Of a DNA stretch of 64,000 nucleotides, positions 1-64,000 are shown piece after piece. Numbering within the stretch: the stretch's first letter is position 1; each line of letters begins with the position of its first letter. Position numbers and translations under genes: made by a program. The stretch is from Rhizobiaceae bacterium (GTDB lineage: Bacteria; Pseudomonadota; Alphaproteobacteria; Rhizobiales; Rhizobiaceae): positions 1,655,623 to 1,719,622 of the forward strand of contig JAEPNK010000001.1 of the NCBI GenBank assembly GCA_017643495.1, given 5' to 3'. The notes under the pieces are model-generated. The model saw nothing but the letters and a program-made list of their open reading frames with translations. It made no database searches and was not told the DNA's origin.

Positions 1-475
1 GAAGTTTTCCGTTGGGTGTGAACAATATGTTGTCATGACCACCAACATGGCACCATGCCTCAAAATTTTTCCAGCCAATATCCGTGTACAGATGCGGCGC
101 CCAGGTAACGGTTAGCGGATTCATCCCGTAACGGTATTTCAGCATGTGCGAAGTGTAGGCGCTGTCTTTGCCACCACTGCCGGGTACCACTACATCATAG
201 CTGCCATCATTCCTGCGGTGCTTGTCCAGCAGCGCTACCAGTTGGTCTTCCCGTTTTTTCCAGTCAATCCGGTGTTCCTTGGTTTGGTGGTAATGACAGG
301 CATCACAGACACCATCCCTGGCAAAGCCAATGGTTTTTTTCGCCTCGTCTTTCCTGTGCTTGAACTCCACAGTGGAGCTTGGGCGCTGGTTGGAGATTAC
401 GCAGCTTTTGCAGAAGACGACTTCCCGCGGCAGTCCGTAAAAGGCTTCCAGCGGCTGGGTGTCAATATCAAGCAT
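1..475 (-). CDS. wbpG: N-acetyl sugar amidotransferase, WbpG/PseA type (5' part only)
   Basis: Reading the minus strand from an ATG at 475 gives 158 codons without a stop before the window edge, so the C-terminal part is missing. Two CxxC pairs (C22/C25 and C57/C60) precede a PP-loop, SGGKDS at residues 100-105, the layout of WbpG/PseA enzymes. In known systems these ATP-dependent enzymes use ammonia supplied by a HisH/HisF pair to turn an N-acetyl group on a sugar into an acetamidino group. The start lies three bases after the hisH stop, so it is the last visible gene of the operon. Family assignment is firm; the sugar substrate is inferred from the neuB/neuC/neuA neighbours. Confidence 0.85.
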   Translation of the reverse strand, partial: MLDIDTQPLEAFYGLPREVVFCKSCVISNQRPSSTVEFKHRKDEAKKTIGFARDGVCDACHYHQTKEHRIDWKKREDQLVALLDKHRRNDGSYDVVVPGSGGKDSAYTSHMLKYRYGMNPLTVTWAPHLYTDIGWKNFEAWCHVGGHDNILFTPNGKL

Positions 476-478
476 TCT

Positions 479-1114
479 CTATCTCACGAAGTTGGCAAGC
501 AGGCGCAGTCCGTCTGGACCGCTCTTTTCAGGATGAAACTGGGTACCGATCAGGTTGTCGCGTGCGACGATGGCTGTAAAATCATGGCCTGCATAGGAAG
601 CGGTTGCAGCCGTGTTCGGTGTATGTGCTGGGGCATGAAAGGAATGGATGAAGTAGAAGCGGGAAGTTTCGTCTACATCCTTCAGAACTGTTTCGGAAAT
701 ACCGCCGGATGCAGCTTTTCTTGACAGTGGAAGCCAGCCTACATTCGGCAAACGCAATGTGGATTCCTGATTTGCATTCTTCGCAAATTGTTCAACATCG
801 CCAGAAACTATACCGAGTCCTTCATGGTTTCCAAACTCGGAAGACCTGTCGAAAAGGAGCTGCATGCCAACACAAATGGCAAGCAGGGGTTTTCCCTTCT
901 CGCATGCAGAATGAACAACTTCATGCAGGCCTCGTTTTACAAGTTCTGCCATTCCGTAGGCAAAGGCGCCAACGCCAGGAAAGATGATCCGGTCGCAATT
1001 CATAAGTGTGCTGGCATCTTCCGATATTACCGGCTTTGCACCCACTTGGTTGAGTGCGTTGTGAACACTGCGAAGATTGCCTACGCCATAATTTATCACG
1101 CCAACTGTCGTCAT
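479..1114 (-). CDS. hisH: HisH-type glutamine amidotransferase subunit (sugar-modification paralogue)
   Basis: A class I glutamine amidotransferase of 211 residues, the normal HisH length. The triad is visible as C81 in the AICVGMQ nucleophile elbow and H194/E196 in FHPEK. It would release ammonia from glutamine in the cytoplasm and pass it through a HisF barrel. The start overlaps the hisF stop as ATGA, so translation is probably coupled. Because it lies between hisF and a wbpG-type gene in a nonulosonic-acid operon, the ammonia most likely feeds acetamidino formation and not histidine synthesis. No other histidine gene is in the window. Confidence 0.88.
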   Translation of the reverse strand: MTTVGVINYGVGNLRSVHNALNQVGAKPVISEDASTLMNCDRIIFPGVGAFAYGMAELVKRGLHEVVHSACEKGKPLLAICVGMQLLFDRSSEFGNHEGLGIVSGDVEQFAKNANQESTLRLPNVGWLPLSRKAASGGISETVLKDVDETSRFYFIHSFHAPAHTPNTAATASYAGHDFTAIVARDNLIGTQFHPEKSGPDGLRLLANFVR

Positions 1115-1878
1115 GCCGCCATCTCCGTGGATGGTTCAAAAGGCGGGTCCAGTCTATCGGCAGCCTGGACAAGTTCATCTCCTGTAGCCAGTTGATAGTG
1201 AAGGACAGAGGCAAAAGCGATTCCGCTTGGTTTTTCGATTGGTCCAAGTGCCTGCAAGTGTTCTGGCTTGCCATATCCGCCGCTGTATATGACCGGTCTT
1301 GCGGTAGCGTCATTAACAGTCTCGATCAGTTCCAGGTCAAAGCCACGCTTTGTGCCTTCCTTGTCAATTGAAGTGACAAGCAATTCGCCAATTCCGGCAT
1401 CTTCAAGTCTTTTGATCCAGTCTTCGACATCCAGACCTGTTGGCTCTCTGCCATTGTCGATATACGCTTCCCATTTGCGGTCCGTTTTCTGCTTGGCTTC
1501 GATTGACCCGATAATGCATTGCGAACCAAACCGGTTGGCTATTTCCGTTATGAGTTCAAGCCGGTGAACCGCGCCCGTGTTGATAGCCACCTTGTCTGCG
1601 CCGGCAGCTAGGGCAAGTTCCACATCCTCAATGGTTCTCAGGCCACCTCCTATGCTGATCGGTACAAAGACGTTTTCGCAGGCTTTCTCGATAATGTGCA
1701 AAAGGTTGTTGCGATCATAGAGACTTGCAACGGCATCCATGAACAGGATTTCATGCACGCCTTGTTCATAATAGCTTTGTGCCATCTCCACCGGTTCACC
1801 AACCTTGCGAAGCCCCTCAAGGTGTATCCCCTTGATAACATGCTCGTTTTTTACATCCAGTCTGGCGATTATGCGCAT
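1111..1878 (-). CDS. hisF: HisF-type barrel subunit, glycan-operon paralogue with D-to-E change
   Basis: A 255-residue TIM barrel of the HisF family. The first catalytic aspartate is kept (D8 in RLDVK), but the second, normally in an AIDAK motif, is glutamate here (E127 in GSIEAK). In true imidazole glycerol phosphate synthase both aspartates are needed for the cyclase reaction, so this copy probably serves mainly as an ammonia channel for the amidotransferase, as in LPS-type HisF paralogues. It overlaps neuA by 10 bases and hisH by 4. The family is certain; loss of cyclase activity is inferred from one residue and the context. Confidence 0.85.
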   Translation of the reverse strand: MRIIARLDVKNEHVIKGIHLEGLRKVGEPVEMAQSYYEQGVHEILFMDAVASLYDRNNLLHIIEKACENVFVPISIGGGLRTIEDVELALAAGADKVAINTGAVHRLELITEIANRFGSQCIIGSIEAKQKTDRKWEAYIDNGREPTGLDVEDWIKRLEDAGIGELLVTSIDKEGTKRGFDLELIETVNDATARPVIYSGGYGKPEHLQALGPIEKPSGIAFASVLHYQLATGDELVQAADRLDPPFEPSTEMAA

Positions 1879-2603
1879 TGTCTTGCTTCCTGACTGGCCA
1901 TTCGGAGGGTGGAAGTGGCAGCAAGTTGCGCTTCCGCCAGTTTGAGGTCATCGAGCTTGTCGATGTCCACTGAACTGGCGGCGGGCATTTCGATTGCGCC
2001 AATACGCGGCATCGAAAACCCTTTGTATCGCCTGAAATCCTGCGCATGAAACACGTATACAGCGCCGTTGGGCCTTACTATTTCAGGCAGGTTCTGCCGG
2101 TTTTCAAAACAATAGTGGGGTGCGGAAACAGGCCTGAACGTGTTTCCTTCAAGAAATCCGTACTTTAGAATGCCAGGGTCCGTGTGGGTGACGGACATGA
2201 CGAGATCCCTGTCTCCTGTTGAGTGAAGATCAAGTGCATCAGCGATGTGCCTGTCTTCCCTGAGCGGAGAAGTCGCTTGCAACAAGGCAATTCTGCCAGT
2301 CCTTGCTTTCATGTCTTGAAGCTCATCCAGCGCATGCATGATTACGGGAACCATTGGCGTCCGGTCACCCGCCAGCTCGGCCGGTCGCTCGATGACCAAG
2401 CATCCACTTGGCAGGTGGGCGTTCAGGATTTCTGCAATGTCAGTTGTGATAACACAGCGTCCGATGACACGCAGAGCCTGTTCAACGGCATGCATGTATA
2501 GCGGTTTTCCCGCCAATGGCAGCAGGTTCTTGTTCGGCAACCCCTTGGAGCCTGCGCGCAAGGGAATGATCGCTAGATCCGAACCGGTATTTGGATCAGC
2601 CAT
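1869..2603 (-). CDS. neuA: CMP-nonulosonate cytidylyltransferase (NeuA/LegF family)
   Basis: A 244-residue nucleotidyltransferase with the N-terminal signature IPLRAGSKGLPNKNL, typical of CMP-N-acetylneuraminate synthetases, which activate sialic, legionaminic or pseudaminic acids with CTP. The open frame extends 60 codons further upstream, but that part lies inside neuC in another frame. The ATG at 2603, overlapping the neuC stop by 8 bases, gives the expected MADPNTGSDLAIIPLR start. It follows neuB and neuC in the operon. Which nonulosonic acid is activated cannot be read from sequence; legionaminic acid is favoured because of the amidino-forming genes downstream. Confidence 0.87.
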   Translation of the reverse strand: MADPNTGSDLAIIPLRAGSKGLPNKNLLPLAGKPLYMHAVEQALRVIGRCVITTDIAEILNAHLPSGCLVIERPAELAGDRTPMVPVIMHALDELQDMKARTGRIALLQATSPLREDRHIADALDLHSTGDRDLVMSVTHTDPGILKYGFLEGNTFRPVSAPHYCFENRQNLPEIVRPNGAVYVFHAQDFRRYKGFSMPRIGAIEMPAASSVDIDKLDDLKLAEAQLAATSTLRMASQEARQCA

Positions 2604-3747
2604 ATGCCACCTCATCTGAAAAATACTTTTGCAGGGGGCGGTCCCAGAAAGCTTCCGATTGAAGCAATTGCCTGAATTTTTCCGATGCATGACCTTGGCC
2701 GAATGCATCATCGCGTGTGTAACGGTTTCCCCATTCCCTATCGAGAAATGACTTGATTGTTCCACGTTCAAAACATCCGGCACTGGTGATTGAGCCTGCA
2801 GTACCGCGGTTTGTCTGTCTTGTACCGAGCGTCAGGGAAGGCACGCCGAGATAGGGGGCTTCTCGCACGCCTGCGCTGGAATTTCCGACAAGCACTTTTG
2901 CATTGCGTAAAAGTTCGGAAAAGTAGTGGAATCGCATTGAGGGCAGAACGCGGAACCGGTCTTCCGGCAGCTTGTTGATCTCGTTCAATATGTCATCGGA
3001 GCCCGGATCATTGTTCGGCATGATGACTATGAAGTATTTGCCGGAGCTCTTGAGGACGGAAAAAAGGGATTGGGCCTGCCTTCCCATGCTGTCCTGCTCG
3101 GATGTTACGGGATGAAAAATACAGATACCGTAATCATCGGATTCTATTTCATACCAGTCGAGTACTTCTTTCAGTTCCACGCCAGAAGGTTTGGCATGAA
3201 TGTCGAGTTCAGGAGAGCCAAGAACTTCAATCGAGTCTGCCGGTTCTCCCAAACGCAATACGCGATCGTACGCTGTTTTCGACGATACAAGATGAGTGGT
3301 GGAAAGCTTGGTGTTGCAGTGCCGGAACATTTCATCAATTGTCCCTGAAACTTCACCGCCCTCTATGTGGGCACATCGAACATAGTTCATTGCGCAGACC
3401 AGGGCGCAAGCCAGTGCCTCAACCCGGTCACCGTGAATGATCACAAGATCCGGTTTCATCTCGCGCAGGAAATCGGAAAAGCCGACGATTGTCTTGGCAG
3501 CGATTACATCCTGCGGGTCACCTTCACGCTGATTGATGTATTCAACTATGTTGAAGCGGTCACTTCTGTGAATTTCGGTTTTCGTCAGGCCGTATTTCCG
3601 CATCATGTGCATGCCGGTTACGAAAAAGGTCACCGGAAATCCTGCTTCCGAAGCTTCAAGGGCAAGCGGTTCAAGCTTGCCGTAATCTGCGCGTGTTCCG
3701 GTAACAAACAGGATGCTGCGCTGGTTGGACCTTTTTTCGGCAGACAT
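2596..3747 (-). CDS. neuC: Hydrolysing UDP/GDP-sugar 2-epimerase (NeuC/LegG family)
   Basis: A 383-residue hydrolysing NDP-N-acetylglucosamine 2-epimerase. Visible family signatures are GTRADYGKLEPL at the N terminus, IHGDRVEALA, the HIEGGEVSGTIDE segment and the C-terminal GNSSAGVREAP nucleotide-binding loop. These enzymes release N-acetylmannosamine, or the diacetylbacillosamine-derived equivalent, as substrate for the NeuB condensation. The start is 2 bases after the neuB stop. It could be NeuC (UDP-GlcNAc) or LegG (diacetylbacillosamine nucleotide); the window does not contain the upstream dehydratase and aminotransferase that would decide this. Confidence 0.87.
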   Translation of the reverse strand: MSAEKRSNQRSILFVTGTRADYGKLEPLALEASEAGFPVTFFVTGMHMMRKYGLTKTEIHRSDRFNIVEYINQREGDPQDVIAAKTIVGFSDFLREMKPDLVIIHGDRVEALACALVCAMNYVRCAHIEGGEVSGTIDEMFRHCNTKLSTTHLVSSKTAYDRVLRLGEPADSIEVLGSPELDIHAKPSGVELKEVLDWYEIESDDYGICIFHPVTSEQDSMGRQAQSLFSVLKSSGKYFIVIMPNNDPGSDDILNEINKLPEDRFRVLPSMRFHYFSELLRNAKVLVGNSSAGVREAPYLGVPSLTLGTRQTNRGTAGSITSAGCFERGTIKSFLDREWGNRYTRDDAFGQGHASEKFRQLLQSEAFWDRPLQKYFSDEVAYG

Positions 3748-3749
3748 TT

Positions 3750-4790
3750 TCAGGTTCCACTCATTTCAAGATCTGACCAGTCAAGTTGTGTATTGCGGCT
3801 GACAGGTCGCAGAAGTTTCCTGCCGACAACCTTTTCAAATTCATATCCTGCAATCGCACCTGTACCCGGTCGCCTGGCCCAAATGTCAGCTTCTCCGATC
3901 ACATGGCCTTCCTTGAGGTCGCGATCAGCGACAATGGATGCGCGAGCAAAGCGGTATACCGGCTCTTCCGCTTCGGTCCGCTGTTTCGGATTGTTCAGTG
4001 CTGTGTGGATTTCTCGGGACCGGTCGACCAGAAACCGCAACTCAGCAGGGTCCATTGAACATGAAATATCCGGGCCGCTGCGATAGCGGTTGTCTGTATA
4101 ATGGCGTTCCAGAATGCAGGCGCCCAATGCCACGGACGCCAGTGCCATCGTCGGACCGATTGAATGATCGGAAAATCCGACTATTGCATCAGGAAATGCC
4201 TCCTTGAGCTCGCTTACACCTTTCAGCGAAACAATTTCAGGCGGGGAGGGGTAGAGGTTGGTGCATTCAAGAAGCGCAAACGGAACACCGCTTTCCCGCA
4301 AGATGTTTACTGACCTTGCAATGCTTTCGATGGATTGCATTCCGGTTGAAAGGATCACCGGTTTGCCGAACTTAACAATATGCCTGATGAGTGGTGTGTT
4401 GTCGGCTTCTCCCGACCCGATCTTGAATGCCGGAACACCAATGCTGTCCAGAAAATCCGCAGCCTTCCTTGAGAAAGGTGTTGAGAGGTAAATTAACCCC
4501 AGGCTTTCCGTATATTGCTTCAGGGACAACTCGTCTGTTTCGCTGAGAGAGTTCCTGCGCATCACTTCCCATATCGACACATCGGCATTTGGAGGGAATA
4601 CGCTTTTTGCTTCATCTGTCATTTCGTCATCGACAAAATGTGTCTGGTGCTTCACGCATTCTGCACCGGCCTCTGCTGCCATCCTGACCATGGTTTTGGC
4701 AACTTCAACATCCCCACCATGGTTTATGCCGATCTCGGCTATAACCAGCGGAGGATGTGTCGGTCCAATTTCACGATGAGCAATTTTCAT
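3750..4790 (-). CDS. neuB: Nonulosonic acid synthase (NeuB/LegI family)
   Basis: A 346-residue N-acetylneuraminate synthase-family protein. It begins with VIAEIGINHGGDVEVAK and has a TIM-barrel domain over roughly residues 1-280, then a C-terminal SAF (antifreeze-like) domain from about residue 285. It condenses phosphoenolpyruvate with an N-acetylmannosamine-type sugar to form a nine-carbon acid. It is 31 bases downstream of the TPR glycosyltransferase and directly upstream of neuC. Sialic, legionaminic and pseudaminic synthases look alike at this level, so only the class is certain. Confidence 0.88.
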   Translation of the reverse strand: MKIAHREIGPTHPPLVIAEIGINHGGDVEVAKTMVRMAAEAGAECVKHQTHFVDDEMTDEAKSVFPPNADVSIWEVMRRNSLSETDELSLKQYTESLGLIYLSTPFSRKAADFLDSIGVPAFKIGSGEADNTPLIRHIVKFGKPVILSTGMQSIESIARSVNILRESGVPFALLECTNLYPSPPEIVSLKGVSELKEAFPDAIVGFSDHSIGPTMALASVALGACILERHYTDNRYRSGPDISCSMDPAELRFLVDRSREIHTALNNPKQRTEAEEPVYRFARASIVADRDLKEGHVIGEADIWARRPGTGAIAGYEFEKVVGRKLLRPVSRNTQLDWSDLEMSGT

Positions 4791-4821
4791 GGAGCAGTTC
4801 CGGACTAGATTCCCAATTGGT

Positions 4822-6765
4822 TCAGGCTGACTGCGCTAGGGGAGCGGGATTAAACACATGGTCAAAATTCCCCGCTGTATTAGTGGCTGTCAGGTCTTCG
4901 GGAAGTGCTGGGTCTGCAAATTCCTTGGCCCACGCAGTAAGTTCAGGCCATCGGCCGATGATGTCTGAAATGATGGCATCGCCCGCATTTGCCTCCATCG
5001 GGAATGTTTTGACCGAAGGAAACCATGGTGCATGATCGGTGCCGAGAAACACCTCGGAATGAGCCCGGGTGATGTAAACCGTGGGTACGCCCAGTCCGCC
5101 TGACAAATCGCCAACGGCACCACCGATTGTTATTATCAGGTCGCAGGCACCAAGAAGTCCGCAAGCAGAAACAAGGTCGTCTTTCTGGTTGATGTTCTTG
5201 ACATGATGAATTCCGAGACCAAGTTCACGGGCCTGTTTGATTTCACCGGCCATGGCATCGTACTGGACGTTCAGCCATTCAACGTTTTGAAGACTTGTCA
5301 GGGGGGCGAGTTGCTCAATGTCGAAGAAATACTTGTTTCTGGATACTGCGGCATTTGATGAACGCCAGCACAAGCCAACCAGCAAGGTATCCCTGCTTAC
5401 GCCAAGTGTCTGGCGAACCGCAGTCTCCACCCCATGATCACGCTGTAACCACGGCGTTTGTCTTTCGGTGAAACTTTGGAGATCATTTCTGAAAATACCG
5501 GCCAGAGAACCGCTCGGAATGTGGTAGTCGAAATCCTGATAGGCCTCATCTCCACGGCACTCAAGCGGCCCTTCTTCGCGGATGTCAATTCCCTTGAATG
5601 AATTCCTGAACAAGGGAATGAGCTTGGGTGACGCTTCAAGGGTTATGTTAGTATCCAACTCCATGAGTTCTGGAAGCAGGGAGTTGAAGCGGATTTCATC
5701 ACCGATACCCTGTTCCCGCCAGACAAGGATTTTCTTCCCTGCCAGTGGTTCGCCTTTCCATTGCGGCATATCGAATACGCGTCGTTTGGTCGGGAATTCC
5801 TTCCATTGCCAGCGCGCTTCATAATTTGAGTTTCCTTCTGCAATCTCGCCCTTCTGGAACTGCAGCATCGCAAGATTGTATCGTCCGGCAACGTGATCCG
5901 GATTTCTTCCAAGCATCTGCTTGTGGCAGTCAATTGCTTGTTGCAACTTTCCCGCTTGAGCATATAGCAGCCCGAGTTGGGATTGCATGTGCGCCTGATG
6001 AGGGTTGTCCTTTGCCTGCCATGGCTCAAGAACTGCAATGGCCTCCTCAACGCGTTCATGCATGCCGAGGAAGTAGGCCCAGATATTGTCGACCTGTGCC
6101 TGCTCATTCACATTCAGTTGCGCTTTGTCTATCGCTTTGTATCGCTGTTCGATCAGGGACAGGTCTTGCAATCGTGCAGCAACATGCAAACGTTTCAGCT
6201 TGATCTGGGGTGTTTCTTCCATTCCACCAGACAAGAACCGGTTCATGAACTCTTCGGCACGGTCATAGGCCCGCACTTCAACAAGTATGTCTACCAAGTT
6301 GAGAAGTGGTTCGCTGTTGGACGGGTCAAGATGATAGGCGCAGGTAAATGCCAGTTCGGCAGCATTGTACCTTTCTGCTGTTCTCAGAGCGATCCCCAGA
6401 TTGTTCCATGCCGTAAAGAACTTCTGGTCAAGTTGCGTTGCACGTTTGAACAACTCAATGGCGGTTTCAGTGTCATTGAGATCAAGAAAGACCATCCCCA
6501 TCGAATTGATGTAAGTCGCATTTTGTGGATCGCGTTCATGTGCTGCATTGATTTTCGTGAGCGCAGGAGCAAACTCGCCACAGGCGCGCAAGGCCAGTCC
6601 GTGCAGATGGAGAAAATCAGGCTGAACAATTCCCTTGTTTGCCAATCGTTCACAAAGCTCCAGGCACTCCCGATGCTTGCCCAAACCGTGAAGCTTTTGC
6701 ACCTGCTTGAGTATTTTCTTGGGCGGAGCGTTCTTTCCGAGAGGTTTGAGATTTGTATTTTTCAT
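4822..6765 (-). CDS. TPR protein with C-terminal glycosyltransferase-like domain (FlmG-like)
   Basis: A 647-residue protein. About residues 20-320 are tandem tetratricopeptide repeats (for example the helical pairs around ATYINSMGMVFLDL and FFTAWNNLGIALRT). The C-terminal half from about residue 345, starting at KKILVWREQGIGDEIRFNSL, resembles heptosyltransferase/GT9- or GT41-like domains with a late TIGGAVGDLSGGLG donor-site loop. In Caulobacter FlmG and related proteins, a TPR module binds flagellin and the transferase adds a nonulosonic acid. As first gene of the neuB-neuC-neuA operon it is the likely transferase for that sugar. The flagellin target is inferred; no flagellin gene is in the window. 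Confidence 0.72.
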   Translation of the reverse strand: MKNTNLKPLGKNAPPKKILKQVQKLHGLGKHRECLELCERLANKGIVQPDFLHLHGLALRACGEFAPALTKINAAHERDPQNATYINSMGMVFLDLNDTETAIELFKRATQLDQKFFTAWNNLGIALRTAERYNAAELAFTCAYHLDPSNSEPLLNLVDILVEVRAYDRAEEFMNRFLSGGMEETPQIKLKRLHVAARLQDLSLIEQRYKAIDKAQLNVNEQAQVDNIWAYFLGMHERVEEAIAVLEPWQAKDNPHQAHMQSQLGLLYAQAGKLQQAIDCHKQMLGRNPDHVAGRYNLAMLQFQKGEIAEGNSNYEARWQWKEFPTKRRVFDMPQWKGEPLAGKKILVWREQGIGDEIRFNSLLPELMELDTNITLEASPKLIPLFRNSFKGIDIREEGPLECRGDEAYQDFDYHIPSGSLAGIFRNDLQSFTERQTPWLQRDHGVETAVRQTLGVSRDTLLVGLCWRSSNAAVSRNKYFFDIEQLAPLTSLQNVEWLNVQYDAMAGEIKQARELGLGIHHVKNINQKDDLVSACGLLGACDLIITIGGAVGDLSGGLGVPTVYITRAHSEVFLGTDHAPWFPSVKTFPMEANAGDAIISDIIGRWPELTAWAKEFADPALPEDLTATNTAGNFDHVFNPAPLAQSA

Positions 6766-6919
6766 GCCGGGCTGGTTTATCCATCTGTCTTGGTTTGTGA
6801 ACAGGAGGGCCTGCCGTCTCGTTTGGCTGCGTCACCTGAACGCATTTGCTGTCAAAGGCTATTGAATCTAGCTTGCGCATACCTGACGCGCTGAATGGCA
6901 AGGTTCTGGCAGGACGTGG

Positions 6920-6934
6920 TTTGGTTTCACCAAA
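6920..6934. repeat. Perfect inverted repeat in the divergent neu/cytochrome promoter region
   Basis: TTTGGT and ACCAAA are separated by three bases. The site lies in the 240-base gap between the divergent TPR glycosyltransferase (start 6765) and cytochrome c (start 7006) genes. It could be an operator or chance. Nothing else in the gap stands out. Confidence 0.3.
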
Positions 6935-7005
6935 TTGCGATTGGCCGGTTCTTCCTTTGGACGCTAGTGTTGAGATGCTGCAATAAAAGCCAACTGGAGG
7001 ACTAA

Positions 7006-7482
7006 ATGGCAAAATTCATAAAGTTTCTGATACCCGCACTGATTGCAGGTTCTCTGGCGGTTTTAGCTGATTCCGCATTTGCACTGGATGGTGATGCTGA
7101 AAAAGGGGAGGCGGTTTTCAAGAAATGCAAGAGCTGCCACATGGTAGGCGATGATGCACAAAACAGGGTCGGCCCGGTGCTCAACAATGTGTTTGGTCGT
7201 CAGGCCGGTACGTTTGCTGATTACAAGTATGGCAAAAGCATTGTTGATGCGGGAGAGGACGGATTGGTCTGGAACGACGAAGAGATGTTTGAATATCTTG
7301 CAGATCCGAAGAAATATCTCCGGGCGAAACTGGATGACAAAAAAGCCAAAAGCAAAATGTCTTTCAAGCTGAAAAAAGAAGACGAGCGTGCAAATGTGAT
7401 TGCTTATTTGAAATCTTTTTCCCCGGAATCAGAATCTGAAGTACCAGAATCAAACACTGAAGAAGAATCATCAAGCAACTGA
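7006..7482 (+). CDS. Periplasmic class I cytochrome c (c2-like) with acidic tail
   Basis: A 158-residue soluble cytochrome c. A signal peptide ends near AFA (residues 24-26). The haem site is CKSCH (C41-H45) and the probable sixth ligand is M118 in SKMSFKL. A GGAGG ribosome site lies 7 bases before the ATG. Cytochromes of this type carry electrons between the bc1 complex and oxidases or other periplasmic partners. The last 20 or so residues are rich in Glu and Ser, an acidic extension beyond the usual c2 fold. The gene stands alone between two opposite-strand operons. Its partner cannot be told from context. Confidence 0.9.
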   Translation: MAKFIKFLIPALIAGSLAVLADSAFALDGDAEKGEAVFKKCKSCHMVGDDAQNRVGPVLNNVFGRQAGTFADYKYGKSIVDAGEDGLVWNDEEMFEYLADPKKYLRAKLDDKKAKSKMSFKLKKEDERANVIAYLKSFSPESESEVPESNTEEESSSN

Positions 7483-7530
7483 TTATCAAGAAGGTTTTTG
7501 CAAAGCCATTAGAGGGAAACTACTGGTAGA

Positions 7531-7550
7531 GGGCGGCAACACTGCCGCTC
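7531..7550. terminator. Hairpin between convergent cytochrome c and iorB genes
   Basis: GGGCGGCA pairs with TGCCGCTC around an ACAC loop: eight pairs including one G-U. It lies 48 bases after the cytochrome stop and 12 bases beyond the iorB stop. There is no clear T-run on either side, so it could end transcription from both directions but is not a textbook intrinsic terminator. Confidence 0.45.
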
Positions 7551-7561
7551 AAAGCAGGCTT

Positions 7562-9124
7562 TCAGTTACGGGCAAAGCTTTCTACCGTTTTGATTGCGCC
7601 ATCCAGGGCTTCACCTTTTTCATCTTTCAGGGCCGCATCGCGTATGCGCGACAACCACTGCGATGCATCATTTCTTCCCTTGAGCAATTCAATCGAGGAA
7701 ATTGCCCTGTCGAACTTTGAAAGGCCGCGTGCATGCGTGTCGGAATATCCTTTTATCAGGCGGCGGCATTTCAGGATTTCGACAGCAAGGGAGTAATCTT
7801 CTGTTGCAGTTTTTTTACACAAATCCAGCCATTTTTTAAGATGCGCCTGCTCCAGAGCGTGCCTGTGTGACCGCCGTCGATAGGTTTTCAGTCCGCCCAG
7901 AATATACAGCATGATAAAATGGCGAAGGCTGTCAGATCGTAACCTCCGTCCACGATTGAACCAGCGATTAATCCTTGCCATCATTTTTGGGCTGGCTTCC
8001 CATCGGGCGCCGAGACGGGCGGGTAACATGCCGACAATTTCCTCGGCTCTTGGGTGCAGAAATTCTGTCACCTGAAGAAGCTTTCCGGAGCCTGCCTTCA
8101 TCTCGGTTCGAATGCGATCACCGCGGGCAGCACGGGTTTTCAAGTCTGCGACACGAATGACATCATCATACGCCATTGCATTGCTTATGTATTTTGCAGC
8201 TTCCCGTGCCAACTCCCATCCCTGTTCGGCGTTGTCCATTTGAACAAACGACTGCAAACGGGAAAAATACTCATGGCCATACTCGACGTCCATGAACTCG
8301 ACGACTTTGCGAAGCCCGGGCTCAGCAAGTTCTCGGACCTCGGAGGGCAGGTTGGTAATTTTCTGGAAAACGGAATCATAGGCTGCTTTTTGCTTCGTTG
8401 ATCCATTGACCTGGGCGTAAAGCTTGGTCTCTGGATCAGGCAGGATATTGTCACTGTCATCCGTTGTTCCGGTTCTGGTTTTCTCATAGGCAGCTCCAAA
8501 TGCCTTGAGACTGGCGTCAACGCCCTTGCCGCCTCTCTTGATTGCTTCCTCGAAGGCGGCACGATCGAAAGGTAGTGCGCCGGAACCTGCAAGCGCACCG
8601 AAAAGTGTTGCTGATATCACTGAGCCATTTTTCACGGCAAGCTGTTCCATGTCGAAACTGACCAGTCTGTCGGCGGCAATTTCAGCAGCCGCAAGTACTT
8701 CCCCAGCATCGGCGATTCCATCCCCTGGTACCATTTTTTCGGATACGGCAAGTGCCCTGTGGCTTGAAGCAATCAGCGTAGTGCGGTCGGGCGTAACAAA
8801 GCCCCGCATGATCGCCCGTCCGGCCTCCATCATTTCTGCGGCAATCAGAATGTCCACGTCACCGTTTGCCGGAGCAAGAGAAAAAACCGGAACCCCGTCA
8901 CCGGCTGGTGCCATCTCGACATAGTAGATTGTTGCCCCGGTACGCTGGGCCACCCCGGCAACACTTGTAGCCTGGCAAGAATACCCTTCATGGCGGGCCA
9001 GGCTTTCAATCCAGCCGGTCAACACACCGCCGCCCTGACCTCCGACAGCCATGACCGCAAGCTTGATCACACCATCAAGCGCACCGCTATTTAATGTCTC
9101 GGGGGTGTTCTGTGCCACGTTCAT
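7562..9124 (-). CDS. iorB: Indolepyruvate:ferredoxin oxidoreductase beta subunit, long form
   Basis: A 520-residue protein. The start at 9124 (MNVAQNTP) overlaps the iorA stop as ATGA and is preferred over an in-frame start 24 codons upstream inside iorA. The first 190 or so residues match the pyruvate ferredoxin oxidoreductase gamma/IorB domain (VMAVGGQGGGVLTGWIE, ATSVAGVAQRTGATIYYVE). The remaining 300 or so residues are an extra C-terminal domain like the one found in fused IorAB proteins of proteobacteria. With IorA it would convert aryl-2-oxo acids and CoA to aryl-acetyl-CoA and CO2 while reducing ferredoxin. Archaeal IorB is only about 200 residues, so the extension is notable. Confidence 0.85.
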   Translation of the reverse strand: MNVAQNTPETLNSGALDGVIKLAVMAVGGQGGGVLTGWIESLARHEGYSCQATSVAGVAQRTGATIYYVEMAPAGDGVPVFSLAPANGDVDILIAAEMMEAGRAIMRGFVTPDRTTLIASSHRALAVSEKMVPGDGIADAGEVLAAAEIAADRLVSFDMEQLAVKNGSVISATLFGALAGSGALPFDRAAFEEAIKRGGKGVDASLKAFGAAYEKTRTGTTDDSDNILPDPETKLYAQVNGSTKQKAAYDSVFQKITNLPSEVRELAEPGLRKVVEFMDVEYGHEYFSRLQSFVQMDNAEQGWELAREAAKYISNAMAYDDVIRVADLKTRAARGDRIRTEMKAGSGKLLQVTEFLHPRAEEIVGMLPARLGARWEASPKMMARINRWFNRGRRLRSDSLRHFIMLYILGGLKTYRRRSHRHALEQAHLKKWLDLCKKTATEDYSLAVEILKCRRLIKGYSDTHARGLSKFDRAISSIELLKGRNDASQWLSRIRDAALKDEKGEALDGAIKTVESFARN

Positions 9125-11268
9125 GATGCTGCTCCGAACGTGACTTGCTTGCGTGATCTTCGGTTTTGCAGCCAGGTAATCATCATTGACCGCCACTTGC
9201 CGATCATGCTTTCCCAGCTGGTCGGGTTGTGGATTACATCAGCCCTGTAAAAACTCGGGCAAAGAACGGCAGCATCGGCGACCTCACCACAATTGCCGCA
9301 ACCCACACAGGTCTGGTCAATTGACGCAACGGGATCGTCTCTCAATGGGTCATCCAAATGCTTCAGGGAAAGGGAAGGACAGCCTGAGAGCCGAATACAG
9401 GCATGGTCACCTGTGCAGATATCTTCATCCACGCCAAACCTCGGAGCCTCTACCCGGCGGCCTTCCTTGATGGCCAGATTGCGTTGGGGCTTCTCGCGGC
9501 GTTGACGGTTGAGCATGCATTCAGAAGACGCAACGATCACTTTGGGGCCATCGTAATCCGTGGTGAGCGCTTCACGGACAATGGCAGCCATTTTCGGCAC
9601 ATCATATGTCCGGTCAATCTGGCGGACCCATTTTACGCCAACCCCACGGACAGCATCACTGATCGGGTTGTTGGTAGCCTTGGTCGGATTGTCGGCCCTG
9701 CTTGAAAGCACATCCTGACCGCCAGTTGCAGCCGAATAAAAATTGTCGACGATAACAGCGACACTGTCTGACCGGTTGAAGACCATGTTACCAATCGAAC
9801 TCGACAAGCCGTTATGCCAGAAGCCGCCATCACCCAGAATGGAAATCGCCCGTTTGTCTCCGCCACCGTCAAAGGCTGCGTTTGATGCCGGGCCAAGGCC
9901 ATAACCCATTGTTGCTCCACCGATCTCGAAAGGGGGCAGGGATGCAAAAAGGTGGCATCCGATGTCACCGCTTATCTGGTGCTCACCGAGTTCTTCCTGA
10001 ACAATCTTGATGGCGGCAAAGATTGGGCGCTCGGGACAGCCTGTACAAAATCCCGGCGGTCGAATGGGTACTGTCTCTGATATGTCCGGAATTTGCGGCG
10101 CTTCCTGGTTGGGCGCGCGCACGGCACCAGGTAGTATTTCCGGCATTGTCTTCTTCAAAAAGGCCGTCAACCCGTCCAGCATTACCTGGCCGGTATATTC
10201 ACCTGCCATGGGAAAAACGTCTTTCCCGGAAAGACGCGTTTTCCTGTCGTTTTTGTAAAGCACCGCCCCGATTGCCTGCTCGATGAATTCCGGTTGTCCT
10301 TCTTCGATAATGAGAAGCGAGTCTTTGCCTTCAGAAAACTCCAGAACCTCGGAAGGGATCACGGGATAGGCTACGTTCATGACATAAAGTGGCACCTGGC
10401 TGTTGCCATAAAGGTCGGCAAGCCCCAGGCGCTGCAATGAACGGATAACGCTGTTGTACATCCCTCCCTGCACCACGATCCCTATTGGGTGGTTTTCCGG
10501 CCCAAACGTTTCGTTAAGCTTGTGTTCCCGGATGAATTTTTCAGCGGCAGGCCACCTGTTGTTGATTTTGTCGTGTTCGTGCATGAAGGACATCGGGGGC
10601 AGCACCACGCGATTGAAGTCCTTGCGCGGGCTGCTCAACGCATCATGTGTTGTCAATGCTGGCCGGACATTGTCGGACGTCTCGAATGTACCCGTAACGT
10701 GACATGCGCGTATCCTGACCATCAGCATCACAGGCGTATTGGATGCCTCGGATAATTCAAATCCCTTTTTGACAGAGGCAACGATCGAAGGAAGGTTTGG
10801 CCGGGGGTCAAGCAACCAGAACTGCGATTTCATGGCAAAGGCGTGACTGCGTTCCTGCATAATGGACGAGCCTTCGCCGTAATCTTCACCAACAATGACC
10901 AGCGCACCACCATTCACACCGGAAGAGGCGAGATTGGCCAGTGCATCCGATGCAACATTGACACCAACCGGTCCCTTGAAAGTAACGGCTCCCCGTATCG
11001 GATAATGGACTGAGGCGGCCAGCATGGCCGCTGCGGCGGCTTCGGAAGCATTTGCCTCATAACGAACGCCAAGCTCCGTGAGCAATTCCTCAGCATCAGC
11101 AAGCACGTCCATGAGATGTGATATGGGAGCACCCTGATAGCCACCGACATATCCGACACCGGATTCAAGCAATGCCTTGGTGATCGCCAGAATTCCCTCA
11201 CCGGTAAAGGTTTGTCCTTCGCCCAGCTTGAGATGTTCAACTTCCTTCTTGAATGATCTTTCTGCCAT
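9121..11268 (-). CDS. iorA: Indolepyruvate:ferredoxin oxidoreductase alpha subunit
   Basis: A 715-residue thiamine diphosphate enzyme subunit. An N-terminal pyrimidine-binding domain (GYQGAPISHLMDVL, then YEANASEAAAAAMLAAS) is followed by a TPP-binding domain with GDIGCHLF and ILGDGGFWHNGL. The C terminus is ferredoxin-like with two cysteine groups: CTGDHACIRLSGC and CVGCGNC...CP. It oxidatively decarboxylates aryl pyruvates and reduces ferredoxin in the cytoplasm. It starts 21 bases after the MarR gene and is co-transcribed with it and iorB. The exact 2-oxo acid is not decided by sequence; indolepyruvate or a modified form would fit the tryptophan genes nearby. Confidence 0.88.
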   Translation of the reverse strand: MAERSFKKEVEHLKLGEGQTFTGEGILAITKALLESGVGYVGGYQGAPISHLMDVLADAEELLTELGVRYEANASEAAAAAMLAASVHYPIRGAVTFKGPVGVNVASDALANLASSGVNGGALVIVGEDYGEGSSIMQERSHAFAMKSQFWLLDPRPNLPSIVASVKKGFELSEASNTPVMLMVRIRACHVTGTFETSDNVRPALTTHDALSSPRKDFNRVVLPPMSFMHEHDKINNRWPAAEKFIREHKLNETFGPENHPIGIVVQGGMYNSVIRSLQRLGLADLYGNSQVPLYVMNVAYPVIPSEVLEFSEGKDSLLIIEEGQPEFIEQAIGAVLYKNDRKTRLSGKDVFPMAGEYTGQVMLDGLTAFLKKTMPEILPGAVRAPNQEAPQIPDISETVPIRPPGFCTGCPERPIFAAIKIVQEELGEHQISGDIGCHLFASLPPFEIGGATMGYGLGPASNAAFDGGGDKRAISILGDGGFWHNGLSSSIGNMVFNRSDSVAVIVDNFYSAATGGQDVLSSRADNPTKATNNPISDAVRGVGVKWVRQIDRTYDVPKMAAIVREALTTDYDGPKVIVASSECMLNRQRREKPQRNLAIKEGRRVEAPRFGVDEDICTGDHACIRLSGCPSLSLKHLDDPLRDDPVASIDQTCVGCGNCGEVADAAVLCPSFYRADVIHNPTSWESMIGKWRSMMITWLQNRRSRKQVTFGAAS

Positions 11269-11289
11269 TTCCTGTTGTTTTCCTGTGTC

Positions 11290-11760
11290 TCAGAACTTGT
11301 GAATCCGGATGTTGTTCAGGATTTTTTGAAGGGTTGAGACGAATGTCTCACGTTCGGTTTCGCCGATACCTTCAAACATTGCATCACAACTCGCATGCAT
11401 GGCTGGCCAGATGGATTCAAATATCTCCCGCCCCCTGCTGGTAATTGATACACGGGTTGTGCGGCTGTCCGTGGTGTCTGGACAGCGAACAATGTGTCCT
11501 TCTTTCTCAAGGGCATCCAGCGTGCGTGAGAGCGTGGAGTTTTCAACGACGGAATAAACCGCGAGTTCTCCGGTTGTCGGACTTTCAATAACGGAAAGCA
11601 CCGCCAGTGTTCTCATTTTCGTGGTGGTCAGACCGTGGTGCAACATGGCATCCCGAACGTCAGAATTGTATCTGCCCATGATGCGGTTCATCAGATAGGT
11701 CGGAAAGTTTTCCAGACCGATTTGTTCAAGTGACCTGAGCACGGGTTTGTGCTGGTTCAT
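11290..11760 (-). CDS. MarR-family regulator of the ior operon
   Basis: A 156-residue winged-helix regulator with the MarR core: VIESPTTGELAVYSVVENSTLSRTLDALEKEGHIVRCPDTTDSRTTRVSIT. It is the first gene of a MarR-iorA-iorB unit on the minus strand. A perfect palindrome overlapping its own predicted -35 box (11815-11834) suggests autoregulation and control of iorAB. MarR proteins of catabolic loci commonly release DNA on binding an aromatic acid or its CoA ester; the ligand here is unknown. Confidence 0.82.
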   Translation of the reverse strand: MNQHKPVLRSLEQIGLENFPTYLMNRIMGRYNSDVRDAMLHHGLTTTKMRTLAVLSVIESPTTGELAVYSVVENSTLSRTLDALEKEGHIVRCPDTTDSRTTRVSITSRGREIFESIWPAMHASCDAMFEGIGETERETFVSTLQKILNNIRIHKF

Positions 11761-11801
11761 GTCGGTTTCGTCCGAATTGCTGCTAAATGCCTCTTGCCGG
11801 G

Positions 11802-11830
11802 ATACTAGGTAAAATTATTTGCATTTGCAA
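11802..11830 (-). promoter_or_regulatory. Candidate sigma-70 promoter of the MarR-iorAB operon
   Basis: On the minus strand a -35 box TTGCAA (11830-11825) is followed by a 17-base spacer and a -10 box TAGTAT (11807-11802), ending about 40 bases before the MarR start. The -35 lies inside the palindrome at 11815-11834. Read by eye only. Confidence 0.5.
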
Positions 11831-11834
11831 ATAA
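11815..11834. promoter_or_regulatory. Palindromic operator for the adjacent MarR regulator
   Basis: TTATTTGCA and TGCAAATAA form perfect 9-base arms around a 2-base centre, in an AT-rich gap between the second-listed QueG-like gene (stop at 11924) and the MarR gene. Symmetry, length and overlap with the -35 box fit a MarR dimer site. I did not find the same sequence at other promoters in the window, so it is probably local to iorAB. Confidence 0.6.
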
Positions 11835-11923
11835 AATGACAAAGGAAATGACAGGCTCCTGTGAGTTTCCCGGTGCCATGATCCAGCAAATGCTTGCTAA
11901 GGGCGGCCAATCGGTTGCTTATG

Positions 11924-12904
11924 TCAGATTGTACCAATCCAGCGTTTAGCCGTTCGATAGGCTGCAGGAAGCCTGTTGTCTTTCTCGGCCGCACTGTAGC
12001 TTTCAAGGCGAGTGGTTTTTTCGGGGCTGGTTTCAGGTATTTCGTCCAGTGCGTCCTGCAGCTTCTCGTAATCGCTGCCTACCGGGCATACATCCTGGCA
12101 GCGTCTACATCCGGTGACCACACCCGCCCCCCTAAGCATGGACTGCCATATGTAAAACTGCTCCTTGCTTCGCAGCATTTCTTTCTTTTTTTGCGGGTCG
12201 GGCTCGTCAATGATTTCCGACAAATGGTCGGCCAGGGCATGAAAGCCATGAGGGGAGCGAAACTTGTCGCAGGCCTGCCAGTCCCGTTCATAGTGACGGA
12301 CGGCATCAGCCGGGCAGGTTTGCAGGCATCTGCCGCATGAAGGGCCCTTGCAAAGCGCCTCATCCATCTTTTTGTCCGCTTCCAATGGGGCGGAGGTCAG
12401 CAGTGCCGTTAGCATGACACGCGGACCGTACTGTGGAGTTATCAGTTGTTCCGCCAGTCCCAGCGTTCCCAGCCCCGCTTCAACGGCCGCGTGCGTCAGG
12501 GACAGGATTGTTTGCATGTGCTGGTCAGGTTCGCCAAAATAGACCCAGGGGTCCACATGGGTTGGCGGAATGATCAGTGCAGGGTAACCTTGGTCCTCCA
12601 GCCACAAAACCAGTTCGAGAGAAATTGCTTCCAGTTCAGTGAGTGTAAGTTCGTCATTGTAATACTTGTGACGTTCATCAACGCGCGGGAGGCGTGTCGT
12701 GCCGATACTGTACCGTTTGGCAAGCACGATACAACGTTCACCATCGTGATCTGTAATGTCCCGTGGAGTTTGGGCGCCGGGAAAACTGGGTGGGAACTGC
12801 TCCATGATCGCGCCATCGGCAATGCCGACAAGGTCAGCGCCCAAACTGTGGGCTTTCTGCTTGAGGCGAGTTGCCGAGATTTGATGTTCATGCAGCATGG
12901 TCAT
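11924..12904 (-). CDS. QueG/reductive dehalogenase-superfamily Fe-S protein, tandem copy B
   Basis: A 326-residue soluble protein with the LGADLVGIA start, the central EAGLGTLGLAEQLITPQYGPRV motif of the superfamily, and cysteines for two 4Fe-4S clusters: C185-x4-C190-x2-C193-x3-CP and C266-x2-C269-x3-CP, with C212 a possible eighth ligand. Known members (epoxyqueuosine reductase, reductive dehalogenases) use cobalamin plus two clusters for reductive chemistry. The C-x4-C spacing and the motif differ from QueG itself. ATGA overlap with copy A shows tight coupling. The substrate is unknown; it may act as a heterodimer with copy A, or one copy may be structural. Confidence 0.75.
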   Translation of the reverse strand: MTMLHEHQISATRLKQKAHSLGADLVGIADGAIMEQFPPSFPGAQTPRDITDHDGERCIVLAKRYSIGTTRLPRVDERHKYYNDELTLTELEAISLELVLWLEDQGYPALIIPPTHVDPWVYFGEPDQHMQTILSLTHAAVEAGLGTLGLAEQLITPQYGPRVMLTALLTSAPLEADKKMDEALCKGPSCGRCLQTCPADAVRHYERDWQACDKFRSPHGFHALADHLSEIIDEPDPQKKKEMLRSKEQFYIWQSMLRGAGVVTGCRRCQDVCPVGSDYEKLQDALDEIPETSPEKTTRLESYSAAEKDNRLPAAYRTAKRWIGTI

Positions 12905-13953
12905 TGCCCGGTCTCCAGTTTGCTTGCCGTTTTCTTGTCCGATTCTGCACGCAGTTTTTGCTTCTTCTTGAACTCTTGCAGCTGCCTTGCAACCATTCCC
13001 TGGTAGCCCTCCTCGCCAACCCAGCGAATATTGTAATCAGAGAGTCCGGAACTTGTTTTACCGGATGCGCGGGCTTCCTTGAACCTTTTTCCCTTGGCAA
13101 CTTTTTCTTCTGTTCTTTCAGGTATCGCCTTTTGGGGCTTTGCAAGAAAAGCATGATAATCATTGCCAACCGGACAGACAGCCAGACAGCGTGGGCAGTC
13201 ACCAAATGAGCCGACCACACGCAACATGCCTTGCCAGAACCCAAACATGTCACGGCTGACAGAGAGTTGCTTTTTTCTCTCGCTGTTGCCGTCAATCATG
13301 GCCTCCCAGAGGGCCAGTGATGTCATGAAGCCAAACTCTTGTGCTGCTTTCGCGCAAGCGCGTTTGTTCAGATTGAAATGCTCAACCGCATTGGTTGGAC
13401 AGGAGTGAAGACATCGGGAGCAGGATTCGCCGATACAAACCTGCTCGGTTATCCGTTCGTCCGGTTGCAGTTCCAGCTCGGTCAGTATTCCGGTCAGATA
13501 GACGCGTGGGCCATACTCAGGTGTCAGGATGTTTACGTCTAGCCCTAGTGTTCCCAAACCAGCCTCGACACCAAGGTGTCTCGTCGACAATCTGCCATAA
13601 CTCGCCCGTTTGTAATCCCAGTCTGTTTCTTGGGCAGCCGTCGTGAAGCTTGGATATCCAAGGTCTTCCAGGTGACTGGCAATTTTTGCGGCAATGCGAT
13701 CCATGCGACGCAATACAAGCATGTCCATGTATTGGACTGCCGCGCCGGATTTTGAGCGGAAGACCGCAACAGGTATCCGGCTTGCTATGACGATAACGCT
13801 TTTGCAGTAAGGGGAAATGCGCTCAGGTGTTTGGGGGACGGAGGGGTCGGGTGGAAATGTGTTCAGGGTTTTGGCGCTTGCAATACCAACAAGGTCCGCA
13901 CCGAGGTCCTTGGCCAATCCCTTGACGAACTCAGAGCTGATGGGTTGATCCAT
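12901..13953 (-). CDS. QueG/reductive dehalogenase-superfamily Fe-S protein, tandem copy A
   Basis: A 350-residue paralogue of the next gene: LGADLVGIASAKTL at the N terminus, GVEAGLGTLGLDVNILTPEYGPRV in the middle, and cluster ligands C173-x4-C178-x2-C181-x3-CP and C253-x2-C256-x3-CP with C200 between. No signal or Tat peptide, so it is cytoplasmic, unlike respiratory reductive dehalogenases. The C terminus is lysine-rich. It starts 2 bases after the TetR stop, so TetR, copy A and copy B form one operon. A cobalamin cofactor is expected from the family but cannot be seen. The reaction is not known. Confidence 0.75.
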   Translation of the reverse strand: MDQPISSEFVKGLAKDLGADLVGIASAKTLNTFPPDPSVPQTPERISPYCKSVIVIASRIPVAVFRSKSGAAVQYMDMLVLRRMDRIAAKIASHLEDLGYPSFTTAAQETDWDYKRASYGRLSTRHLGVEAGLGTLGLDVNILTPEYGPRVYLTGILTELELQPDERITEQVCIGESCSRCLHSCPTNAVEHFNLNKRACAKAAQEFGFMTSLALWEAMIDGNSERKKQLSVSRDMFGFWQGMLRVVGSFGDCPRCLAVCPVGNDYHAFLAKPQKAIPERTEEKVAKGKRFKEARASGKTSSGLSDYNIRWVGEEGYQGMVARQLQEFKKKQKLRAESDKKTASKLETGQ

Positions 13954-13955
13954 GC

Positions 13956-14606
13956 CTAGTCCGCTTCCTGTTCTGGTGTGCCTTGTTCACCAGATGTTTG
14001 CAGCAAATCAGTTATCAGACTTTTCAGATACGCTTCATGGCGTTCATCAGCGGGATACTCTCCAAGGTAGGATTCAGCGATGATTGCCCTGTAGAAAAGA
14101 TGTGCCTTGCCTTTGGCTGCTTGCTTGTCGCCAATTTGTTCCTGGAACAGGCCGGTGAGAAACTCCAGCCGGTCGCAATCGACGCCTCGAACCACAGTCC
14201 TGACTTCATCATCCTTGAGAGCCCAGGAGCGGATTGCTGCATCATATCTGCCAAGCTTGCTTTGAAATATGGTGTCAACCAGTTCAAAGAGCCGCGTTTC
14301 TGTGCATCCCTCTTTTTGCCCTACATGGTCAAAAACCGCATCATTGAGTTCTGTTTTCCAGTAGTTCAATGCACAAATAAGCAAATCCCTCAGGTCGTTG
14401 AAGAACCAGTAAAAGCTTCCCTTGGATATGCCTATCTCGGATGCAAGCTTACCGATCCTGATCGTGTCAACACCATCCCTCCCGATGATTTCCAGTGCGC
14501 CGACAATCCATGCTTTTGCGCCATCACGTTCATTGCGGCTGTATTCCAGGTTCCCGTTGGGTTTGGGAGATTGGTGGGTTGTGGAATTGTCGTTTGCAAA
14601 TGCCAT
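13956..14606 (-). CDS. TetR-family regulator of the QueG-like pair
   Basis: A 216-residue TetR regulator. The helix-turn-helix is at about residues 35-80 (ALEIIGRDGVDTIRIGKLASEIGISKGSFYWFFNDLRDLL). The start at 14606 (MAFANDN) is preferred over an in-frame codon 17 residues upstream, since it keeps the promoter gap intact. It is first in the operon with the two QueG-like genes and divergent from the PaaK-like ligase. A palindrome at 14717-14738 in its upstream region recurs upstream of the glutaryl-CoA dehydrogenase, making it the best candidate regulator for both. Confidence 0.85.
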   Translation of the reverse strand: MAFANDNSTTHQSPKPNGNLEYSRNERDGAKAWIVGALEIIGRDGVDTIRIGKLASEIGISKGSFYWFFNDLRDLLICALNYWKTELNDAVFDHVGQKEGCTETRLFELVDTIFQSKLGRYDAAIRSWALKDDEVRTVVRGVDCDRLEFLTGLFQEQIGDKQAAKGKAHLFYRAIIAESYLGEYPADERHEAYLKSLITDLLQTSGEQGTPEQEAD

Positions 14607-14716
14607 GGTTCCCGGGCCTGCTGGTTTGTTACACTGGCCATTCCTGAAAGTGCGCAATCACTTGCAGACTGCCGGTAACAGGTGATTATCATGGATAAAT
14701 TGTTGGCAGCCCTTTT

Positions 14717-14738
14717 TCTATACGATATCGAACAGAAA
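14717..14738. promoter_or_regulatory. TetR-type operator, site 1 (TTCTATAC-N6-GAACAGAA)
   Basis: Left arm TTCTATAC, six-base spacer GATATC, right arm GAACAGAA (6 of 8 symmetric), with an inner perfect CGATATCG. It lies in the divergent gap between TetR (start 14606) and the PaaK-like ligase (start 14811). The same arms and spacing occur perfectly at 25604-25625. Confidence 0.6.
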
Positions 14739-14741
14739 ACT

Positions 14742-14753
14742 TCAAGCTTGAAA
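14742..14753. promoter_or_regulatory. TTCAAGCTTGAA palindrome, site 1
   Basis: A perfect 12-base palindrome four bases after the TetR-type operator and 57 bases before the PaaK-like ligase start. Copies with one or two changes occur upstream of the 2-aminobenzoyl-CoA monooxygenase (24169) and between the reductive dehalogenase-like and glutaryl-CoA dehydrogenase genes (25629, 25659). A likely binding site for a shared repressor, perhaps the MarR encoded at 20593-21081. Confidence 0.55.
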
Positions 14754-14810
14754 TAAAATTGGGGCGCTTGTATCGTTTAGAAAACCAAGGTGAGGAAGGG
14801 GTTCAGTCTG

Positions 14811-16106
14811 ATGTCTTCAAACGAGTTGGAGATTCCGAAATCGGAAAACGAACTGAATTTGGTTCAGGCCGGACGGCGGCGCGAGGCCGTGGAGCAAGCC
14901 CGAAATTCCCGTTTCTTTCAGGGAAAGCTGAAGAACATAGATCTGGAGAATGTGACTGAGCCGGAGGAGTGGTCAAAGATCCCGGTTTTGGACAAGGAAC
15001 AGCTCCGTGCGATGTCCGATGACGAATTCTACAACGACTTTTGTATCGGTTCCCGGGATGCCGTGAGTGAATTCTGGCGGTCTGGCGGTTCCACGGGGAA
15101 ACCGTTGTTTTATCCCAGAACAAAGGAAGACATGCGATATGGCATGATTGGCTTCAAGCGGGCGCTCGATCTTGCAGGTTTCGTCAAGTCGGATATTACT
15201 CATAACTCCCTGCCTTTGGGCATTCACCCCGCAGGCCACGTCATGTCCCGGGCGGCATGCGACATGGAACTGGGAGTGGTTTGGGCCGGAGGCGGAAATA
15301 CACTGCCTTCCGGAAGCCAGATTGACCTTATCAGGATGTTCAAGCCAAGCGGCTGGATAGGTATGGCCAGTTACGGTATCCAGCTTGGAAACCTTGCACG
15401 ATCCGAGGGGCTGGATCTGGCGTCATCCAGTGTTGAAAAAATTCTGTGCTCCGCTGAACCTTTGTCTGTTTCCAAGCGCCAGAAACTTTCATCTCTTTGG
15501 GGTGCCAGTGTCCGGGATTGTTACGGCATGACCGAGGCGATGATGCTTGGCTGCGAGGATGAAGCTTGCGACGGTTTCCGTTTCTGGAGTGATTTTTGTT
15601 ATCCTGAGGTCGTCGACGAAAATACCATGGAGCCTGTCAGTGACGGAGAGCCGGGGCTATTGATCGTTACATCGTTGGTTACAAACAACGCGACTCCCTT
15701 TCTCCGCTGGAATTCAGGTGATGTGGTTACAATGAGAAACGGCGTTGTAAGGGGAACCGCCTATGATGTGTTTCCATTGATCAAGCACACCCATCGCACA
15801 GCCGGCTTTGTGAAAGTACGCGGCGTGAACATCGGTTTTACCGATTTGGAAGACCTCATGTTCAAGGATAAATCGGTATCCGATTTCCGCGTTGAAATTC
15901 TGTGGGACGAGGACAAGGACCAACTGGACCTTCATGTCGAAATGGCACAAGGATTGGATCCGGACGCTGCAGCCAGGGCTGTGAGCGAAAATGTGCATCG
16001 CGTTTTCGGGGTAGCCCCGCGGATCATTCCTGCTCCGGACGGTTCAATTGCAAAGGCTTTTGAAGGCACATTCAAACCAGTCCGGATTCAGGATTTGCGG
16101 AAGTAG
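14811..16106 (+). CDS. PaaK-type aryl-acid CoA ligase
   Basis: A 431-residue adenylate-forming enzyme of phenylacetate-CoA ligase length and layout. Visible motifs are the phosphate loop WRSGGSTGKPLFY at about residues 93-105 and DCYGMTEAM at about 240. The start at 14811 (MSSNELE) follows GGAAGGGG; a GTG 7 codons upstream is less likely. PaaK-family enzymes activate phenylacetate, indoleacetate and related acids with ATP and CoA. It is transcribed towards the anthranilate operon, ending one base from the RidA-like stop. Its upstream region carries both shared palindromes, so it belongs to the same regulon. The substrate may be the free acid of the IorAB product. Confidence 0.8.
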   Translation: MSSNELEIPKSENELNLVQAGRRREAVEQARNSRFFQGKLKNIDLENVTEPEEWSKIPVLDKEQLRAMSDDEFYNDFCIGSRDAVSEFWRSGGSTGKPLFYPRTKEDMRYGMIGFKRALDLAGFVKSDITHNSLPLGIHPAGHVMSRAACDMELGVVWAGGGNTLPSGSQIDLIRMFKPSGWIGMASYGIQLGNLARSEGLDLASSSVEKILCSAEPLSVSKRQKLSSLWGASVRDCYGMTEAMMLGCEDEACDGFRFWSDFCYPEVVDENTMEPVSDGEPGLLIVTSLVTNNATPFLRWNSGDVVTMRNGVVRGTAYDVFPLIKHTHRTAGFVKVRGVNIGFTDLEDLMFKDKSVSDFRVEILWDEDKDQLDLHVEMAQGLDPDAAARAVSENVHRVFGVAPRIIPAPDGSIAKAFEGTFKPVRIQDLRK

Positions 16107-16107
16107 G

Positions 16108-16506
16108 TCAGCCTATGTGTGCGGTGGCCTCGATTTCTATCAAGGCTTCGTCTTCAATCAGGTCTGCAACAACGACAACGGCCATGGCAGGAAAATGCCG
16201 CCCCAGTACGTTTCTGTAGGCGGTTCCTACCTCTTTCTGCTTTGCCAGATATTCTTTCTTGTCTTTGATAAACCAGGTCAGGCGTGTGATGTCGGTAACT
16301 GATCCGCCTGCAGCAGTGACAATGTCGGCGATGTTTTGCAGTGTCTGCTCCATTTGGCCGATGAAGTCATGTTTCTCGAAAACCTGCTCCTTGTTCCAGC
16401 CGATTTGGCCGCCAATGTGAAGGGTGCCGTTATCAACGAGAACGCCATTTGCATAACCTTTTGCTGGCGCCCAGCCCTCAGGTTGTATTGTCTTAGCAGT
16501 CATCAT
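16108..16506 (-). CDS. RidA-family protein lacking the catalytic arginine
   Basis: A 132-residue RidA/YjgF-family protein, last gene of the 2-aminobenzoyl-CoA operon; its ATG overlaps the thioesterase stop (TGATG). RidA proteins speed hydrolysis of enamines and imines. Here the PAR motif that supplies the catalytic arginine in RidA reads FPAMAV, so the arginine is absent, while the C-terminal EIEATA segment is kept. The 2-amino-5-oxocyclohexene-type product of the preceding enzyme is an enamine, so hydrolysis of that intermediate is an attractive role, but it would need a chemistry other than the classic arginine mechanism. Confidence 0.8.
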   Translation of the reverse strand: MMTAKTIQPEGWAPAKGYANGVLVDNGTLHIGGQIGWNKEQVFEKHDFIGQMEQTLQNIADIVTAAGGSVTDITRLTWFIKDKKEYLAKQKEVGTAYRNVLGRHFPAMAVVVVADLIEDEALIEIEATAHIG

Positions 16507-16907
16507 CAGCCTTTCATGAACTGTTCTATTTTCGAACGCACGGCATCTGGCCATGCTTCTGGTCGCCCGTCACGATTGACGCATACAAGCGTTGTTGTTG
16601 TTTCAAATCTCAATTCATCATCGCATGTTGCACGCGTGACGATGTCCATACTGGCCTTTCCAAGTTTTGTGGCTTCGATTTGTAATACTAGATGATCACC
16701 GTGCCTGCTCGGTGCCTGGAATTGCGTTGAAATGGCAACGGTCGGAACGCCGTTGGTCTCGTGCATTTTCTCGAAGGGCCAGTCGAGCGCTTCATCAAAG
16801 AAAACTTCAACAGCATCGTTCATCATCTCGAAGTAACGGGGATAGAAAACAATTTTGGCCGGGTCACAATGCTTGAAAAGCACTTTCTGGTGGTATTTGA
16901 AGGTCAT
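16506..16907 (-). CDS. 4-hydroxybenzoyl-CoA thioesterase-family (hotdog) protein
   Basis: A 133-residue hotdog thioesterase with the family core HCDPAKIVFYPRYFEMMNDAVE, whose aspartate is catalytic in 4HBT enzymes. The start at 16907 (MTFKYHQ) gives this core its usual N-terminal position; the open frame has an extra 21 codons upstream without homology. It probably hydrolyses an aromatic or alicyclic CoA thioester of the anthranilate pathway, or relieves CoA sequestration. It sits between the ligase and the RidA-like gene. Confidence 0.82.
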   Translation of the reverse strand: MTFKYHQKVLFKHCDPAKIVFYPRYFEMMNDAVEVFFDEALDWPFEKMHETNGVPTVAISTQFQAPSRHGDHLVLQIEATKLGKASMDIVTRATCDDELRFETTTTLVCVNRDGRPEAWPDAVRSKIEQFMKG

Positions 16908-17021
16908 GTCAGTCCGCTCGGTTGGCGATGTGTTTATCTTGATTTTTGTCTTGGCATGCATAATGGGCATGCAGCGATACAGACATGAAACTTGTTCTGA
17001 GAAACTTCATTATGAATTCCC

Positions 17022-18641
17022 TCAGTGAGTTTTCTTCAGCCGGAAACGCTGGATTTTGCCGCTTTGGGTTTTGGGTAGCGCATCGGTAAAAACTATGCTG
17101 CGCGGGTATTTGTAAGGTGCGATGGTTGCCTTGACATGTGCTTGCAGAGCGGAAACCTGCTCTTGGTCACCATTGGCATTTTCAGCGAGTATTACATGTG
17201 CCTGAACTATGCTGCCCCGCTCCTCATCCGGAATGCCGATCACCGCGCATTCGACGACGTCAGGATGCGAAAGGAGGGCAGCTTCAACTTCAGGGCCAGC
17301 AATATTATAGCCGGATGAAACGATGATATCGTCATTGCGTGCTGCAAAATGAAAATAACCGTCTTCGTCACACCAGAAGGTATCTCCTGTTATGTTCCAT
17401 CCATTCTGGACATACTCAGTCTGGCGTTCTCCGCGCAGATAGCGGCAACCGGTTGGGCCTTTAACGGCAAGCCGGCCCATTTCACCCGTTTTGGCAGTGT
17501 TTCCATCGGCATCGAGAATTGCTGCTTCATAGCCGGCCACAGGTTTTCCGGTGCAGGAAGGGCGGTGGTCGTCAAACCGGTTGGTAATGAAAATGTGCAG
17601 CAGCTCTGTTGCCCCGATACCGTCCAGCATGGGTTTACCGGTTTTTTCTTTCCATTCCTCGTAGACAGGACCGGGAAGCGTTTCTCCGGCGGAAACGGCT
17701 GCACGCAGTGAGGAGAGATCTGCTCCCTTATCCATTGCCCTCATCATTGCCCTGTAGGCTGTGGGCGCTGTGAAGCAAACCGTTGCCTTGTATTTTTCAA
17801 TGATCTCGATCAGGTTTGGTGGTGAGGCATTCTCCAGCAAGGTGGCTGTAGCTCCGAAACGCAATGGAAACACTGCAAGGCCACCAAGCCCGAATGTGAA
17901 TGCAAGGGGAGGTGAGCCCACAAAAACATCTTCGGGTATGACGTTCAGCACTTCCTTTGCGTATCCGTCTGCAATGATCAGTATATCGCGATGGAAATGC
18001 ATTGTTGCTTTCGGGTCTCCCGTGGACCCTGATGTGAAGCCGAGAAGGGCTACATCATCCTGGGAAGTTGGGACTGCCTCGAATTTGACAGGTTTTTCAA
18101 GAGCAAGCTGGTCCAGCTCTGCATCATGATTGGATGTGCCATCGAAACCGACAATGCGCTTGAGAAATGGGCTGTTATCAAGACACGGCTCCATCTCGTC
18201 CATGAGCCTGGTATCACATAGTGCAAACTCGATTTCAGCCTTGTCGATATATTTCATCAGTTCCGGAGTGCGCAGCATCGGCATGGTGTTCACCACGACG
18301 GCACCTGCCTTGGTTGCCGCAAGCCAACATGCAACCATTGCAGGATTATTGGCACTACGGATCAGTACGCGACTGCCGGGGCGCACCCCGATTTCATCTA
18401 CAAGCACATTTGCCAGACGGTTCGTCCAGTCCGTCAATTCCTTGTACGTACGTTGGCGGCCATTGCCTATGAGCGCTGTATGGTCGCCAAAACCCTTGGC
18501 AACCATTGCGTCGGTCAATTCCACACCAGCATTCAGTTTGTCGGGGTAGTTGAAGCCATCAAGCACCAGATCAGGCCATGTGTCTTCTGCTGGCAGGTTG
18601 TCCCTTGCAAAACTGTCCTCATGTGCACTTGGGTAAAGCAT
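17022..18641 (-). CDS. 2-aminobenzoate (anthranilate)-CoA ligase
   Basis: A 539-residue acyl-adenylate ligase of the benzoate/2-aminobenzoate-CoA ligase group. It has the phosphate loop FTSGSTGDPKATMHF (about residues 205-219), the hinge-region segment FHFAARNDDIIVSSGYNIAGPEVE and the C-terminal catalytic lysine in KTQSGKIQRFRL. The start at 18641 (MLYPSAHED) follows AAGGGGA. It activates anthranilate to 2-aminobenzoyl-CoA with ATP. Assignment to anthranilate and not benzoate rests on the monooxygenase/reductase fusion in the same operon and the kynureninase gene nearby. Confidence 0.82.
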   Translation of the reverse strand: MLYPSAHEDSFARDNLPAEDTWPDLVLDGFNYPDKLNAGVELTDAMVAKGFGDHTALIGNGRQRTYKELTDWTNRLANVLVDEIGVRPGSRVLIRSANNPAMVACWLAATKAGAVVVNTMPMLRTPELMKYIDKAEIEFALCDTRLMDEMEPCLDNSPFLKRIVGFDGTSNHDAELDQLALEKPVKFEAVPTSQDDVALLGFTSGSTGDPKATMHFHRDILIIADGYAKEVLNVIPEDVFVGSPPLAFTFGLGGLAVFPLRFGATATLLENASPPNLIEIIEKYKATVCFTAPTAYRAMMRAMDKGADLSSLRAAVSAGETLPGPVYEEWKEKTGKPMLDGIGATELLHIFITNRFDDHRPSCTGKPVAGYEAAILDADGNTAKTGEMGRLAVKGPTGCRYLRGERQTEYVQNGWNITGDTFWCDEDGYFHFAARNDDIIVSSGYNIAGPEVEAALLSHPDVVECAVIGIPDEERGSIVQAHVILAENANGDQEQVSALQAHVKATIAPYKYPRSIVFTDALPKTQSGKIQRFRLKKTH

Positions 18642-18651
18642 CCCGTTCCCC

Positions 18652-19803
18652 TTAAACCTGTAAAGCGCCAAGTGTTTGGCGTGCGATAATCACTTTCTGG
18701 ACATCCGAAGCACCTTCATAGATGCGTAATGCCCTGATCTCCCGGTAAAGCGACTCCACGATTTCTCCCGACCGGACGCCATCTCCTCCATGTAGCTGAA
18801 CGGCCTTGTCGATGATTTTCTGGGCCTGGTCTGTGGCAAAAAGCTTCGCCATGGCTGCCTCGCGGGTAATGCGGGGGGCTCCACTGTCTTTCGTCCAGGC
18901 AGCACGATAAATGAGCAAGGCAGCGGCATCGATATCCAAAGCCATGTCTGCAATATGGCCTTGTACCATTTGCAAATCGAACAAGGGCGATCCCTGTACG
19001 TGTCTGGTGGTGACCCGTTTCAGTGCTTCGTCCAGGGCCCGCCGGGCAAAGCCCAGGGCTGCTGCACCGACTGTTGAGCGGAATACATCAAGCACCGACA
19101 TTGCTATTTTGAAACCTTCGCCCGGTTTTCCGATCATGGACGATGCCGGTATGCGGCAGTTCTCGAACCGTAGGGTCGCAAGCGGGTGGGGTGCTATCGT
19201 TTCCAGACGTTCGCTGATTTCAAAACCGTCAAGATTGGCGGGAAGGATAAAGGCCGAAAGGCCTTTGGCGCCCGGAGCCTCACCTGTTCTTGCAAACAGT
19301 GTGTATACGTCAGCAATGCCGCCATTTGATATCCATGTCTTCTCGCCATTCAGCACATAGTGCTCGCCGTCGCGTGTGGCAGTCATTGTGGAGTTGGCGA
19401 CATCAGAGCCTGACTGCGGTTCAGTCAGGGCAAATGCGGAGATGGCTTTTCCCGACCGTGTCTTGGTCAGCCATTCCTGTTTTTGTTCATCTGTTCCGAA
19501 AAGGGATATCGCCCCGGTGCCCAATCCCTGCATGGCAAAGGAGAAATCGGCAAGCCCGTCGTGCCGCGCCAGCGTCTCCCGAATGATGCAGAGGCTGCGC
19601 ACATCAAGCGTACCATCTATCGTGCTGCTGTGTTCCAGAAAACCTGTCTCACCCAGGGCAGAGACGAGCTTCCTGCAAAGTGCATCTGTATCAGAATGGT
19701 CAAGTTGGTTTAGGTTCGCGCTCGACCATTCTTCCAGCTTGTCTGCAAGTATCCGGTGCCGTTCTTCGAAAAATGGCCAGTCCAGGAAGCTTCTGTCAGC
19801 CAT
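18652..19803 (-). CDS. Acyl-CoA dehydrogenase of the anthranilate operon
   Basis: A 383-residue acyl-CoA dehydrogenase with both FAD signatures (FALTEPQSGSDVANS, and the C-terminal QLHGGDGVRSGEIVESLYREIRALRIYEGASDVQK). The glutamate in IYEGAS is the usual catalytic base position. It would desaturate an alicyclic or ring-opened CoA thioester in the lower 2-aminobenzoyl-CoA route, passing electrons to ETF. Its start overlaps the upstream hydratase stop by one base (TAATG). An acyl-CoA dehydrogenase also occurs in described anthranilate-CoA clusters; its exact substrate is not settled here. Confidence 0.85.
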   Translation of the reverse strand: MADRSFLDWPFFEERHRILADKLEEWSSANLNQLDHSDTDALCRKLVSALGETGFLEHSSTIDGTLDVRSLCIIRETLARHDGLADFSFAMQGLGTGAISLFGTDEQKQEWLTKTRSGKAISAFALTEPQSGSDVANSTMTATRDGEHYVLNGEKTWISNGGIADVYTLFARTGEAPGAKGLSAFILPANLDGFEISERLETIAPHPLATLRFENCRIPASSMIGKPGEGFKIAMSVLDVFRSTVGAAALGFARRALDEALKRVTTRHVQGSPLFDLQMVQGHIADMALDIDAAALLIYRAAWTKDSGAPRITREAAMAKLFATDQAQKIIDKAVQLHGGDGVRSGEIVESLYREIRALRIYEGASDVQKVIIARQTLGALQV

Positions 19804-20603
19804 TAGTCACCCTCGAAAACAGGTTTGTCTTTCGCCACGAAGGCATCATAGGCCCGCTTGAAATCCTTGCCTTGCATGCAAATCGCCTGGGCTTGAGCCT
19901 CGGCTTCAATCGCTTGGTCAAGGGACATGGACCATTCCTGGTTAAGCATGGTCTTGGTCATGGAGTTTGCAAAGGCTGGCCCGGAAGCAATTCGTCCGGC
20001 AATTTCCATCGCGTTGGCATCGAGTTCAGCAGATTCCGTCACGCGGTTGAAAAAACCCCATTGCAGGCCTTCGTCCGCACTCATGGATCTCCCGAGATAG
20101 AGCAACTCGTTCGCACGTCCTTGTCCGATAATTCTTGGAAGTATTGCACATGCTCCCATGTCACATCCGGCCAGACCAACCCGGTTGAAGAGAAAGGCAA
20201 CCTTGGTATCTGGTGTTGCGATCCGCATGTCGGAGGCCATCGCGATAATTGCACCTGCACCAGCGCATATACCTTCTACGGCAGCAATGATGGGCTTCCC
20301 GCAATTGATCATCGCCTTTACCAGATCACCGGTCATCCGCGTAAAGCGCAGAAGCTCCTTCATGTTCATTTTCGTGAGCGGCCCGATAATGTCATGTACA
20401 TCACCACCTGAACTGAAGTTTCCCCCATTTGGAAGGAATACAACAGCCTTCACGTCATCGTCGTAGTGGAGTTCCCGAAACCAGTCCCGCAATTCTGCAT
20501 AGGAATCAAAGGTGAGCGGGTTTTTGCGATCCGGCCTGTCGAGGCTGATACGGGCAATTGCTCCGTCAATCTCACACTTGAAGTGTTTTACATCACTGCG
20601 CAT
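19803..20603 (-). CDS. Enoyl-CoA hydratase/isomerase-family protein of the anthranilate operon
   Basis: A 266-residue crotonase-fold protein. The oxyanion-hole segments are NFSSGGD and [16 protein letters not shown]; a later [15 protein letters not shown] segment holds acidic residues in place of the usual glutamate. The start at 20603 overlaps the MarR stop by 11 bases and has GGGAG upstream. It could hydrate, isomerise or hydrolytically cleave the 1,4-dioxo ring product. It is translated just before the acyl-CoA dehydrogenase. Specific reaction unproven. Confidence 0.82.
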
Positions 20604-21081
20604 CGATTTGTGCTCCCTTCTCTTCAAGATGGTCGGTTATTCCCTCGAGAATTCGGCAGAATGCGTCGATATCCTCCGGTTTCTGGCTTTCGAACATCTC
20701 GTCAAGCCATTGTTCGTGGGCTTCGGCCTGACTTGCAAATGCCTTTTCGCCAGAGGGCGTAAGGCGAACAAGTTGCGCCCGCCGGTCTTCCGGTACAGCA
20801 ACCCGCAACACAAAACCATCCTGGGTCAGCCGGTCCACGATGCCGGTTACATTGCCGTTTGAGACTTTCAACAGGCTGGAAATCTCGCTCATTTTCAAGC
20901 CGTCCGGAAACCGGGAGAGGGCCGACATCACATCGAAACGCGGGAGGGTCGATCCGAACTGGTCTCTCAGTCTTCGCCTGATTTCACCCTCGATTGCATT
21001 CTGGGTTTTCAGCAACCTTAGCCAAAGTCGCAGCCGCATTTTTGACAGTCGCTCACGGGGTGAGTTTGTTTGTGTCTTCAT
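20593..21081 (-). CDS. MarR-family regulator of the 2-aminobenzoyl-CoA operon
   Basis: A 162-residue MarR protein with the winged helix [47 protein letters not shown]. The start at 21081 overlaps the SDR stop (ATGA) and has an ideal GGAGGAG site, so the start is secure. Being embedded in the catabolic operon, it probably responds to 2-aminobenzoyl-CoA or a later intermediate, as other MarR proteins of aryl-CoA pathways do. The TTCAAGCTTGAA palindromes at three promoters are the best candidate binding sites. Confidence 0.85.
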
Positions 21082-21818
21082 ATTTCTCCTCCGGAGATGC
21101 TGAGTGCGTGTCCGTTGACGGAGCGGGCAGCATCGCTGGCCAACCATAGCGCAGTTTGGGCAACTTCATCGGTCTGGATAAATCTGTCCTGTGGATTTCC
21201 TGTTCGCAGTGATTTGGCAGCCGCCTCACGATCCATGCCGGTTTTGGACATGATGTTCTCGATTGACCTTTCCAGGAGCGGGGTTTCGATAAAACCGGGA
21301 CAGATGGAATTGACAGTAATTCCCGTCGAGGCCAGTTCGATCGCAAGTGCTTTGGTCATGCCAACAACACCGTGTTTGGCCGCGCAATAGGCCGATACAT
21401 AGGGAAACCCCTTGAGACCGGCTGTTGATGCAATTGCGATCATTCTTCCCCAGCCGGACTTCTTCATGTCCGGCAGTGCTGCCTGCCATGTATTGAAGAC
21501 ACCAACCAGATTGACAGAAAGCATGCTCTCCAGTTGGTCTGAAGACATTCGTGAAAACGGTACGCTTTCGGCAGCCCCAGCATTTGCAACAACGATGTCA
21601 ATTTGTCCCTGGTCTTTGCGTGCAGCGTCAAATGCCGTGTGCACGGCATCGCTGTCGGTAACATCACACACTTGATACGGCGCGTCTTGGGCTTTCAGGG
21701 AGGCTTCGGTTCTCCCCAAAATGGTGACCTTTGCACCGGCAGAAGCAAACAACCGGGCAATTTCTGCTCCGACACCTGATCCGCCACCAGAAATGACGGC
21801 ATGTTTGTCTTTAACCAT
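21078..21818 (-). CDS. SDR-family dehydrogenase of the anthranilate operon
   Basis: A 246-residue classical short-chain dehydrogenase. The cofactor loop is SGGGSGVGAEIA near the N terminus, NAGAAES follows, and the catalytic YxxxK is in YVSAYCAAKHG. Likely a 3-hydroxyacyl-CoA dehydrogenase, or a reductase acting on the ring ketone, in the lower 2-aminobenzoyl-CoA pathway. Its ATG overlaps the monooxygenase stop (TGATG), marking strong translational coupling. Confidence 0.84.
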   Translation of the reverse strand: MVKDKHAVISGGGSGVGAEIARLFASAGAKVTILGRTEASLKAQDAPYQVCDVTDSDAVHTAFDAARKDQGQIDIVVANAGAAESVPFSRMSSDQLESMLSVNLVGVFNTWQAALPDMKKSGWGRMIAIASTAGLKGFPYVSAYCAAKHGVVGMTKALAIELASTGITVNSICPGFIETPLLERSIENIMSKTGMDREAAAKSLRTGNPQDRFIQTDEVAQTALWLASDAARSVNGHALSISGGEI

Positions 21819-24112
21819 CAGACTTTTTCCATTTCTGCTTCCCGGTCAGCAAGACGCCACATCTGGTCACGCCCGGCAAGATAGGGCAGGGGCCAGTCAT
21901 TTGCGTTCCTGTCACCAATTTTTGAGCCTTCGTGCAATGTCCAGTACGGATTTGAAAGGTGTGGCCTGCCAACGGCAACCAGATCAGCCCGTCCGGCCAT
22001 CAGTATGGAGTTGGCATGGTCTGCCTCGTAAATATTGCCGACGGCCATGGTCGTCAGACGAGCCTCGTTCCGGATCTGGTCAGAAAACGGTGTCTGGAAC
22101 ATCCTGCCATAGACCGGCTTCGCATCGACGGTGGTCTGTCCGGCGGAAACATCAATGAGATCAGCACCAGCTTCCCGGAAAAGCCTTGCAATTTCTACAG
22201 CTTCGTCCGGCGTAACGCCCTCGTCCCCAACCCAGTCATTGGCTGAGATACGGACTGACATCGGCTTTGCTTCTGGCCATGCTTCCCGCATCGCCTTGAA
22301 TACTTCAAGTGGCCAGCGCATGCGGTTTTCCAGGCTCCCGCCATATTCATCCGACCGCGTGTTGGAGACAGGGGAAATGAATGATGAGAGCAGATAGCCA
22401 TGGGCAGCATGCAATTCAATCATGTCAAACCCGGCCCGTTCAGCCATTTGTGCGGACGCAACGAACTGTTCCTTGATCTCATCCATTTCTGTGCGGGTAA
22501 TTTCACGCGGGGTGTCATTTTGGTCTGACCACGGAATGGAAGAGGCAGACACGATATCCCAATTGCCGTCAACGAGTGGTTGGTCCATGCCCTCCCAGCC
22601 AATACGTGTTGATCCCTTGCGGCCTGAATGGCCGATCTGGCAACAAATCCTGGCACTTGTGTTTTCGTGAATGAAATCTGTGATGCGTTTCCAGGCTACT
22701 TCATGTTCGGCAGTGTAAAGGCCTGGACATCCCGGAGTGATGCGCCCCTCTGCACTGACACAGGTCATTTCCACGTAGACCAGACCCGCCCCGCCTTTCG
22801 CCCGTTCTCCATAATGTACCAGATGCCAGTCTGTAGGGGAGCCATCGACAGCCTTGTACTGGGCCATCGGCGACACAACGATGCGGTTTTTCAATTCCAT
22901 TTCCCGCAGTTTGAACGGAGTAAACATCGGCGCACGGACCGGCTCACTCTCGGGCACACCTGCCTTGTTCATGAACCATCGCTCAGCAGATTCGAGCCAT
23001 TTTGCATCGCGCTCACGCAGGTTTTCATGGCTGATCCTTTGTGACCGGGTCAGCATGGAATAGTTCAACTGGACCGGATCAAGGTCCAGATATCGTTCAA
23101 CTTGCTCAAACCATTCAAGTGAATTCCGGGCAGCAGATTGGAGACGCAACACTTCCAGGCGGCGTTCATCCTCGTATTTCTGGAGTGCGCCTTCAAAGCT
23201 TGTCTCGCTGTGAAGGTAGTCTGCCAAGGCTATGGCTGATTCAAGCGCCAGTTTCGTGCCCGAGCCAATCGAGAAATGTGCGGTCGCAGCTGCATCGCCA
23301 AGCAATACGACGTTTTCGTGACTCCATTTTTCACAAAGCACACGGGGGAACTTGATCCAGGCGGAGCCGCGAATGTGTTTTGCGTTGGTCATCAGCGAAT
23401 GACCATCAAGATGATCCTTGAAAATTTCTTCGCAGAGGCGAATGCTTTCTTCCTGGCTCATGTTTTCGAAACCGAAAGCCTCGTATGTCGCTTGCGAGCA
23501 TTCGACAATAAAGGTCGCTGTATCTTCATCAAACTGGTAGGCATGGACCCATATCCAGCCATGTTCGGTTTCTTCAAAGATGAAGGTGAATGCATCAGCA
23601 AAGGTTTGGTGTGTTCCGAGCCAAACAAACTGGCACAGGCGTTGTTCCACGTTTGGCTTGAACGTGTCTTCATACAACATGCGGGTTCTTGAATTCAGCC
23701 CGTCAGATGCAACAACCAGATCATAATCCTTGCGGTAATCCTCGGCGCTGTTGACCTCTGTTTCAAACAGCAGGTTTACACCCAGTTCGCGAGCCCTTTC
23801 CTGTAGCAGGATCAGGAGTTTCTTCCTGCCGATGCCACAGAACCCGTGTCCCGAGGATACAAGCCGTTCTCCCTTGTAATGCAGTGCGATATCATCCCAA
23901 TAGGCAAAATTGCTGCCGATCGCATCAGCGCTGACGGGGTCGTTATTGCGCAAGTTGTCGAGCGTTTCATCAGACAGGACTACTCCCCAACCGAAGGTGT
24001 CGTCAGGTTTGTTGCGTTCAATAACCGTGACATCATGCGAAGGATCCCGAAGTTTCATCGAGATTGCAAAATACAGCCCCCCAGGACCACCACCCAAACA
24101 TGCTATTCGCAT
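21818..24112 (-). CDS. 2-aminobenzoyl-CoA monooxygenase/reductase fusion
   Basis: A 764-residue fusion. About residues 1-370 are a flavoprotein hydroxylase with [13 protein letters not shown] at the start and [16 protein letters not shown] for FAD. About residues 390-764 are an old yellow enzyme domain ([36 protein letters not shown]). This matches the enzyme of Azoarcus evansii that hydroxylates and then reduces 2-aminobenzoyl-CoA to 2-amino-5-oxocyclohex-1-ene-carboxyl-CoA. Salicylyl-CoA 5-hydroxylases share the layout, but the ligase and kyn genes favour anthranilate. The start at 24112 follows GAGGAG; an in-frame ATG 17 codons upstream is possible. It leads the operon ending at 16108. Confidence 0.84.
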
Positions 24113-24168
24113 CGAAGACTCCTCGAATTTGCCAGTCTGGTTCAAATCTGACATAGCCAGCACATTAT

Positions 24169-24180
24169 TTCAAGCTTAAA
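24169..24180. promoter_or_regulatory. TTCAAGCTTGAA-like palindrome, site 2
   Basis: TTCAAGCTTAAA matches the perfect site at 14742 in 11 of 12 positions; a further CTTGAAG half-site follows at 24189-24195. It lies in the 109-base gap upstream of the 2-aminobenzoyl-CoA monooxygenase/reductase start, where a repressor of that operon would be expected. Confidence 0.5.
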
Positions 24181-24221
24181 GCTTTATACTTGAAGCAATG
24201 TGCCCGTGCATATGGTTTGGG

Positions 24222-25556
24222 TTATCGCCTGGCATCCCGAACAGCTTTTACACGGTCCTGGTTTGCCTTCAGCTCTGCGTCAAATGGATGGTCTTTTGCG
24301 CGCTCGAGTGTTTGAAACGAACCGTCTGTTGATGCCCACCAGCTGGATGGTTTTATCTGGTCATGCAATCGCAACCGGTCATCCATTTTGAGCGCAAGCT
24401 TTCGAAGCGGGGTGCCCAGCAGGAAGCGCAGAATTTTGCTCCAGCGTTTGGAGTAATCCTTGTTGTATGGGCAAGTGCGAATACAGTTTGCACAATCAGT
24501 GCCGCGGGATACCCAGAACTTGAAGCACTTCTCGCCGTCCGTGGTCCATTTCTTGATGCCCCGTATATTGGAACGGTTAAACGTATAGGTACTGGGAGGG
24601 CCGTGGTCGATTGCTTGGGGAGGGCAGTTGTTTGCGCAGCGCCTGCAAATCTCACAGGTTTCCTCTACTCCAAAAGCAATCGGCTTGTCATGAGCCAGCG
24701 GCATGTCGGTGAGTATCCGGCCAAACCTTACACGAGGGCCGTAATTCCGGGTAATGCATAACCCGTTGCGGCCATACTCACCCAGCCCGGCCTGAATGGC
24801 ATATGGAACAGCAAGGTTTGTATCATTCTGCGTTGCTATGGCCTGATAACCAAGGCTTCGGATATATTGTGCCAGTGCCAGCAAGGTGATTGCATCTTCG
24901 GCGTAGCCTGCTGCCGGTCCGGTACTGGCCGTCGCCGAAGGCGACATCCGGATGATGTCGAACTCCATGGCCTTGCCCAAAACGATGACATTGCAGATTT
25001 CATCGGGGATATCGACCGGTTTTGAAGAGCGGGTTCTGGCGCTGAATTTGGACTTGTAGGTCCATCGCGGATCATATGCGGTAATCCCGACAAGATCAGC
25101 TCCGTAAAGCTTGCCCACTTTCTTTATGCGGCCCGCTGCCTCTTGTGGCGACTTTATCTCAACCGGTTCCACCCTTGGAGGAATGTGAGGCGTGAAGTCA
25201 TCGGTGAAGCCGTCTCGCCGGTCATTTGCTTTTTGCATCTCGGCAAACATTTCCGTCACCACCCAGGGGCCGTTGCGAAGGGCAAAGTCCTCTTGGGAAA
25301 AGCCTTCCTCGTCCCTTGTTCGCTCAGTGGGCTTAACGAAGGAGCGGAAAAACTTCATGGTCATGCGATTGGCAAATTTGGAATCCCAGAAACCTCGGCT
25401 GAACATGTCGTTGGGCTGGTTGAAGGCTTCATAGTCTGGCGTGATACGGATGTGTTTTGAAATGCCGAATTGTTCATCATCAACCGGCGCGGTCGCGGAG
25501 TGTGAAAACACGCTTTTCTGCAAGTCTTCTCTGCTCTGGTGGTTCCGTTTTTCCAT
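24222..25556 (-). CDS. Cytoplasmic reductive dehalogenase (RdhA)-like corrinoid/Fe-S protein
   Basis: A 444-residue protein. The start at 25556 (MEKRNHQ) follows GGGAGG. An N-terminal stretch of about 130 residues precedes the superfamily core: YDPRWTY at 161-167, QAGLGEYGRNGLCITRNYGPRV at 255-276, and two 4Fe-4S motifs with reductive dehalogenase spacing: C301-x2-C304-x2-C307-x3-CP and C344-x10-C355-x2-C358-x3-CP. No Tat signal and no fused reductase domain, so it needs an external electron donor. It is divergent from glutaryl-CoA dehydrogenase and ends 109 bases before the anthranilate operon. RdhA enzymes remove halide from aromatics with cobalamin. Dehalogenation here is inferred. Confidence 0.78.
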   Translation of the reverse strand: MEKRNHQSREDLQKSVFSHSATAPVDDEQFGISKHIRITPDYEAFNQPNDMFSRGFWDSKFANRMTMKFFRSFVKPTERTRDEEGFSQEDFALRNGPWVVTEMFAEMQKANDRRDGFTDDFTPHIPPRVEPVEIKSPQEAAGRIKKVGKLYGADLVGITAYDPRWTYKSKFSARTRSSKPVDIPDEICNVIVLGKAMEFDIIRMSPSATASTGPAAGYAEDAITLLALAQYIRSLGYQAIATQNDTNLAVPYAIQAGLGEYGRNGLCITRNYGPRVRFGRILTDMPLAHDKPIAFGVEETCEICRRCANNCPPQAIDHGPPSTYTFNRSNIRGIKKWTTDGEKCFKFWVSRGTDCANCIRTCPYNKDYSKRWSKILRFLLGTPLRKLALKMDDRLRLHDQIKPSSWWASTDGSFQTLERAKDHPFDAELKANQDRVKAVRDARR

Positions 25557-25596
25557 ATCGACCTCCCGATGATCCGTGTCGAGAATGTAAGGTGAA

Positions 25597-25624
25597 TTGA
25601 TAATTCTATACACTACCGTATAGA
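25597..25624 (+). promoter_or_regulatory. Candidate promoter of glutaryl-CoA dehydrogenase
   Basis: TTGATA at 25597-25602 and TATAGA at 25619-25624 are 16 bases apart on the plus strand. The perfect TetR-type palindrome covers the spacer and -10 box, and the two TTCAAGCTTGAA-like sites lie just downstream, all before the ribosome site. By eye only. Confidence 0.45.
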
Positions 25625-25625
25625 A
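25604..25625. promoter_or_regulatory. TetR-type operator, site 2 (TTCTATAC-N6-GTATAGAA)
   Basis: Perfect 8-base inverted arms around ACTACC, in the 166-base divergent gap between the RdhA-like gene (start 25556) and gcdH (start 25723). Arm sequence and spacing match the site upstream of the TetR gene at 14717-14738, placing both loci under one regulator. Confidence 0.65.
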
Positions 25626-25628
25626 AGC

Positions 25629-25640
25629 TTCAAACTTAAA
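25629..25640. promoter_or_regulatory. TTCAAGCTTGAA-like palindrome, site 3
   Basis: TTCAAACTTAAA matches the consensus in 10 of 12 positions, three bases after the TetR-type operator, in the RdhA-like/gcdH divergent gap. Weaker than the neighbouring site 4. Confidence 0.4.
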
Positions 25641-25658
25641 ATATTTTAGGATTGAAAC

Positions 25659-25670
25659 TTTAAGCTTGAA
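25659..25670. promoter_or_regulatory. TTCAAGCTTGAA-like palindrome, site 4
   Basis: TTTAAGCTTGAA matches the consensus in 11 of 12 positions, 30 bases from site 3 (about three helical turns) and 52 bases before the gcdH start. Paired sites on one face of the helix suit cooperative binding. Confidence 0.5.
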
Positions 25671-25722
25671 GCATATTGTGTTTGCTTTTATCACTTGCTC
25701 CAAATTCATAGGAGGCAAGAAC

Positions 25723-26964
25723 ATGGTGAACCCAGCCAGTAACAACGAGTTATCCCGGCAAACCCCCGAGATAGCCAGGGCAAAACCAGCATCGCTGAAG
25801 TGGGAAGATCCGTTCCTTCTGGACAATCAGCTTTCGGATGAAGAGCGTATGATTCGTGATTCTGCAGCTGCCTATTGTCAGGACAAGCTGTTGTGCCGCG
25901 TTGTGGAAGCAAATCGTGACCAGGTGTTTCATCGGGAAATCATGAATGAAATGGGGGAGCTTGGCATGCTGGGTGTCACCATCCCCGAAGAGTTCGGGGG
26001 CGTTGGTGCAAACTATGTCAGCTATGGTTTGGTTGCACGTGAAGTCGAGCGTGTCGACTCCGGGTATCGTTCGGCAATGTCGGTTCAGTCCAGCCTGGTC
26101 ATGCACCCGATTTTTGCATACGGAACGGATGAACAGCGTGAAAAATATCTTCCAAAGCTTGCCAGCGGTGAATGGGTCGGCTGTTTCGGGTTGACCGAAC
26201 CTGACCATGGCTCTGACCCGGGCGGCATGGTTACTCGCGCAAAACCGGTTGATGGCGGTTATCTGTTGTCAGGAGCCAAAAACTGGATCACCAACAGCCC
26301 GATTGCAGATGTTTTCGTGGTCTGGGCCAAGTCAGAAACACATGACAACAAGATTAAGGGTTTCGTGCTGGAGAAAGGCATGAAGGGTCTGAATGCACCC
26401 AAGATTGACGGCAAGTTCAGTCTCAGGGCTTCAACCACCGGCATGATACAGATGGATGAAGTCTTCGTTCCTGAAGAAAACCTCCTGCCCAACGTGTCTG
26501 GTCTGGCTGGTCCGTTTGGTTGTCTCAACCGGGCGAGATACGGTATTTCATGGGGGGCGATGGGCGCTGCGGAAGCCTGTTGGCATGCTGCGCGTGAGTA
26601 TACCATGGACCGCAAACAGTTCGGAAAGCCCCTGGCTGCTACACAGCTGGTTCAGAAAAAACTGGCGGATATGCAGACGGAAATCAGCCTTGGATTGCTT
26701 GGTGCACTGCGTCTGGGCCGCATGTTTGATGATCATTCAGCGCCAGCGGAACTGATCAGCCTGATGAAACGCAACAATTGCGGCAAGGCGCTATCCATTG
26801 CACGTGAAGCACGTGACATGCATGGAGGAAACGGCATTTCTGATGAATATGGTGTCATCCGTCATGTGATGAATCTGGAAGCCGTTAATACTTATGAGGG
26901 TACTCACGATGTGCACGCCCTTATTCTAGGCCGGGGCCAGACGGGCATGCAGGCATTTCAATAA
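25723..26964 (+). CDS. gcdH: Glutaryl-CoA dehydrogenase
   Basis: A 413-residue acyl-CoA dehydrogenase-fold flavoprotein. The GcdH signature is strong: [15 protein letters not shown] for FAD/substrate binding and the C-terminal [21 protein letters not shown] with the catalytic glutamate. It oxidises and decarboxylates glutaryl-CoA to crotonyl-CoA. The start at 25723 follows GGAGG; a TTG 19 codons upstream is less likely. Placed with the kyn genes and the anthranilate-CoA operon, it is the natural exit step if ring cleavage leads to glutaryl-CoA. It has its own promoter with both shared operators. Confidence 0.92.
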
Positions 26965-27083
26965 GTGTGACAGCATTGCTCACCGCAAGCGGCTCATGGC
27001 AATTTTAGTCATGTCTGATGATTGCGAGATGATTCCTTGTATTACATGGAACGACCTGTCGCTCGGGTGAGGGAAGCAAGACG

Positions 27084-27890
27084 ATGTATGACTGGGATGA
27101 TGCCTATTCCAATTCAGCCTATATACCGGGATCTGAAACCCTGCCCGATGAATGGGCTGCAAAAGCTCATGCGTATCGTTGCAGCGCAATTACTGTAGAA
27201 GAGGATCTGGAATACGGATCTGCTTCCCGCGAAAAGCTCGATATCGTCTGGCCGGACCAGGAGCCGTGTGGCCTGGCCGTTTTTGTACATGGCGGTTACT
27301 GGATGAGCATGGACAAGTCCTTTTGGACCCACTTTGCCGAAGGAGCACGTTCAAGCGGCTGGGCTGTTTGTATTCCGGGTTACACGATTGCTCCTGAAGC
27401 AAGAATCCATGAGATGACAGGGCAGGTAGGTCGTGCAATCGGGTTTGCTGCGCAACGAGTAAAAGGGCCTGTGCGAATAGCCGGACATTCTGCAGGCGGC
27501 CATTTGGTAAGTCGCATGGCATGCGCGGATACCCCACTTGATGCCAGTGTTCGCAATCGTCTGGAGCATGTGCTCTCGATCAGTGGCTTGCATGATTTGC
27601 GACCCATCATGTCGACCTCCATGAACAAGGTGCTATGCCTGGATGAGGCGGAAGCAAGGAAAGAAAGTCCGGCTTTGTTGCGTCCACGAAAGGGGGTACG
27701 GCTGACTGCGTGGGTGGGGGGCGCGGAGCGACCTGAGTTTTTGCGGCAGGCAAGGTTGTTGGAAATGATGTGGCAAGGGTTTGAAGCCAGCGTGTCGGCC
27801 GTCAGTGACGCGCATCACAACCATTTCTCGGTGCTGGAAGGTTTGTTCAATGCCGACAGTGCCATCACACACAGATTTATAAAAGGATAA
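27084..27890 (+). CDS. Kynurenine formamidase, alpha/beta-hydrolase type
   Basis: A 268-residue alpha/beta hydrolase with FVHGGYWMSMDKSFW (the HGG oxyanion motif at about residue 70) and the nucleophile elbow AGHSAGGH at about 134. A late histidine in DAHHNHFSVLEG completes the probable triad. This resembles the animal-type arylformamidase and not the metal-dependent KynB cyclase fold commonest in bacteria. It would hydrolyse N-formylkynurenine to kynurenine. It lies upstream of the GntR-kynA-kynU unit, with about 60 bases to that unit's promoter and a 119-base gap after gcdH. Confidence 0.82.
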   Translation: MYDWDDAYSNSAYIPGSETLPDEWAAKAHAYRCSAITVEEDLEYGSASREKLDIVWPDQEPCGLAVFVHGGYWMSMDKSFWTHFAEGARSSGWAVCIPGYTIAPEARIHEMTGQVGRAIGFAAQRVKGPVRIAGHSAGGHLVSRMACADTPLDASVRNRLEHVLSISGLHDLRPIMSTSMNKVLCLDEAEARKESPALLRPRKGVRLTAWVGGAERPEFLRQARLLEMMWQGFEASVSAVSDAHHNHFSVLEGLFNADSAITHRFIKG

Positions 27891-27892
27891 AT

Positions 27893-27919
27893 CATATACG
27901 ATTGACAATATCGTATATG
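27893..27919. promoter_or_regulatory. GntR operator of the kynA-kynU operon
   Basis: CATATACGAT and ATCGTATATG are perfect 10-base arms around a 7-base spacer, directly after the formamidase stop and 32 bases before the GntR start. The palindrome covers the predicted -35 box, so it should repress gntR, kynA and kynU. Confidence 0.7.
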
Positions 27920-27929
27920 GAAATATAGG
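27902..27929 (+). promoter_or_regulatory. Candidate promoter of gntR-kynA-kynU
   Basis: TTGACA at 27902-27907 and TATAGG at 27924-27929 with a 16-base spacer. The consensus -35 falls inside the 27-base operator, the classic layout for steric repression. Confidence 0.55.
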
Positions 27930-27951
27930 CTCTTTGGCAAAGGAACGCGTG

Positions 27952-28758
27952 ATGTATCCAAAGCCGAAGACGGAAGATCTGTATCAGAAAGTCAGGAATG
28001 ATATCCTCAGACTTGAGCTTTCGCCGGGTGAAGCATTGCGACTGCCGGCGCTCTCCGACCGGTATCAGGTAGGTCAGACCCCGCTTCGGGAATGTCTTAA
28101 TCGCCTGTGTGGTGACGGTTTGGCAACAGTCGAACACAACAAGGGGTTTCGGGTTTCCGAATTGTCTCTTCCTGAAATACTCGAACTGGAAAACGCCCGG
28201 GCGGTAATCGAAGGAACACTGTTCAGTCGGGCTGTTTCATCCGGGGATGAAGGTTGGGAACGTGACGTTGCCGGGGCTTTCCACATGTTGCTTAGAAGCC
28301 CTGCTCCATCGGTGTTCTCGGCTGCCGAAGATATCAATGTCTGGGCACGGCGTCATAACGAGTTCCACGAAACCCTGATCAATGTCCGAAAGGAAAACGG
28401 CTGGTTGGTCCGCTTCCGAAAAATGCTTGGAGAGCAATTGCAGCGTTATCATCTCTTTATTCAACTGGGGCTGCAAAAAATCGGTAATGCAAATCCTGAA
28501 AATGCGCGGCATGCTGCCGAAGTTTTCAGTGCTGCAATGGCCCACGAACCCCATCAACAGCTTTATGAAATTGCCCTGTCGGGAGATGCAGATGAGGCAT
28601 TGAAAGTGTTCGAACAGCACTCACGTCTTTCTTCGCGTGCGTTTTCAAGTCTTGCCTCGTTTTCAGAAGAGACAGACTTTTTTGCGCTGGATGTTTCTTC
28701 CCAATTGGCAACGCAGTCAGCACAAGAGATGGAGGCCCTTGATGACCGGCACATATGA
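27952..28758 (+). CDS. GntR-family (FCD-domain) regulator of tryptophan catabolism
   Basis: A 268-residue regulator: a winged helix near the N terminus (YQKVRNDILRLELSPGEALRLPALSDRYQVGQTPLRECLNRL) and an all-helical ligand-binding FCD domain after about residue 80. The ATG at 27952 has AAGGAA upstream; an in-frame TTG six codons earlier is less likely. It overlaps kynA by 17 bases in another frame, so expression is coupled. It probably senses tryptophan, kynurenine or anthranilate and binds the 27-base palindrome at 27893-27919. Confidence 0.85.
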   Translation: MYPKPKTEDLYQKVRNDILRLELSPGEALRLPALSDRYQVGQTPLRECLNRLCGDGLATVEHNKGFRVSELSLPEILELENARAVIEGTLFSRAVSSGDEGWERDVAGAFHMLLRSPAPSVFSAAEDINVWARRHNEFHETLINVRKENGWLVRFRKMLGEQLQRYHLFIQLGLQKIGNANPENARHAAEVFSAAMAHEPHQQLYEIALSGDADEALKVFEQHSRLSSRAFSSLASFSEETDFFALDVSSQLATQSAQEMEALDDRHI

Positions 28759-29575
28759 TCCTTCTGCAGATGGTGCAAAAATGTCATTTGAAAAGGATAT
28801 GAGCTATTCCGATTATCTGTCGCTGGATCCCATTCTGCACAGTCAGAACCGGTTGACCGGTGCGCATGATGAAATGCTGTTTATCGTGCAGCATCAGACT
28901 TCCGAATTGTGGATGAGGCTTGCTTTGCATGAACTTGGTTCTGCCCGGCAATGCCTCAAAGAGCGGAAGTTTCAACCTGCTTTCAAAATGATTACTCGTG
29001 TTGCACGAATACTTGAGCAGTTGAACAATGCCTGGGATGTCCTGCGAACAATGACGCCAAGCGAGTACACCGAATTTCGCAATGCGCTTGGCGCATCATC
29101 AGGCTTCCAGTCACACCAGTATCGCAAGATGGAATACATGCTCGGCAACCGGAACGTCGCCATGATGAAGGTGCACGAACACCGCAAGGAACTTCATGAT
29201 GAGTTGTTGGCAGAACTTGAAAAACCTTCCCTGTATCATGTCGCTCTTGACTGTTTGTCCGGGGAGCTGGGCATAACCTTTGGTAGTGATATTTTTCGCA
29301 AGCGTGAGCCCCATCAATCTGACCAGACGGTTATTGATGCGTGGGCAGTCATCTATCAGGACCCGGCCCGCTTCTGGTCACTGTATGAACTTGCTGAAAA
29401 ACTGGTCGACATGGAAGACTATTTCCGCCGTTGGCGTTTCAACCACGTTACAACCGTTGAGCGGATAATCGGCTTCAAGCGGGGTACGGGTGGCACAAGT
29501 GGTGTCCAGTATTTGCGGAAGATGCTGGAAGTCGAACTGTTTCCGGAACTCTGGGCTGTAAGAGGAGTTCTCTGA
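28742..29575 (+). CDS. kynA: Tryptophan 2,3-dioxygenase
   Basis: A 277-residue haem dioxygenase with the family signature FIVQHQTSELWMRLALHEL, which holds the substrate-contacting histidine, and SGFQSHQYRKMEYMLGNRN further on. It opens the pyrrole ring of L-tryptophan to give N-formylkynurenine in the cytoplasm. The ATG at 28742 lies inside the end of the GntR gene and has GGAGG seven bases upstream, which settles the start. kynU follows with an ATGA overlap. Confidence 0.93.
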   Translation: MTGTYDPSADGAKMSFEKDMSYSDYLSLDPILHSQNRLTGAHDEMLFIVQHQTSELWMRLALHELGSARQCLKERKFQPAFKMITRVARILEQLNNAWDVLRTMTPSEYTEFRNALGASSGFQSHQYRKMEYMLGNRNVAMMKVHEHRKELHDELLAELEKPSLYHVALDCLSGELGITFGSDIFRKREPHQSDQTVIDAWAVIYQDPARFWSLYELAEKLVDMEDYFRRWRFNHVTTVERIIGFKRGTGGTSGVQYLRKMLEVELFPELWAVRGVL

Positions 29576-30774
29576 TGAGCAAGACAGCGATACTTCCACG
29601 CAAGGACCTTTTCCACTTGCCGGATGGACTGATTTATCTTGACGGAAATTCACTTGGCCCACTTCCAAGATCAGCAAGCGAACGGGTTGCAAAAACCGTT
29701 TCATCAGAATGGGGTGATCATCTGATAACCGGCTGGAATGTGGATGGCTGGATGGAGCAGCCTTCAAGAATTGGCAACCGGATTGCAAAACTTGTAGGCG
29801 CATCAGACGCGACAGTCGTGCTCGGAGATACCCTTTCAATAAAGGTCTACCAAGCGCTTTCATCAGCACTTTCGATGAAGCCGGATCGCAAGGTAATACT
29901 CTCGGATACCGGTAATTTTCCAACCGATTTGTACATGGCTCAAGGGTTGGTAAGTCAATTGTCGGATGGGCATGAATTGAAACTTTGCGAGCCTGAAAAT
30001 GTACTGGAAGCCATCGATGAGAATGTAGCAGTCGTGATGTTGACCCATGTCGATTACCGTACCGGACGGATGCATGACATGGAAACCATTACAAGGGCTG
30101 CTCACCGGGCGGGGGCTGTCATGATATGGGATCTGGCACATAGCGCCGGTGCAGTTCCTGTAAACCTTGAAGCTGTAGGGTGTGAGTTTGCAGTAGGTTG
30201 CACTTACAAATATCTGAATGGGGGACCGGGCGCTCCAGCCTTCATCTACATAAGAAAAGACCTTGCAGACGATGTTCGCCCGGCATTGTGTGGCTGGCTA
30301 GGCCATGATTCGCCATTTGCTTTTGAGCAGAGCTATCGTCCGGCAAAGGCGATTGAACGAATGAGGGTTGGGACGCCACCAGTCCTTCAGATGGCGGCGC
30401 TTGATGCCGCGCTTGATGCTTGGGACGGTGTGTCGATGGATGACATCCGTGCCGCCAGTGTGGAATTGTGTGAGCTTTTCATCAATGAGGCTGGGAGGCG
30501 ATGCCCGCAATTGCAATTGGCCAGCCCCCGGAAAAGTGAGTTGCGCGGTTCACAGGTCTCATTTGCATTCGAAGAAGGCTATGCCGTCATACAGGCACTT
30601 GTCGCTCGCAAGGTTATCGGTGACTTCCGTGCGCCTGATCTGATGAGATTTGGCTTTACACCGCTTTATATAGATCGCGAGGATGTGTTGAAAGCATGTG
30701 ATATCCTGGAGGAGATCATGCGGGACAAGATATGGGATGAGGAAAAATACAAGAAGAAGCAGGCAGTTACCTGA
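29575..30774 (+). CDS. kynU: Kynureninase
   Basis: A 399-residue PLP enzyme of fold type I. Landmarks are YLDGNSLGPLP at 21-31, D186 and H189 in MIWDLAHSAGAVP, and the PLP lysine K212 in GCTYKYLNGGPGAP. It cleaves kynurenine to anthranilate and alanine. With kynA and the formamidase it delivers anthranilate to the CoA ligase operon on the other strand about 6-13 kb away. Length and motifs are typical. Confidence 0.94.
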   Translation: MSKTAILPRKDLFHLPDGLIYLDGNSLGPLPRSASERVAKTVSSEWGDHLITGWNVDGWMEQPSRIGNRIAKLVGASDATVVLGDTLSIKVYQALSSALSMKPDRKVILSDTGNFPTDLYMAQGLVSQLSDGHELKLCEPENVLEAIDENVAVVMLTHVDYRTGRMHDMETITRAAHRAGAVMIWDLAHSAGAVPVNLEAVGCEFAVGCTYKYLNGGPGAPAFIYIRKDLADDVRPALCGWLGHDSPFAFEQSYRPAKAIERMRVGTPPVLQMAALDAALDAWDGVSMDDIRAASVELCELFINEAGRRCPQLQLASPRKSELRGSQVSFAFEEGYAVIQALVARKVIGDFRAPDLMRFGFTPLYIDREDVLKACDILEEIMRDKIWDEEKYKKKQAVT

Positions 30775-30823
30775 TAGTTGCAATGTAAATAATTGGAGTG
30801 GACCAGGAACTTCTTCAACTATG

Positions 30824-30845
30824 AAAATATGTTATTGCATATTTT
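30824..30845. promoter_or_regulatory. Perfect inverted repeat upstream of the first TRAP operon
   Basis: AAAATATG and CATATTTT flank TTATTG in the 220-base gap between kynU and the TRAP binding protein (start 30995). Spacing of arms suits a dimeric repressor. The regulator is not identifiable; the rest of the gap shows no gene. Confidence 0.45.
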
Positions 30846-30994
30846 ATTGCCTGCGGTATCCTTGACTTGGAGAAATCAGAAATGCCGGACAAGCGGCATC
30901 GCAGATTGTCACAAAGGCTTGTTTTTCCGGATCGGATGGAGAGTAATGTAGTCAGACGGTCAGGGTAGGAGCCTTGCACAAAAGGAGGGAAGAC

Positions 30995-32014
30995 ATGAAA
31001 ATCAAGAATATCTGGAATTCGGTACTGGCGGGTGCGTCCGCGCTGTGCCTTTCATCGACGATTGCACTGGCTGAAACAGAACTGACTTATTCATCCTGGA
31101 TACCGTGGTCGCATCCGGTGAACGAGGCAATTTACATTCCATGGATGGAAGCCATCGAGAAGGAAAGCGAGGGACGTATCAAGTTCCGTCGCCTGCCAAA
31201 GCCGGTTGCATCGCCACCAGCGCATTATGATGCTGTCAGGACAGGCCAGGCTGACGTTGCATTTTCTGTTCACGGTTATGCACGGCAGCAATTTGCGCCA
31301 TACCTGTTTGCCGAATTGCCTTTCCTTGGTGAAAGCGCGGAAGCAACCTCTATTGCCTTGCACCGCACGCATGAGAAATTTCTTACAGACAAGAATCTCT
31401 ATCGTGGTGTTCACCTGATCGGCATGAACATGCATGGTCCCGGGGTAATCCACCATTCCAAGAAGAACATTCTCAAGCCAGCGGATATGGAAGGCCAGAA
31501 AATGAGGACCGGTGGTCCCATCCCGCAGGCAATAACAGAAGCCTGGGGCGGTGTCTCGGTTCGTCAGCCATCTTCAAAAGCTTACGAGATTCTTTCAACC
31601 GGTATTGCTGACGGCATCATGTTCCCGTTTGAAAGTGTCATCAGTTTCAAACTCACAGATGTTGTTCCATATTCTACAACGGTTCCTGGCGGTTGGTATT
31701 CTTCCAGTCACTACCTCATCATGAACCAGGCAAAATATGATGCCCTCTCGGATGAGGACAAGGCAGTGATTGACAAATATTCCGGCGAGGCATTTTCAAA
31801 GCTCGCAGGAAATGGCTGGGATCGCATCAACGACAACGGTTTGAAGGTGATCACGGAGGCCGGAAACAACATTGTGGAAGCGTCGCCTGAACTGATTGCT
31901 GATCTTGAAAAGCTGAACGAAAAGTTCCTTGCTGACTTCTATGCTGAGGCTGAAAAACTGGGCCTCGATGGTGCGGCGATGCTTGAATATTTCAAGTCTC
32001 AGGTGGGCAACTGA
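30995..32014 (+). CDS. TRAP transporter solute-binding protein DctP
   Basis: A 339-residue periplasmic binding protein with a signal peptide ending near ALA (about residue 26). Its DctP-family core includes YDAVRTGQADVAFSVHGY and GQKMRTGGPIPQAITEAWGGVSV, around the conserved arginine that binds a substrate carboxylate. It starts after AGGAGG. Followed at once by matching DctQ and DctM genes and by a dehydratase, so it probably imports the organic acid that the downstream enzymes use. The ligand cannot be named from sequence. Confidence 0.87.
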   Translation: MKIKNIWNSVLAGASALCLSSTIALAETELTYSSWIPWSHPVNEAIYIPWMEAIEKESEGRIKFRRLPKPVASPPAHYDAVRTGQADVAFSVHGYARQQFAPYLFAELPFLGESAEATSIALHRTHEKFLTDKNLYRGVHLIGMNMHGPGVIHHSKKNILKPADMEGQKMRTGGPIPQAITEAWGGVSVRQPSSKAYEILSTGIADGIMFPFESVISFKLTDVVPYSTTVPGGWYSSSHYLIMNQAKYDALSDEDKAVIDKYSGEAFSKLAGNGWDRINDNGLKVITEAGNNIVEASPELIADLEKLNEKFLADFYAEAEKLGLDGAAMLEYFKSQVGN

Positions 32015-32026
32015 GCCCGGCGCTAA

Positions 32027-32560
32027 ATGTTGTCAGAAAACACTAAAACCCAGCGTCTCCGGCACCCATTCGGTGCCGGAGCGATTGGAACCTTTTTCGG
32101 TGCCATTGCCTGCATCTTTCTTTTTGTAATGATGCTGGTGACCTTCATGGATGTAATCGGTCGCTATTTTTTCTATCTCCCACTGCCGGCCGCCTACGAA
32201 ATTGTCTCCCTGCTGATGCCGGGCGTCATCTTTTGCGCCCTTCCGATAACCTGTCTGAGAGAAGACAATGTAACGGTGGATATACTTGACAACATGATAC
32301 CGGATGCGGTGGGGCGCATTCAGCGTGTGATTGTCAACCTGATATCAGCAGGTGTCATGGCACTGGTAACCTGGCGGCTATGGATACGCTCCGTGGACCA
32401 ACGGGATTTTTCCGAAGTTACTGATGCATTGCTGATACCCTTGTGGCCCGTCAGTCTTGCCATGTGTGCTTTGTCAGCCATCGCAACCCTTGCAATCTTC
32501 ATTGTTGCGATTTCCTGGGCGACATCTGCAACTTCAGCCTCAAACGGGGAATCGGCATGA
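32027..32560 (+). CDS. TRAP transporter small membrane subunit DctQ
   Basis: A 177-residue protein with four predicted membrane helices (around residues 23-45, 60-80, 100-118 and 138-160) and the DctQ-type segment FMDVIGRYFFYLPLPAAYEIVSLLMPG. DctQ proteins join the binding protein to the large permease. It is 12 bases after the binding protein stop, and its stop overlaps the DctM start. Confidence 0.82.
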   Translation: MLSENTKTQRLRHPFGAGAIGTFFGAIACIFLFVMMLVTFMDVIGRYFFYLPLPAAYEIVSLLMPGVIFCALPITCLREDNVTVDILDNMIPDAVGRIQRVIVNLISAGVMALVTWRLWIRSVDQRDFSEVTDALLIPLWPVSLAMCALSAIATLAIFIVAISWATSATSASNGESA

Positions 32561-33849
32561 CAGAAGTAGGTATCGGACTGACAGCACTCCTCGTGCTTGC
32601 ATTCCTGCGTGTTCCAATTGCTTTTGCCATGGCAATTGTCGGATTTCTTGGCATGGCATGGGTCGGTAATCCTGTTGCTGCCATGTACAATGTCGGCCAG
32701 ACGGCTTTTGATGCGGCGATCAATTATGAATTGTCGGTTGTGCCTTTGTTTATCCTGATGGGTAACCTCGTGGCGCGGGCTGGTCTTGCCCATGAATTGT
32801 ACAATGCTTCTTATGCATTTTTGGGCCATCGCCGTGGCGGTTTGGCGATGGCGACCGTGGTCGCCTGTGGTGGTTTTTCCGCGATATGCGGTTCTTCGCT
32901 TGCAACGGCTGCAACCATGTCAAAAGTAGCCATGCCCTCCATGCGGCGTTTCGGTTACTCGGACAGGCTGGCGGCCGGTTCGATTGCTGCAGGCGGTACG
33001 CTGGGAATTCTCATTCCGCCATCTGTATTGCTGGTGATATACGGAATTCTGACCCAGCAGAGCATAGGCAAGCTGTTTGCAGCAGGTATCATTCCGGGAA
33101 TAATCGGTGTCTTGCTGTATCTGGCTGCTGTGCGCTGGACGGTCTGGCGGGATCCGGAATCCGGACCCAAGGGAGACCGCATGACCTGGAAAGAGCGCTT
33201 TGTTACCCTGCGCTCGGTTTGGGGGGTTCTGCTTCTTTTTGTACTCGTTATGGGCGGCATATACATGGGCGTTTTCAGCCCGACAGAGGCAGCCGGTATT
33301 GGCGCGATGGGAGCTTTCGTCTTTGCCATTGTGCGCCGCTCACTGGACCGCAAGGCGCTTTTTGACATTTTCCTTGAGAGCGCTTCGACCACCGCCATGC
33401 TGTTTACGGTCCTGATTGGTGCGCTTCTTTTTGCAAATTTCGTGAACCTAACAACATTCCCTCAGGCACTTGTGGAGATTGCTCGCCAGTTTGAAGACAC
33501 ACCATGGTTGGTTATTCTCGCAATTATCCTGATCTATCTGGCCATGGGTTGCGTGTTCGAGAGCATGTCCATGATTTTGCTGACGGTGCCAATTTTTTAT
33601 CCGCTGGTTGCGCAGCTTGGATATGACCCGATCTGGTTTGGTATTCTCGTTGTTATTGTTACCGAAATCAGCCTTATCACTCCGCCTGTTGGGTTAAACG
33701 TGTTTGTATTGCGAGGTGTTTTGCCGGATGTGCCAACGGGAACAATTTTCCGCGGAGTGACTCCATTCTGGATTTCCGACCTTGTTCGCCTTGCCCTGAT
33801 TGCCGGTGTTCCCGGGCTTTCGCTCTGGCTTGCCGGAATGGTGGCGTGA
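32557..33849 (+). CDS. TRAP transporter large permease DctM
   Basis: A 430-residue permease with about 12 hydrophobic helices. Signatures are VPLFILMGNLVARAGL, GSSLATAATMSKVAMPSM, AAGGTLGILIPPSVLLVIYG and the C-terminal EISLITPPVGLNVFVLRG. It moves the substrate with sodium. The start at 32557 overlaps the DctQ stop (ATGA); the open frame upstream is inside dctQ. Confidence 0.9.
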   Translation: MTEVGIGLTALLVLAFLRVPIAFAMAIVGFLGMAWVGNPVAAMYNVGQTAFDAAINYELSVVPLFILMGNLVARAGLAHELYNASYAFLGHRRGGLAMATVVACGGFSAICGSSLATAATMSKVAMPSMRRFGYSDRLAAGSIAAGGTLGILIPPSVLLVIYGILTQQSIGKLFAAGIIPGIIGVLLYLAAVRWTVWRDPESGPKGDRMTWKERFVTLRSVWGVLLLFVLVMGGIYMGVFSPTEAAGIGAMGAFVFAIVRRSLDRKALFDIFLESASTTAMLFTVLIGALLFANFVNLTTFPQALVEIARQFEDTPWLVILAIILIYLAMGCVFESMSMILLTVPIFYPLVAQLGYDPIWFGILVVIVTEISLITPPVGLNVFVLRGVLPDVPTGTIFRGVTPFWISDLVRLALIAGVPGLSLWLAGMVA

Positions 33850-33919
33850 TTTTCCGAAACAGTTTCACGGACGCCTGGAATTTGCCAGTCAGTTCAATTG
33901 ATTAGTCAGGAGTTTTGCA

Positions 33920-35635
33920 ATGACAGCCAGAAAGCTCAGATCCCGGGTTACCACGGATGGTCTTGACCGGTCTCCTCACAGGGCCTTCATGCGTGGGCAG
34001 GGTCTTGATGACGAAGCAATCAGCAAGCCCATGATCGGAATTGTCACAACCCATGGTGATACTTCGCCCTGTAACGGCAATCTGGCTGAGCAGGCACTTC
34101 ATGCAAGAGACGGCATAATCGAAGCGGGTGGAACTCCCAGACAGTTTACCACGATTTCTGTTTCTGACGGTTTGAGCATGAACCATCAGGGCATGAAATG
34201 TTCCCTTGTTTCGCGGGAGGTGATTGCCGACTCGGTGGAACTGGTTATGCGGGGGCATGCTTATGATGGCCTTGTTGGATACGGCGCATGCGACAAAAAT
34301 CTCCCGGCCATTATCATGGCCATGGTTCGTCTCAACGCGCCATCTGTATTCCTGTTTGGCGGCTCTACATTACCCGGTCTGTTGAATGGCAAGACAGTAT
34401 CCAACATTGATGCCTATGAAGGGGCCGGTGCAGTCGAGGCAGGGCTCATGGACCATGATGACCTCACTCGGATAGAGAAGGTTGGCACGACAACATTCGG
34501 GGCATGTCCGGGCCAGTTCACCGCAAATACGATGGGCATGGTAGCAGAGGTTCTTGGCATTTCGCCCTTGGGAACTTCCCAGGTCCCGGCGGTGTTTGTC
34601 GAACGAGCAGCCATCGGGCGCAATGCGGGGCGCATCGTAATGGACATTCTGCAGAATGGAGGGCCACTACCACGCGACCTGGTGACCCGGAAAAGTCTGG
34701 AAAATGCCTGCGCTATTGTTGCCGCCACTGGTGGTTCCACAAATGGTGGAATGCATATTTGCGCCATAGCGCATGAGGCCGGAATTCCCTTTACCATGGA
34801 TGACGTCGGAGCCGTGTTCGAACGGACGCCGCTTATCGGCAATCTCAAGCCGGGCGGGGCATATTATGCGAAAGATGTGAATGTACTGGGTGGTGTTCCG
34901 GTGCTCGTCAAAACGCTCATTGAATCCGGTCACATCCACGGCGATTGCCTCACTTTGTCCGGTGAAAGCCTCGAAACAGCGGTAGCAAATGCCCCGGATC
35001 CCGATGGTGAGATTATCCGCAAACCGGAAAGCCCGATCGATGCATCAGGTGGTGTTGTGGTAATCAAGGGAAACCTTGCGCCCGAAGGAGGCTTCATCAA
35101 GGTTGCCGGTCTCACGACCCGTGTTCATGAAGGGCCTGCCAGGGTTTTTGAGAGCGAAGAAGAGGCAATGTCTCAGATTCGTTCCCGCAATTACAAGGAA
35201 GGCGAGGTTCTGATCATTCGCAACGAAGGACCGAAGGGTGGGCCAGGCATGCGCGAAATGCTGGGCCCGACTGCCTTGATCTATGGTCATGGAATGGGAC
35301 AGAAAGTTGCACTGGTTACCGATGGACGGTTCTCGGGTGCAACACGCGGAATGTGTATCGGTTATCTTTCTCCGGAAGCTGCCGCTGGTGGCCCGATCGG
35401 CCTGGTTGAAAACGGTGACACAATACGAATTGATACTGGCCAGGCGCGCAGTATTGATTTGTTGATCGACGAGAAAACACTGGAACAACGCAGGATCGCC
35501 CGCGCATCCGTTGAACCACCGAGACTTGCTGGCGCGCTGGAAAAATATCGCGATCAGGTTGGCAGCGCATTTTACGGTGCAGTGACCCATTCCGGTGCTG
35601 CAAACTGGCCAGTTGATGAGGTGCCTGATGAGTAA
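33920..35635 (+). CDS. Dihydroxy-acid/sugar-acid dehydratase (IlvD/Edd family)
   Basis: A 571-residue dehydratase with cysteines in the family positions for an Fe-S cluster: [19 protein letters not shown] and [13 protein letters not shown]. The C-terminal [25 protein letters not shown] is also typical. Members dehydrate dihydroxy acids (branched-chain synthesis) or aldonic acids (sugar catabolism). Because it follows a TRAP transporter and precedes an 8-base-overlapping 3-hydroxyisobutyrate dehydrogenase-type gene, a catabolic role on an imported hydroxy acid is more likely than amino acid synthesis. Confidence 0.85.
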
Positions 35636-36503
35636 CTCCCGGAAACTGGGGTTTGTTGGAACCGGACTTATGGGATTGCCGATGGCCCTGAACCTGATTG
35701 ATGCAGGTCATGAGGTGTTCGTGTGGAACAGGACTGCTGAAAAGGCGGCTCCTGCGATTGAAAAGGGTGCAAGGGCTTGTGCAAGCCTGGAAGAACTGGC
35801 TGCCTGTTGTGACATCGTTCTGGCCTGCCTGACCAATGCTGATGCAGTCGAAGCCGTTTTGTTTGGCGACAAGGGACTTGCATCTGTTGCGAGACCGCAA
35901 CTGTTCATTGATCTGTCTTCCATGGATCCGGAGCGTGCCCGCGAGATGGCAGGCCGTCTGAAACAGCAAACGGGTGCGGGATGGATTGATGCCCCTGTAT
36001 CCGGAGGTACACCTGCAGCAGAAACCGGGGAACTGGTCATCATGGCAGGAGGAGCCAAGGCCGATCTTGAGCGGGCTCGACCGGTTCTTGAGCCACTGGC
36101 TTCCCGGGTCACCCATATGGGTGGAGTGGGAGCCGGACAAATGACCAAACTGGTGAACCAGATCATCTCGGGTGGCACAATGGCACTTGTTGCCGAAGCA
36201 GTGAATTTTGCCAAGGCAAGAGGAGTGGATGCAAGCCGGTTAACCGAAGCGCTGGCTGGCGGCTTTGCAGATTCAAAACCCTTTCAGTTGCTCGCACCGC
36301 GAATGGCAGCCGAAAACTTTGAAAACCCGCTGGGTACAGTGGCAATGATGCTCAAGGATCTTGACGCGATAACCAATGTTGCGGACGGGCAAGTGCCATT
36401 GCCCATGACCAGTATGGCCCGGTCAATACTTCAACGGGCCGCTGCTTCTGGCGATGCTGAAAGCGATATTTCAACCATTGTTCATCACCTTGGAGAAAAG
36501 TGA
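35628..36503 (+). CDS. 3-hydroxyisobutyrate dehydrogenase-family oxidoreductase
   Basis: A 291-residue NAD(P) beta-hydroxyacid dehydrogenase: [20 protein letters not shown] as Rossmann motif, [22 protein letters not shown] as the substrate loop, and lysine in [16 protein letters not shown] as catalytic residue. The family includes 3-hydroxyisobutyrate, tartronate semialdehyde and glyoxylate/succinic semialdehyde reductases. The start at 35628 overlaps the dehydratase stop by 8 bases. Its substrate is probably made or consumed by the dehydratase and decarboxylase-like neighbours. Confidence 0.87.
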
Positions 36504-36505
36504 TC

Positions 36506-37228
36506 ATGCCGACAGTCGGAATGATAGTCCCGCCAGCTGAAGGCAATGTGCCGCCAGAGCCTCCGGTGCTGTACCCGGAGATTGCTTTCCTGGCAGAAGG
36601 GCTTGCACTGCCCGAACTTACCCTGGATGGCTATGAAAGCGTAATTGCACACACAGCGAACCTGGCAAGCAGGCTGAAGGAGCGTGGTGCAGAAGCCATT
36701 TCCCTGATGGGTACCTCTTTGAGTTTTTACCGGGGCCATGAGGGAAACCGGCAAGTCTTGAAGGCAATGCGAGAGGCCACCGGTTTGCCGGTAACTACCA
36801 TGACCGACTCTGTTCTGTCTGCCTTGGATTCATTCGACGCAAAAAGGATTTCCGTGGCAACTGCCTATACCGAACCCGTAAACCGGACGTTGCAGGTCTA
36901 TCTGGAAGCTGCGGGATATGAGGTGGTGTCCATGGTATCGCTTGGGTTGAAAGGTGTGTCTGATATTCTTTCTGTCGGGGATCAAGAACTGATGGACTTG
37001 GGCTTGAAGGCCCATAACGAAGGTCCTGAGTCTGATGCATTATTCATGTCCTGTGGCGGGTTACGCACTCTCCCCGTTGTGGCTCCGCTGGAAGCTGCAG
37101 TGAACAAGCCCGTGATAACTTCTGCGACGGCAGGAGCATGGGGCGCTGTTCGTCTGGTTGGTCACCCCGGTACAAGTGCAGGATGGGGATCCTTGTTCGA
37201 TACTGACGCACCTCTGCTTGCTTCCTGA
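36506..37228 (+). CDS. Arylmalonate decarboxylase homologue
   Basis: A 240-residue Asp/Glu racemase-superfamily protein that aligns without gaps in the key regions to Bordetella bronchiseptica arylmalonate decarboxylase, as I remember that sequence. The equivalents of Y48, G74-T75-S76, Y126 and C188 are Y43, G69-T70-S71, Y121 and C183, in DGYESVI, LMGTSLSFYRG, ATAYTEP and MSCGGLRTL. Having glycine at the first racemase cysteine and cysteine only at the second is the decarboxylase hallmark. It would decarboxylate a malonate-type acid. The natural substrate of this family is unknown. It follows the hydroxyacid dehydrogenase directly; a GTG two codons upstream is an alternative start. Confidence 0.82.
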   Translation: MPTVGMIVPPAEGNVPPEPPVLYPEIAFLAEGLALPELTLDGYESVIAHTANLASRLKERGAEAISLMGTSLSFYRGHEGNRQVLKAMREATGLPVTTMTDSVLSALDSFDAKRISVATAYTEPVNRTLQVYLEAAGYEVVSMVSLGLKGVSDILSVGDQELMDLGLKAHNEGPESDALFMSCGGLRTLPVVAPLEAAVNKPVITSATAGAWGAVRLVGHPGTSAGWGSLFDTDAPLLAS

Positions 37229-37519
37229 ATTTCTGTAAATCCAAGGTTTTGTTGAAAGAGCGTATTCCCGGAGCGTGAAACTGGTTTTCAGCTCTGGCGT
37301 CTGGATCCGCATGACTGGATACGTGGAGGCGTGACCAGAAACCTTTCTTGATTGAATATATGAAATATCATCATTTTTTATTTGAAATTTTATCACGTCT
37401 GGTTATTCTGGATGAATGCAGGTGCTGTTATGTCGGTAATCCCCAAGAGGTGGGGTAGCTGTTCAGGCAGGAACGACAATGGCGGCCATATAAAATATGC
37501 AGGCAGGAGGGCTCGCTTG
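37229..37519 (+). other. 291-base intergenic region before the opine dehydrogenase-type gene
   Basis: No convincing coding frame. It is AT-rich near 37350-37400. An imperfect palindrome ATATGA-AATA-TCATCA at 37358-37373 resembles the MarR-type sites at 43881 and 43909. An AGGAGG site precedes the next start. It probably carries the promoter of the 37520-43343 unit. Confidence 0.4.
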
Positions 37520-38596
37520 ATGAAAATCGCTGTTCTGGGTGGTGGAAACGGATCATTTGCTGCAGTAGTTGATGCCGTGGAACTTGGCCATGAGGTTCGC
37601 TGGTGGCGGCGTGACCTGGCAAGTTTTGGAAAGGTTGCTGAAACTCGCAAGATCAGCGTGATTGATTTTGAGGGTACACGTGATGTCTCAGTTGACCCGT
37701 ATGACGACATTGCAAGCGCCATCAAGGACGTTGAACTCATACTGGCTCCAACGCCTGCTACTGCCCAACCGGATTTGGCTGAAACCCTTGCTCCGCATGT
37801 CACTGATGGGCAGGTAATTTACCTGCCGCCCGGTACGTTTGGCAGTTTCATCATGATGCGGCGTATGCGTGAGTTAGGCAACAAGTCTGATTTCATGATT
37901 GCCGAAACCGGAACGCTTCCATGGCTTTGCAGGAAAAAGGGTGAGGATAGCGTTCGCATTTCCACCAGGGCATCAAGGCTGCCGACAGGCGTCTTGCCGG
38001 CAAAGCACACGGACAAGGCGCTGAAGATAATTTCTGCCGCATTCCCCGATGCTATCGAGCCCTGTGAAGACGCTCTTTCAGGCGCATTGATGAATGCGGG
38101 TCCCATCATCCATCCCCCGCTTATTCTTATGAATGCGGGTCCAATTGAGCATTTTGACAGTTGGGATATTCACAATGAGGGAACCCAACCATCAATTCGC
38201 ATGGTGCATGGTGCACTGGATGCGGAGCGTATGGCTATTCGAGAGGCGCTTGGCTACGGCGAGCCTCATTTCCCGCTGGATGATCATTACAACACTTCAA
38301 ACTGGATGTATGGAAACCTGGCTCATGACAAGCTGGTCGACAGTGGTGATTGGCATGAGAAACTCGACCTCTCAAAGCATCGCTACATGAGTGAGGATAC
38401 TGCGCTTGGTCTTGCTTTTCTGGTTTCACTGGGTGAATGGCTGGATATTCCGGTTCCTGTTGCACGCGGTTTGCTTGCCCTTGCCTCTGTCACAAGTCAG
38501 AGAGACCTGAGGGCGGAGGGCAGGACAATGGAAACTCTGGAGTTGGCGGACTGGAGCAGGGAAAAGCTTCAGAGCGCATTGCGGGAGGGTATCTGA
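37520..38596 (+). CDS. Opine (octopine/nopaline) dehydrogenase-family protein
   Basis: A 358-residue NAD(P)-dependent dehydrogenase with N-terminal MKIAVLGGGNGSFAAVVDAVELGH and the C-terminal opine dehydrogenase fold, including NAGPIIHPPLILMNAG and the histidine and aspartate in DDHYNTSNWMYG. Opine dehydrogenases couple amino acids with 2-oxo acids reductively or the reverse. An upstream in-frame extension of 46 codons is rejected, since AGGAGG sits before 37520. It overlaps the next gene by 3 bases. Oxidation of an imported secondary amine or hydroxy acid is possible; substrate unknown. Confidence 0.8.
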   Translation: MKIAVLGGGNGSFAAVVDAVELGHEVRWWRRDLASFGKVAETRKISVIDFEGTRDVSVDPYDDIASAIKDVELILAPTPATAQPDLAETLAPHVTDGQVIYLPPGTFGSFIMMRRMRELGNKSDFMIAETGTLPWLCRKKGEDSVRISTRASRLPTGVLPAKHTDKALKIISAAFPDAIEPCEDALSGALMNAGPIIHPPLILMNAGPIEHFDSWDIHNEGTQPSIRMVHGALDAERMAIREALGYGEPHFPLDDHYNTSNWMYGNLAHDKLVDSGDWHEKLDLSKHRYMSEDTALGLAFLVSLGEWLDIPVPVARGLLALASVTSQRDLRAEGRTMETLELADWSREKLQSALREGI

Positions 38597-39576
38597 TGGC
38601 TTTGGCCCGAATGGCATGCCTGGGTGCTGGCCGGATGGGTCGGGGTATTGCGCATTCTGCCATCTGGTCGGGTCATGAAATTGTTTTGGTGGACGTAAAG
38701 CAGCGTACACCGGAAGAGTTCAGCATAGCGAAAGAGGCGGCCCTTGATGAAATAAGTGGCAGCATCGCAATGATGATGGAACTGGGCAGGTACGATCAGG
38801 CTACCGGATCAGCTTTGATTGACAGGGTTAAGGTAGTTCCGCGTACGGAAGCCGTCTCTGCGCTGACGGATGCCGAACTTGTATTCGAAGCCGTCCCTGA
38901 GCGGCTGGATGCCAAGAAAGATGCTTTCGCGTTGTTTGATGAATGCACTTCAGACACGGCAATACTGGCATCCACAACATCGACGATGCTTTCCACGGAA
39001 CTGTCTGAATTTACAAAGGCACCTGAACGTTTTCTCAATGCGCATTGGCTAAATCCTGCATTTCTGGTTCCGCTGGTTGAAGTTTCGCCAAGCGACAAGA
39101 CAAGTGACGAGACACTTGAGAAAACCAAAGCCATGCTGGAGGCGATCGGCAAATTGCCTGTCGTTTGCAAGGCTTCCCCCGGCTATATGGTTCCGCGTAT
39201 CCAGGCGCTTGCAATGAATGAGGCTGCCCGCCTTGTTGAAGAGGGCGTCGCCAGTGCAGAAGACGTGGACAAGGCGGTGAAATACGGGTTTGGCCTGCGT
39301 TTTGCTGTGCTCGGTTTGCTTGAATTTATTGACTGGGGTGGCGGCGACATCCTTTATTACGCAAGCGATTACATGAGCAAAGCCTTCAAAGAAGATCGCT
39401 TTGCTGCACCTAATATCGTTCAGGAAAACATGAAGTCCAACCGGATTGGCTTGAAATCGGGTTCCGGATTTTTTGACTATGATAATGTTGATCTGGACGC
39501 ATATCGCAAGAAACGACTGGAGGCGTTTCTCAAGATGGTGGATGATGCGGGATTCGCGCAACCGCCAAAACTTTGA
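38596..39576 (+). CDS. 3-hydroxyacyl-CoA dehydrogenase-family protein
   Basis: A 326-residue protein with a Rossmann motif CLGAGRMGRGIAHSAIWSG and the catalytic segment FLNAHWLNPAFLVPLVEVSPS, whose histidine matches the 3-hydroxybutyryl-CoA/L-gulonate/carnitine dehydrogenase family; the C-terminal domain follows from about residue 190. The ATG at 38596 overlaps the preceding stop (TGATG). It would oxidise a 3-hydroxy acid or its CoA ester with NAD. Context with an opine dehydrogenase and TRAP genes suggests a free-acid substrate, but this is open. Confidence 0.82.
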   Translation: MALARMACLGAGRMGRGIAHSAIWSGHEIVLVDVKQRTPEEFSIAKEAALDEISGSIAMMMELGRYDQATGSALIDRVKVVPRTEAVSALTDAELVFEAVPERLDAKKDAFALFDECTSDTAILASTTSTMLSTELSEFTKAPERFLNAHWLNPAFLVPLVEVSPSDKTSDETLEKTKAMLEAIGKLPVVCKASPGYMVPRIQALAMNEAARLVEEGVASAEDVDKAVKYGFGLRFAVLGLLEFIDWGGGDILYYASDYMSKAFKEDRFAAPNIVQENMKSNRIGLKSGSGFFDYDNVDLDAYRKKRLEAFLKMVDDAGFAQPPKL

Positions 39577-39614
39577 AAAGGGAATTCGGACTGTACCGAA
39601 TACAGGAGGTAAAT

Positions 39615-40625
39615 ATGAAAATTGAATTGTCGAACATTACCCGGCGTGTTTTTGCAGGAGCACTTGCAGCAGCTGGCATTAGTGGTCTGGCTACGGTCAG
39701 TGCCATGGCGGAAGATACAATCCGCGCGGTTTCGGGCTTTCCGAAGCCGCTGGCTTTTACCCAAAGCTATCTCGGTTTCATTGAGGAAGTGAACAAGCGT
39801 GGTAAGGGGGTCGTGCAGATCAACTTCGCTGGTGGTCCGGAGATCATGCCGATGAAACAGCAGATGGATGCAGTTCGAAGAGGTGTTCTCGACATGCATT
39901 ACGGACCGGCATCCGTACACCTGGGAACCATGTCGGAAGCCGATGCCTGGGTCGGGTCGAACGTGACTGCTGCCGAGGGCCGCGAGAATGGCGGTTTCAA
40001 GCTGATGGAAGAGGCGTTTTCCGAGAAGCTGGGCGTTAAACTGCTCGCCCATATCGACAGCGGCATCAAGTTTCACGTTTATACCACTTCAGAGCCCCAA
40101 CGTACTGAAGAAGGTGGTGTTGACCTGAGCGGCATGCGGTTGCGTTCTCAACCCATCTATCAGTCCTTCTTTGAATCCATGGGTGCCGTGCCGGTTTCCA
40201 TTGGTGTGCCTGACGTCTATACGGGCCTCGAACGGAATACCTTTGACGGTGCTGGGTGGCCGATCGTGGCGATTCAGGATCTCTCCTGGGACAAATTCCT
40301 GAAATATCGTGTAGATCCCGGTTTCTTCTCGACAGATCTTGCCGTTGTGATTTCTCCCAAGAAATGGGATGCCCTCAGCGAAGAATCCCGCAAACTTCTG
40401 ACTGAAGTTGCGATTGAATACGAGAAGACCTCATACGACAATTTCCAGCAACTGATCTCCAAGATTGATGGCGAGGTGCAGGCTGACGGCATGACAATCG
40501 TCAAGCTGGAAGGCGATGCTGCGGACAAGTACCTTTCCAATGCGCACGAAAGTGCCTGGAGCCGAATGGAAAAGGCAGGGACTCCACGCTACGAAGCCTT
40601 GCGTGCTGCATACTACAAGGAATAA
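39615..40625 (+). CDS. TRAP transporter solute-binding protein DctP
   Basis: A 336-residue binding protein. The N terminus ITRRVFAGALAAAGISGLATVSAMA is a signal peptide with a twin-arginine-like RR. The family core includes MKQQMDAVRRGVLDMHYGP and SGMRLRSQPIYQSFFESMGAVPVSI. It starts after AGGAGG. Second TRAP set in the window, with DctQ and DctM next. It probably imports the substrate of the opine dehydrogenase and 3-hydroxyacyl-CoA dehydrogenase-type enzymes upstream. Confidence 0.85.
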   Translation: MKIELSNITRRVFAGALAAAGISGLATVSAMAEDTIRAVSGFPKPLAFTQSYLGFIEEVNKRGKGVVQINFAGGPEIMPMKQQMDAVRRGVLDMHYGPASVHLGTMSEADAWVGSNVTAAEGRENGGFKLMEEAFSEKLGVKLLAHIDSGIKFHVYTTSEPQRTEEGGVDLSGMRLRSQPIYQSFFESMGAVPVSIGVPDVYTGLERNTFDGAGWPIVAIQDLSWDKFLKYRVDPGFFSTDLAVVISPKKWDALSEESRKLLTEVAIEYEKTSYDNFQQLISKIDGEVQADGMTIVKLEGDAADKYLSNAHESAWSRMEKAGTPRYEALRAAYYKE

Positions 40626-40682
40626 TTGAAAAGTTCGGGAAAGGCGAATACCGCCTTTCCCGCCGATTACCGGGGGCAAAGC

Positions 40683-41174
40683 ATGTCCAGAATCTACGAC
40701 AGATTGATCAATGGCCTGGCGGGCAGCGCTGCGGTGGCTCTTGGCCTGATGGTGTTTGGCATCGTGGTTGATGTTGTTTTGCGTAATACCGGATACCGTC
40801 CGATACAGGCAACGAGCGCGCTTATCGAATATGGCATGTTGTACGCAACAATGGCTGGTGCTCCCTGGCTGGTTCGCGAGCACGGGCATGTAGCCATTCA
40901 TTCATTTGTATCGGCAATGCCGGACAGGTTGTCCGTAGTTGTCAAAGTGCTGGTTTTGGCACTTTCAAGCCTCGTGGTTGCACTGTTGGCTTGGCGGTCA
41001 GTTGTGGTGGCGTTGGAAAATGTTGCCAGCAACTCGGCCGATATCAGGTCAATTTACATTCCGGGTTGGGTCTTGTTCGCCATGTTGGCAATGGGATTGG
41101 GCCTGATGGCGATAGAATTTATACGCCTTGTTTGGCGTCGCGAATTTGATGCAGGCAGCAATGCGAAGCACTGA
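40683..41174 (+). CDS. TRAP transporter small membrane subunit DctQ
   Basis: A 163-residue membrane protein with four predicted helices. The DctQ feature APWLVREHGHVAIHSFV, where a basic/histidine segment follows the second helix, is clear. The start at 40683 (MSRIYDRL) is chosen because the 19 upstream codons have no homology and a purine-rich stretch precedes it. It bridges the binding protein and the DctM permease 42 bases later. Confidence 0.82.
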   Translation: MSRIYDRLINGLAGSAAVALGLMVFGIVVDVVLRNTGYRPIQATSALIEYGMLYATMAGAPWLVREHGHVAIHSFVSAMPDRLSVVVKVLVLALSSLVVALLAWRSVVVALENVASNSADIRSIYIPGWVLFAMLAMGLGLMAIEFIRLVWRREFDAGSNAKH

Positions 41175-41216
41175 TTTTCCTAATTATCGATCACATCTTC
41201 TTGCAGGAGACCGTTT

Positions 41217-42536
41217 ATGCTGACCTGGTATGCTTCCGGCGCCATCCTGATTGGCGGGGTGCTTGTGCTTATGGCGCTGGGAACTCCGGTGGCTGTGGCA
41301 TTTCTGGCAGTAAATGTGTTCGGGGCATATTACTTCATGGGCGGCATGGCCGGAATAGACCAGTTGGTCTCGAACATGTCAGTTTCTGTTACAAATTTCT
41401 CCCTGGTACCGGTTCCCCTTTTTCTGATCATGGGAGAGTTGCTTTTCCAGACCGGTCTGGCTATCCGGGTTTTTGATGCACTCGACAAGTGCATGGGCGG
41501 AATTCGCGGACGCCTTTCCTATCTGACGGTTGGAGGCGGGACGCTTTTTGCCACCCTTTCGGGCTCCTCAATGGCCAACACGGCAATGTTGGGTACCACT
41601 CTGATGCCGGACATGCTCAAGCGTGGCTACAAACCGCACATGATAATGGGGCCTATCCTTGCTACCGGTGGTCTGGCGATGATCATCCCGCCATCTTCAT
41701 TGGCGGTCCTTCTCGGTTCACTCGCCAGAATTGATGTTGGAGCTCTCCTTATTGCCGGCATGATACCGGGCCTCGTCCTTGCAGCACTGTTCCTGCTTAC
41801 AATCCGTATCCAGATTGCCATCGATCCCGATGCTGCACCGGGCTATCAGTACGAACGCGCTCCGCTGAAAGAAATTGTCTGGGTGCTGGTTCGTGATGTT
41901 CTTCCGATGGGACTTGTCGTTTTCTCAGTGGTCGGCCTGATATTGCTGGGCTGGGCAACTCCTACCGAAGCCGCAGCCTTTGGAGCGCTATCGGTTCTGC
42001 TTCTGGCCATAGTTTACCGGAAGCTGACCTGGGATGCAGTGTTCAAGTCCTTGAAAGGCACATTGTCGGTAACAGTGATGATGATGGCCATCATCATCGG
42101 GTCAACGACCTTCTCGCAATTGCTGGCTTTTTCAGGGGCTTCATCCGGCATGATCGGCTGGGCAACCGGTTTTGAGATCAATGCTTTTGCAATGCTGGCA
42201 ATCATGTTTCTGGTGCTGGTTGTTCTGGGCATGTTCATGGACCAGTTGTCGATTATGATGCTGACCCTGCCAATCTTCATGCCGCTGGTTGCCCATTATG
42301 CATTCGATCCGGTGTGGTTCGGTGTCATCATGTTGCTTGCACTCGAGCTCAGCCTCGCCACACCACCATTCGGTCTGTTGCTCTATGTGATGGTGGGGGT
42401 CAGTCCGAAGGGCACAACGATTGGTCAGGTAGCAAGGGCAGCATTGCCGTATATTCTTTGTACCTTGCTGCTTGTTATTCTCCTGACCATTTTCCCGCAG
42501 ATTGCCCTGTGGTTGCCCGGGCTTGCCAGGGCGTGA
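41217..42536 (+). CDS. TRAP transporter large permease DctM
   Basis: A 439-residue permease with about 12 membrane helices and the signatures LVPVPLFLIMGELLFQTGL, GTLFATLSGSSMANTAMLG, TGGLAMIIPPSSLAVLLG and ELSLATPPFGLLLYVMVG. It completes the second TRAP set. An AGGAGA site lies seven bases before the ATG. Confidence 0.9.
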   Translation: MLTWYASGAILIGGVLVLMALGTPVAVAFLAVNVFGAYYFMGGMAGIDQLVSNMSVSVTNFSLVPVPLFLIMGELLFQTGLAIRVFDALDKCMGGIRGRLSYLTVGGGTLFATLSGSSMANTAMLGTTLMPDMLKRGYKPHMIMGPILATGGLAMIIPPSSLAVLLGSLARIDVGALLIAGMIPGLVLAALFLLTIRIQIAIDPDAAPGYQYERAPLKEIVWVLVRDVLPMGLVVFSVVGLILLGWATPTEAAAFGALSVLLLAIVYRKLTWDAVFKSLKGTLSVTVMMMAIIIGSTTFSQLLAFSGASSGMIGWATGFEINAFAMLAIMFLVLVVLGMFMDQLSIMMLTLPIFMPLVAHYAFDPVWFGVIMLLALELSLATPPFGLLLYVMVGVSPKGTTIGQVARAALPYILCTLLLVILLTIFPQIALWLPGLARA

Positions 42537-42569
42537 TCATCCTGAATTTACAAACCAGGGAGATAAGCC

Positions 42570-43343
42570 GTGAAGATCTGGTATCAGAGTTATGTTGATT
42601 ACGAGAATGGAGCAACCTATTGGGACATGCTCCGAAAGCATCTTGATGAGATTGCTTCACCCGGTGTCGAAATAGATATCAGGGGTATTACCCCTCACGA
42701 CAATTATGCGCATCCACTGGTGGAGTTTCGCTGCGCCCGTGAAATGATATGCAATGCAATCCGGGCCGAAAAGGAAGGTTACGACGCCTTTGTCGTCGGT
42801 CATTTTCAGGATGCCGGTCTTTACGAAGCCCGCAGTGCTGTTGATATTCCTGTTATTGCATTGGGTGAAGCGTCAATGCTCTATTCCTGCCAGCTTGGGC
42901 AGCGTTGCGGTATCGTCACCATCAACACCAGGTTTATTCCATGGTTTCATCACCAGATAGCAAAATACGGTTTGCGCGAACGGGTAACCGGTATCCATGC
43001 AATGCAGTTTGAGCCAGGCCAGATTCTTGGCGCTTTCGGGTCTGATGAACGCATTCAGGAGGTGGTTGGCCTCTTCATTGACCAGGCAAGGCCACTCGTT
43101 GCCGATGGTGTTGAGGTGCTTATTCCGGGAGGGGGCATACCGATGCTGATGCTTTCCCAATTGCCACCGTTTGATGTGGATGGGGCGCCGGTTATCAATG
43201 GAATTCCGATTGCGGTAAAGATGGCCGAAATGGCAGTGCAGTTACGTGATATCTCTGGCCTAGGTGTCAGTAGGGTAGGAGATTATGCGAAGGCTCCGCC
43301 TGAAATTGTTCAGGAGTTTCTGGAAAATCCCAAAGGGCTGTAA
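42570..43343 (+). CDS. Asp/Glu (hydantoin) racemase-superfamily protein without catalytic cysteines
   Basis: A 257-residue protein, start GTG after GGGAG. The fold is recognisable (VVGHFQDAGLYEARSAVDIPVIALGEASM, then GVEVLIPGGGIPMLM), but both loops that hold the two catalytic cysteines of hydantoin and aspartate racemases carry other residues: F79-Q80-D81 in the first, PGGG in the second. It is unlikely to be a two-base racemase. Last gene of the TRAP unit, it may be a decarboxylase, isomerase or lyase using other residues, or a binding protein. Function unknown. Confidence 0.7.
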   Translation: MKIWYQSYVDYENGATYWDMLRKHLDEIASPGVEIDIRGITPHDNYAHPLVEFRCAREMICNAIRAEKEGYDAFVVGHFQDAGLYEARSAVDIPVIALGEASMLYSCQLGQRCGIVTINTRFIPWFHHQIAKYGLRERVTGIHAMQFEPGQILGAFGSDERIQEVVGLFIDQARPLVADGVEVLIPGGGIPMLMLSQLPPFDVDGAPVINGIPIAVKMAEMAVQLRDISGLGVSRVGDYAKAPPEIVQEFLENPKGL

Positions 43344-43364
43344 CCTGCCCTGAAACAATCTGCA

Positions 43365-43841
43365 TTACAGCCTTGAAAGAAGCACTTGAAGTACCGGTTT
43401 GATGCGGGCTGCATCAGTATCCGCCAGGTCGGAAAGCAGGTTTTCTTCATGCTCTCTTGCATCTGAAACCAGACGGGATGCGAGTGTCTTGCCCTCTTTC
43501 GTAAGTTTCACCAGAACCCTGCGGCGATCAGATCCGTCGCTGACCCTTCGCACCAGTTTGCGTTGATCCATTTGGTCGATGATACGGGTCATGCGGGACT
43601 GTTCCATAAGAGACAGTTCTGCCAACTCGGTAATCATCATGCCTTCGTTTTCATAAAGGCAGGCCAGGGCGCGCCATTCTGGAACACGCAGACCGGCCTT
43701 TCGGACATGGGAATGAAACTGTGAACTGGCTTTCTCACTGGCAGCAGCCAGCAGATACAGGAGATATGTATCTACGAAACGTCCATCTGGTGGCCGAGTC
43801 TCTTGATCCTTGGTCATTCCGTCAGATTGCACATTATCCAT
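43365..43841 (-). CDS. MarR-family regulator of the Rieske dioxygenase operon
   Basis: A 158-residue MarR protein with the winged helix MMITELAELSLMEQSRMTRIIDQMDQRKLVRRVSDGSDRRRVLVKLT. It is divergent from the dioxygenase reductase gene. Two palindromes in the shared gap (43881-43894 and 43909-43924) overlap the dioxygenase promoter and lie 40-70 bases before its own start, so it probably represses both. The ligand is likely the aromatic substrate or its CoA ester. Confidence 0.87.
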   Translation of the reverse strand: MDNVQSDGMTKDQETRPPDGRFVDTYLLYLLAAASEKASSQFHSHVRKAGLRVPEWRALACLYENEGMMITELAELSLMEQSRMTRIIDQMDQRKLVRRVSDGSDRRRVLVKLTKEGKTLASRLVSDAREHEENLLSDLADTDAARIKPVLQVLLSRL

Positions 43842-43880
43842 CCCTTAACGCCTCCAAAAAACGTTTGCACACAGAATATA

Positions 43881-43894
43881 CATGAAAATTCATG
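43881..43894. promoter_or_regulatory. MarR operator, upstream site
   Basis: CATGAA-AA-TTCATG, perfect, three bases before the -35 box of the dioxygenase promoter and 40 bases from the MarR start on the other strand. Confidence 0.6.
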
Positions 43895-43896
43895 AC

Positions 43897-43925
43897 TTGA
43901 CAGAATTTATATGATTTTTCATATT
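43897..43925 (+). promoter_or_regulatory. Promoter of the Rieske dioxygenase operon
   Basis: Consensus -35 TTGACA at 43897-43902 and -10-like CATATT at 43920-43925, spacer 17 bases. The second MarR-type palindrome fills the spacer and the -10. It lies before the preferred TTG start at 43944 and overlaps the alternative ATG at 43911, which argues against that ATG. Confidence 0.6.
43909..43924. promoter_or_regulatory. MarR operator, core site
   Basis: ATATGA-TTTT-TCATAT, perfect 6-base arms, centred 29 bases from the upstream site centre and covering the -10 region of the dioxygenase promoter. Confidence 0.65.
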
Positions 43926-43943
43926 AATTGGGTGGAGGGACCA

Positions 43944-44879
43944 TTGACCAGATTTGTGATTGTAGAAAAATCAGAGCTGACAGACAGGATCACCAGCTTT
44001 GTTCTGAAACCGGAAGACGGTTCTGCGCTGCCTGCTTGGACTGCAGGTGCCCATATTGACCTGGAGCTTGGTAACCCGGGGGCGAGATCATATTCTCTTA
44101 TCGAATGGCCTGGTGACACTTCTGATGTTTACCGAATTGCAGTTCAGCGCGAGCCTGAGGGGGATGGTGGCAGCATTGCTGTTCATGAACTGTCTGCTGG
44201 TGATGTAATTGAAGTCTCCGAACCGAAAAACAGTTTTGAACTGGTTGACGGAGATGAGCCTGTTGCCCTGATCGCCGGAGGAATAGGCGTGACGCCGCTG
44301 ATCTCCATGGCAACGCGGCTTTCAGCATCGGGCAGGCCCTTTTCTTTTCATTATACAGGACGCTCTGCTGGCGTAATGGCGTGTCGTGAAAGGCTGGGTG
44401 AAAGCTTCAGCGATCAACTCACCTGTTATTTCGACGATCAGGCCCCCATTGATCTGCACCAGACAGTGGAACAGATAAGGGACCACAGGCTTTATGTCTG
44501 CGGACCCAAGGGCATGATTGAAGCGGTTCGCAGTGCTGCGGAGGCGGCTGGAATTCCTTCAGACAAGGTGCATGTTGAACTGTTTACAAGTGCGGCACCC
44601 GTTGAAGGGGACAAACCGTTTGAGGTGGAAGTAAGCTCCAGTGGGGATGTGTTCACCATCCCGCCGGGAAGAACAATCATAGAAGTGCTCGAAGAAAACG
44701 GCGTTGATCTGATGTATGATTGTCAGCGTGGTGATTGTGGAATTTGCCAGACAGATGTTCTTGAAGGCGTGCCTGATCACCGTGATGTCGTGTTGAGTGA
44801 GGCAGAAAAGGAAAGCGGTAAAGTCATGCAGATTTGTGTGAGCCGGGCTCTTTCAGAACGCCTGGTGCTTGATCTGTAA
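43944..44879 (+). CDS. Dioxygenase reductase, phthalate dioxygenase reductase/VanB type
   Basis: A 311-residue flavoprotein: flavin domain (RSYSLIEWPG at about residues 50-60), NAD domain (ALIAGGIGVTPLISMA) and C-terminal plant-type 2Fe-2S ferredoxin (YDCQRGDCGIC, then MQICVS). It passes electrons from NADH to the Rieske oxygenase next door. A TTG at 43944 after GGAGG is the preferred start; the ATG 11 codons earlier lies within the promoter and operator. The ferredoxin being C-terminal places it in the PDR group, unlike the benzoate or anthranilate dioxygenase reductases, where it is N-terminal. Confidence 0.88.
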   Translation: MTRFVIVEKSELTDRITSFVLKPEDGSALPAWTAGAHIDLELGNPGARSYSLIEWPGDTSDVYRIAVQREPEGDGGSIAVHELSAGDVIEVSEPKNSFELVDGDEPVALIAGGIGVTPLISMATRLSASGRPFSFHYTGRSAGVMACRERLGESFSDQLTCYFDDQAPIDLHQTVEQIRDHRLYVCGPKGMIEAVRSAAEAAGIPSDKVHVELFTSAAPVEGDKPFEVEVSSSGDVFTIPPGRTIIEVLEENGVDLMYDCQRGDCGICQTDVLEGVPDHRDVVLSEAEKESGKVMQICVSRALSERLVLDL

Positions 44880-44893
44880 ACAGGGAGGCCGGA

Positions 44894-46222
44894 ATGAATG
44901 AAGCAGATATAAACGCAATGGTTCAAGGCCATCAGGTCCATAGGGATGTCTACGTCAGTGATGCTGTGTATCGCGCTGAAATGAAGCATCTATTCGCAAA
45001 TACATGGGTATTTGTGGGCCATGACAGCCAGACACCGAAAAAGGGTGACTACATTACAACGCAGATTGGTGACCAGCCGGTTATCCAGGTGCGTCATTCG
45101 GATGATTCCATCCATGTTTTGTACAATCGTTGTCCGCACAAGGGTACAAAAATCGCCATCGACCGTTCGGGCAATACGGGAAAGTTCTTTCGCTGCCCGT
45201 ATCATGCATGGAGCTTCAAGACCAATGGTTGCCTGCTCGCCATTCCTTTGAAGAAAGGATATGATGGCACTGGTCTCGACAAGACGGAAAGCGCGAAGGG
45301 CATGAAGCCCGTCGGTGCAGTCAAGGTATACAGGGGTTTTGTTTTCGCCCGACTGGCGGAAGACGGGATCGGTTTCGCTGAGTTCTTTGGAGACAGTCTC
45401 TCATCACTCGACAATCTGGTCGACCGGTCACCGGAGGGGCGTGTTGAGATTTCCGGACCACCCTTGCGCTACATGCACAAATGCAACTGGAAGATGCTTG
45501 TCGAAAACCAGACTGACACATGTCATCCGATGGTTGCGCACGAGAGCTCCGCTGGTACCGCGATCAACATTTACAAGGAAATGGGTGAGCCTGAGCCAAG
45601 GCCGGCAGCAATGCAGATCATTGCTCCCTTCATGTCACCATACGAGTTTTTTGAAGGCATGGGCATCCGTACCTGGCCAAACGGGCACGGGCATACCGGT
45701 GTAAACATGTCGATCCATTCCGACTATGACGCAATACCCGACTACTTTGAGGCCATGTGCAATACCTATGGTGAGGACCGGGCGAAGGAAATACTCGACG
45801 AGAACCGGCACAATACCATCTACTTCCCCAATATCATGGTGAAGGCACCACTGCAGCAAATCAGGAATTTCATTCCGCTGGGACCCGACAAGACACTTGT
45901 CGAGAGTTATGTGTACAGGCTTGTCGGTGCACCGGAACAACTGGTTGCCATGTCTGCCATGTACAATCGCATGATCAATGCCCCAACCTCCATCGTCGGA
46001 CATGATGACCTGGAAATGTATGAGCGCGCCCAGGAGGGCTTGCATTCCGATGGTCTGGAATGGGTGAACATCCAGCGCTTGTACCAGAACGATGAAGATT
46101 ATTCGAAGGAAGCTGTCGAGAATGGCACGACCGAACGTCAAATGAGAAACCAGTTTGATGCATGGGTCCGTTTCATGACTTCTTCCATGGGCAACGAACC
46201 TGCCCGGGCGGCTGCGGAGTAA
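44894..46222 (+). CDS. Rieske non-haem iron dioxygenase, alpha subunit
   Basis: A 442-residue ring-hydroxylating oxygenase large subunit. The Rieske ligands are in NRCPHKG and FRCPYHAW. The mononuclear iron site is in ENQTDTCHPMVAHESS, with two histidines and an acidic partner; the bridging aspartate is the D in this segment. It probably adds both atoms of O2 to an aromatic acid. Paired with a beta subunit and a PDR-type reductase. Motifs alone do not name the substrate; anthranilate is possible given region 2, but not shown. Confidence 0.9.
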   Translation: MNEADINAMVQGHQVHRDVYVSDAVYRAEMKHLFANTWVFVGHDSQTPKKGDYITTQIGDQPVIQVRHSDDSIHVLYNRCPHKGTKIAIDRSGNTGKFFRCPYHAWSFKTNGCLLAIPLKKGYDGTGLDKTESAKGMKPVGAVKVYRGFVFARLAEDGIGFAEFFGDSLSSLDNLVDRSPEGRVEISGPPLRYMHKCNWKMLVENQTDTCHPMVAHESSAGTAINIYKEMGEPEPRPAAMQIIAPFMSPYEFFEGMGIRTWPNGHGHTGVNMSIHSDYDAIPDYFEAMCNTYGEDRAKEILDENRHNTIYFPNIMVKAPLQQIRNFIPLGPDKTLVESYVYRLVGAPEQLVAMSAMYNRMINAPTSIVGHDDLEMYERAQEGLHSDGLEWVNIQRLYQNDEDYSKEAVENGTTERQMRNQFDAWVRFMTSSMGNEPARAAAE

Positions 46223-46226
46223 TAGA

Positions 46227-46712
46227 ATGGCTGATCTGATAACGCGTGATGAAGTGGTGGACTTCATCTACGAAGAAGCCCGCATGCTTGATGAAGGACG
46301 CTTCGACGACTGGCTTGCTCTCTGGTTGCAGGATGGTCATTACTGGATGCCCCTTGATTACAAGCAGCAGGACCCCGTGAACGAAACGTCGTTGCTCTGG
46401 GAGGATTATTTCATGTTGCGGCTACGGGTAGACAGGTTGAACGGTGAACGTACTTTCAGCCAGAAACCGAAAAGCCGGTGCCATCATGTGATCCAGAGGC
46501 CTTTCGTGGATGTGTTTGAACCGGAAGAAGGACGTTTTGAAACCAATACGTCCATGCATTACGTGGAGACCCGTCTGGATGAGCAGCAATTGCTTGCACT
46601 GACTGCAACCCACGATTTGCGACTGGTTGATGGTTCCTTGCGTATTGCCAACAAGAAGGTTGAGCTTCTCAATTCAGATGCCGCTTTCGGCAACATCCAG
46701 TTACTGCCATGA
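46227..46712 (+). CDS. Rieske dioxygenase beta subunit
   Basis: A 161-residue small subunit of the NTF2-like fold (VVDFIYEEARMLDEGRFDDWLALWLQDGHYWMPL). It has a structural role in alpha3beta3 dioxygenases. Four bases separate it from the alpha subunit, and its stop overlaps the following ligase start (ATGA). Confidence 0.88.
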   Translation: MADLITRDEVVDFIYEEARMLDEGRFDDWLALWLQDGHYWMPLDYKQQDPVNETSLLWEDYFMLRLRVDRLNGERTFSQKPKSRCHHVIQRPFVDVFEPEEGRFETNTSMHYVETRLDEQQLLALTATHDLRLVDGSLRIANKKVELLNSDAAFGNIQLLP

Positions 46713-48325
46713 AGGCGGAAACTGTTTACGGAGCCATTGCTGAAGCGGCTGCTCGCTGGCCTGATCGGGACTGTCTGCATGTTACAGCCGGGACGGCAGA
46801 GGTATATGGCATCACTGCTGGTTCGCTGGACTACAAGTCTCTCGTTGTTGAGGCCGATGACTGGGCAAGCCGCCTGAAGGAAGCTGGCTATGCTGCGGGC
46901 ATGCGGGTTGCGGTTCTGCTTGAGAACAGACCGTCTTTTTTCGCCCTGTGGGCTGGGTTGAACAAGATCGGTGCATCCATAGTTCCTATCAATCCGGACC
47001 TGCGACTGGCTGAACTGGAATATCTCATTTCCCATGCGGAAGTTGCGCTTGTTATTGGAATTCCACAGCGGATTGATGAGTTGCGCGCAGCAATCTCGGC
47101 AACAGGTCTGGCACTGGAGGCAGTGAGCCCTGACGATGATTTGCCTGAGCCTCGCAAGGCTTCGGTGGTCGCAGAAGATCGGGATGGGGAGGCAAGGGAA
47201 GCCGCGGTTCTCTATACTTCGGGTACGACAGGTGCTCCCAAGGGCTGCGTACTTTCCAATGCGTATTTCCTGCTTGCAGGCCGTTGGTATTCAGGGTTGG
47301 GAGGTCTGGCTTCGCTGACCCGGGACGGCGAACGAATGATCACGCCGCTGCCAATATTCCACATGAATGCAATGGCTTATTCATTCATGGCAATGGTAAG
47401 TGTTGGCGGTTGTCTGATAGCCCTTGACCGGTTCCACCCAAGAAGCTGGTGGAAAGATGTGTCTGAAAGTGGCGCTACCTGCCTGCACTATCTGGGTGTC
47501 ATGCCATCCATTTTGATGGGACTTCCTGAAAGCAATCTGGATCAGGCGCATGATGTGCGCTTTGGCTTTGGTGCCGGCGTGGACCCCAAATTGCAGGCTG
47601 CTTTTGAAAGCCGGTTTGGTTTTCCTCTTATTGAGGCATGGGCCATGACCGAAACCGGCGCGGGTGCGGTTATCGCTGCGCATACTGAAGACCGCCTTGT
47701 GGGAAAAGCTTCACTCGGCAGTCCGCAAGGTTGGGTTGAGGCCAAAATCGTTGATGACAAGGGTGACTTGGCGGGGGACGATGTGTCTGGAGAACTGCTT
47801 GTGCGCAATGGTGGAAGTGATCCCAAATACGGTTTCTTTTCCTTCTATTACAAAAACCCCGAAGCAACAGACGAAGCATGGGAAGGCGGATGGTTCCATA
47901 CCGGCGATATTGTTCGGCGTGATAGTCAAGGTCGCTACTTCTTTGTGGATCGCAAGAAAAATGTAATCAGGCGCTCTGGCGAAAATATTGCGGCAATTGA
48001 AGTGGAAAGCGTTTTGATGCGCCATCCGGCAATACAGGCCGCTGGTGTCGCAGCTGTACCGGATCCAGTCCGGGGTGATGAGGTGTTTGCCTGTCTGAAA
48101 GTGTCAGGCTCGCCCGATTCGGCGCTTGCCCGTGAGATAGCCGCATGGTCACTTGACCAGATGGCATATTACAAGGTGCCCGGATATATCGCTTTTGTCG
48201 ATGAACTGCCTCTGACCTCTACACAGAAAATTCAGCGCAAGGCGTTGAAGGAAATGGCTCAGGAACTGCTGTCTGATGACAGAACAGTAGTCTGTACGGA
48301 TATGAAGAAGCGGCAGGTTGCGTGA
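46709..48325 (+). CDS. Acyl-/aryl-CoA ligase, CaiC-like AMP-binding enzyme
   Basis: A 538-residue adenylate-forming ligase with phosphate loop LYTSGTTGAPKGCVLSN (about 168-184), EAWAMTETGAG, hinge motif YFFVDRKKNVIRRSGENIAA and the C-terminal lysine in TSTQKIQRKAL. The overall look is that of crotonobetaine/carnitine-CoA ligases, which in practice cover many short or aromatic acids. Its place directly after the dioxygenase suggests that it activates the substrate or a ring-opened acid. The thiolase-like start overlaps its stop. Confidence 0.83.
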   Translation: MKAETVYGAIAEAAARWPDRDCLHVTAGTAEVYGITAGSLDYKSLVVEADDWASRLKEAGYAAGMRVAVLLENRPSFFALWAGLNKIGASIVPINPDLRLAELEYLISHAEVALVIGIPQRIDELRAAISATGLALEAVSPDDDLPEPRKASVVAEDRDGEAREAAVLYTSGTTGAPKGCVLSNAYFLLAGRWYSGLGGLASLTRDGERMITPLPIFHMNAMAYSFMAMVSVGGCLIALDRFHPRSWWKDVSESGATCLHYLGVMPSILMGLPESNLDQAHDVRFGFGAGVDPKLQAAFESRFGFPLIEAWAMTETGAGAVIAAHTEDRLVGKASLGSPQGWVEAKIVDDKGDLAGDDVSGELLVRNGGSDPKYGFFSFYYKNPEATDEAWEGGWFHTGDIVRRDSQGRYFFVDRKKNVIRRSGENIAAIEVESVLMRHPAIQAAGVAAVPDPVRGDEVFACLKVSGSPDSALAREIAAWSLDQMAYYKVPGYIAFVDELPLTSTQKIQRKALKEMAQELLSDDRTVVCTDMKKRQVA

Positions 48326-49500
48326 TGGCCTTACCCGCATCCTATGAAGGCGTGGTACTCGCCGCTCCTTTTTCAACAACATATCAACGCTATTCAATCG
48401 ACACCGCACATTTCTGGATTGCCAAGGCTCTTAAGGGATCGCTGGATGCAGCCGGTATCAGAAAGGATGAACTGGACGGATTCTCGGTTTCGTCATTTAC
48501 ACTCTTTCCTGACACTGCCGTTGGTCTGACACAGCATCTGGGACTTTCCCCCGCCTGGCTTGACCACATTCCCATGGGCGGGGCATCCGCCGGAGTGGCT
48601 GTAAGAAGGGCAGCGCGTGCAGTACAGGCCGGTGATGCAAACATCATTGCATGTGTTGCTGGCGACACCAATCACATCGACAGCTTTCGACAGCTTCTCT
48701 CCAGTTTTTCACGCTTTGCTATGGATGCGAGTTATCCGTATGGCTATGGCGGACCGAATGCCAATTTCGCACTTCTGACAGATCGCTACATGACAGAATA
48801 CGGGGCAATCCGGGAAGATTTCGGCAAAATCTGTGTGAGCCAGCGGGACAATGCGTTGAAGAACCCCAACGCAGTCATGAAGAAGCCGTTGACGCTTGAC
48901 CAGTACCTGAATGCCCGCCCGATTGCTGATCCTATCGCCCTGTTTGACTGTGTGATGCCTTGTGCCGGCTCGGAATGTTTTTTTGTCATGCGGGAAGAAG
49001 AGGCGGAGAGACGTGGTATTCCGTATGCCCGGCTGTCTGCTGCCATAGAACGGCATAACGCCCACAGGGAAGACCCCATACAACTGCGTGGTGGATGGAC
49101 AGTTGATATTGAGCGGTTGTGGGAAATGGCTCGTTGCTCCCCCCAGGATATCGACGTGCTACAAACCTATGACGACTATCCTGTTATTGTGATGATGCAG
49201 TTTGAAGATCTCGGATTTTGCGAAAAAGGCACTGCACCTGAATTTGTTCGCAATCATGATCTCACGATTACGGGAGACTTCCCTCATAACACTTCCGGAG
49301 GCCAGTTATCGGCAGGACAGGCAGGGGCAGCAGGAGGGTTTATCGGTTTGGTGGAAGCTTTGAGACAGGTTACCGGCCAGGCGGGAGGAACACAGGTGAA
49401 GGCTGCCAGGAAAGCACTTGTTTCAGGTTTTGGAATGATCAACTACGATCGCGGATTGTGTTCTAGCGCTGTTATACTCGAGTCAGGGGTACAGGCATGA
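48325..49500 (+). CDS. Thiolase-like protein of the SCP-x/Ltp2 type lacking the nucleophilic cysteine
   Basis: A 391-residue thiolase-fold protein. In the region where SCP-x thiolases have NNNCATGS, this protein reads PMGGASAG, so the cysteine is replaced (about G86). The LQTYDDYPVIVMMQFEDLGFC and DFPHNTSGGQLSAGQAG segments match lipid-transfer-type thiolases such as Ltp2, which partners a DUF35 protein to catalyse a retro-aldol cleavage of a CoA thioester. The next gene has a DUF35 domain, supporting the same chemistry here. The ATG at 48325 (TGATG) is preferred over a GTG one codon before. Confidence 0.82.
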   Translation: MALPASYEGVVLAAPFSTTYQRYSIDTAHFWIAKALKGSLDAAGIRKDELDGFSVSSFTLFPDTAVGLTQHLGLSPAWLDHIPMGGASAGVAVRRAARAVQAGDANIIACVAGDTNHIDSFRQLLSSFSRFAMDASYPYGYGGPNANFALLTDRYMTEYGAIREDFGKICVSQRDNALKNPNAVMKKPLTLDQYLNARPIADPIALFDCVMPCAGSECFFVMREEEAERRGIPYARLSAAIERHNAHREDPIQLRGGWTVDIERLWEMARCSPQDIDVLQTYDDYPVIVMMQFEDLGFCEKGTAPEFVRNHDLTITGDFPHNTSGGQLSAGQAGAAGGFIGLVEALRQVTGQAGGTQVKAARKALVSGFGMINYDRGLCSSAVILESGVQA

Positions 49501-50750
49501 CTGAAGCACTCTTTCCGCCACCAAAGAAAAACCCGCAAAAACGAAGTATAAAACCCACTCGGCCACCTGAGGTTCGCAGCAGGGCCAGCCTTGGCTTGAC
49601 GGCAGCGGCTGCAGAAGGACGCTTTGCACTCCAGCAATGTACGCACTGTTCTGCCTGGCAATATCCGCCACGGGATGCTTGCGTCAATTGCCTTTCCACA
49701 GACCTGGAATGGAATGAAATCGCGGCAGAAGGCACGTTGATTGCAGAAACAACCGTGCAGACATCTCCACGCTTGTATTACCGTGAGCGCATGCCTTGGC
49801 GGATGGGTACGGTACAACTGGATGCCGGACCGGTAATACTCGCGCACCTGCATGAGGATGTTGCAGAAAAATCCCGCGTAAGAATGATTGCCCGGCTTGA
49901 TCGGGCAGGGCAGGGTGTGCTGGTGGCAATGCCGGTAGAAGATACCCCGTTGATGGAGGATGCCTCTCTTATGCGAGAACTTACAGCTGACCCGAAACAC
50001 CGGCGGATACTGATAACGGATGCCCGCGCATCAAACGCACCGGCAATAGCCAAAAGCCTTTTTGATGCAGGCGCGGCAACGGTTTTTGCCGGGGAGGCAG
50101 AAGCATGGCGGCCCTATCCGGCGAGATCGGAACTTGAAAATCTCGGTGTTGATATCATGCCACTCGACGTGACTGATACACTCTCGGTCCAAACGCTGGC
50201 CGGCGAGATTGGCGGGAAAACGGATATCCTGGTCAATAATGCCCAGTTTGTGCGTCCGGGTGGTGCAATGTCGCGCAATGACACGGGGTTTGCGCGTGAC
50301 GAGATAGAAGTGAACTATCTGGGCATGATGCGCCTTGCACAGGCATTCGGCCCGGCCATGAATTCGCGAACTTCCGATGGTATCAATTCTGCTGCAGCAT
50401 GGGTAAACATCCTCTATGTGGGCGCACTTGCAAATACGGCCGGCTTCGGTGCATTTGCTGCGTCACAGGCTGCCGCGTACTCGCTTTCACAATGTTTGAG
50501 AGCAGAGTTCAGGGATTCCGGTTTGCGGGTAATGAATCTTTTTACCGGGCCAACCGAGGATGACTGGTTTCAGCTTTTGCCGCCGCCCAAGGTTTTGCCA
50601 CAAGCTATTGCCAGAGAACTTGTGAAGGGGTTGCAAGCCGGTCTCGAAGACGTCTGGTGCGGTGATATTGCAAAGGATGTACGCGAAAGGTTCCGGCGGG
50701 ATCCCAAGGTTCTCGAACGTGAACTGACTTTCGGTAGTGAGGGACCATGA
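49497..50750 (+). CDS. DUF35 OB-fold protein fused to a degenerate SDR domain
   Basis: A 417-residue fusion. Residues about 38-150 are a DUF35 unit: zinc ribbon C48-x2-C51-x10-C62-x2-C65 and an OB fold (GTLIAETTVQTSP). Residues about 165-390 look like a short-chain dehydrogenase (DILVNNAQ), but the cofactor loop is ITDARASNAPAI with no glycine pattern, the catalytic Tyr and Lys are F320 and Q324, and the usual Ser region reads NILYVG. The SDR half is probably not an oxidoreductase and may be a structural partner. With the upstream thiolase-like protein it may form a retro-aldolase. Confidence 0.8.
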   Translation: MTEALFPPPKKNPQKRSIKPTRPPEVRSRASLGLTAAAAEGRFALQQCTHCSAWQYPPRDACVNCLSTDLEWNEIAAEGTLIAETTVQTSPRLYYRERMPWRMGTVQLDAGPVILAHLHEDVAEKSRVRMIARLDRAGQGVLVAMPVEDTPLMEDASLMRELTADPKHRRILITDARASNAPAIAKSLFDAGAATVFAGEAEAWRPYPARSELENLGVDIMPLDVTDTLSVQTLAGEIGGKTDILVNNAQFVRPGGAMSRNDTGFARDEIEVNYLGMMRLAQAFGPAMNSRTSDGINSAAAWVNILYVGALANTAGFGAFAASQAAAYSLSQCLRAEFRDSGLRVMNLFTGPTEDDWFQLLPPPKVLPQAIARELVKGLQAGLEDVWCGDIAKDVRERFRRDPKVLERELTFGSEGP

Positions 50751-51523
50751 GCATTTTAACACAATTGGCCGGCGCACTTTCTTCGGGAAGCGTGCAGGTT
50801 ATCGATTTGACCCATACACTGGATCCGGATTTTCCGGTCATCATCCTGCCGCCGGAATTCGGTCAGTGCGCGCGCTTCCGCATGGAAGAGATCAGCGCAT
50901 ACGACCACCGGGGGCCGGCCTGGAAATGGCACAATATTTCCATGTCTGAACATACCGGAACCCATTTCGATGCACCTTCCCACTGGATTTCCGGTCGGGA
51001 CCTCCCGTCAAACTCGGTGGATGCGATCAAGCCTGCAGACTTTATCGGCCCGGTCGTCGTGCTGGATTGTGTTGAAGCGACAGAAAATGACGAAGACTTC
51101 GAACTCTCCCGCGCCGATATTGAAGAGTGGGAAAAGGCCCATGGCAAGATACCGGAACACTCATGGGTCTTGATGAGGACGGACTGGTCAAAACGAAGCG
51201 GTGCAGAATATTTGAACATGCGTGAAGATGGTCCGCATTCACCGGGACCTTCGGCTGAAGCTATCCGGTTTCTGATTGATGAACGCGGCATTCGCGGGTT
51301 TGGAACAGAAACCGTGGGTACGGATGGTGGCCAGGCAGCGCATGCAACACCACCCTATCCAGCGCATTATTTCCTGCACGGGGCAGGGCGCTATGGTTTG
51401 CAATGCCTGGCAAATCTCGACAAGCTGCCTGCAACCGGTGCGGTCTTGTTTGCGGCGCCGTTGAAGATAAAAGATGGTACCGGCAGCCCGTTGAGGGTTC
51501 TCGCAATGGTGGAGTCAGCATGA
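50747..51523 (+). CDS. Cyclase-family metal-dependent hydrolase
   Basis: A 258-residue protein with the cyclase/KynB superfamily metal motif SEHTGTHFDAPSHW (about residues 66-79). The superfamily includes bacterial kynurenine formamidase, isatin hydrolase and polyketide cyclases; it opens or closes amide or lactone-like rings. It is coupled by ATGA to the DUF35 fusion and to the SDR. It could hydrolyse a ring-fission lactone or amide in this pathway. A kynurenine formamidase role is less likely, because another formamidase sits with kynA and kynU. Confidence 0.82.
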   Translation: MSILTQLAGALSSGSVQVIDLTHTLDPDFPVIILPPEFGQCARFRMEEISAYDHRGPAWKWHNISMSEHTGTHFDAPSHWISGRDLPSNSVDAIKPADFIGPVVVLDCVEATENDEDFELSRADIEEWEKAHGKIPEHSWVLMRTDWSKRSGAEYLNMREDGPHSPGPSAEAIRFLIDERGIRGFGTETVGTDGGQAAHATPPYPAHYFLHGAGRYGLQCLANLDKLPATGAVLFAAPLKIKDGTGSPLRVLAMVESA

Positions 51524-52242
51524 CTTATACAGCCGTAATCACGGGGGGAAACAAGGGAATTGGTGCCGATCTTGCGCAGGCTTTGCTGGAACGGGACTAT
51601 GAAGTGGTTTCGGTTTCCCGAAACAGCCCGGACTTCAGGCATCCCAAACTTTCATCAGTGGAAGCCGACCTCCTGGACCCGGAAGCTGTTTCGAAAGCTG
51701 CGGAGGAAATTGCTTCGAAACATCAGGTAACCCATCTGGTCCATAACGCCGGGTTGATCTGGCCAAATCTTGTTGAAGAGGCTGAACCATCAGACATAAC
51801 GGGACTGGCCCAGCTTCATCTTGGCTCGGCTCTGACCTTGTTGCAGTCGGCATTGCCGACAATGAAGGAAAGGCAATTCGGGCGCGTGATGTTCAATGCC
51901 TCACGAGCTGCACTCGGTGCACCAACCCGAACGGCATACAGCGCTTCAAAGGCTGGCATGATTGGCATGGCCCGAACATGGGCCCTTGAACTCGCCAGCC
52001 ATGGCATAACGGTGAATGTGGTTGCTCCCGGACCGGTTCTTACAGACAATTTCTGGGGAATTGTTGAAAAGGATAGTGCCCAGCAGGAGGCCCTTGCCAA
52101 GCGTATTCCTGTAGGACGTCTGGGTACGGTGGAGGATATCACGAACGCATTTCTGTTTTTCTGCGATCCGGCCTCCGGATTTGTTACCGGGCAGACACTT
52201 TATGTGTGCGGTGGTGCAAGTGTGGGAACCTTGCAGATCTGA
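51520..52242 (+). CDS. SDR-family dehydrogenase of the dioxygenase operon
   Basis: A 240-residue classical SDR with TGGNKGIGADLA at the N terminus, HNAGLIW, and catalytic TAYSASKAG. The start at 51520 overlaps the cyclase stop (ATGA). It may oxidise the cis-dihydrodiol formed by the Rieske dioxygenase or a 3-hydroxyacyl-CoA further down. Unlike the SDR half of the DUF35 fusion, all catalytic residues are present. Confidence 0.85.
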   Translation: MTYTAVITGGNKGIGADLAQALLERDYEVVSVSRNSPDFRHPKLSSVEADLLDPEAVSKAAEEIASKHQVTHLVHNAGLIWPNLVEEAEPSDITGLAQLHLGSALTLLQSALPTMKERQFGRVMFNASRAALGAPTRTAYSASKAGMIGMARTWALELASHGITVNVVAPGPVLTDNFWGIVEKDSAQQEALAKRIPVGRLGTVEDITNAFLFFCDPASGFVTGQTLYVCGGASVGTLQI

Positions 52243-52293
52243 GAATTTTCACTGCAGTTGACGCATGCGCAAAAACATCGCAAGACCGTTGGC

Positions 52294-52725
52294 ATGAGCA
52301 AGATTTTCAGGACAGACCGTGAGTTGCGTTTCGGGGATTGCGATATTTCCGGGACGGCCTACTTCCCGGCATATCTCAATATTCTAAATGGTGTGAATGA
52401 GGAATACTGGGCTCATATCGGCTATCCTTGGCATGACATCATCTGGAATGAGCGCTGGGGAACACCAACTGTTCACCTGTCCTGTGATTTTTCAAAACCT
52501 TCATTCTTCGGCGAAACCCTGTCTTTTGAACTGGGAGTGGTCAAGATTGGAAAATCATCCCTGACCATTCGTCACAGGATCAGTTGCGGCCCGCAAATGC
52601 GCTGGAAAAGTACGCAGGTTCTCGCGGCCAGTGATCTCGACAAGCACACTTCTGTCGCGTGGCCGGATGAAGTTGCCCGGACACTTCAGGAGTGGCTCTC
52701 TACTGAAGACGAACTCGGTTTCTGA
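52294..52725 (+). CDS. 4-hydroxybenzoyl-CoA thioesterase-family protein
   Basis: A 143-residue hotdog protein with the core RFGDCDISGTAYFPAYLNILNGVNEEYW, whose aspartates sit where 4HBT enzymes have the catalytic one. The ATG at 52294 (MSKIFRTDRE) is preferred; a TTG 12 codons earlier has no homology. Last gene of the plus-strand dioxygenase operon, it would release a CoA ester made by the CaiC-like ligase. It converges on the hydratase gene, with arms CCTGAC/GTCAGG (52731-52756) as a possible weak terminator. Confidence 0.83.
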   Translation: MSKIFRTDRELRFGDCDISGTAYFPAYLNILNGVNEEYWAHIGYPWHDIIWNERWGTPTVHLSCDFSKPSFFGETLSFELGVVKIGKSSLTIRHRISCGPQMRWKSTQVLAASDLDKHTSVAWPDEVARTLQEWLSTEDELGF

Positions 52726-52751
52726 ACAAGCCTGACTTGTCGGATATCCTG

Positions 52752-53537
52752 TCAGGAAAGGTTGAAGCTTACCTGTCCCAGGCCTGACATTGTGATTTCG
52801 ACTTCACTTGCCTGCTCCAGATACCATATGGGGCTGTGTGTGCCGCACAAGACAACCTGCCCCGCTGAGAGGGCAAGCCCACGTGAGGACAAGTGTTCGG
52901 CAAGCCATTTGACCGCTTCAAGAGGTGTTTGTGGAGCGGCTCCGGTCACGTCAAGTTCCTGAGTTCCGTTTACCGACACCTGTGTTCTTACTGCAGATAC
53001 ATCGAGAGCCTCCGGAGCCACACCCGGGCCGCCGATGATTGCTCCGACATTTGATATGTTTTGGGCGACAACATCAGGGAGGTGAATTCCCTCCATTTGG
53101 ATATCGCGCATGTCTATTAACTCAACTGCAGGAACAAGGCGATCTATTGCTTTGGTGACAGTCTCGTTATCCAGACGACCGGATAAGGCAGGCAAATCCG
53201 CACCCATGATAGCGGCAATTTCCGGTTCGAAGGCAAACTGTCGGTAGTTTGTCAGGGACAGTTGTGCTCCTGTCTCGAGCTTCTGGTCATCAAAAATCCG
53301 CCCGGACAGTGGTTCTTCAAGCTTGAACCGCTCGAGAAGCATTGCGGAATTTGCAGCAATCTTCCACCCGCAAACCTCTTTGCGATAGTGATGTCGTATC
53401 AATGAAGAACTCAGGGAATCCTGCAGTGCATAAGCCTGATCAAGGGTGCGGGGAGGCATGGTCGAAAACGAGCGAAACTCCGCACCGGTCAAACCGTCTT
53501 CCATCATGGCATTCATAGGGTAGTTATCTTCGCTCAT
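52752..53537 (-). CDS. 2-oxopent-4-enoate hydratase-family protein
   Basis: A 261-residue protein of the fumarylacetoacetase-like MhpD/DmpE/DmpH fold, with the metal-site segment FAFEPEIAAIMGADLP and a late SAGQVVLCGTHSPIWYL. Members hydrate 2-oxopent-4-enoate or decarboxylate 4-oxalocrotonate in meta-cleavage pathways. The start at 53537 overlaps the isomerase stop (ATGA). No extradiol dioxygenase is in the window, so its place in a route is unclear; it could act on a 2-oxo acid made with the hydroxypyruvate isomerase-like partner. Confidence 0.8.
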   Translation of the reverse strand: MSEDNYPMNAMMEDGLTGAEFRSFSTMPPRTLDQAYALQDSLSSSLIRHHYRKEVCGWKIAANSAMLLERFKLEEPLSGRIFDDQKLETGAQLSLTNYRQFAFEPEIAAIMGADLPALSGRLDNETVTKAIDRLVPAVELIDMRDIQMEGIHLPDVVAQNISNVGAIIGGPGVAPEALDVSAVRTQVSVNGTQELDVTGAAPQTPLEAVKWLAEHLSSRGLALSAGQVVLCGTHSPIWYLEQASEVEITMSGLGQVSFNLS

Positions 53538-54313
53538 CCGATCATGCTCCTGATGTCGTTCATCCACCCAAGGCCTTGTTCCGTATTTGCTGCCGGATCG
53601 TACTCGGCTGAGATTTCACCATCATAGCCGGTCTCGCGTAGTGCATTGAATGCTGACCTGAAGTCTACAGTTCCCGTGCCAGGTTCATGCCGGCCCGGAT
53701 TGTCGGCAAACTGAACATGCCCGATATGTTCTCCGGCCACTTGAATGGCTGTTACCAGGTCAGGTTCGGTTATTGCCATGTGATAGAAGTCAAACTGCAG
53801 GGCCACATTCGGATGGTCTACCCTATCCAGCAAATCCAGACTGGAATGAAGACCGGATAGAAAAAATCCCGGGACATCTTGCCTGTTCACCGGTTCGACC
53901 ATCACGCGAACTCCGATCTCTTCCATGATATCTGCCGTATATCGAACATTCTCAACCATTGTCGACAGGCAGTCTTCAGGGTTGGCGTCTGCAGGCGGGC
54001 GCCCGGAAAGGATATTGATTTTTCTCGCACCGATGGCTTGCGCATTCTTTGCACACACAGCTACGGCGTCCCTGTAGGCTGCTACACTGCCTGGCAATGC
54101 TGCAAGCCCTACTGAATCCCCAGGCCCTCGCGGCACGTTGATGAGTGCTACAGGCATTGATGAGGTTTGTGAAACCTCGCCCAATGAACTGGCTTCCTCC
54201 TCGGGTGGAAACTGGATCTCCACTCCGTCAAACCCGGCTTTTGCCGCAGCGGGAATGCGTTCTGCCAGTGGATATTCGGTAAACATCATTGAGAGGTTGG
54301 CAATCAGTTTCAT
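53534..54313 (-). CDS. Hydroxypyruvate isomerase-family protein
   Basis: A 259-residue xylose isomerase-like TIM barrel. Metal-site segments are VMVEPVNRQDVPGFFL, LQFDFYHM, GHVQFADNPGRHEPGTG and ISAEYDP, a near match to the Hyi family that converts hydroxypyruvate and tartronate semialdehyde. The start at 54313 (MKLIANLS) puts the family N terminus in place; 21 upstream codons are ignored. It is coupled to the hydratase-like gene and lies 40 bases after the permease gene. Substrate not certain. Confidence 0.82.
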   Translation of the reverse strand: MKLIANLSMMFTEYPLAERIPAAAKAGFDGVEIQFPPEEEASSLGEVSQTSSMPVALINVPRGPGDSVGLAALPGSVAAYRDAVAVCAKNAQAIGARKINILSGRPPADANPEDCLSTMVENVRYTADIMEEIGVRVMVEPVNRQDVPGFFLSGLHSSLDLLDRVDHPNVALQFDFYHMAITEPDLVTAIQVAGEHIGHVQFADNPGRHEPGTGTVDFRSAFNALRETGYDGEISAEYDPAANTEQGLGWMNDIRSMIG

Positions 54314-54353
54314 GTCGGGAGTCTGCTGTTCAAATATGTTCGTTTGTTCAGAC

Positions 54354-55187
54354 TCAGACCATGAAGTACTTTGCAAGCATTCTCAATGCTGTAAGAAACA
54401 GAAATACGGCGAAGGCAAGTTTCAGTGCACGGGGGTTAATTGCATGGGCAATACGCGCACCGAGCGGGGCAGTGAAAATCGTCGCCGAAAAAATCAGAAC
54501 AGCGGCTGGAATGCTTACATAACCAACCGAGTATGGTGGTCGGCCTTCTGCACCAAGCCCTGAAAGTATGAAGCCAAATACAGCCGGAATGGCAATAACA
54601 AGGCCGAACGCGGCAGCCGTTCCCACTGCGCGATGTACCGGAAACGAGAACAGTGTCAGGATGGGAACAGAGAGCGTGCCGCCGCCAATTCCCATCAGGG
54701 CAGAAAGAAATCCGATCATGGAGCCAATGCCGGCTTTTGACACAAAACGCTTTGGTAATTCACTGGCAACAACAAGGTTCTTCGGAATGGCCATGTTTAT
54801 CGAAACAATCAATGCAATCACGCCAAAAACAGCGGTGAGTTGGGGGCCGCTGATATAACGCGAGACATAGCCGCCAATCGCTGCTCCCAGAAAAATGAGA
54901 GGTGCCCATTGCTTGAACAATGACTTGTCCAGCGCGCCCCGCTTTCTGTGGGCAAGTGAAGAAGAAATCGAAGTGGGAATAATCGTCGCCAGGGAAGTGG
55001 CTACAGCGAGATGCATGGCCACGGTCGGCGAAATTTCAAGGAACTCAAACAGGTAAAACAGTACCGGGACAATAACTATGCCACCGCCAACACCGAGCAA
55101 GCCTGCCAGAATGCCGGCTATGGCCCCGGTAAAAACCATGCCGACGGCAAGGCTGGTAATAAACGAAATGGAACCGAAATCTGCCAT
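54354..55187 (-). CDS. TauE/SafE-family membrane permease
   Basis: A 277-residue membrane protein with about eight hydrophobic helices and the repeated family motif GILAGLLGVGGGIVIVPVLF near residue 25 and SALMGIGGGTLSVPILTLF in the second half. The family exports or imports sulfonates, sulfite and other organic anions. The start at 55187 follows an AAGGGTG site. It lies between the malonate operon and the isomerase/hydratase pair, all on the minus strand; the transported anion is unknown. Confidence 0.83.
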   Translation of the reverse strand: MADFGSISFITSLAVGMVFTGAIAGILAGLLGVGGGIVIVPVLFYLFEFLEISPTVAMHLAVATSLATIIPTSISSSLAHRKRGALDKSLFKQWAPLIFLGAAIGGYVSRYISGPQLTAVFGVIALIVSINMAIPKNLVVASELPKRFVSKAGIGSMIGFLSALMGIGGGTLSVPILTLFSFPVHRAVGTAAAFGLVIAIPAVFGFILSGLGAEGRPPYSVGYVSIPAAVLIFSATIFTAPLGARIAHAINPRALKLAFAVFLFLTALRMLAKYFMV

Positions 55188-55243
55188 GATGCACCCTTGG
55201 GACGGTGGAATGAAACCCTTGTGTATACGTCCGGATTTCAATT

Positions 55244-55282
55244 GAACAGGCTTGTTCCCCAGTATTCGGAACAGACCTGTTC
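55244..55282. repeat. 15-base imperfect inverted repeat downstream of matB
   Basis: GAACAGGCTTGTTCC and GGAACAGACCTGTTC are inverted copies with two mismatches around a 9-base loop. It lies between the matB stop (55306) and the permease start (55187). It may end or attenuate the malonate transcript, or bind a regulator; no clear T-run follows on the minus strand. Confidence 0.5.
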
Positions 55283-55305
55283 ATCGCTGGCGGAAAAGGT
55301 GAAAT

Positions 55306-56841
55306 CTATGTTGTGAGCAGGTCCTTGTAGGTCTCTCTCAACTGGTTTTTCTGGACCTTGCCCATTGTGTTGCGTGGTAGTTCATCCATGACAATGATGC
55401 GCTTGGGCTGTTTGAAGCGTGCGATGTCATCTCGGATCGATGAAAGAACGGTTTCCTCATTGATGGTGTTGCCAGGTTTGGCAACGAGTATACCCACTAC
55501 GCCTTCACCAAAATCGGGATGGGGAACGCCGATAACAGCAGATTCAAGAACTCCCGGCTGCTCATCAAGCAGTAGTTCGATTTCCTTCGGATAGATATTG
55601 TATCCGCCTGAAATGATCAGGTCCTTGGACCGCCCAACGATCTGGATGTAGCCGTCCTTGCCAACCGATGCCATGTCACCGGTTATGAAGAACCCGTCAT
55701 CCCTAAACTCTTCGCGTGTCTTGTCCGGCATTTGCCAGTAACCGGCAAACACGTTCGGGCCGCGTACTTCAAGAATGCCGATTTCTCCGTCCGGAATTTC
55801 TTCACCGCTGGCAGGGTCCACTATGCGCACTTCCACTCCGGGAAGCGGAAAACCTACAGTGCCAGCCTTGCGTTCACCATCATAAGGGTTGGAGGTGTTC
55901 ATGTTTGTTTCGGTCATGCCATACCGTTCCAGGATACGGTGCCCCGTGCGCTCCTCGAATTCGATATGGGTTTCGGCAAGCAGCGGCGCGCTACCGGAGA
56001 CAAACAGTCTCATGTGCCGGACCAGTTCTTTGTCGAAGCGTGTGTCCCCCAGCAATCGTGTGTAGAAAGTGGGAACACCCATCATGGATGTCGATTTGGG
56101 CAGATGATGAATAACATCATCGGCATTGAACCCGGGTAGCATGATTATGGATGCCCCGGCCATTAGAACAATGTTGGTGGCGACAAAAAGCCCGTGGGTG
56201 TGAAAGATCGGAAGCGCGTGCAGAAGCACATCATCTTTCGTGAATTTCCAGTAATCCACCAGGGTTTCTGCATTCGAAAGGAGATTGTCATGGGTAAGCA
56301 TTGCTCCTTTTGAACGTCCGGTCGTGCCGGAGGTATAAAGGATGGCTCCCAGGTCAGAACCTTCACGAGCAACCGTTTCAAATGTCGTGGAAGCCTTCAG
56401 CCCTGCATCAAGCATTGTGCCTGCTGAGGTCTCTTCATTCTGCCAAACTCCCATGGTTTCCAGTCTGACATCAAGATCTTGGGCAAGAGATGTGTATTCC
56501 TCTGCACGGTTCGGGTCGCAAACAAAAACGGTGGGAGATGCATTTTCCAGAAAATAGCTGATCTCGGAGGCCGTATAGGCGGTATTCAGCGGCAGGAAGA
56601 CTGCACCGGCACGCACCGTAGCCAGATAAAGCATTAGTGCCTCTATGGACTTTGGCACCTGCACAGCTACCCGGTCACCGGGTTGTACCCCCATGTTGGT
56701 CAGAACATTGGCAAACCGGGCCGATACATCCATTACATCCTGATAGGTATAGTATCTGTCGTTGTCTTCGCCCGGGATATGGGCAAATTGTGCGGCTGGA
56801 TCTGCCTTGCCCAAAAGGCTGTCAAACAAAACATTGGTCAT
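55306..56841 (-). CDS. matB: Malonyl-CoA synthetase
   Basis: A 511-residue AMP-forming ligase with phosphate loop LYTSGTTGRSKGAMLTH, ERYGMTETNMNTSNP and the final catalytic lysine in TMGKVQKNQLR. ATP, malonate and CoA give malonyl-CoA. Assignment rests on the sequence look plus the adjoining malonyl-CoA decarboxylase and TRAP genes, the known rhizobial matPQMAB arrangement. Its ATG overlaps the matA stop (TAATG). Confidence 0.9.
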   Translation of the reverse strand: MTNVLFDSLLGKADPAAQFAHIPGEDNDRYYTYQDVMDVSARFANVLTNMGVQPGDRVAVQVPKSIEALMLYLATVRAGAVFLPLNTAYTASEISYFLENASPTVFVCDPNRAEEYTSLAQDLDVRLETMGVWQNEETSAGTMLDAGLKASTTFETVAREGSDLGAILYTSGTTGRSKGAMLTHDNLLSNAETLVDYWKFTKDDVLLHALPIFHTHGLFVATNIVLMAGASIIMLPGFNADDVIHHLPKSTSMMGVPTFYTRLLGDTRFDKELVRHMRLFVSGSAPLLAETHIEFEERTGHRILERYGMTETNMNTSNPYDGERKAGTVGFPLPGVEVRIVDPASGEEIPDGEIGILEVRGPNVFAGYWQMPDKTREEFRDDGFFITGDMASVGKDGYIQIVGRSKDLIISGGYNIYPKEIELLLDEQPGVLESAVIGVPHPDFGEGVVGILVAKPGNTINEETVLSSIRDDIARFKQPKRIIVMDELPRNTMGKVQKNQLRETYKDLLTT

Positions 56842-58100
56842 TAGGCTCCGGCTTTCTGTTTGGTTTTTGATTTTGCGAGCAGGTTGCTGATTGCTTTTGA
56901 TACGACAATATTCTGCCGTTCGGCATATTCTTCGTGGTTTTGTTCCACGGATTTGAGGTCATACAGATAGTTCACCATTACACCGCTTGATTGTTGTTTC
57001 CCTTTGGCTGAAATGTCTGCATTGGCATGCAACTGGTGAATGATTGCTCCGTTGTTGAGATGAAATTTTGCCACCGGGTCCAGCGGATTGCCGTTGCGGT
57101 CTTTGGGTTCGTGGAGATAACGCGCGGCCAATACTTTCAGTTCGTCATCCGTGTGTTCTTCGGACAGCAGGTCGTTTTCTTCCAGCCACCGGTTGAACCG
57201 GGGGAGTGGAGAAAGTGTGATAAAAGTGGATATTTCCGGTAACTCGGCTTTGAGGTCCTGCACCACCTGTTTGATGAGAGAGTTGCCAAATGAAATGCCT
57301 GCAAGGCCCTTTTGGCAGTTTGATATCGAGTAAAAAACCGCAGTATTCGCAAGTTCCTGCTCAAGGACATCCCTGTTGTCGGACAATATTTCCTGAACAG
57401 AAGCCGGAACGCTGTCGCATAGGGCAACCTCGACAAATATCAGCGGTTCATCCGGCATTGATGGATGGAAAAATGCATAGCAATGACGATCTTCGGGATG
57501 AACCCGTCTCTGAAGATCATCCCAGTCATCTATCTCGTGAACGGCTTCGTACTGGATGATTTTCTGAAGGATTTGGGCAGGGCTTTGCCAATCAATCCTT
57601 CTGAGCACCAAAAAACCCCGGTTGAACCAGGAGGCAAACAAATGTTGAAAATCGACATCCGTTCGTTTGAGACTTGAATCCTTTTTCGAAAGCTTGAGCA
57701 ATGCCTCACGCATGCGAACAAGCCGGACCGTTGCATTGGGCACCTGGTTAAGCCGGCGCAGCAATACCTGACGCAACGGTTCGGCTGCCTGCATTAGCTT
57801 TTCAAAATTTTCACTGGTCCGCTCTTCTTCATACGATTTTGCAGCACTAGCAACTTCCTCTGTCTGCAAGTCGAGTTCATCAGTCAGGAAGCAGAAGAAC
57901 TGGTGCTGTCCTTCCTCATCAAGCGTGTCGAACCGGTCAAGCACCAGTTGGCCAAGTCGTGATGCGGAGACTTCCCCACGACTTGTAAGCAGTTCACGAC
58001 ACAGTTCCTCAATTGGCCGCTCATCAGCAATCCGGCGCAAGGTGAAGCGTTTGTCAAAAACGCTTGAAAGGATGTCGTGAAAGAACCCCGAGCTCGTCAT
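56841..58100 (-). CDS. matA: Malonyl-CoA decarboxylase
   Basis: A 419-residue protein with an N-terminal helical domain (to about residue 150) and a GNAT-like catalytic domain. Family landmarks are CYAFFHPSMPDEPLIFVEVAL, the catalytic-region SISNCQKGLAGISFGN, FITLSPLPRFNRWL and the C-terminal DPVAKFHLNNGA. It converts malonyl-CoA to acetyl-CoA and CO2. The start at 58100 overlaps the matM stop (ATGA). With matB it lets the cell use malonate as a carbon source. Confidence 0.93.
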   Translation of the reverse strand: MTSSGFFHDILSSVFDKRFTLRRIADERPIEELCRELLTSRGEVSASRLGQLVLDRFDTLDEEGQHQFFCFLTDELDLQTEEVASAAKSYEEERTSENFEKLMQAAEPLRQVLLRRLNQVPNATVRLVRMREALLKLSKKDSSLKRTDVDFQHLFASWFNRGFLVLRRIDWQSPAQILQKIIQYEAVHEIDDWDDLQRRVHPEDRHCYAFFHPSMPDEPLIFVEVALCDSVPASVQEILSDNRDVLEQELANTAVFYSISNCQKGLAGISFGNSLIKQVVQDLKAELPEISTFITLSPLPRFNRWLEENDLLSEEHTDDELKVLAARYLHEPKDRNGNPLDPVAKFHLNNGAIIHQLHANADISAKGKQQSSGVMVNYLYDLKSVEQNHEEYAERQNIVVSKAISNLLAKSKTKQKAGA

Positions 58101-59413
58101 ATTGCGGCACCCATGATTATTTCCGGTAACCAGGTTGCTATACCGGGAAACAGACACAGCAGCAAAATTGCAATAACCATGCAGGCCACATAGGGCAGGG
58201 ACCCTTGAAGTATTGTCTTTAGCGAGATGTCTGGTGCGATGCCATTTATCACGTAGAGGTTGAGGCCCACAGGAGGAGAAATGAGACCGATCTCCATGTT
58301 GATCGTCAGAACAACCGCAAACCAGTAGGGGTCAAATCCTGCTGTTGTAATGATCGGCAGCAGGATGGGCGCAGCCATCAGGATTACAGCCACGGGCGGC
58401 AGGAAAAATCCTGCAACCAGGAGGAAGATGTTGATCACAAACATCAGGACCCAGCGGTTGACCTCGAGTGTGCCAATCCATTCTGCAATTGCCTGCGTGA
58501 TGAACAGGCTCGAAAGCATGTAGGAAAACACGCCTGCCGCTGCAATGATGAACAGGATCATGACACTCTCGCGTGTTGAATCACGCAGCACAGTCCAAAG
58601 GGCTTTGGGGCTCCAAAGACGGTAGATGATCATCGCAATGAACAGGCAAAACAGGGCTCCGACAGCAGCCGTTTCCGAAGGTGTGGCAATGCCGCCATAC
58701 ATTGCATAAAGGACGCCCAGTATGATCAGCAGGAAGGGCAGCACACGGGGCAGGATTTCGAGACGTTCACGCCAATTGTAGGATCTGCTGGCCAGGACAC
58801 CTGAGGAACCGTCTTTCCATGTCGAATACAATGACCATGCCATGAACAGTCCGACAAGCAGGAGGCCAGGGAGTACCCCGGCAAGGAACAGTCGGCCGAT
58901 CGAGGTTTCAGTCGCAATACCGTATACGATCATCGTGACCGATGGGGGGATCAGAATGCCAAGTGTTCCGCCGGCCGCAATCGAACCGGCAGCAACCCCG
59001 TCCGGGTAGCCACGTTTGCGCATTTCCGGGATGCCCATTTTGCCGATTGCTGCGCAGGTTGCAGGAGATGAACCGGACATGGCAGCGAAGAGGGCACAGG
59101 CACCGAGATTGGATATTACCAGTCCTCCCGGTATCCGCGTAAGCCAGCGTTCCAGCGCCTCATACAGGTCTGCACCGGCTCGTGTGGAAGCAATGGACGC
59201 GCCCATGATGATAAACATCGGAATGGAGAGGAGGGCAAAGTTGTCTAGTTTGCCGAAGAAAATTTCCGGTATGAGTTCAAGAGAACGCATGCCGTCGAAT
59301 ACAAGAAGGAATCCGGCAGAAACAATGAGCAATCCTGTTGCAACGGAGACGCCAGAAAAGAGTACAAGAATGGTGAAGAGTGCTACGAGGGCACCAAGCA
59401 GTAACGGGTCCAT
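58097..59413 (-). CDS. matM: Malonate TRAP transporter large permease
   Basis: A 438-residue DctM-type permease of about 12 helices with FALLSIPMFIIMGASIAST, GTLGILIPPSVTMIVYG and EIGLISPPVGLNLYVING. The start at 59413 is two bases after the matQ stop; the longer open frame runs into matQ. In rhizobial malonate loci this subunit imports malonate with MatP and MatQ. Confidence 0.88.
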   Translation of the reverse strand: MDPLLLGALVALFTILVLFSGVSVATGLLIVSAGFLLVFDGMRSLELIPEIFFGKLDNFALLSIPMFIIMGASIASTRAGADLYEALERWLTRIPGGLVISNLGACALFAAMSGSSPATCAAIGKMGIPEMRKRGYPDGVAAGSIAAGGTLGILIPPSVTMIVYGIATETSIGRLFLAGVLPGLLLVGLFMAWSLYSTWKDGSSGVLASRSYNWRERLEILPRVLPFLLIILGVLYAMYGGIATPSETAAVGALFCLFIAMIIYRLWSPKALWTVLRDSTRESVMILFIIAAAGVFSYMLSSLFITQAIAEWIGTLEVNRWVLMFVINIFLLVAGFFLPPVAVILMAAPILLPIITTAGFDPYWFAVVLTINMEIGLISPPVGLNLYVINGIAPDISLKTILQGSLPYVACMVIAILLLCLFPGIATWLPEIIMGAAI

Positions 59414-59415
59414 TG

Positions 59416-59967
59416 TTATTTGTCCTCTGGCAGGCTGAATGGGGTGTCGATCCGCAGTAACAATGCAACCAGATCTGCCAGCAATTGAATCAGGTACAAG
59501 GTGAACCCGACGGGCAATGCAAGATAAGGAATCCAGAGGCGCACGCCCCATACAGTGTCGGATTTCCAGTTTCGAGACCAGGCTTCGTACCAGAATTCAT
59601 AACCGTAAACTGTTATCATGCCCACGATTCCGATGGCTGCCAGCAGGGTTATGATGGCCAGCAGTCGTCGCATTCCCATGGGCAGCATAAGAGGCAGCAG
59701 ATCAACATTCACATGCCCACGAAGGCGCTGGACATATGGAAGTCCCAGCAGGGTTGCCGCAATCATCAGGTAAATCACAAATTCGGTTTGCCATATCGTT
59801 GACTGGTTCAGGACGAAGCGCACGATGATCATCTGGCAGGTGATTATAACGGCAAGAAGGATCATGCCGGCTGCTACCCAACCGGAAACCGATGAAAGCA
59901 GGCTGATGAATTTAAGAAATTGGTTGTTGCCGGTAGAAGCTACCGAGCTTGAACTCTGGGTGGCCAT
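59416..59967 (-). CDS. matQ: Malonate TRAP transporter small subunit
   Basis: A 183-residue DctQ-type protein with four predicted helices and the segment VRFVLNQSTIWQTEFVIYLMIAATLLGLPYVQRLRGHVNVDLLPL. The start at 59967 (MATQSSSS) removes 16 codons without homology. It links the malonate binding protein to the permease. Confidence 0.84.
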   Translation of the reverse strand: MATQSSSSVASTGNNQFLKFISLLSSVSGWVAAGMILLAVIITCQMIIVRFVLNQSTIWQTEFVIYLMIAATLLGLPYVQRLRGHVNVDLLPLMLPMGMRRLLAIITLLAAIGIVGMITVYGYEFWYEAWSRNWKSDTVWGVRLWIPYLALPVGFTLYLIQLLADLVALLLRIDTPFSLPEDK

Positions 59968-60040
59968 GGCAGAGTGATCCGGTTGTCGGTGAATTGAGAA
60001 ATGGAGGGGCGGCACAACTGCCGCCCCGAAAGGTCATAAA

Positions 60041-61030
60041 TCACTCGACAGCAAGCGCTTTGTCGAGCAGCTCCTGTCCGTTCGGAACTTCCTCGACAAA
60101 CTTCTTGTAGGAAGATTGCTTGGCAATTTCCTGCCATGCACTGAACTCCTCCTGGGTCATGTTTGCGATTTCAACGCCGGCATCCTTGTATACCTTGACG
60201 GAAGCTGCATCCTGTTTTTTGGCCTCCTCAAGATAGAAGGCTTCCGCCTTTTTTGCTCCAGCATCAAGTGCAGCTTTTTGTTCGTCTGTCAGGTTGTCAT
60301 AGGCAGTCTTGTTCATCAGCAGGGGCTGGTACATGAACCACAGGGCATAATCCCCGGCAGGGGTATAGCATTTCACCTGTTCGAAAATCCGGTAAGACAC
60401 GAAAGAGGATGAAGATGTATTGGCTGCCTGAAGGACGCCGGTCTGAATGGCATTATAAATTTCTGATGAGGCCATGGACGCAATGGATGCACCCGCCGCA
60501 GCAAGCATCTGTTCAAACGCCTTGCCGGCAGCACGGGTTTGCAAGCCCTGTACATCGTCTGGCTTGGTAATGCACTTGTCCTTGCCAACAAAACCGCCAG
60601 CAAGATACCCGTGAACCAGTACTTTCACATCGTCTTCGGCCATAAGCGCTTCAATATCACCCATGAACTCGGATTCGTTGAGACGTGCAGCGTGATCATG
60701 GTTTTTCACCAGACCCGGCATCAGCGTAAGGTTGAATTCAGGACGTTGCCCGCCCGCGTAGGAAAGGGGAAACACCGTCATGTCCAACTGGCCGCGAGAC
60801 AGTGGTTTGTATTGTTCGCGTGGCTTGAAAAGCGACTTTGACGGAAAAATCTTGATGCTCAGATCCACATTTGCTGCGGCCACTTCGTCAGCGACGATTT
60901 GTGCAACCTTGTGGCGCACGTCTTTCGTTGACCATTGGTGGGACAGGCGAAGTTCTGCTGCACTGGCAGCAAAAGCGGCAGTGCATGCAAAAGCAGCCGC
61001 CATGGCAGTCGTGATCAGGTTCTTTTTCAT
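60041..61030 (-). CDS. matP: Malonate TRAP transporter solute-binding protein
   Basis: A 329-residue periplasmic binding protein with a signal peptide ending near AASA (about residue 24) and the family core RGQLDMTVFPLSYAGGQ and GLQTRAAGKAFEQMLAAAGASIASM. GGGAGGAAG precedes the start. First gene of the malonate operon and divergent from the GntR regulator. Malonate is inferred from matA and matB, not from the pocket. Confidence 0.86.
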   Translation of the reverse strand: MKKNLITTAMAAAFACTAAFAASAAELRLSHQWSTKDVRHKVAQIVADEVAAANVDLSIKIFPSKSLFKPREQYKPLSRGQLDMTVFPLSYAGGQRPEFNLTLMPGLVKNHDHAARLNESEFMGDIEALMAEDDVKVLVHGYLAGGFVGKDKCITKPDDVQGLQTRAAGKAFEQMLAAAGASIASMASSEIYNAIQTGVLQAANTSSSSFVSYRIFEQVKCYTPAGDYALWFMYQPLLMNKTAYDNLTDEQKAALDAGAKKAEAFYLEEAKKQDAASVKVYKDAGVEIANMTQEEFSAWQEIAKQSSYKKFVEEVPNGQELLDKALAVE

Positions 61031-61121
61031 ATCTTCCTCCCAGAAACCACGTTGCGTGGTGAAAACCTTGGTATTAACGCCAGCATATCTTGGAGGTGTT
61101 TGACAGCATGAGTCAACTATC

Positions 61122-61131
61122 TTGTATACAA
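61122..61131. promoter_or_regulatory. MatR-type operator
   Basis: TTGTATACAA, a perfect 10-base palindrome within the gap between matP and the GntR gene. It resembles the TCTTGTA/TACA-type site reported for rhizobial MatR, as I recall it; the base before is C and the next are AAA. A TTGACA at 61100-61105 lies upstream on the plus strand, so the site could cover the -10 of the regulator gene. Confidence 0.6.
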
Positions 61132-61165
61132 AAATTATTTCTTTGTATTTTTCCAGCGGCGATTT

Positions 61166-61846
61166 ATGATCATAATCATGTCCAGTCGTATTGCAGATAG
61201 CATTCGGGAACAGCTCGAGCAGATGATCGTGGTCGGCGATTTTGCCGATGGTGAACGTCTTGACGAGATCAGACTTGCCGAAAAATTCGGTGTTTCCAGA
61301 ACACCGTTGAGAGAGGCGTTTCAGTCTCTTGCTGCATCAGGGCTGCTTGAACTCATTCCCCGGCGTGGTGCTTTCGTACGCCATCCCGGGGTAGTCGAGT
61401 TGGTCGAAATGTTTGAGGTAATGGCCGAAATCGAAGCGATGTGCGGTATTCGTGCGGCCAGGCGCATCAGTGAAGGCCAACTGGCTGAAATTCACAAAAC
61501 CATTCTTGTTTGTGAGACTGCGTTGCAGCGCAAGGACACAGATGAATACTACCGTGCGAACGAACTATTCCACCACCTGTTATACGAGGCGAGCGGCAAC
61601 AGTTTTCTGGCGGGGCAGGCGGCGCAACTGCACCGGCGCCTCAAACCGTTTAGGCGTATGCAACTGCAAGTCAGGGGACGGCTTCCCCAATCCATGTCAG
61701 AACATCATGAAATTTACTCTGCCCTGAAGTCGGGGGATGGCCAGCGTGCGGCCAATGCATTGTTCGGGCATGTCGCCATTCAGGGTGAAAAATTCAATGA
61801 CCTGATGTCCAGCTATAATGAAACCATAAAGACAAAGGCAGTCTGA
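61166..61846 (+). CDS. matR: GntR-family regulator of malonate use
   Basis: A 226-residue FadR-type regulator: winged helix at about residues 8-70 (ADSIREQLEQMIVVGDFADGERLDEIRLAEKFGVSRTPLREAFQSL) and an FCD domain with metal or ligand histidines around ELFHHLLYEASG. Divergent from matP, as MatR is in rhizobia, where it derepresses the operon on malonate. The first ATG is given; the ATG four codons later is equally possible. It converges on the GlcG-like gene with only four bases between. Confidence 0.87.
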   Translation: MIIIMSSRIADSIREQLEQMIVVGDFADGERLDEIRLAEKFGVSRTPLREAFQSLAASGLLELIPRRGAFVRHPGVVELVEMFEVMAEIEAMCGIRAARRISEGQLAEIHKTILVCETALQRKDTDEYYRANELFHHLLYEASGNSFLAGQAAQLHRRLKPFRRMQLQVRGRLPQSMSEHHEIYSALKSGDGQRAANALFGHVAIQGEKFNDLMSSYNETIKTKAV

Positions 61847-61850
61847 GCCT

Positions 61851-62276
61851 TCATCCCGCATCAGCCGTCAAACCGGCACGCTCGATGGCATGAACGGCGC
61901 AAGCTTCATCATTGTCCGAACTGTCACCGGTAATGCCCAGTGCCCCGATGATTTCGCCGTCCTTTCGGATCAGAACACCACCGGGTACGGGAACAAGTGA
62001 GCCGTCAGCCAGATTGTTCATGGCCTGAATGAAATAGGGTTGTTCCTGTGCGCGCCTGAAAAGTGCACGCGAACCGAGACCCATTGCAATTGCTCCCCGC
62101 GCCTTGCCCTGCGCAATTTCCGCCCTCAAGGTGCTTGTACCATCTTCCCGGGCAAGAGCTTTCAAATGGCCGCCTTCGTCAAGAACAGCCAAGGTAAGCG
62201 GCTTCAAGTTCATTTCCCTTGATTTTTCCCGTGCCGCAGCAATCAACTCGAATGCAAGTTCCAGTGTCAGTTTCAT
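61851..62276 (-). CDS. GlcG/HbpS (DUF336) family protein
   Basis: A 141-residue single-domain protein with the family pattern LAVLDEGGHLKALAREDGTSTLRAEIAQGKARGA and GGVLIRKDGEIIGALGITGDSSDNDEACAVHAIE. GlcG-like proteins bind haem or cobalamin-like groups, or act in small-molecule catabolism; the function is poorly known. It lies 2 bases after the CoA-transferase gene and probably belongs to that small catabolic unit. Confidence 0.82.
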   Translation of the reverse strand: MKLTLELAFELIAAAREKSREMNLKPLTLAVLDEGGHLKALAREDGTSTLRAEIAQGKARGAIAMGLGSRALFRRAQEQPYFIQAMNNLADGSLVPVPGGVLIRKDGEIIGALGITGDSSDNDEACAVHAIERAGLTADAG

Positions 62277-62278
62277 GG

Positions 62279-63466
62279 TCAGCCCCTTGTTGCACCTGCT
62301 ATCTTGCGGGCCGTTGCTTCATCATACCCGGCTTCGACAAGCACATCGACGGTATGTTGGCCAAGCGTGGGAGCTGCCGAACGTACTTCGCCTGGTGTGT
62401 GTGAGAATTTGACCGGAAGACCAATCGTCTTGATCTTGCCTGCAACAGGATGGTTGACTTCCGGTACCATGTTCCGGGCGATGGTCTGCGGATTTTCGTG
62501 CATCTCGGTGATGCTGAGTACAGGGCCTGAAGGAAGCCCGCCTGTATCAAAGATTTCCAGCCATTCATCGGTTGTTCTGGTTGAAAACACCTTGTTCAGT
62601 TCATCTTCAAGCTCAACCCTGCGCGTTATTCTGTCCGCATTGATGGAAAAGCGGGGATCCTTGCCAAGGGCTTCTGCTCCGGTGAGTTCGATCAGTTTTT
62701 CCCAGTTTTTCTGGTTGGCGGCTCCTATGTTTATCCAGCCATCTGAAGTCTTGAAAGCCTGATAGGGCGCGTTGAGAGGGTGTGCTGATCCCATTGGGCC
62801 GGGCGGAGTGCCGGTCGCAAATGCAATGGCAGACTGCCAATAGGTATGAATGATGCCGGCTTCAAAAAGGGAGGTATCGACTTTTTGTCCTTCCCCTGTT
62901 TTAAGCTTGTGCGCATAGGCGGCGGCCACACCCATTGCAGCCAGAATTCCTGCGGTGATGTCGGAAACAGGTGCGCCCACCTTGACTGGTTGACGGCCCG
63001 GTCCTTCTCCCGTGATGGACATCAAACCGGACATTCCTTGTGCTACAAGATCAAAGCCACCGCGTTCGGCATAAGGTCCGGTTCTCCCGAACCCGGAAAT
63101 CTCTGCATAGACAAGGCCGGGATTTTCCTTGCGCAACTCTTCATAGCCAAGACCCAGCTTTTCCATCGTACCCATTCGGTAATTCTCGATCAGGACATCT
63201 GCGTCCCTGATCAGGGTACGCAAAGCCTCTTTTCCGTCATCGGATTTCAGGTCAAGGACAATTCCCCGCTTGTTGCGGTTCATCATCATGTAGGCCGCAC
63301 TCTCCCCTTCTATCTCGGGCGGCACAAACCGCCGGCTGTCATCTCCGTTGGCTTTCTCCACCTTTATGACATCCGCGCCCATATCGGCGAGCATCAGTCC
63401 GCAAACCGGACCAGCCATGATATGCGCCAGTTCAATAACCTTGCATCCAGCGAGGGGGCCATTCAT
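62279..63466 (-). CDS. Class III CoA-transferase (CaiB/BaiF family)
   Basis: A 395-residue CoA-transferase with VIELAHIMAGPVCGLMLADMGADVIKVE at the N terminus and GPYAERGGFDLVAQGMSG at about residues 135-152, where the conserved aspartate forms the acyl anhydride in this family. It moves CoA between carboxylic acids. It is 3 bases after the enoyl-CoA hydratase gene. Formyl-, succinyl- and carnitine-type enzymes look alike at this level, so the acid pair is unknown. Confidence 0.86.
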   Translation of the reverse strand: MNGPLAGCKVIELAHIMAGPVCGLMLADMGADVIKVEKANGDDSRRFVPPEIEGESAAYMMMNRNKRGIVLDLKSDDGKEALRTLIRDADVLIENYRMGTMEKLGLGYEELRKENPGLVYAEISGFGRTGPYAERGGFDLVAQGMSGLMSITGEGPGRQPVKVGAPVSDITAGILAAMGVAAAYAHKLKTGEGQKVDTSLFEAGIIHTYWQSAIAFATGTPPGPMGSAHPLNAPYQAFKTSDGWINIGAANQKNWEKLIELTGAEALGKDPRFSINADRITRRVELEDELNKVFSTRTTDEWLEIFDTGGLPSGPVLSITEMHENPQTIARNMVPEVNHPVAGKIKTIGLPVKFSHTPGEVRSAAPTLGQHTVDVLVEAGYDEATARKIAGATRG

Positions 63467-63469
63467 TTG

Positions 63470-64000
63470 CTACTTGCCTTTCCATTCAGGTTTGCGCTTG
63501 CCAAGGAAAGCTTCAATTCCTTCCTTGAAATCCTCACTCATGTAGCTTTCCACCACGAGATCCGTACCATCTGCATCCGGACCTTGAGTACGCAGGCGTC
63601 GCAGGCCTTCCTTCGTTGCCCGCAAGGTAATGGGGGCGTGCCCGGCCATGGTTTCTGCGATTTCACCAGCCCGTTCCAGGCAGGCGCCAGCATCCGGCAA
63701 AACTTCGGACACCAATCCGATTTGCAAGGCTTCTTCCGCCTCGATCAGGCGTGCTGTAAAGATCACTTCACGTGTCCGGCCCATCCCTAGCAGGGCAGAC
63801 ATCCTGTTGAGGTTTCCGGTAGAGAGGCAGTTTCCAAGCGTTCTTGCTATGGGAAAGCCGAACTTCAGCCGGTTGTCGCAGATGCGCAGATCGCAGGCTG
63901 CAGCTATTGCAGCTCCACCACCGGTACATGCACCATTCATCGCTGCAATCGTCGGTACCGGGCACTTTTCAATGGTTTCCAGAATTCGGTCCATTGTTTC
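63470..64000 (-). CDS. Enoyl-CoA hydratase/isomerase-family protein (C-terminal part)
   Basis: The frame runs off the window edge; 176 residues are present, lacking roughly the first 75-85. The crotonase core IAAMNGACTGGGAAIAAACDLRICDN is visible, with FGFPIARTLGNCLSTGN after it, and the C terminus EGIEAFLGKRKPEWKGK is usual for the family. It probably forms a short catabolic operon with the CoA-transferase and GlcG-like gene. An internal ATG at 63994 is not the true start. Confidence 0.86.
   Translation of the reverse strand, partial: ETMDRILETIEKCPVPTIAAMNGACTGGGAAIAAACDLRICDNRLKFGFPIARTLGNCLSTGNLNRMSALLGMGRTREVIFTARLIEAEEALQIGLVSEVLPDAGACLERAGEIAETMAGHAPITLRATKEGLRRLRTQGPDADGTDLVVESYMSEDFKEGIEAFLGKRKPEWKGK

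Follow-up and report, generated by a model that had tools for sequence, protein, structure and literature searches.

A short RdhA-type reductive dehalogenase homologue at the head of a predicted 2-aminobenzoyl-CoA operon in a Rhizobiaceae bacterium

The RdhA gene and its neighbourhood

The window, a 64,000-nucleotide stretch of a Rhizobiaceae genome, carries at positions 24222–25556 a gene for a 444-residue homologue of RdhA-type reductive dehalogenases, encoded on the minus strand at the coordinates proposed in an earlier sequence-only reading. Its start codon is backed by a GGGAGG Shine–Dalgarno sequence just 5′ of the ATG, orthologue starts fall in the same region, and an in-frame 5′ extension of the reading frame would run into a divergent gene at 25714. 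The two [4Fe-4S] motifs described in that reading are present as C301-x2-C304-x2-C307-x3-C311-P and C344-x10-C355-x2-C358-x3-C362-P, and its YDPRWTY segment occupies residues 161–167. The curated profile TIGR02486 (reductive dehalogenase) scores 180.8 bits against a cut-off of 160.35, and among solved structures those of PceA match best (E 2.5e-51 and 4.2e-45, or 4e-71 with the family profile as query); at the level of sequence, these matches are not due to chance. Together with the cysteine motifs and the PceA-like fold of the predicted structure described below, the profile score makes the proposed membership of the RdhA family practically certain.

The N-termini of the gene product and its orthologues contain no twin-arginine or hydrophobic stretch, and profile searches detected no fused reductase, including the PDOR reductase domain, in the protein, bearing out its description as a cytoplasmic form lacking a Tat signal and a reductase module. 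No rdhB-type anchor gene adjoins the RdhA gene, nor is there space for one, since only 82 bp separate it from the next gene and approximately 157 bp from the divergent gene. Differences between orthologues lie mostly at third codon positions, so the gene appears to be under purifying selection, with rough dN/dS values because dS is saturated in several orthologue pairs. No cobalamin riboswitch or other Rfam family was found in the 64,000 nucleotides at the gathering threshold.

The RdhA gene heads a compact predicted operon for 2-aminobenzoyl-CoA degradation, being the first of nine same-strand genes that are spaced by 82 bp and thereafter by 51 bp or overlaps. Immediately downstream lies a salicylyl-CoA/2-aminobenzoyl-CoA monooxygenase-reductase of the ABM/ACMR type (21818–24139, minus strand; NF006101, 1319 bits against a cut-off of 1078), followed, all on the minus strand, by a short-chain dehydrogenase (21078–21818), a MarR-family regulator (20593–21147), an enoyl-CoA hydratase family protein (19803–20627; NF006107, 477 bits against 330), an acyl-CoA dehydrogenase (18652–19803) and a ligase of the benzoate/2-aminobenzoate-CoA ligase family (17022–18671; TIGR02262, 353.6 bits, below the cut-off of 375). 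A 4HBT thioesterase (16506–16970) and a RidA-type imine/enamine deaminase (16108–16554) end the operon. Divergently, on the plus strand, lie a glutaryl-CoA dehydrogenase-like acyl-CoA dehydrogenase (25714–26964), an alpha/beta hydrolase that is possibly a kynurenine formamidase, as assigned from context (27084–27890), a tryptophan 2,3-dioxygenase (28724–29575; PF03301, with TIGR03036 at 379 bits, just below its cut-off of 391) and a kynureninase (29575–30774; TIGR01814, 286.7 bits against 246.4).

Predicted structure and comparison with known RdhAs

An AlphaFold2 model of the 444-residue protein, built from 41 sequences (mean pLDDT 86.4, pTM 0.87), matched the PceA structure 8q4h with a Z score of 37.1 over 372 residues at 2.2 Å, S. 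multivorans PceA with Z of about 33, NpRdhA with Z of about 30, where only NpRdhA residues 269–684 were aligned, and QueG with Z of about 14; structural comparison was also performed with Foldseek. The model superposes on cobalamin-binding RdhAs, consistent with the cobalamin pocket expected of a reductive dehalogenase. In the sequence alignment, Tyr218, Asn244, Arg277 and Trp348 correspond to PceA Tyr246, Asn272, Arg305 and Trp376, Asp354 takes the position of PceA Tyr382, and Phe52, Trp57 and Trp98 are likely pocket positions. Of the active-site Tyr/Lys pair that had been put forward for comparison with known dehalogenases, the tyrosine is retained as Tyr218, whereas Lys488 of the catabolic RdhAs is replaced by arginine. 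The catalytic residues are kept in all 41 of 41 relatives; the PceA Tyr/Asn/Arg triad and most of the aromatic pocket are conserved across all relatives examined, and the pocket residues are common to the orthologues, a kynureninase-linked group, the debrominase clade and Chloroflexota relatives. The same PceA residues surround bound bromophenols (PMC5500849). Sequence and predicted structure together establish family membership, both Fe-S motifs, a fold like that of PceA, the Tyr218/Arg277/Asn244 triad and an aromatic pocket.

RdhAs have been divided into four subfamilies, of which two are catabolic, one having a reductase domain and the other lacking it, and the catabolic enzymes bear a vestigial second copy of their B12 domain (PMC10463259). 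NpRdhA, with 704 residues, has this duplicated vestigial domain and no reductase (PMC10463259), and reductase-fused RdhAs such as BhbA comprise about 1,010 residues, so the earlier generalisation that aerobic catabolic RdhAs are about 700 residues long with a fused flavin/ferredoxin module was mistaken. With NpRdhA, BhbA and JtRdhA the 444-residue protein would share a cytoplasmic catabolic role and the same core fold (Z of about 30), but the vestigial duplicated B12 domain of these enzymes is absent from it, as is the reductase domain of BhbA and JtRdhA. Its single-domain build is that of the respiratory RdhAs, minus the Tat signal and the anchor gene. Sulfurospirillum PceA (8q4h) resembles it in fold over residues 16–414 (Z 33–37), in the Tyr/Asn/Arg triad, in the Trp pocket and in the [4Fe-4S] motifs; PceA, however, is Tat-exported, has a membrane partner and carries Tyr382 in place of Asp354. 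QueG belongs to the same superfamily and is a weak match, both by profile (TIGR00276, 43.6 bits against a cut-off of 200) and by fold (Z 14 against 33–37 for PceA).

The closest resemblance in build is to two marine proteins: Ros_A3X954 from Roseobacter sp. MED193, which debrominates 2,6-dibromophenol, and A0A2T7UTL8 from Pararhodobacter aggregans, 72% identical to Ros_A3X954, which deiodinates triiodophenol (PMC13101508); the expression system of that study was E. coli with btuCEDFB. Both, at about 405–414 residues and about 43% identity to the 444-residue protein, are Tat-less, reductase-less single RdhA cores with the same Fe-S motifs and pocket residues, and the 444-residue protein fits this type, which spans about 405–445 residues. 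They differ from it in lacking its C-terminal extension of about 36 residues, in forming a separate clade (100/100), in having other recurrent neighbours and in acting on halophenols. Because Ros_A3X954 and its P. aggregans relative share this build, the architecture is an established one with demonstrated activity. The short, reductase-free, Tat-less form is thus not the novelty it had been taken for, its subfamily having been described (PMC10463259) and its 405–414-residue marine members being active (PMC13101508); it is a known kind of RdhA, and what is new is its genomic setting.

Relatives and their gene contexts

Among 84,980 species genomes scanned, 283 relatives of the alignment turned up, of which the five closest (loci L034–L038, Rhodobacterales-type where named, L036 being from Tateyamaria sp. 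ANG-S1) are 74–78% identical to the window protein, with others at about 50% or less. Together with these five, the window gene makes up a single clade (100/100), apart from the debrominase and kynureninase-linked groups. Its position is with characterised debrominases and not with QueG, and yet outside the group that holds the P. aggregans homologue at locus L071, whose identity with the tested A0A2T7UTL8 was taken from species and motif. The branch leading to the clade is long (1.04), and in a tree with BhbA and PceA as outgroups the outgroup branches are very long and the root is unreliable. Further genomes of the genus, not all of which are complete, gave only QueG-level matches or none to an RdhA query, and few RdhA orthologues occur in the family or the class; the RdhA gene is an accessory gene. 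Viral contigs contained no RdhA relatives, and plasmids contained only distant ones (<60% identity), none over 80% of the query.

At four of the five orthologue loci, a PaaK-like ligase, a gentisate-type cupin dioxygenase and an FAA hydrolase are encoded within 10 kb of the RdhA gene. The ABM gene is present at two of these four, one of which, L038, has the whole 2-aminobenzoyl-CoA cluster, and gene orders differ between loci. A PaaK-like gene at >25% identity occurs at no other relative locus (Fisher 3e-6, a guide only, as the loci are related). No aromatic cluster lies within 10 kb of the L034 orthologue. The debrominase clade has no anthranilate- or gentisate-type neighbours; its recurrent neighbours, identified by inspection, are housekeeping-like. 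The cupin dioxygenase of L035 (2120–3364), found also at L036–L038 with the FAA hydrolase, scores between the gentisate 1,2-dioxygenase and 5-aminosalicylate 1,2-dioxygenase models, below the cut-off of both, and its closest counterpart in the genome of the window is a 35% homologue at another locus.

A second lineage, also of short RdhAs, lies directly before kynureninase at five loci (L045, L047, L050, L052 and L094), with tryptophan 2,3-dioxygenase next after kynureninase at four of them. Further on, these loci usually carry an enoyl-CoA hydratase family gene, an amidase and hydantoinase A/B genes. The five kynureninase-linked RdhAs form one clade (100/98). Common ancestry of the kynurenine linkage in both lineages was considered and rejected, as a joint clade gave an AU p value of 0.00013, which serves as a guide because the grouping was chosen after the contexts had been seen. 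The window clade and the separate kynureninase-linked clade therefore represent two RdhA lineages tied to tryptophan/anthranilate genes. Elsewhere, a short Rhodospirillaceae contig (L044, 2865–10098) holds two RdhA paralogues, between which lie genes for an EamA transporter, a Memo/AMMECR1 protein and a radical SAM protein.

Substrate, electron supply and alternative readings

Our preferred reading, to which we give a probability of roughly 0.5, is that the RdhA is a cytoplasmic catabolic cobalamin/Fe-S reductive dehalogenase for halogenated anthranilate-type acids. That the protein dehalogenates is probable, short Tat-less relatives being active debrominases and deiodinases (PMC13101508), and the genome of the window contains a corrin-synthesis gene. 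The haloanthranilate-type substrate, drawn indirectly from gene context and mainly from the linkage of two lineages to tryptophan/anthranilate genes, stands at even odds at best; a possible (halo)anthranilate link had been raised before, and the operon and orthologue contexts make it plausible. Counting against the preferred reading are the halophenol rather than haloanthranilate substrates of the characterised relatives, the long branch to the clade, the L034 locus, the QueG-level or absent matches in the rest of the genus, and the operon itself, among whose genes neither a halogenase or halide-handling gene nor a ferredoxin, reductase or dedicated redox partner was recognised.

Under the preferred reading, a general ferredoxin or flavodoxin would reduce the core-bound B12 through the two [4Fe-4S] clusters, and Tyr218 would give a proton while the halide departs from the aromatic ring. 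The substrate may be a halogenated anthranilate-type aromatic acid, such as a halosalicylate or a product of bromo- or chlorotryptophan formed by way of kynurenine, and removal of the halogen would clear the ring for the ABM-type enzyme, which hydroxylates C5, and for beta-oxidation-like steps. Anthranilate is degraded via a CoA route in which 5-hydroxyanthraniloyl-CoA forms when NADH is limiting (PMC3534580), and a halogen at C5 would be expected to block that route.

As had been recognised from the sequence, a 444-residue protein without a reductase domain needs electrons from another protein. The earlier suggestion of an IorAB source found no support: some 13 kb separate the RdhA gene from the IorAB-like pair of the window (7562–11268), and a search within 10 kb of the gene in each of the five closest relatives gave no IorAB match. 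The genes around that of NpRdhA pointed to ferredoxin as its electron source, yet reconstitution in vitro failed with the neighbouring proteins and succeeded with spinach ferredoxin and E. coli flavodoxin reductase (PMC10463259). Given this precedent and the lack of a donor gene in the operon, the most likely donor would be a general low-potential carrier. The IorA-like alpha subunit (9121–11268, minus strand) keeps ferredoxin-type cysteines in its C-terminal region with atypical spacing (C618-x5-C624-x5-C630 and C654-x2-C657-x2-C660-x9-C670), so one of its clusters may be altered.

The preferred reading has to be weighed against a catabolic dehalogenase acting on halogenated phenols or hydroxybenzoates generally, for which the anthranilate operon would provide only regulation or location. 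The activities of the short relatives on 2,6-dibromophenol and triiodophenol (PMC13101508) and the identity of pocket residues across clades fit such an enzyme, but the anthranilate/gentisate-type linkage recurs in rearranged orthologue loci and is absent from the debrominase clade, and we regard this alternative as rather unlikely, if the most serious of those considered. A halogenated substrate may also be superfluous: operon position and tryptophan/anthranilate context would suit a B12-dependent, non-dehalogenating reductase acting on a natural intermediate in the breakdown of 2-aminobenzoyl-CoA or kynurenine, for instance by reductive loss of a hydroxyl or amino group, and the long branch of the clade also speaks for it. 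Such an enzyme is improbable in view of the retained Tyr/Arg/Asn dehalogenase triad, of the published 2-aminobenzoyl-CoA route, which requires no such step (PMC3534580), and of the ABM clusters at L153 and L151, which have no such gene within the fetched flank. The single-domain build and the missing Tat signal and anchor gene might suggest that the protein is what is left in the cytoplasm of a respiratory RdhA, with no catalytic role today; this is very improbable, the frame being intact, the catalytic and cluster residues conserved and the orthologues under purifying selection.

Taken more broadly, the preferred reading would place a dedicated B12-dependent reductive dehalogenase step in the aerobic tryptophan–kynurenine–anthranilate pathway of marine bacteria. 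Different RdhA lineages would have supplied this step on two or more occasions, opening halogenated tryptophan or anthranilate as food. We hold this proposal tentatively, with the odds somewhat against it. Halotryptophans and haloanthranilates are made naturally in the sea. In the open literature that we searched, no paper linked reductive dehalogenases with kynureninase, halogenated tryptophan, or tryptophan/anthranilate breakdown. If the proposed substrate is correct, the operon would supply a missing route for the aerobic dehalogenation of halotryptophans and haloanthranilates and would tie bromine cycling in the sea to the ordinary catabolism of amino acids. The defined operon also offers a place to look genetically for the protein that feeds electrons to short cytoplasmic RdhAs.

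The window also encodes P0002 and P0003 (11924–13953, minus strand), tandem Fe-S proteins of the QueG/RdhA superfamily that are about 36% identical to each other. They were rejected as further dehalogenases, having neither the catalytic Tyr nor the Arg/Lys and resembling QueG more closely than RdhA; a structure prediction for P0003, built from six sequences, reached a mean pLDDT of 53.5 and was left unused. The pair occurs in the same order in 11 other genomes from five families (P0003 51–76% identical) and is followed by a PaaK-like CoA ligase at seven of the eight loci with enough flank, the eighth having another AMP ligase. Several pairs adjoin ABM clusters, and at L035 and L036 the pair directly precedes the RdhA orthologue. 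P0002 and P0003 are possibly a new two-component reductase acting on aryl-CoA. Elsewhere in the window, an FAD/2Fe-2S reductase-like protein (43911–46222, plus strand) adjoins the large subunit of a ring-hydroxylating oxygenase, benzoate/anthranilate dioxygenase-like with scores below cut-offs, and with a CoA ligase further on these genes constitute a second aromatic degradation cluster. Genes for a NeuC-like UDP-GlcNAc 2-epimerase and a NeuB-like sialic acid synthase lie at 2596–4790 on the minus strand.
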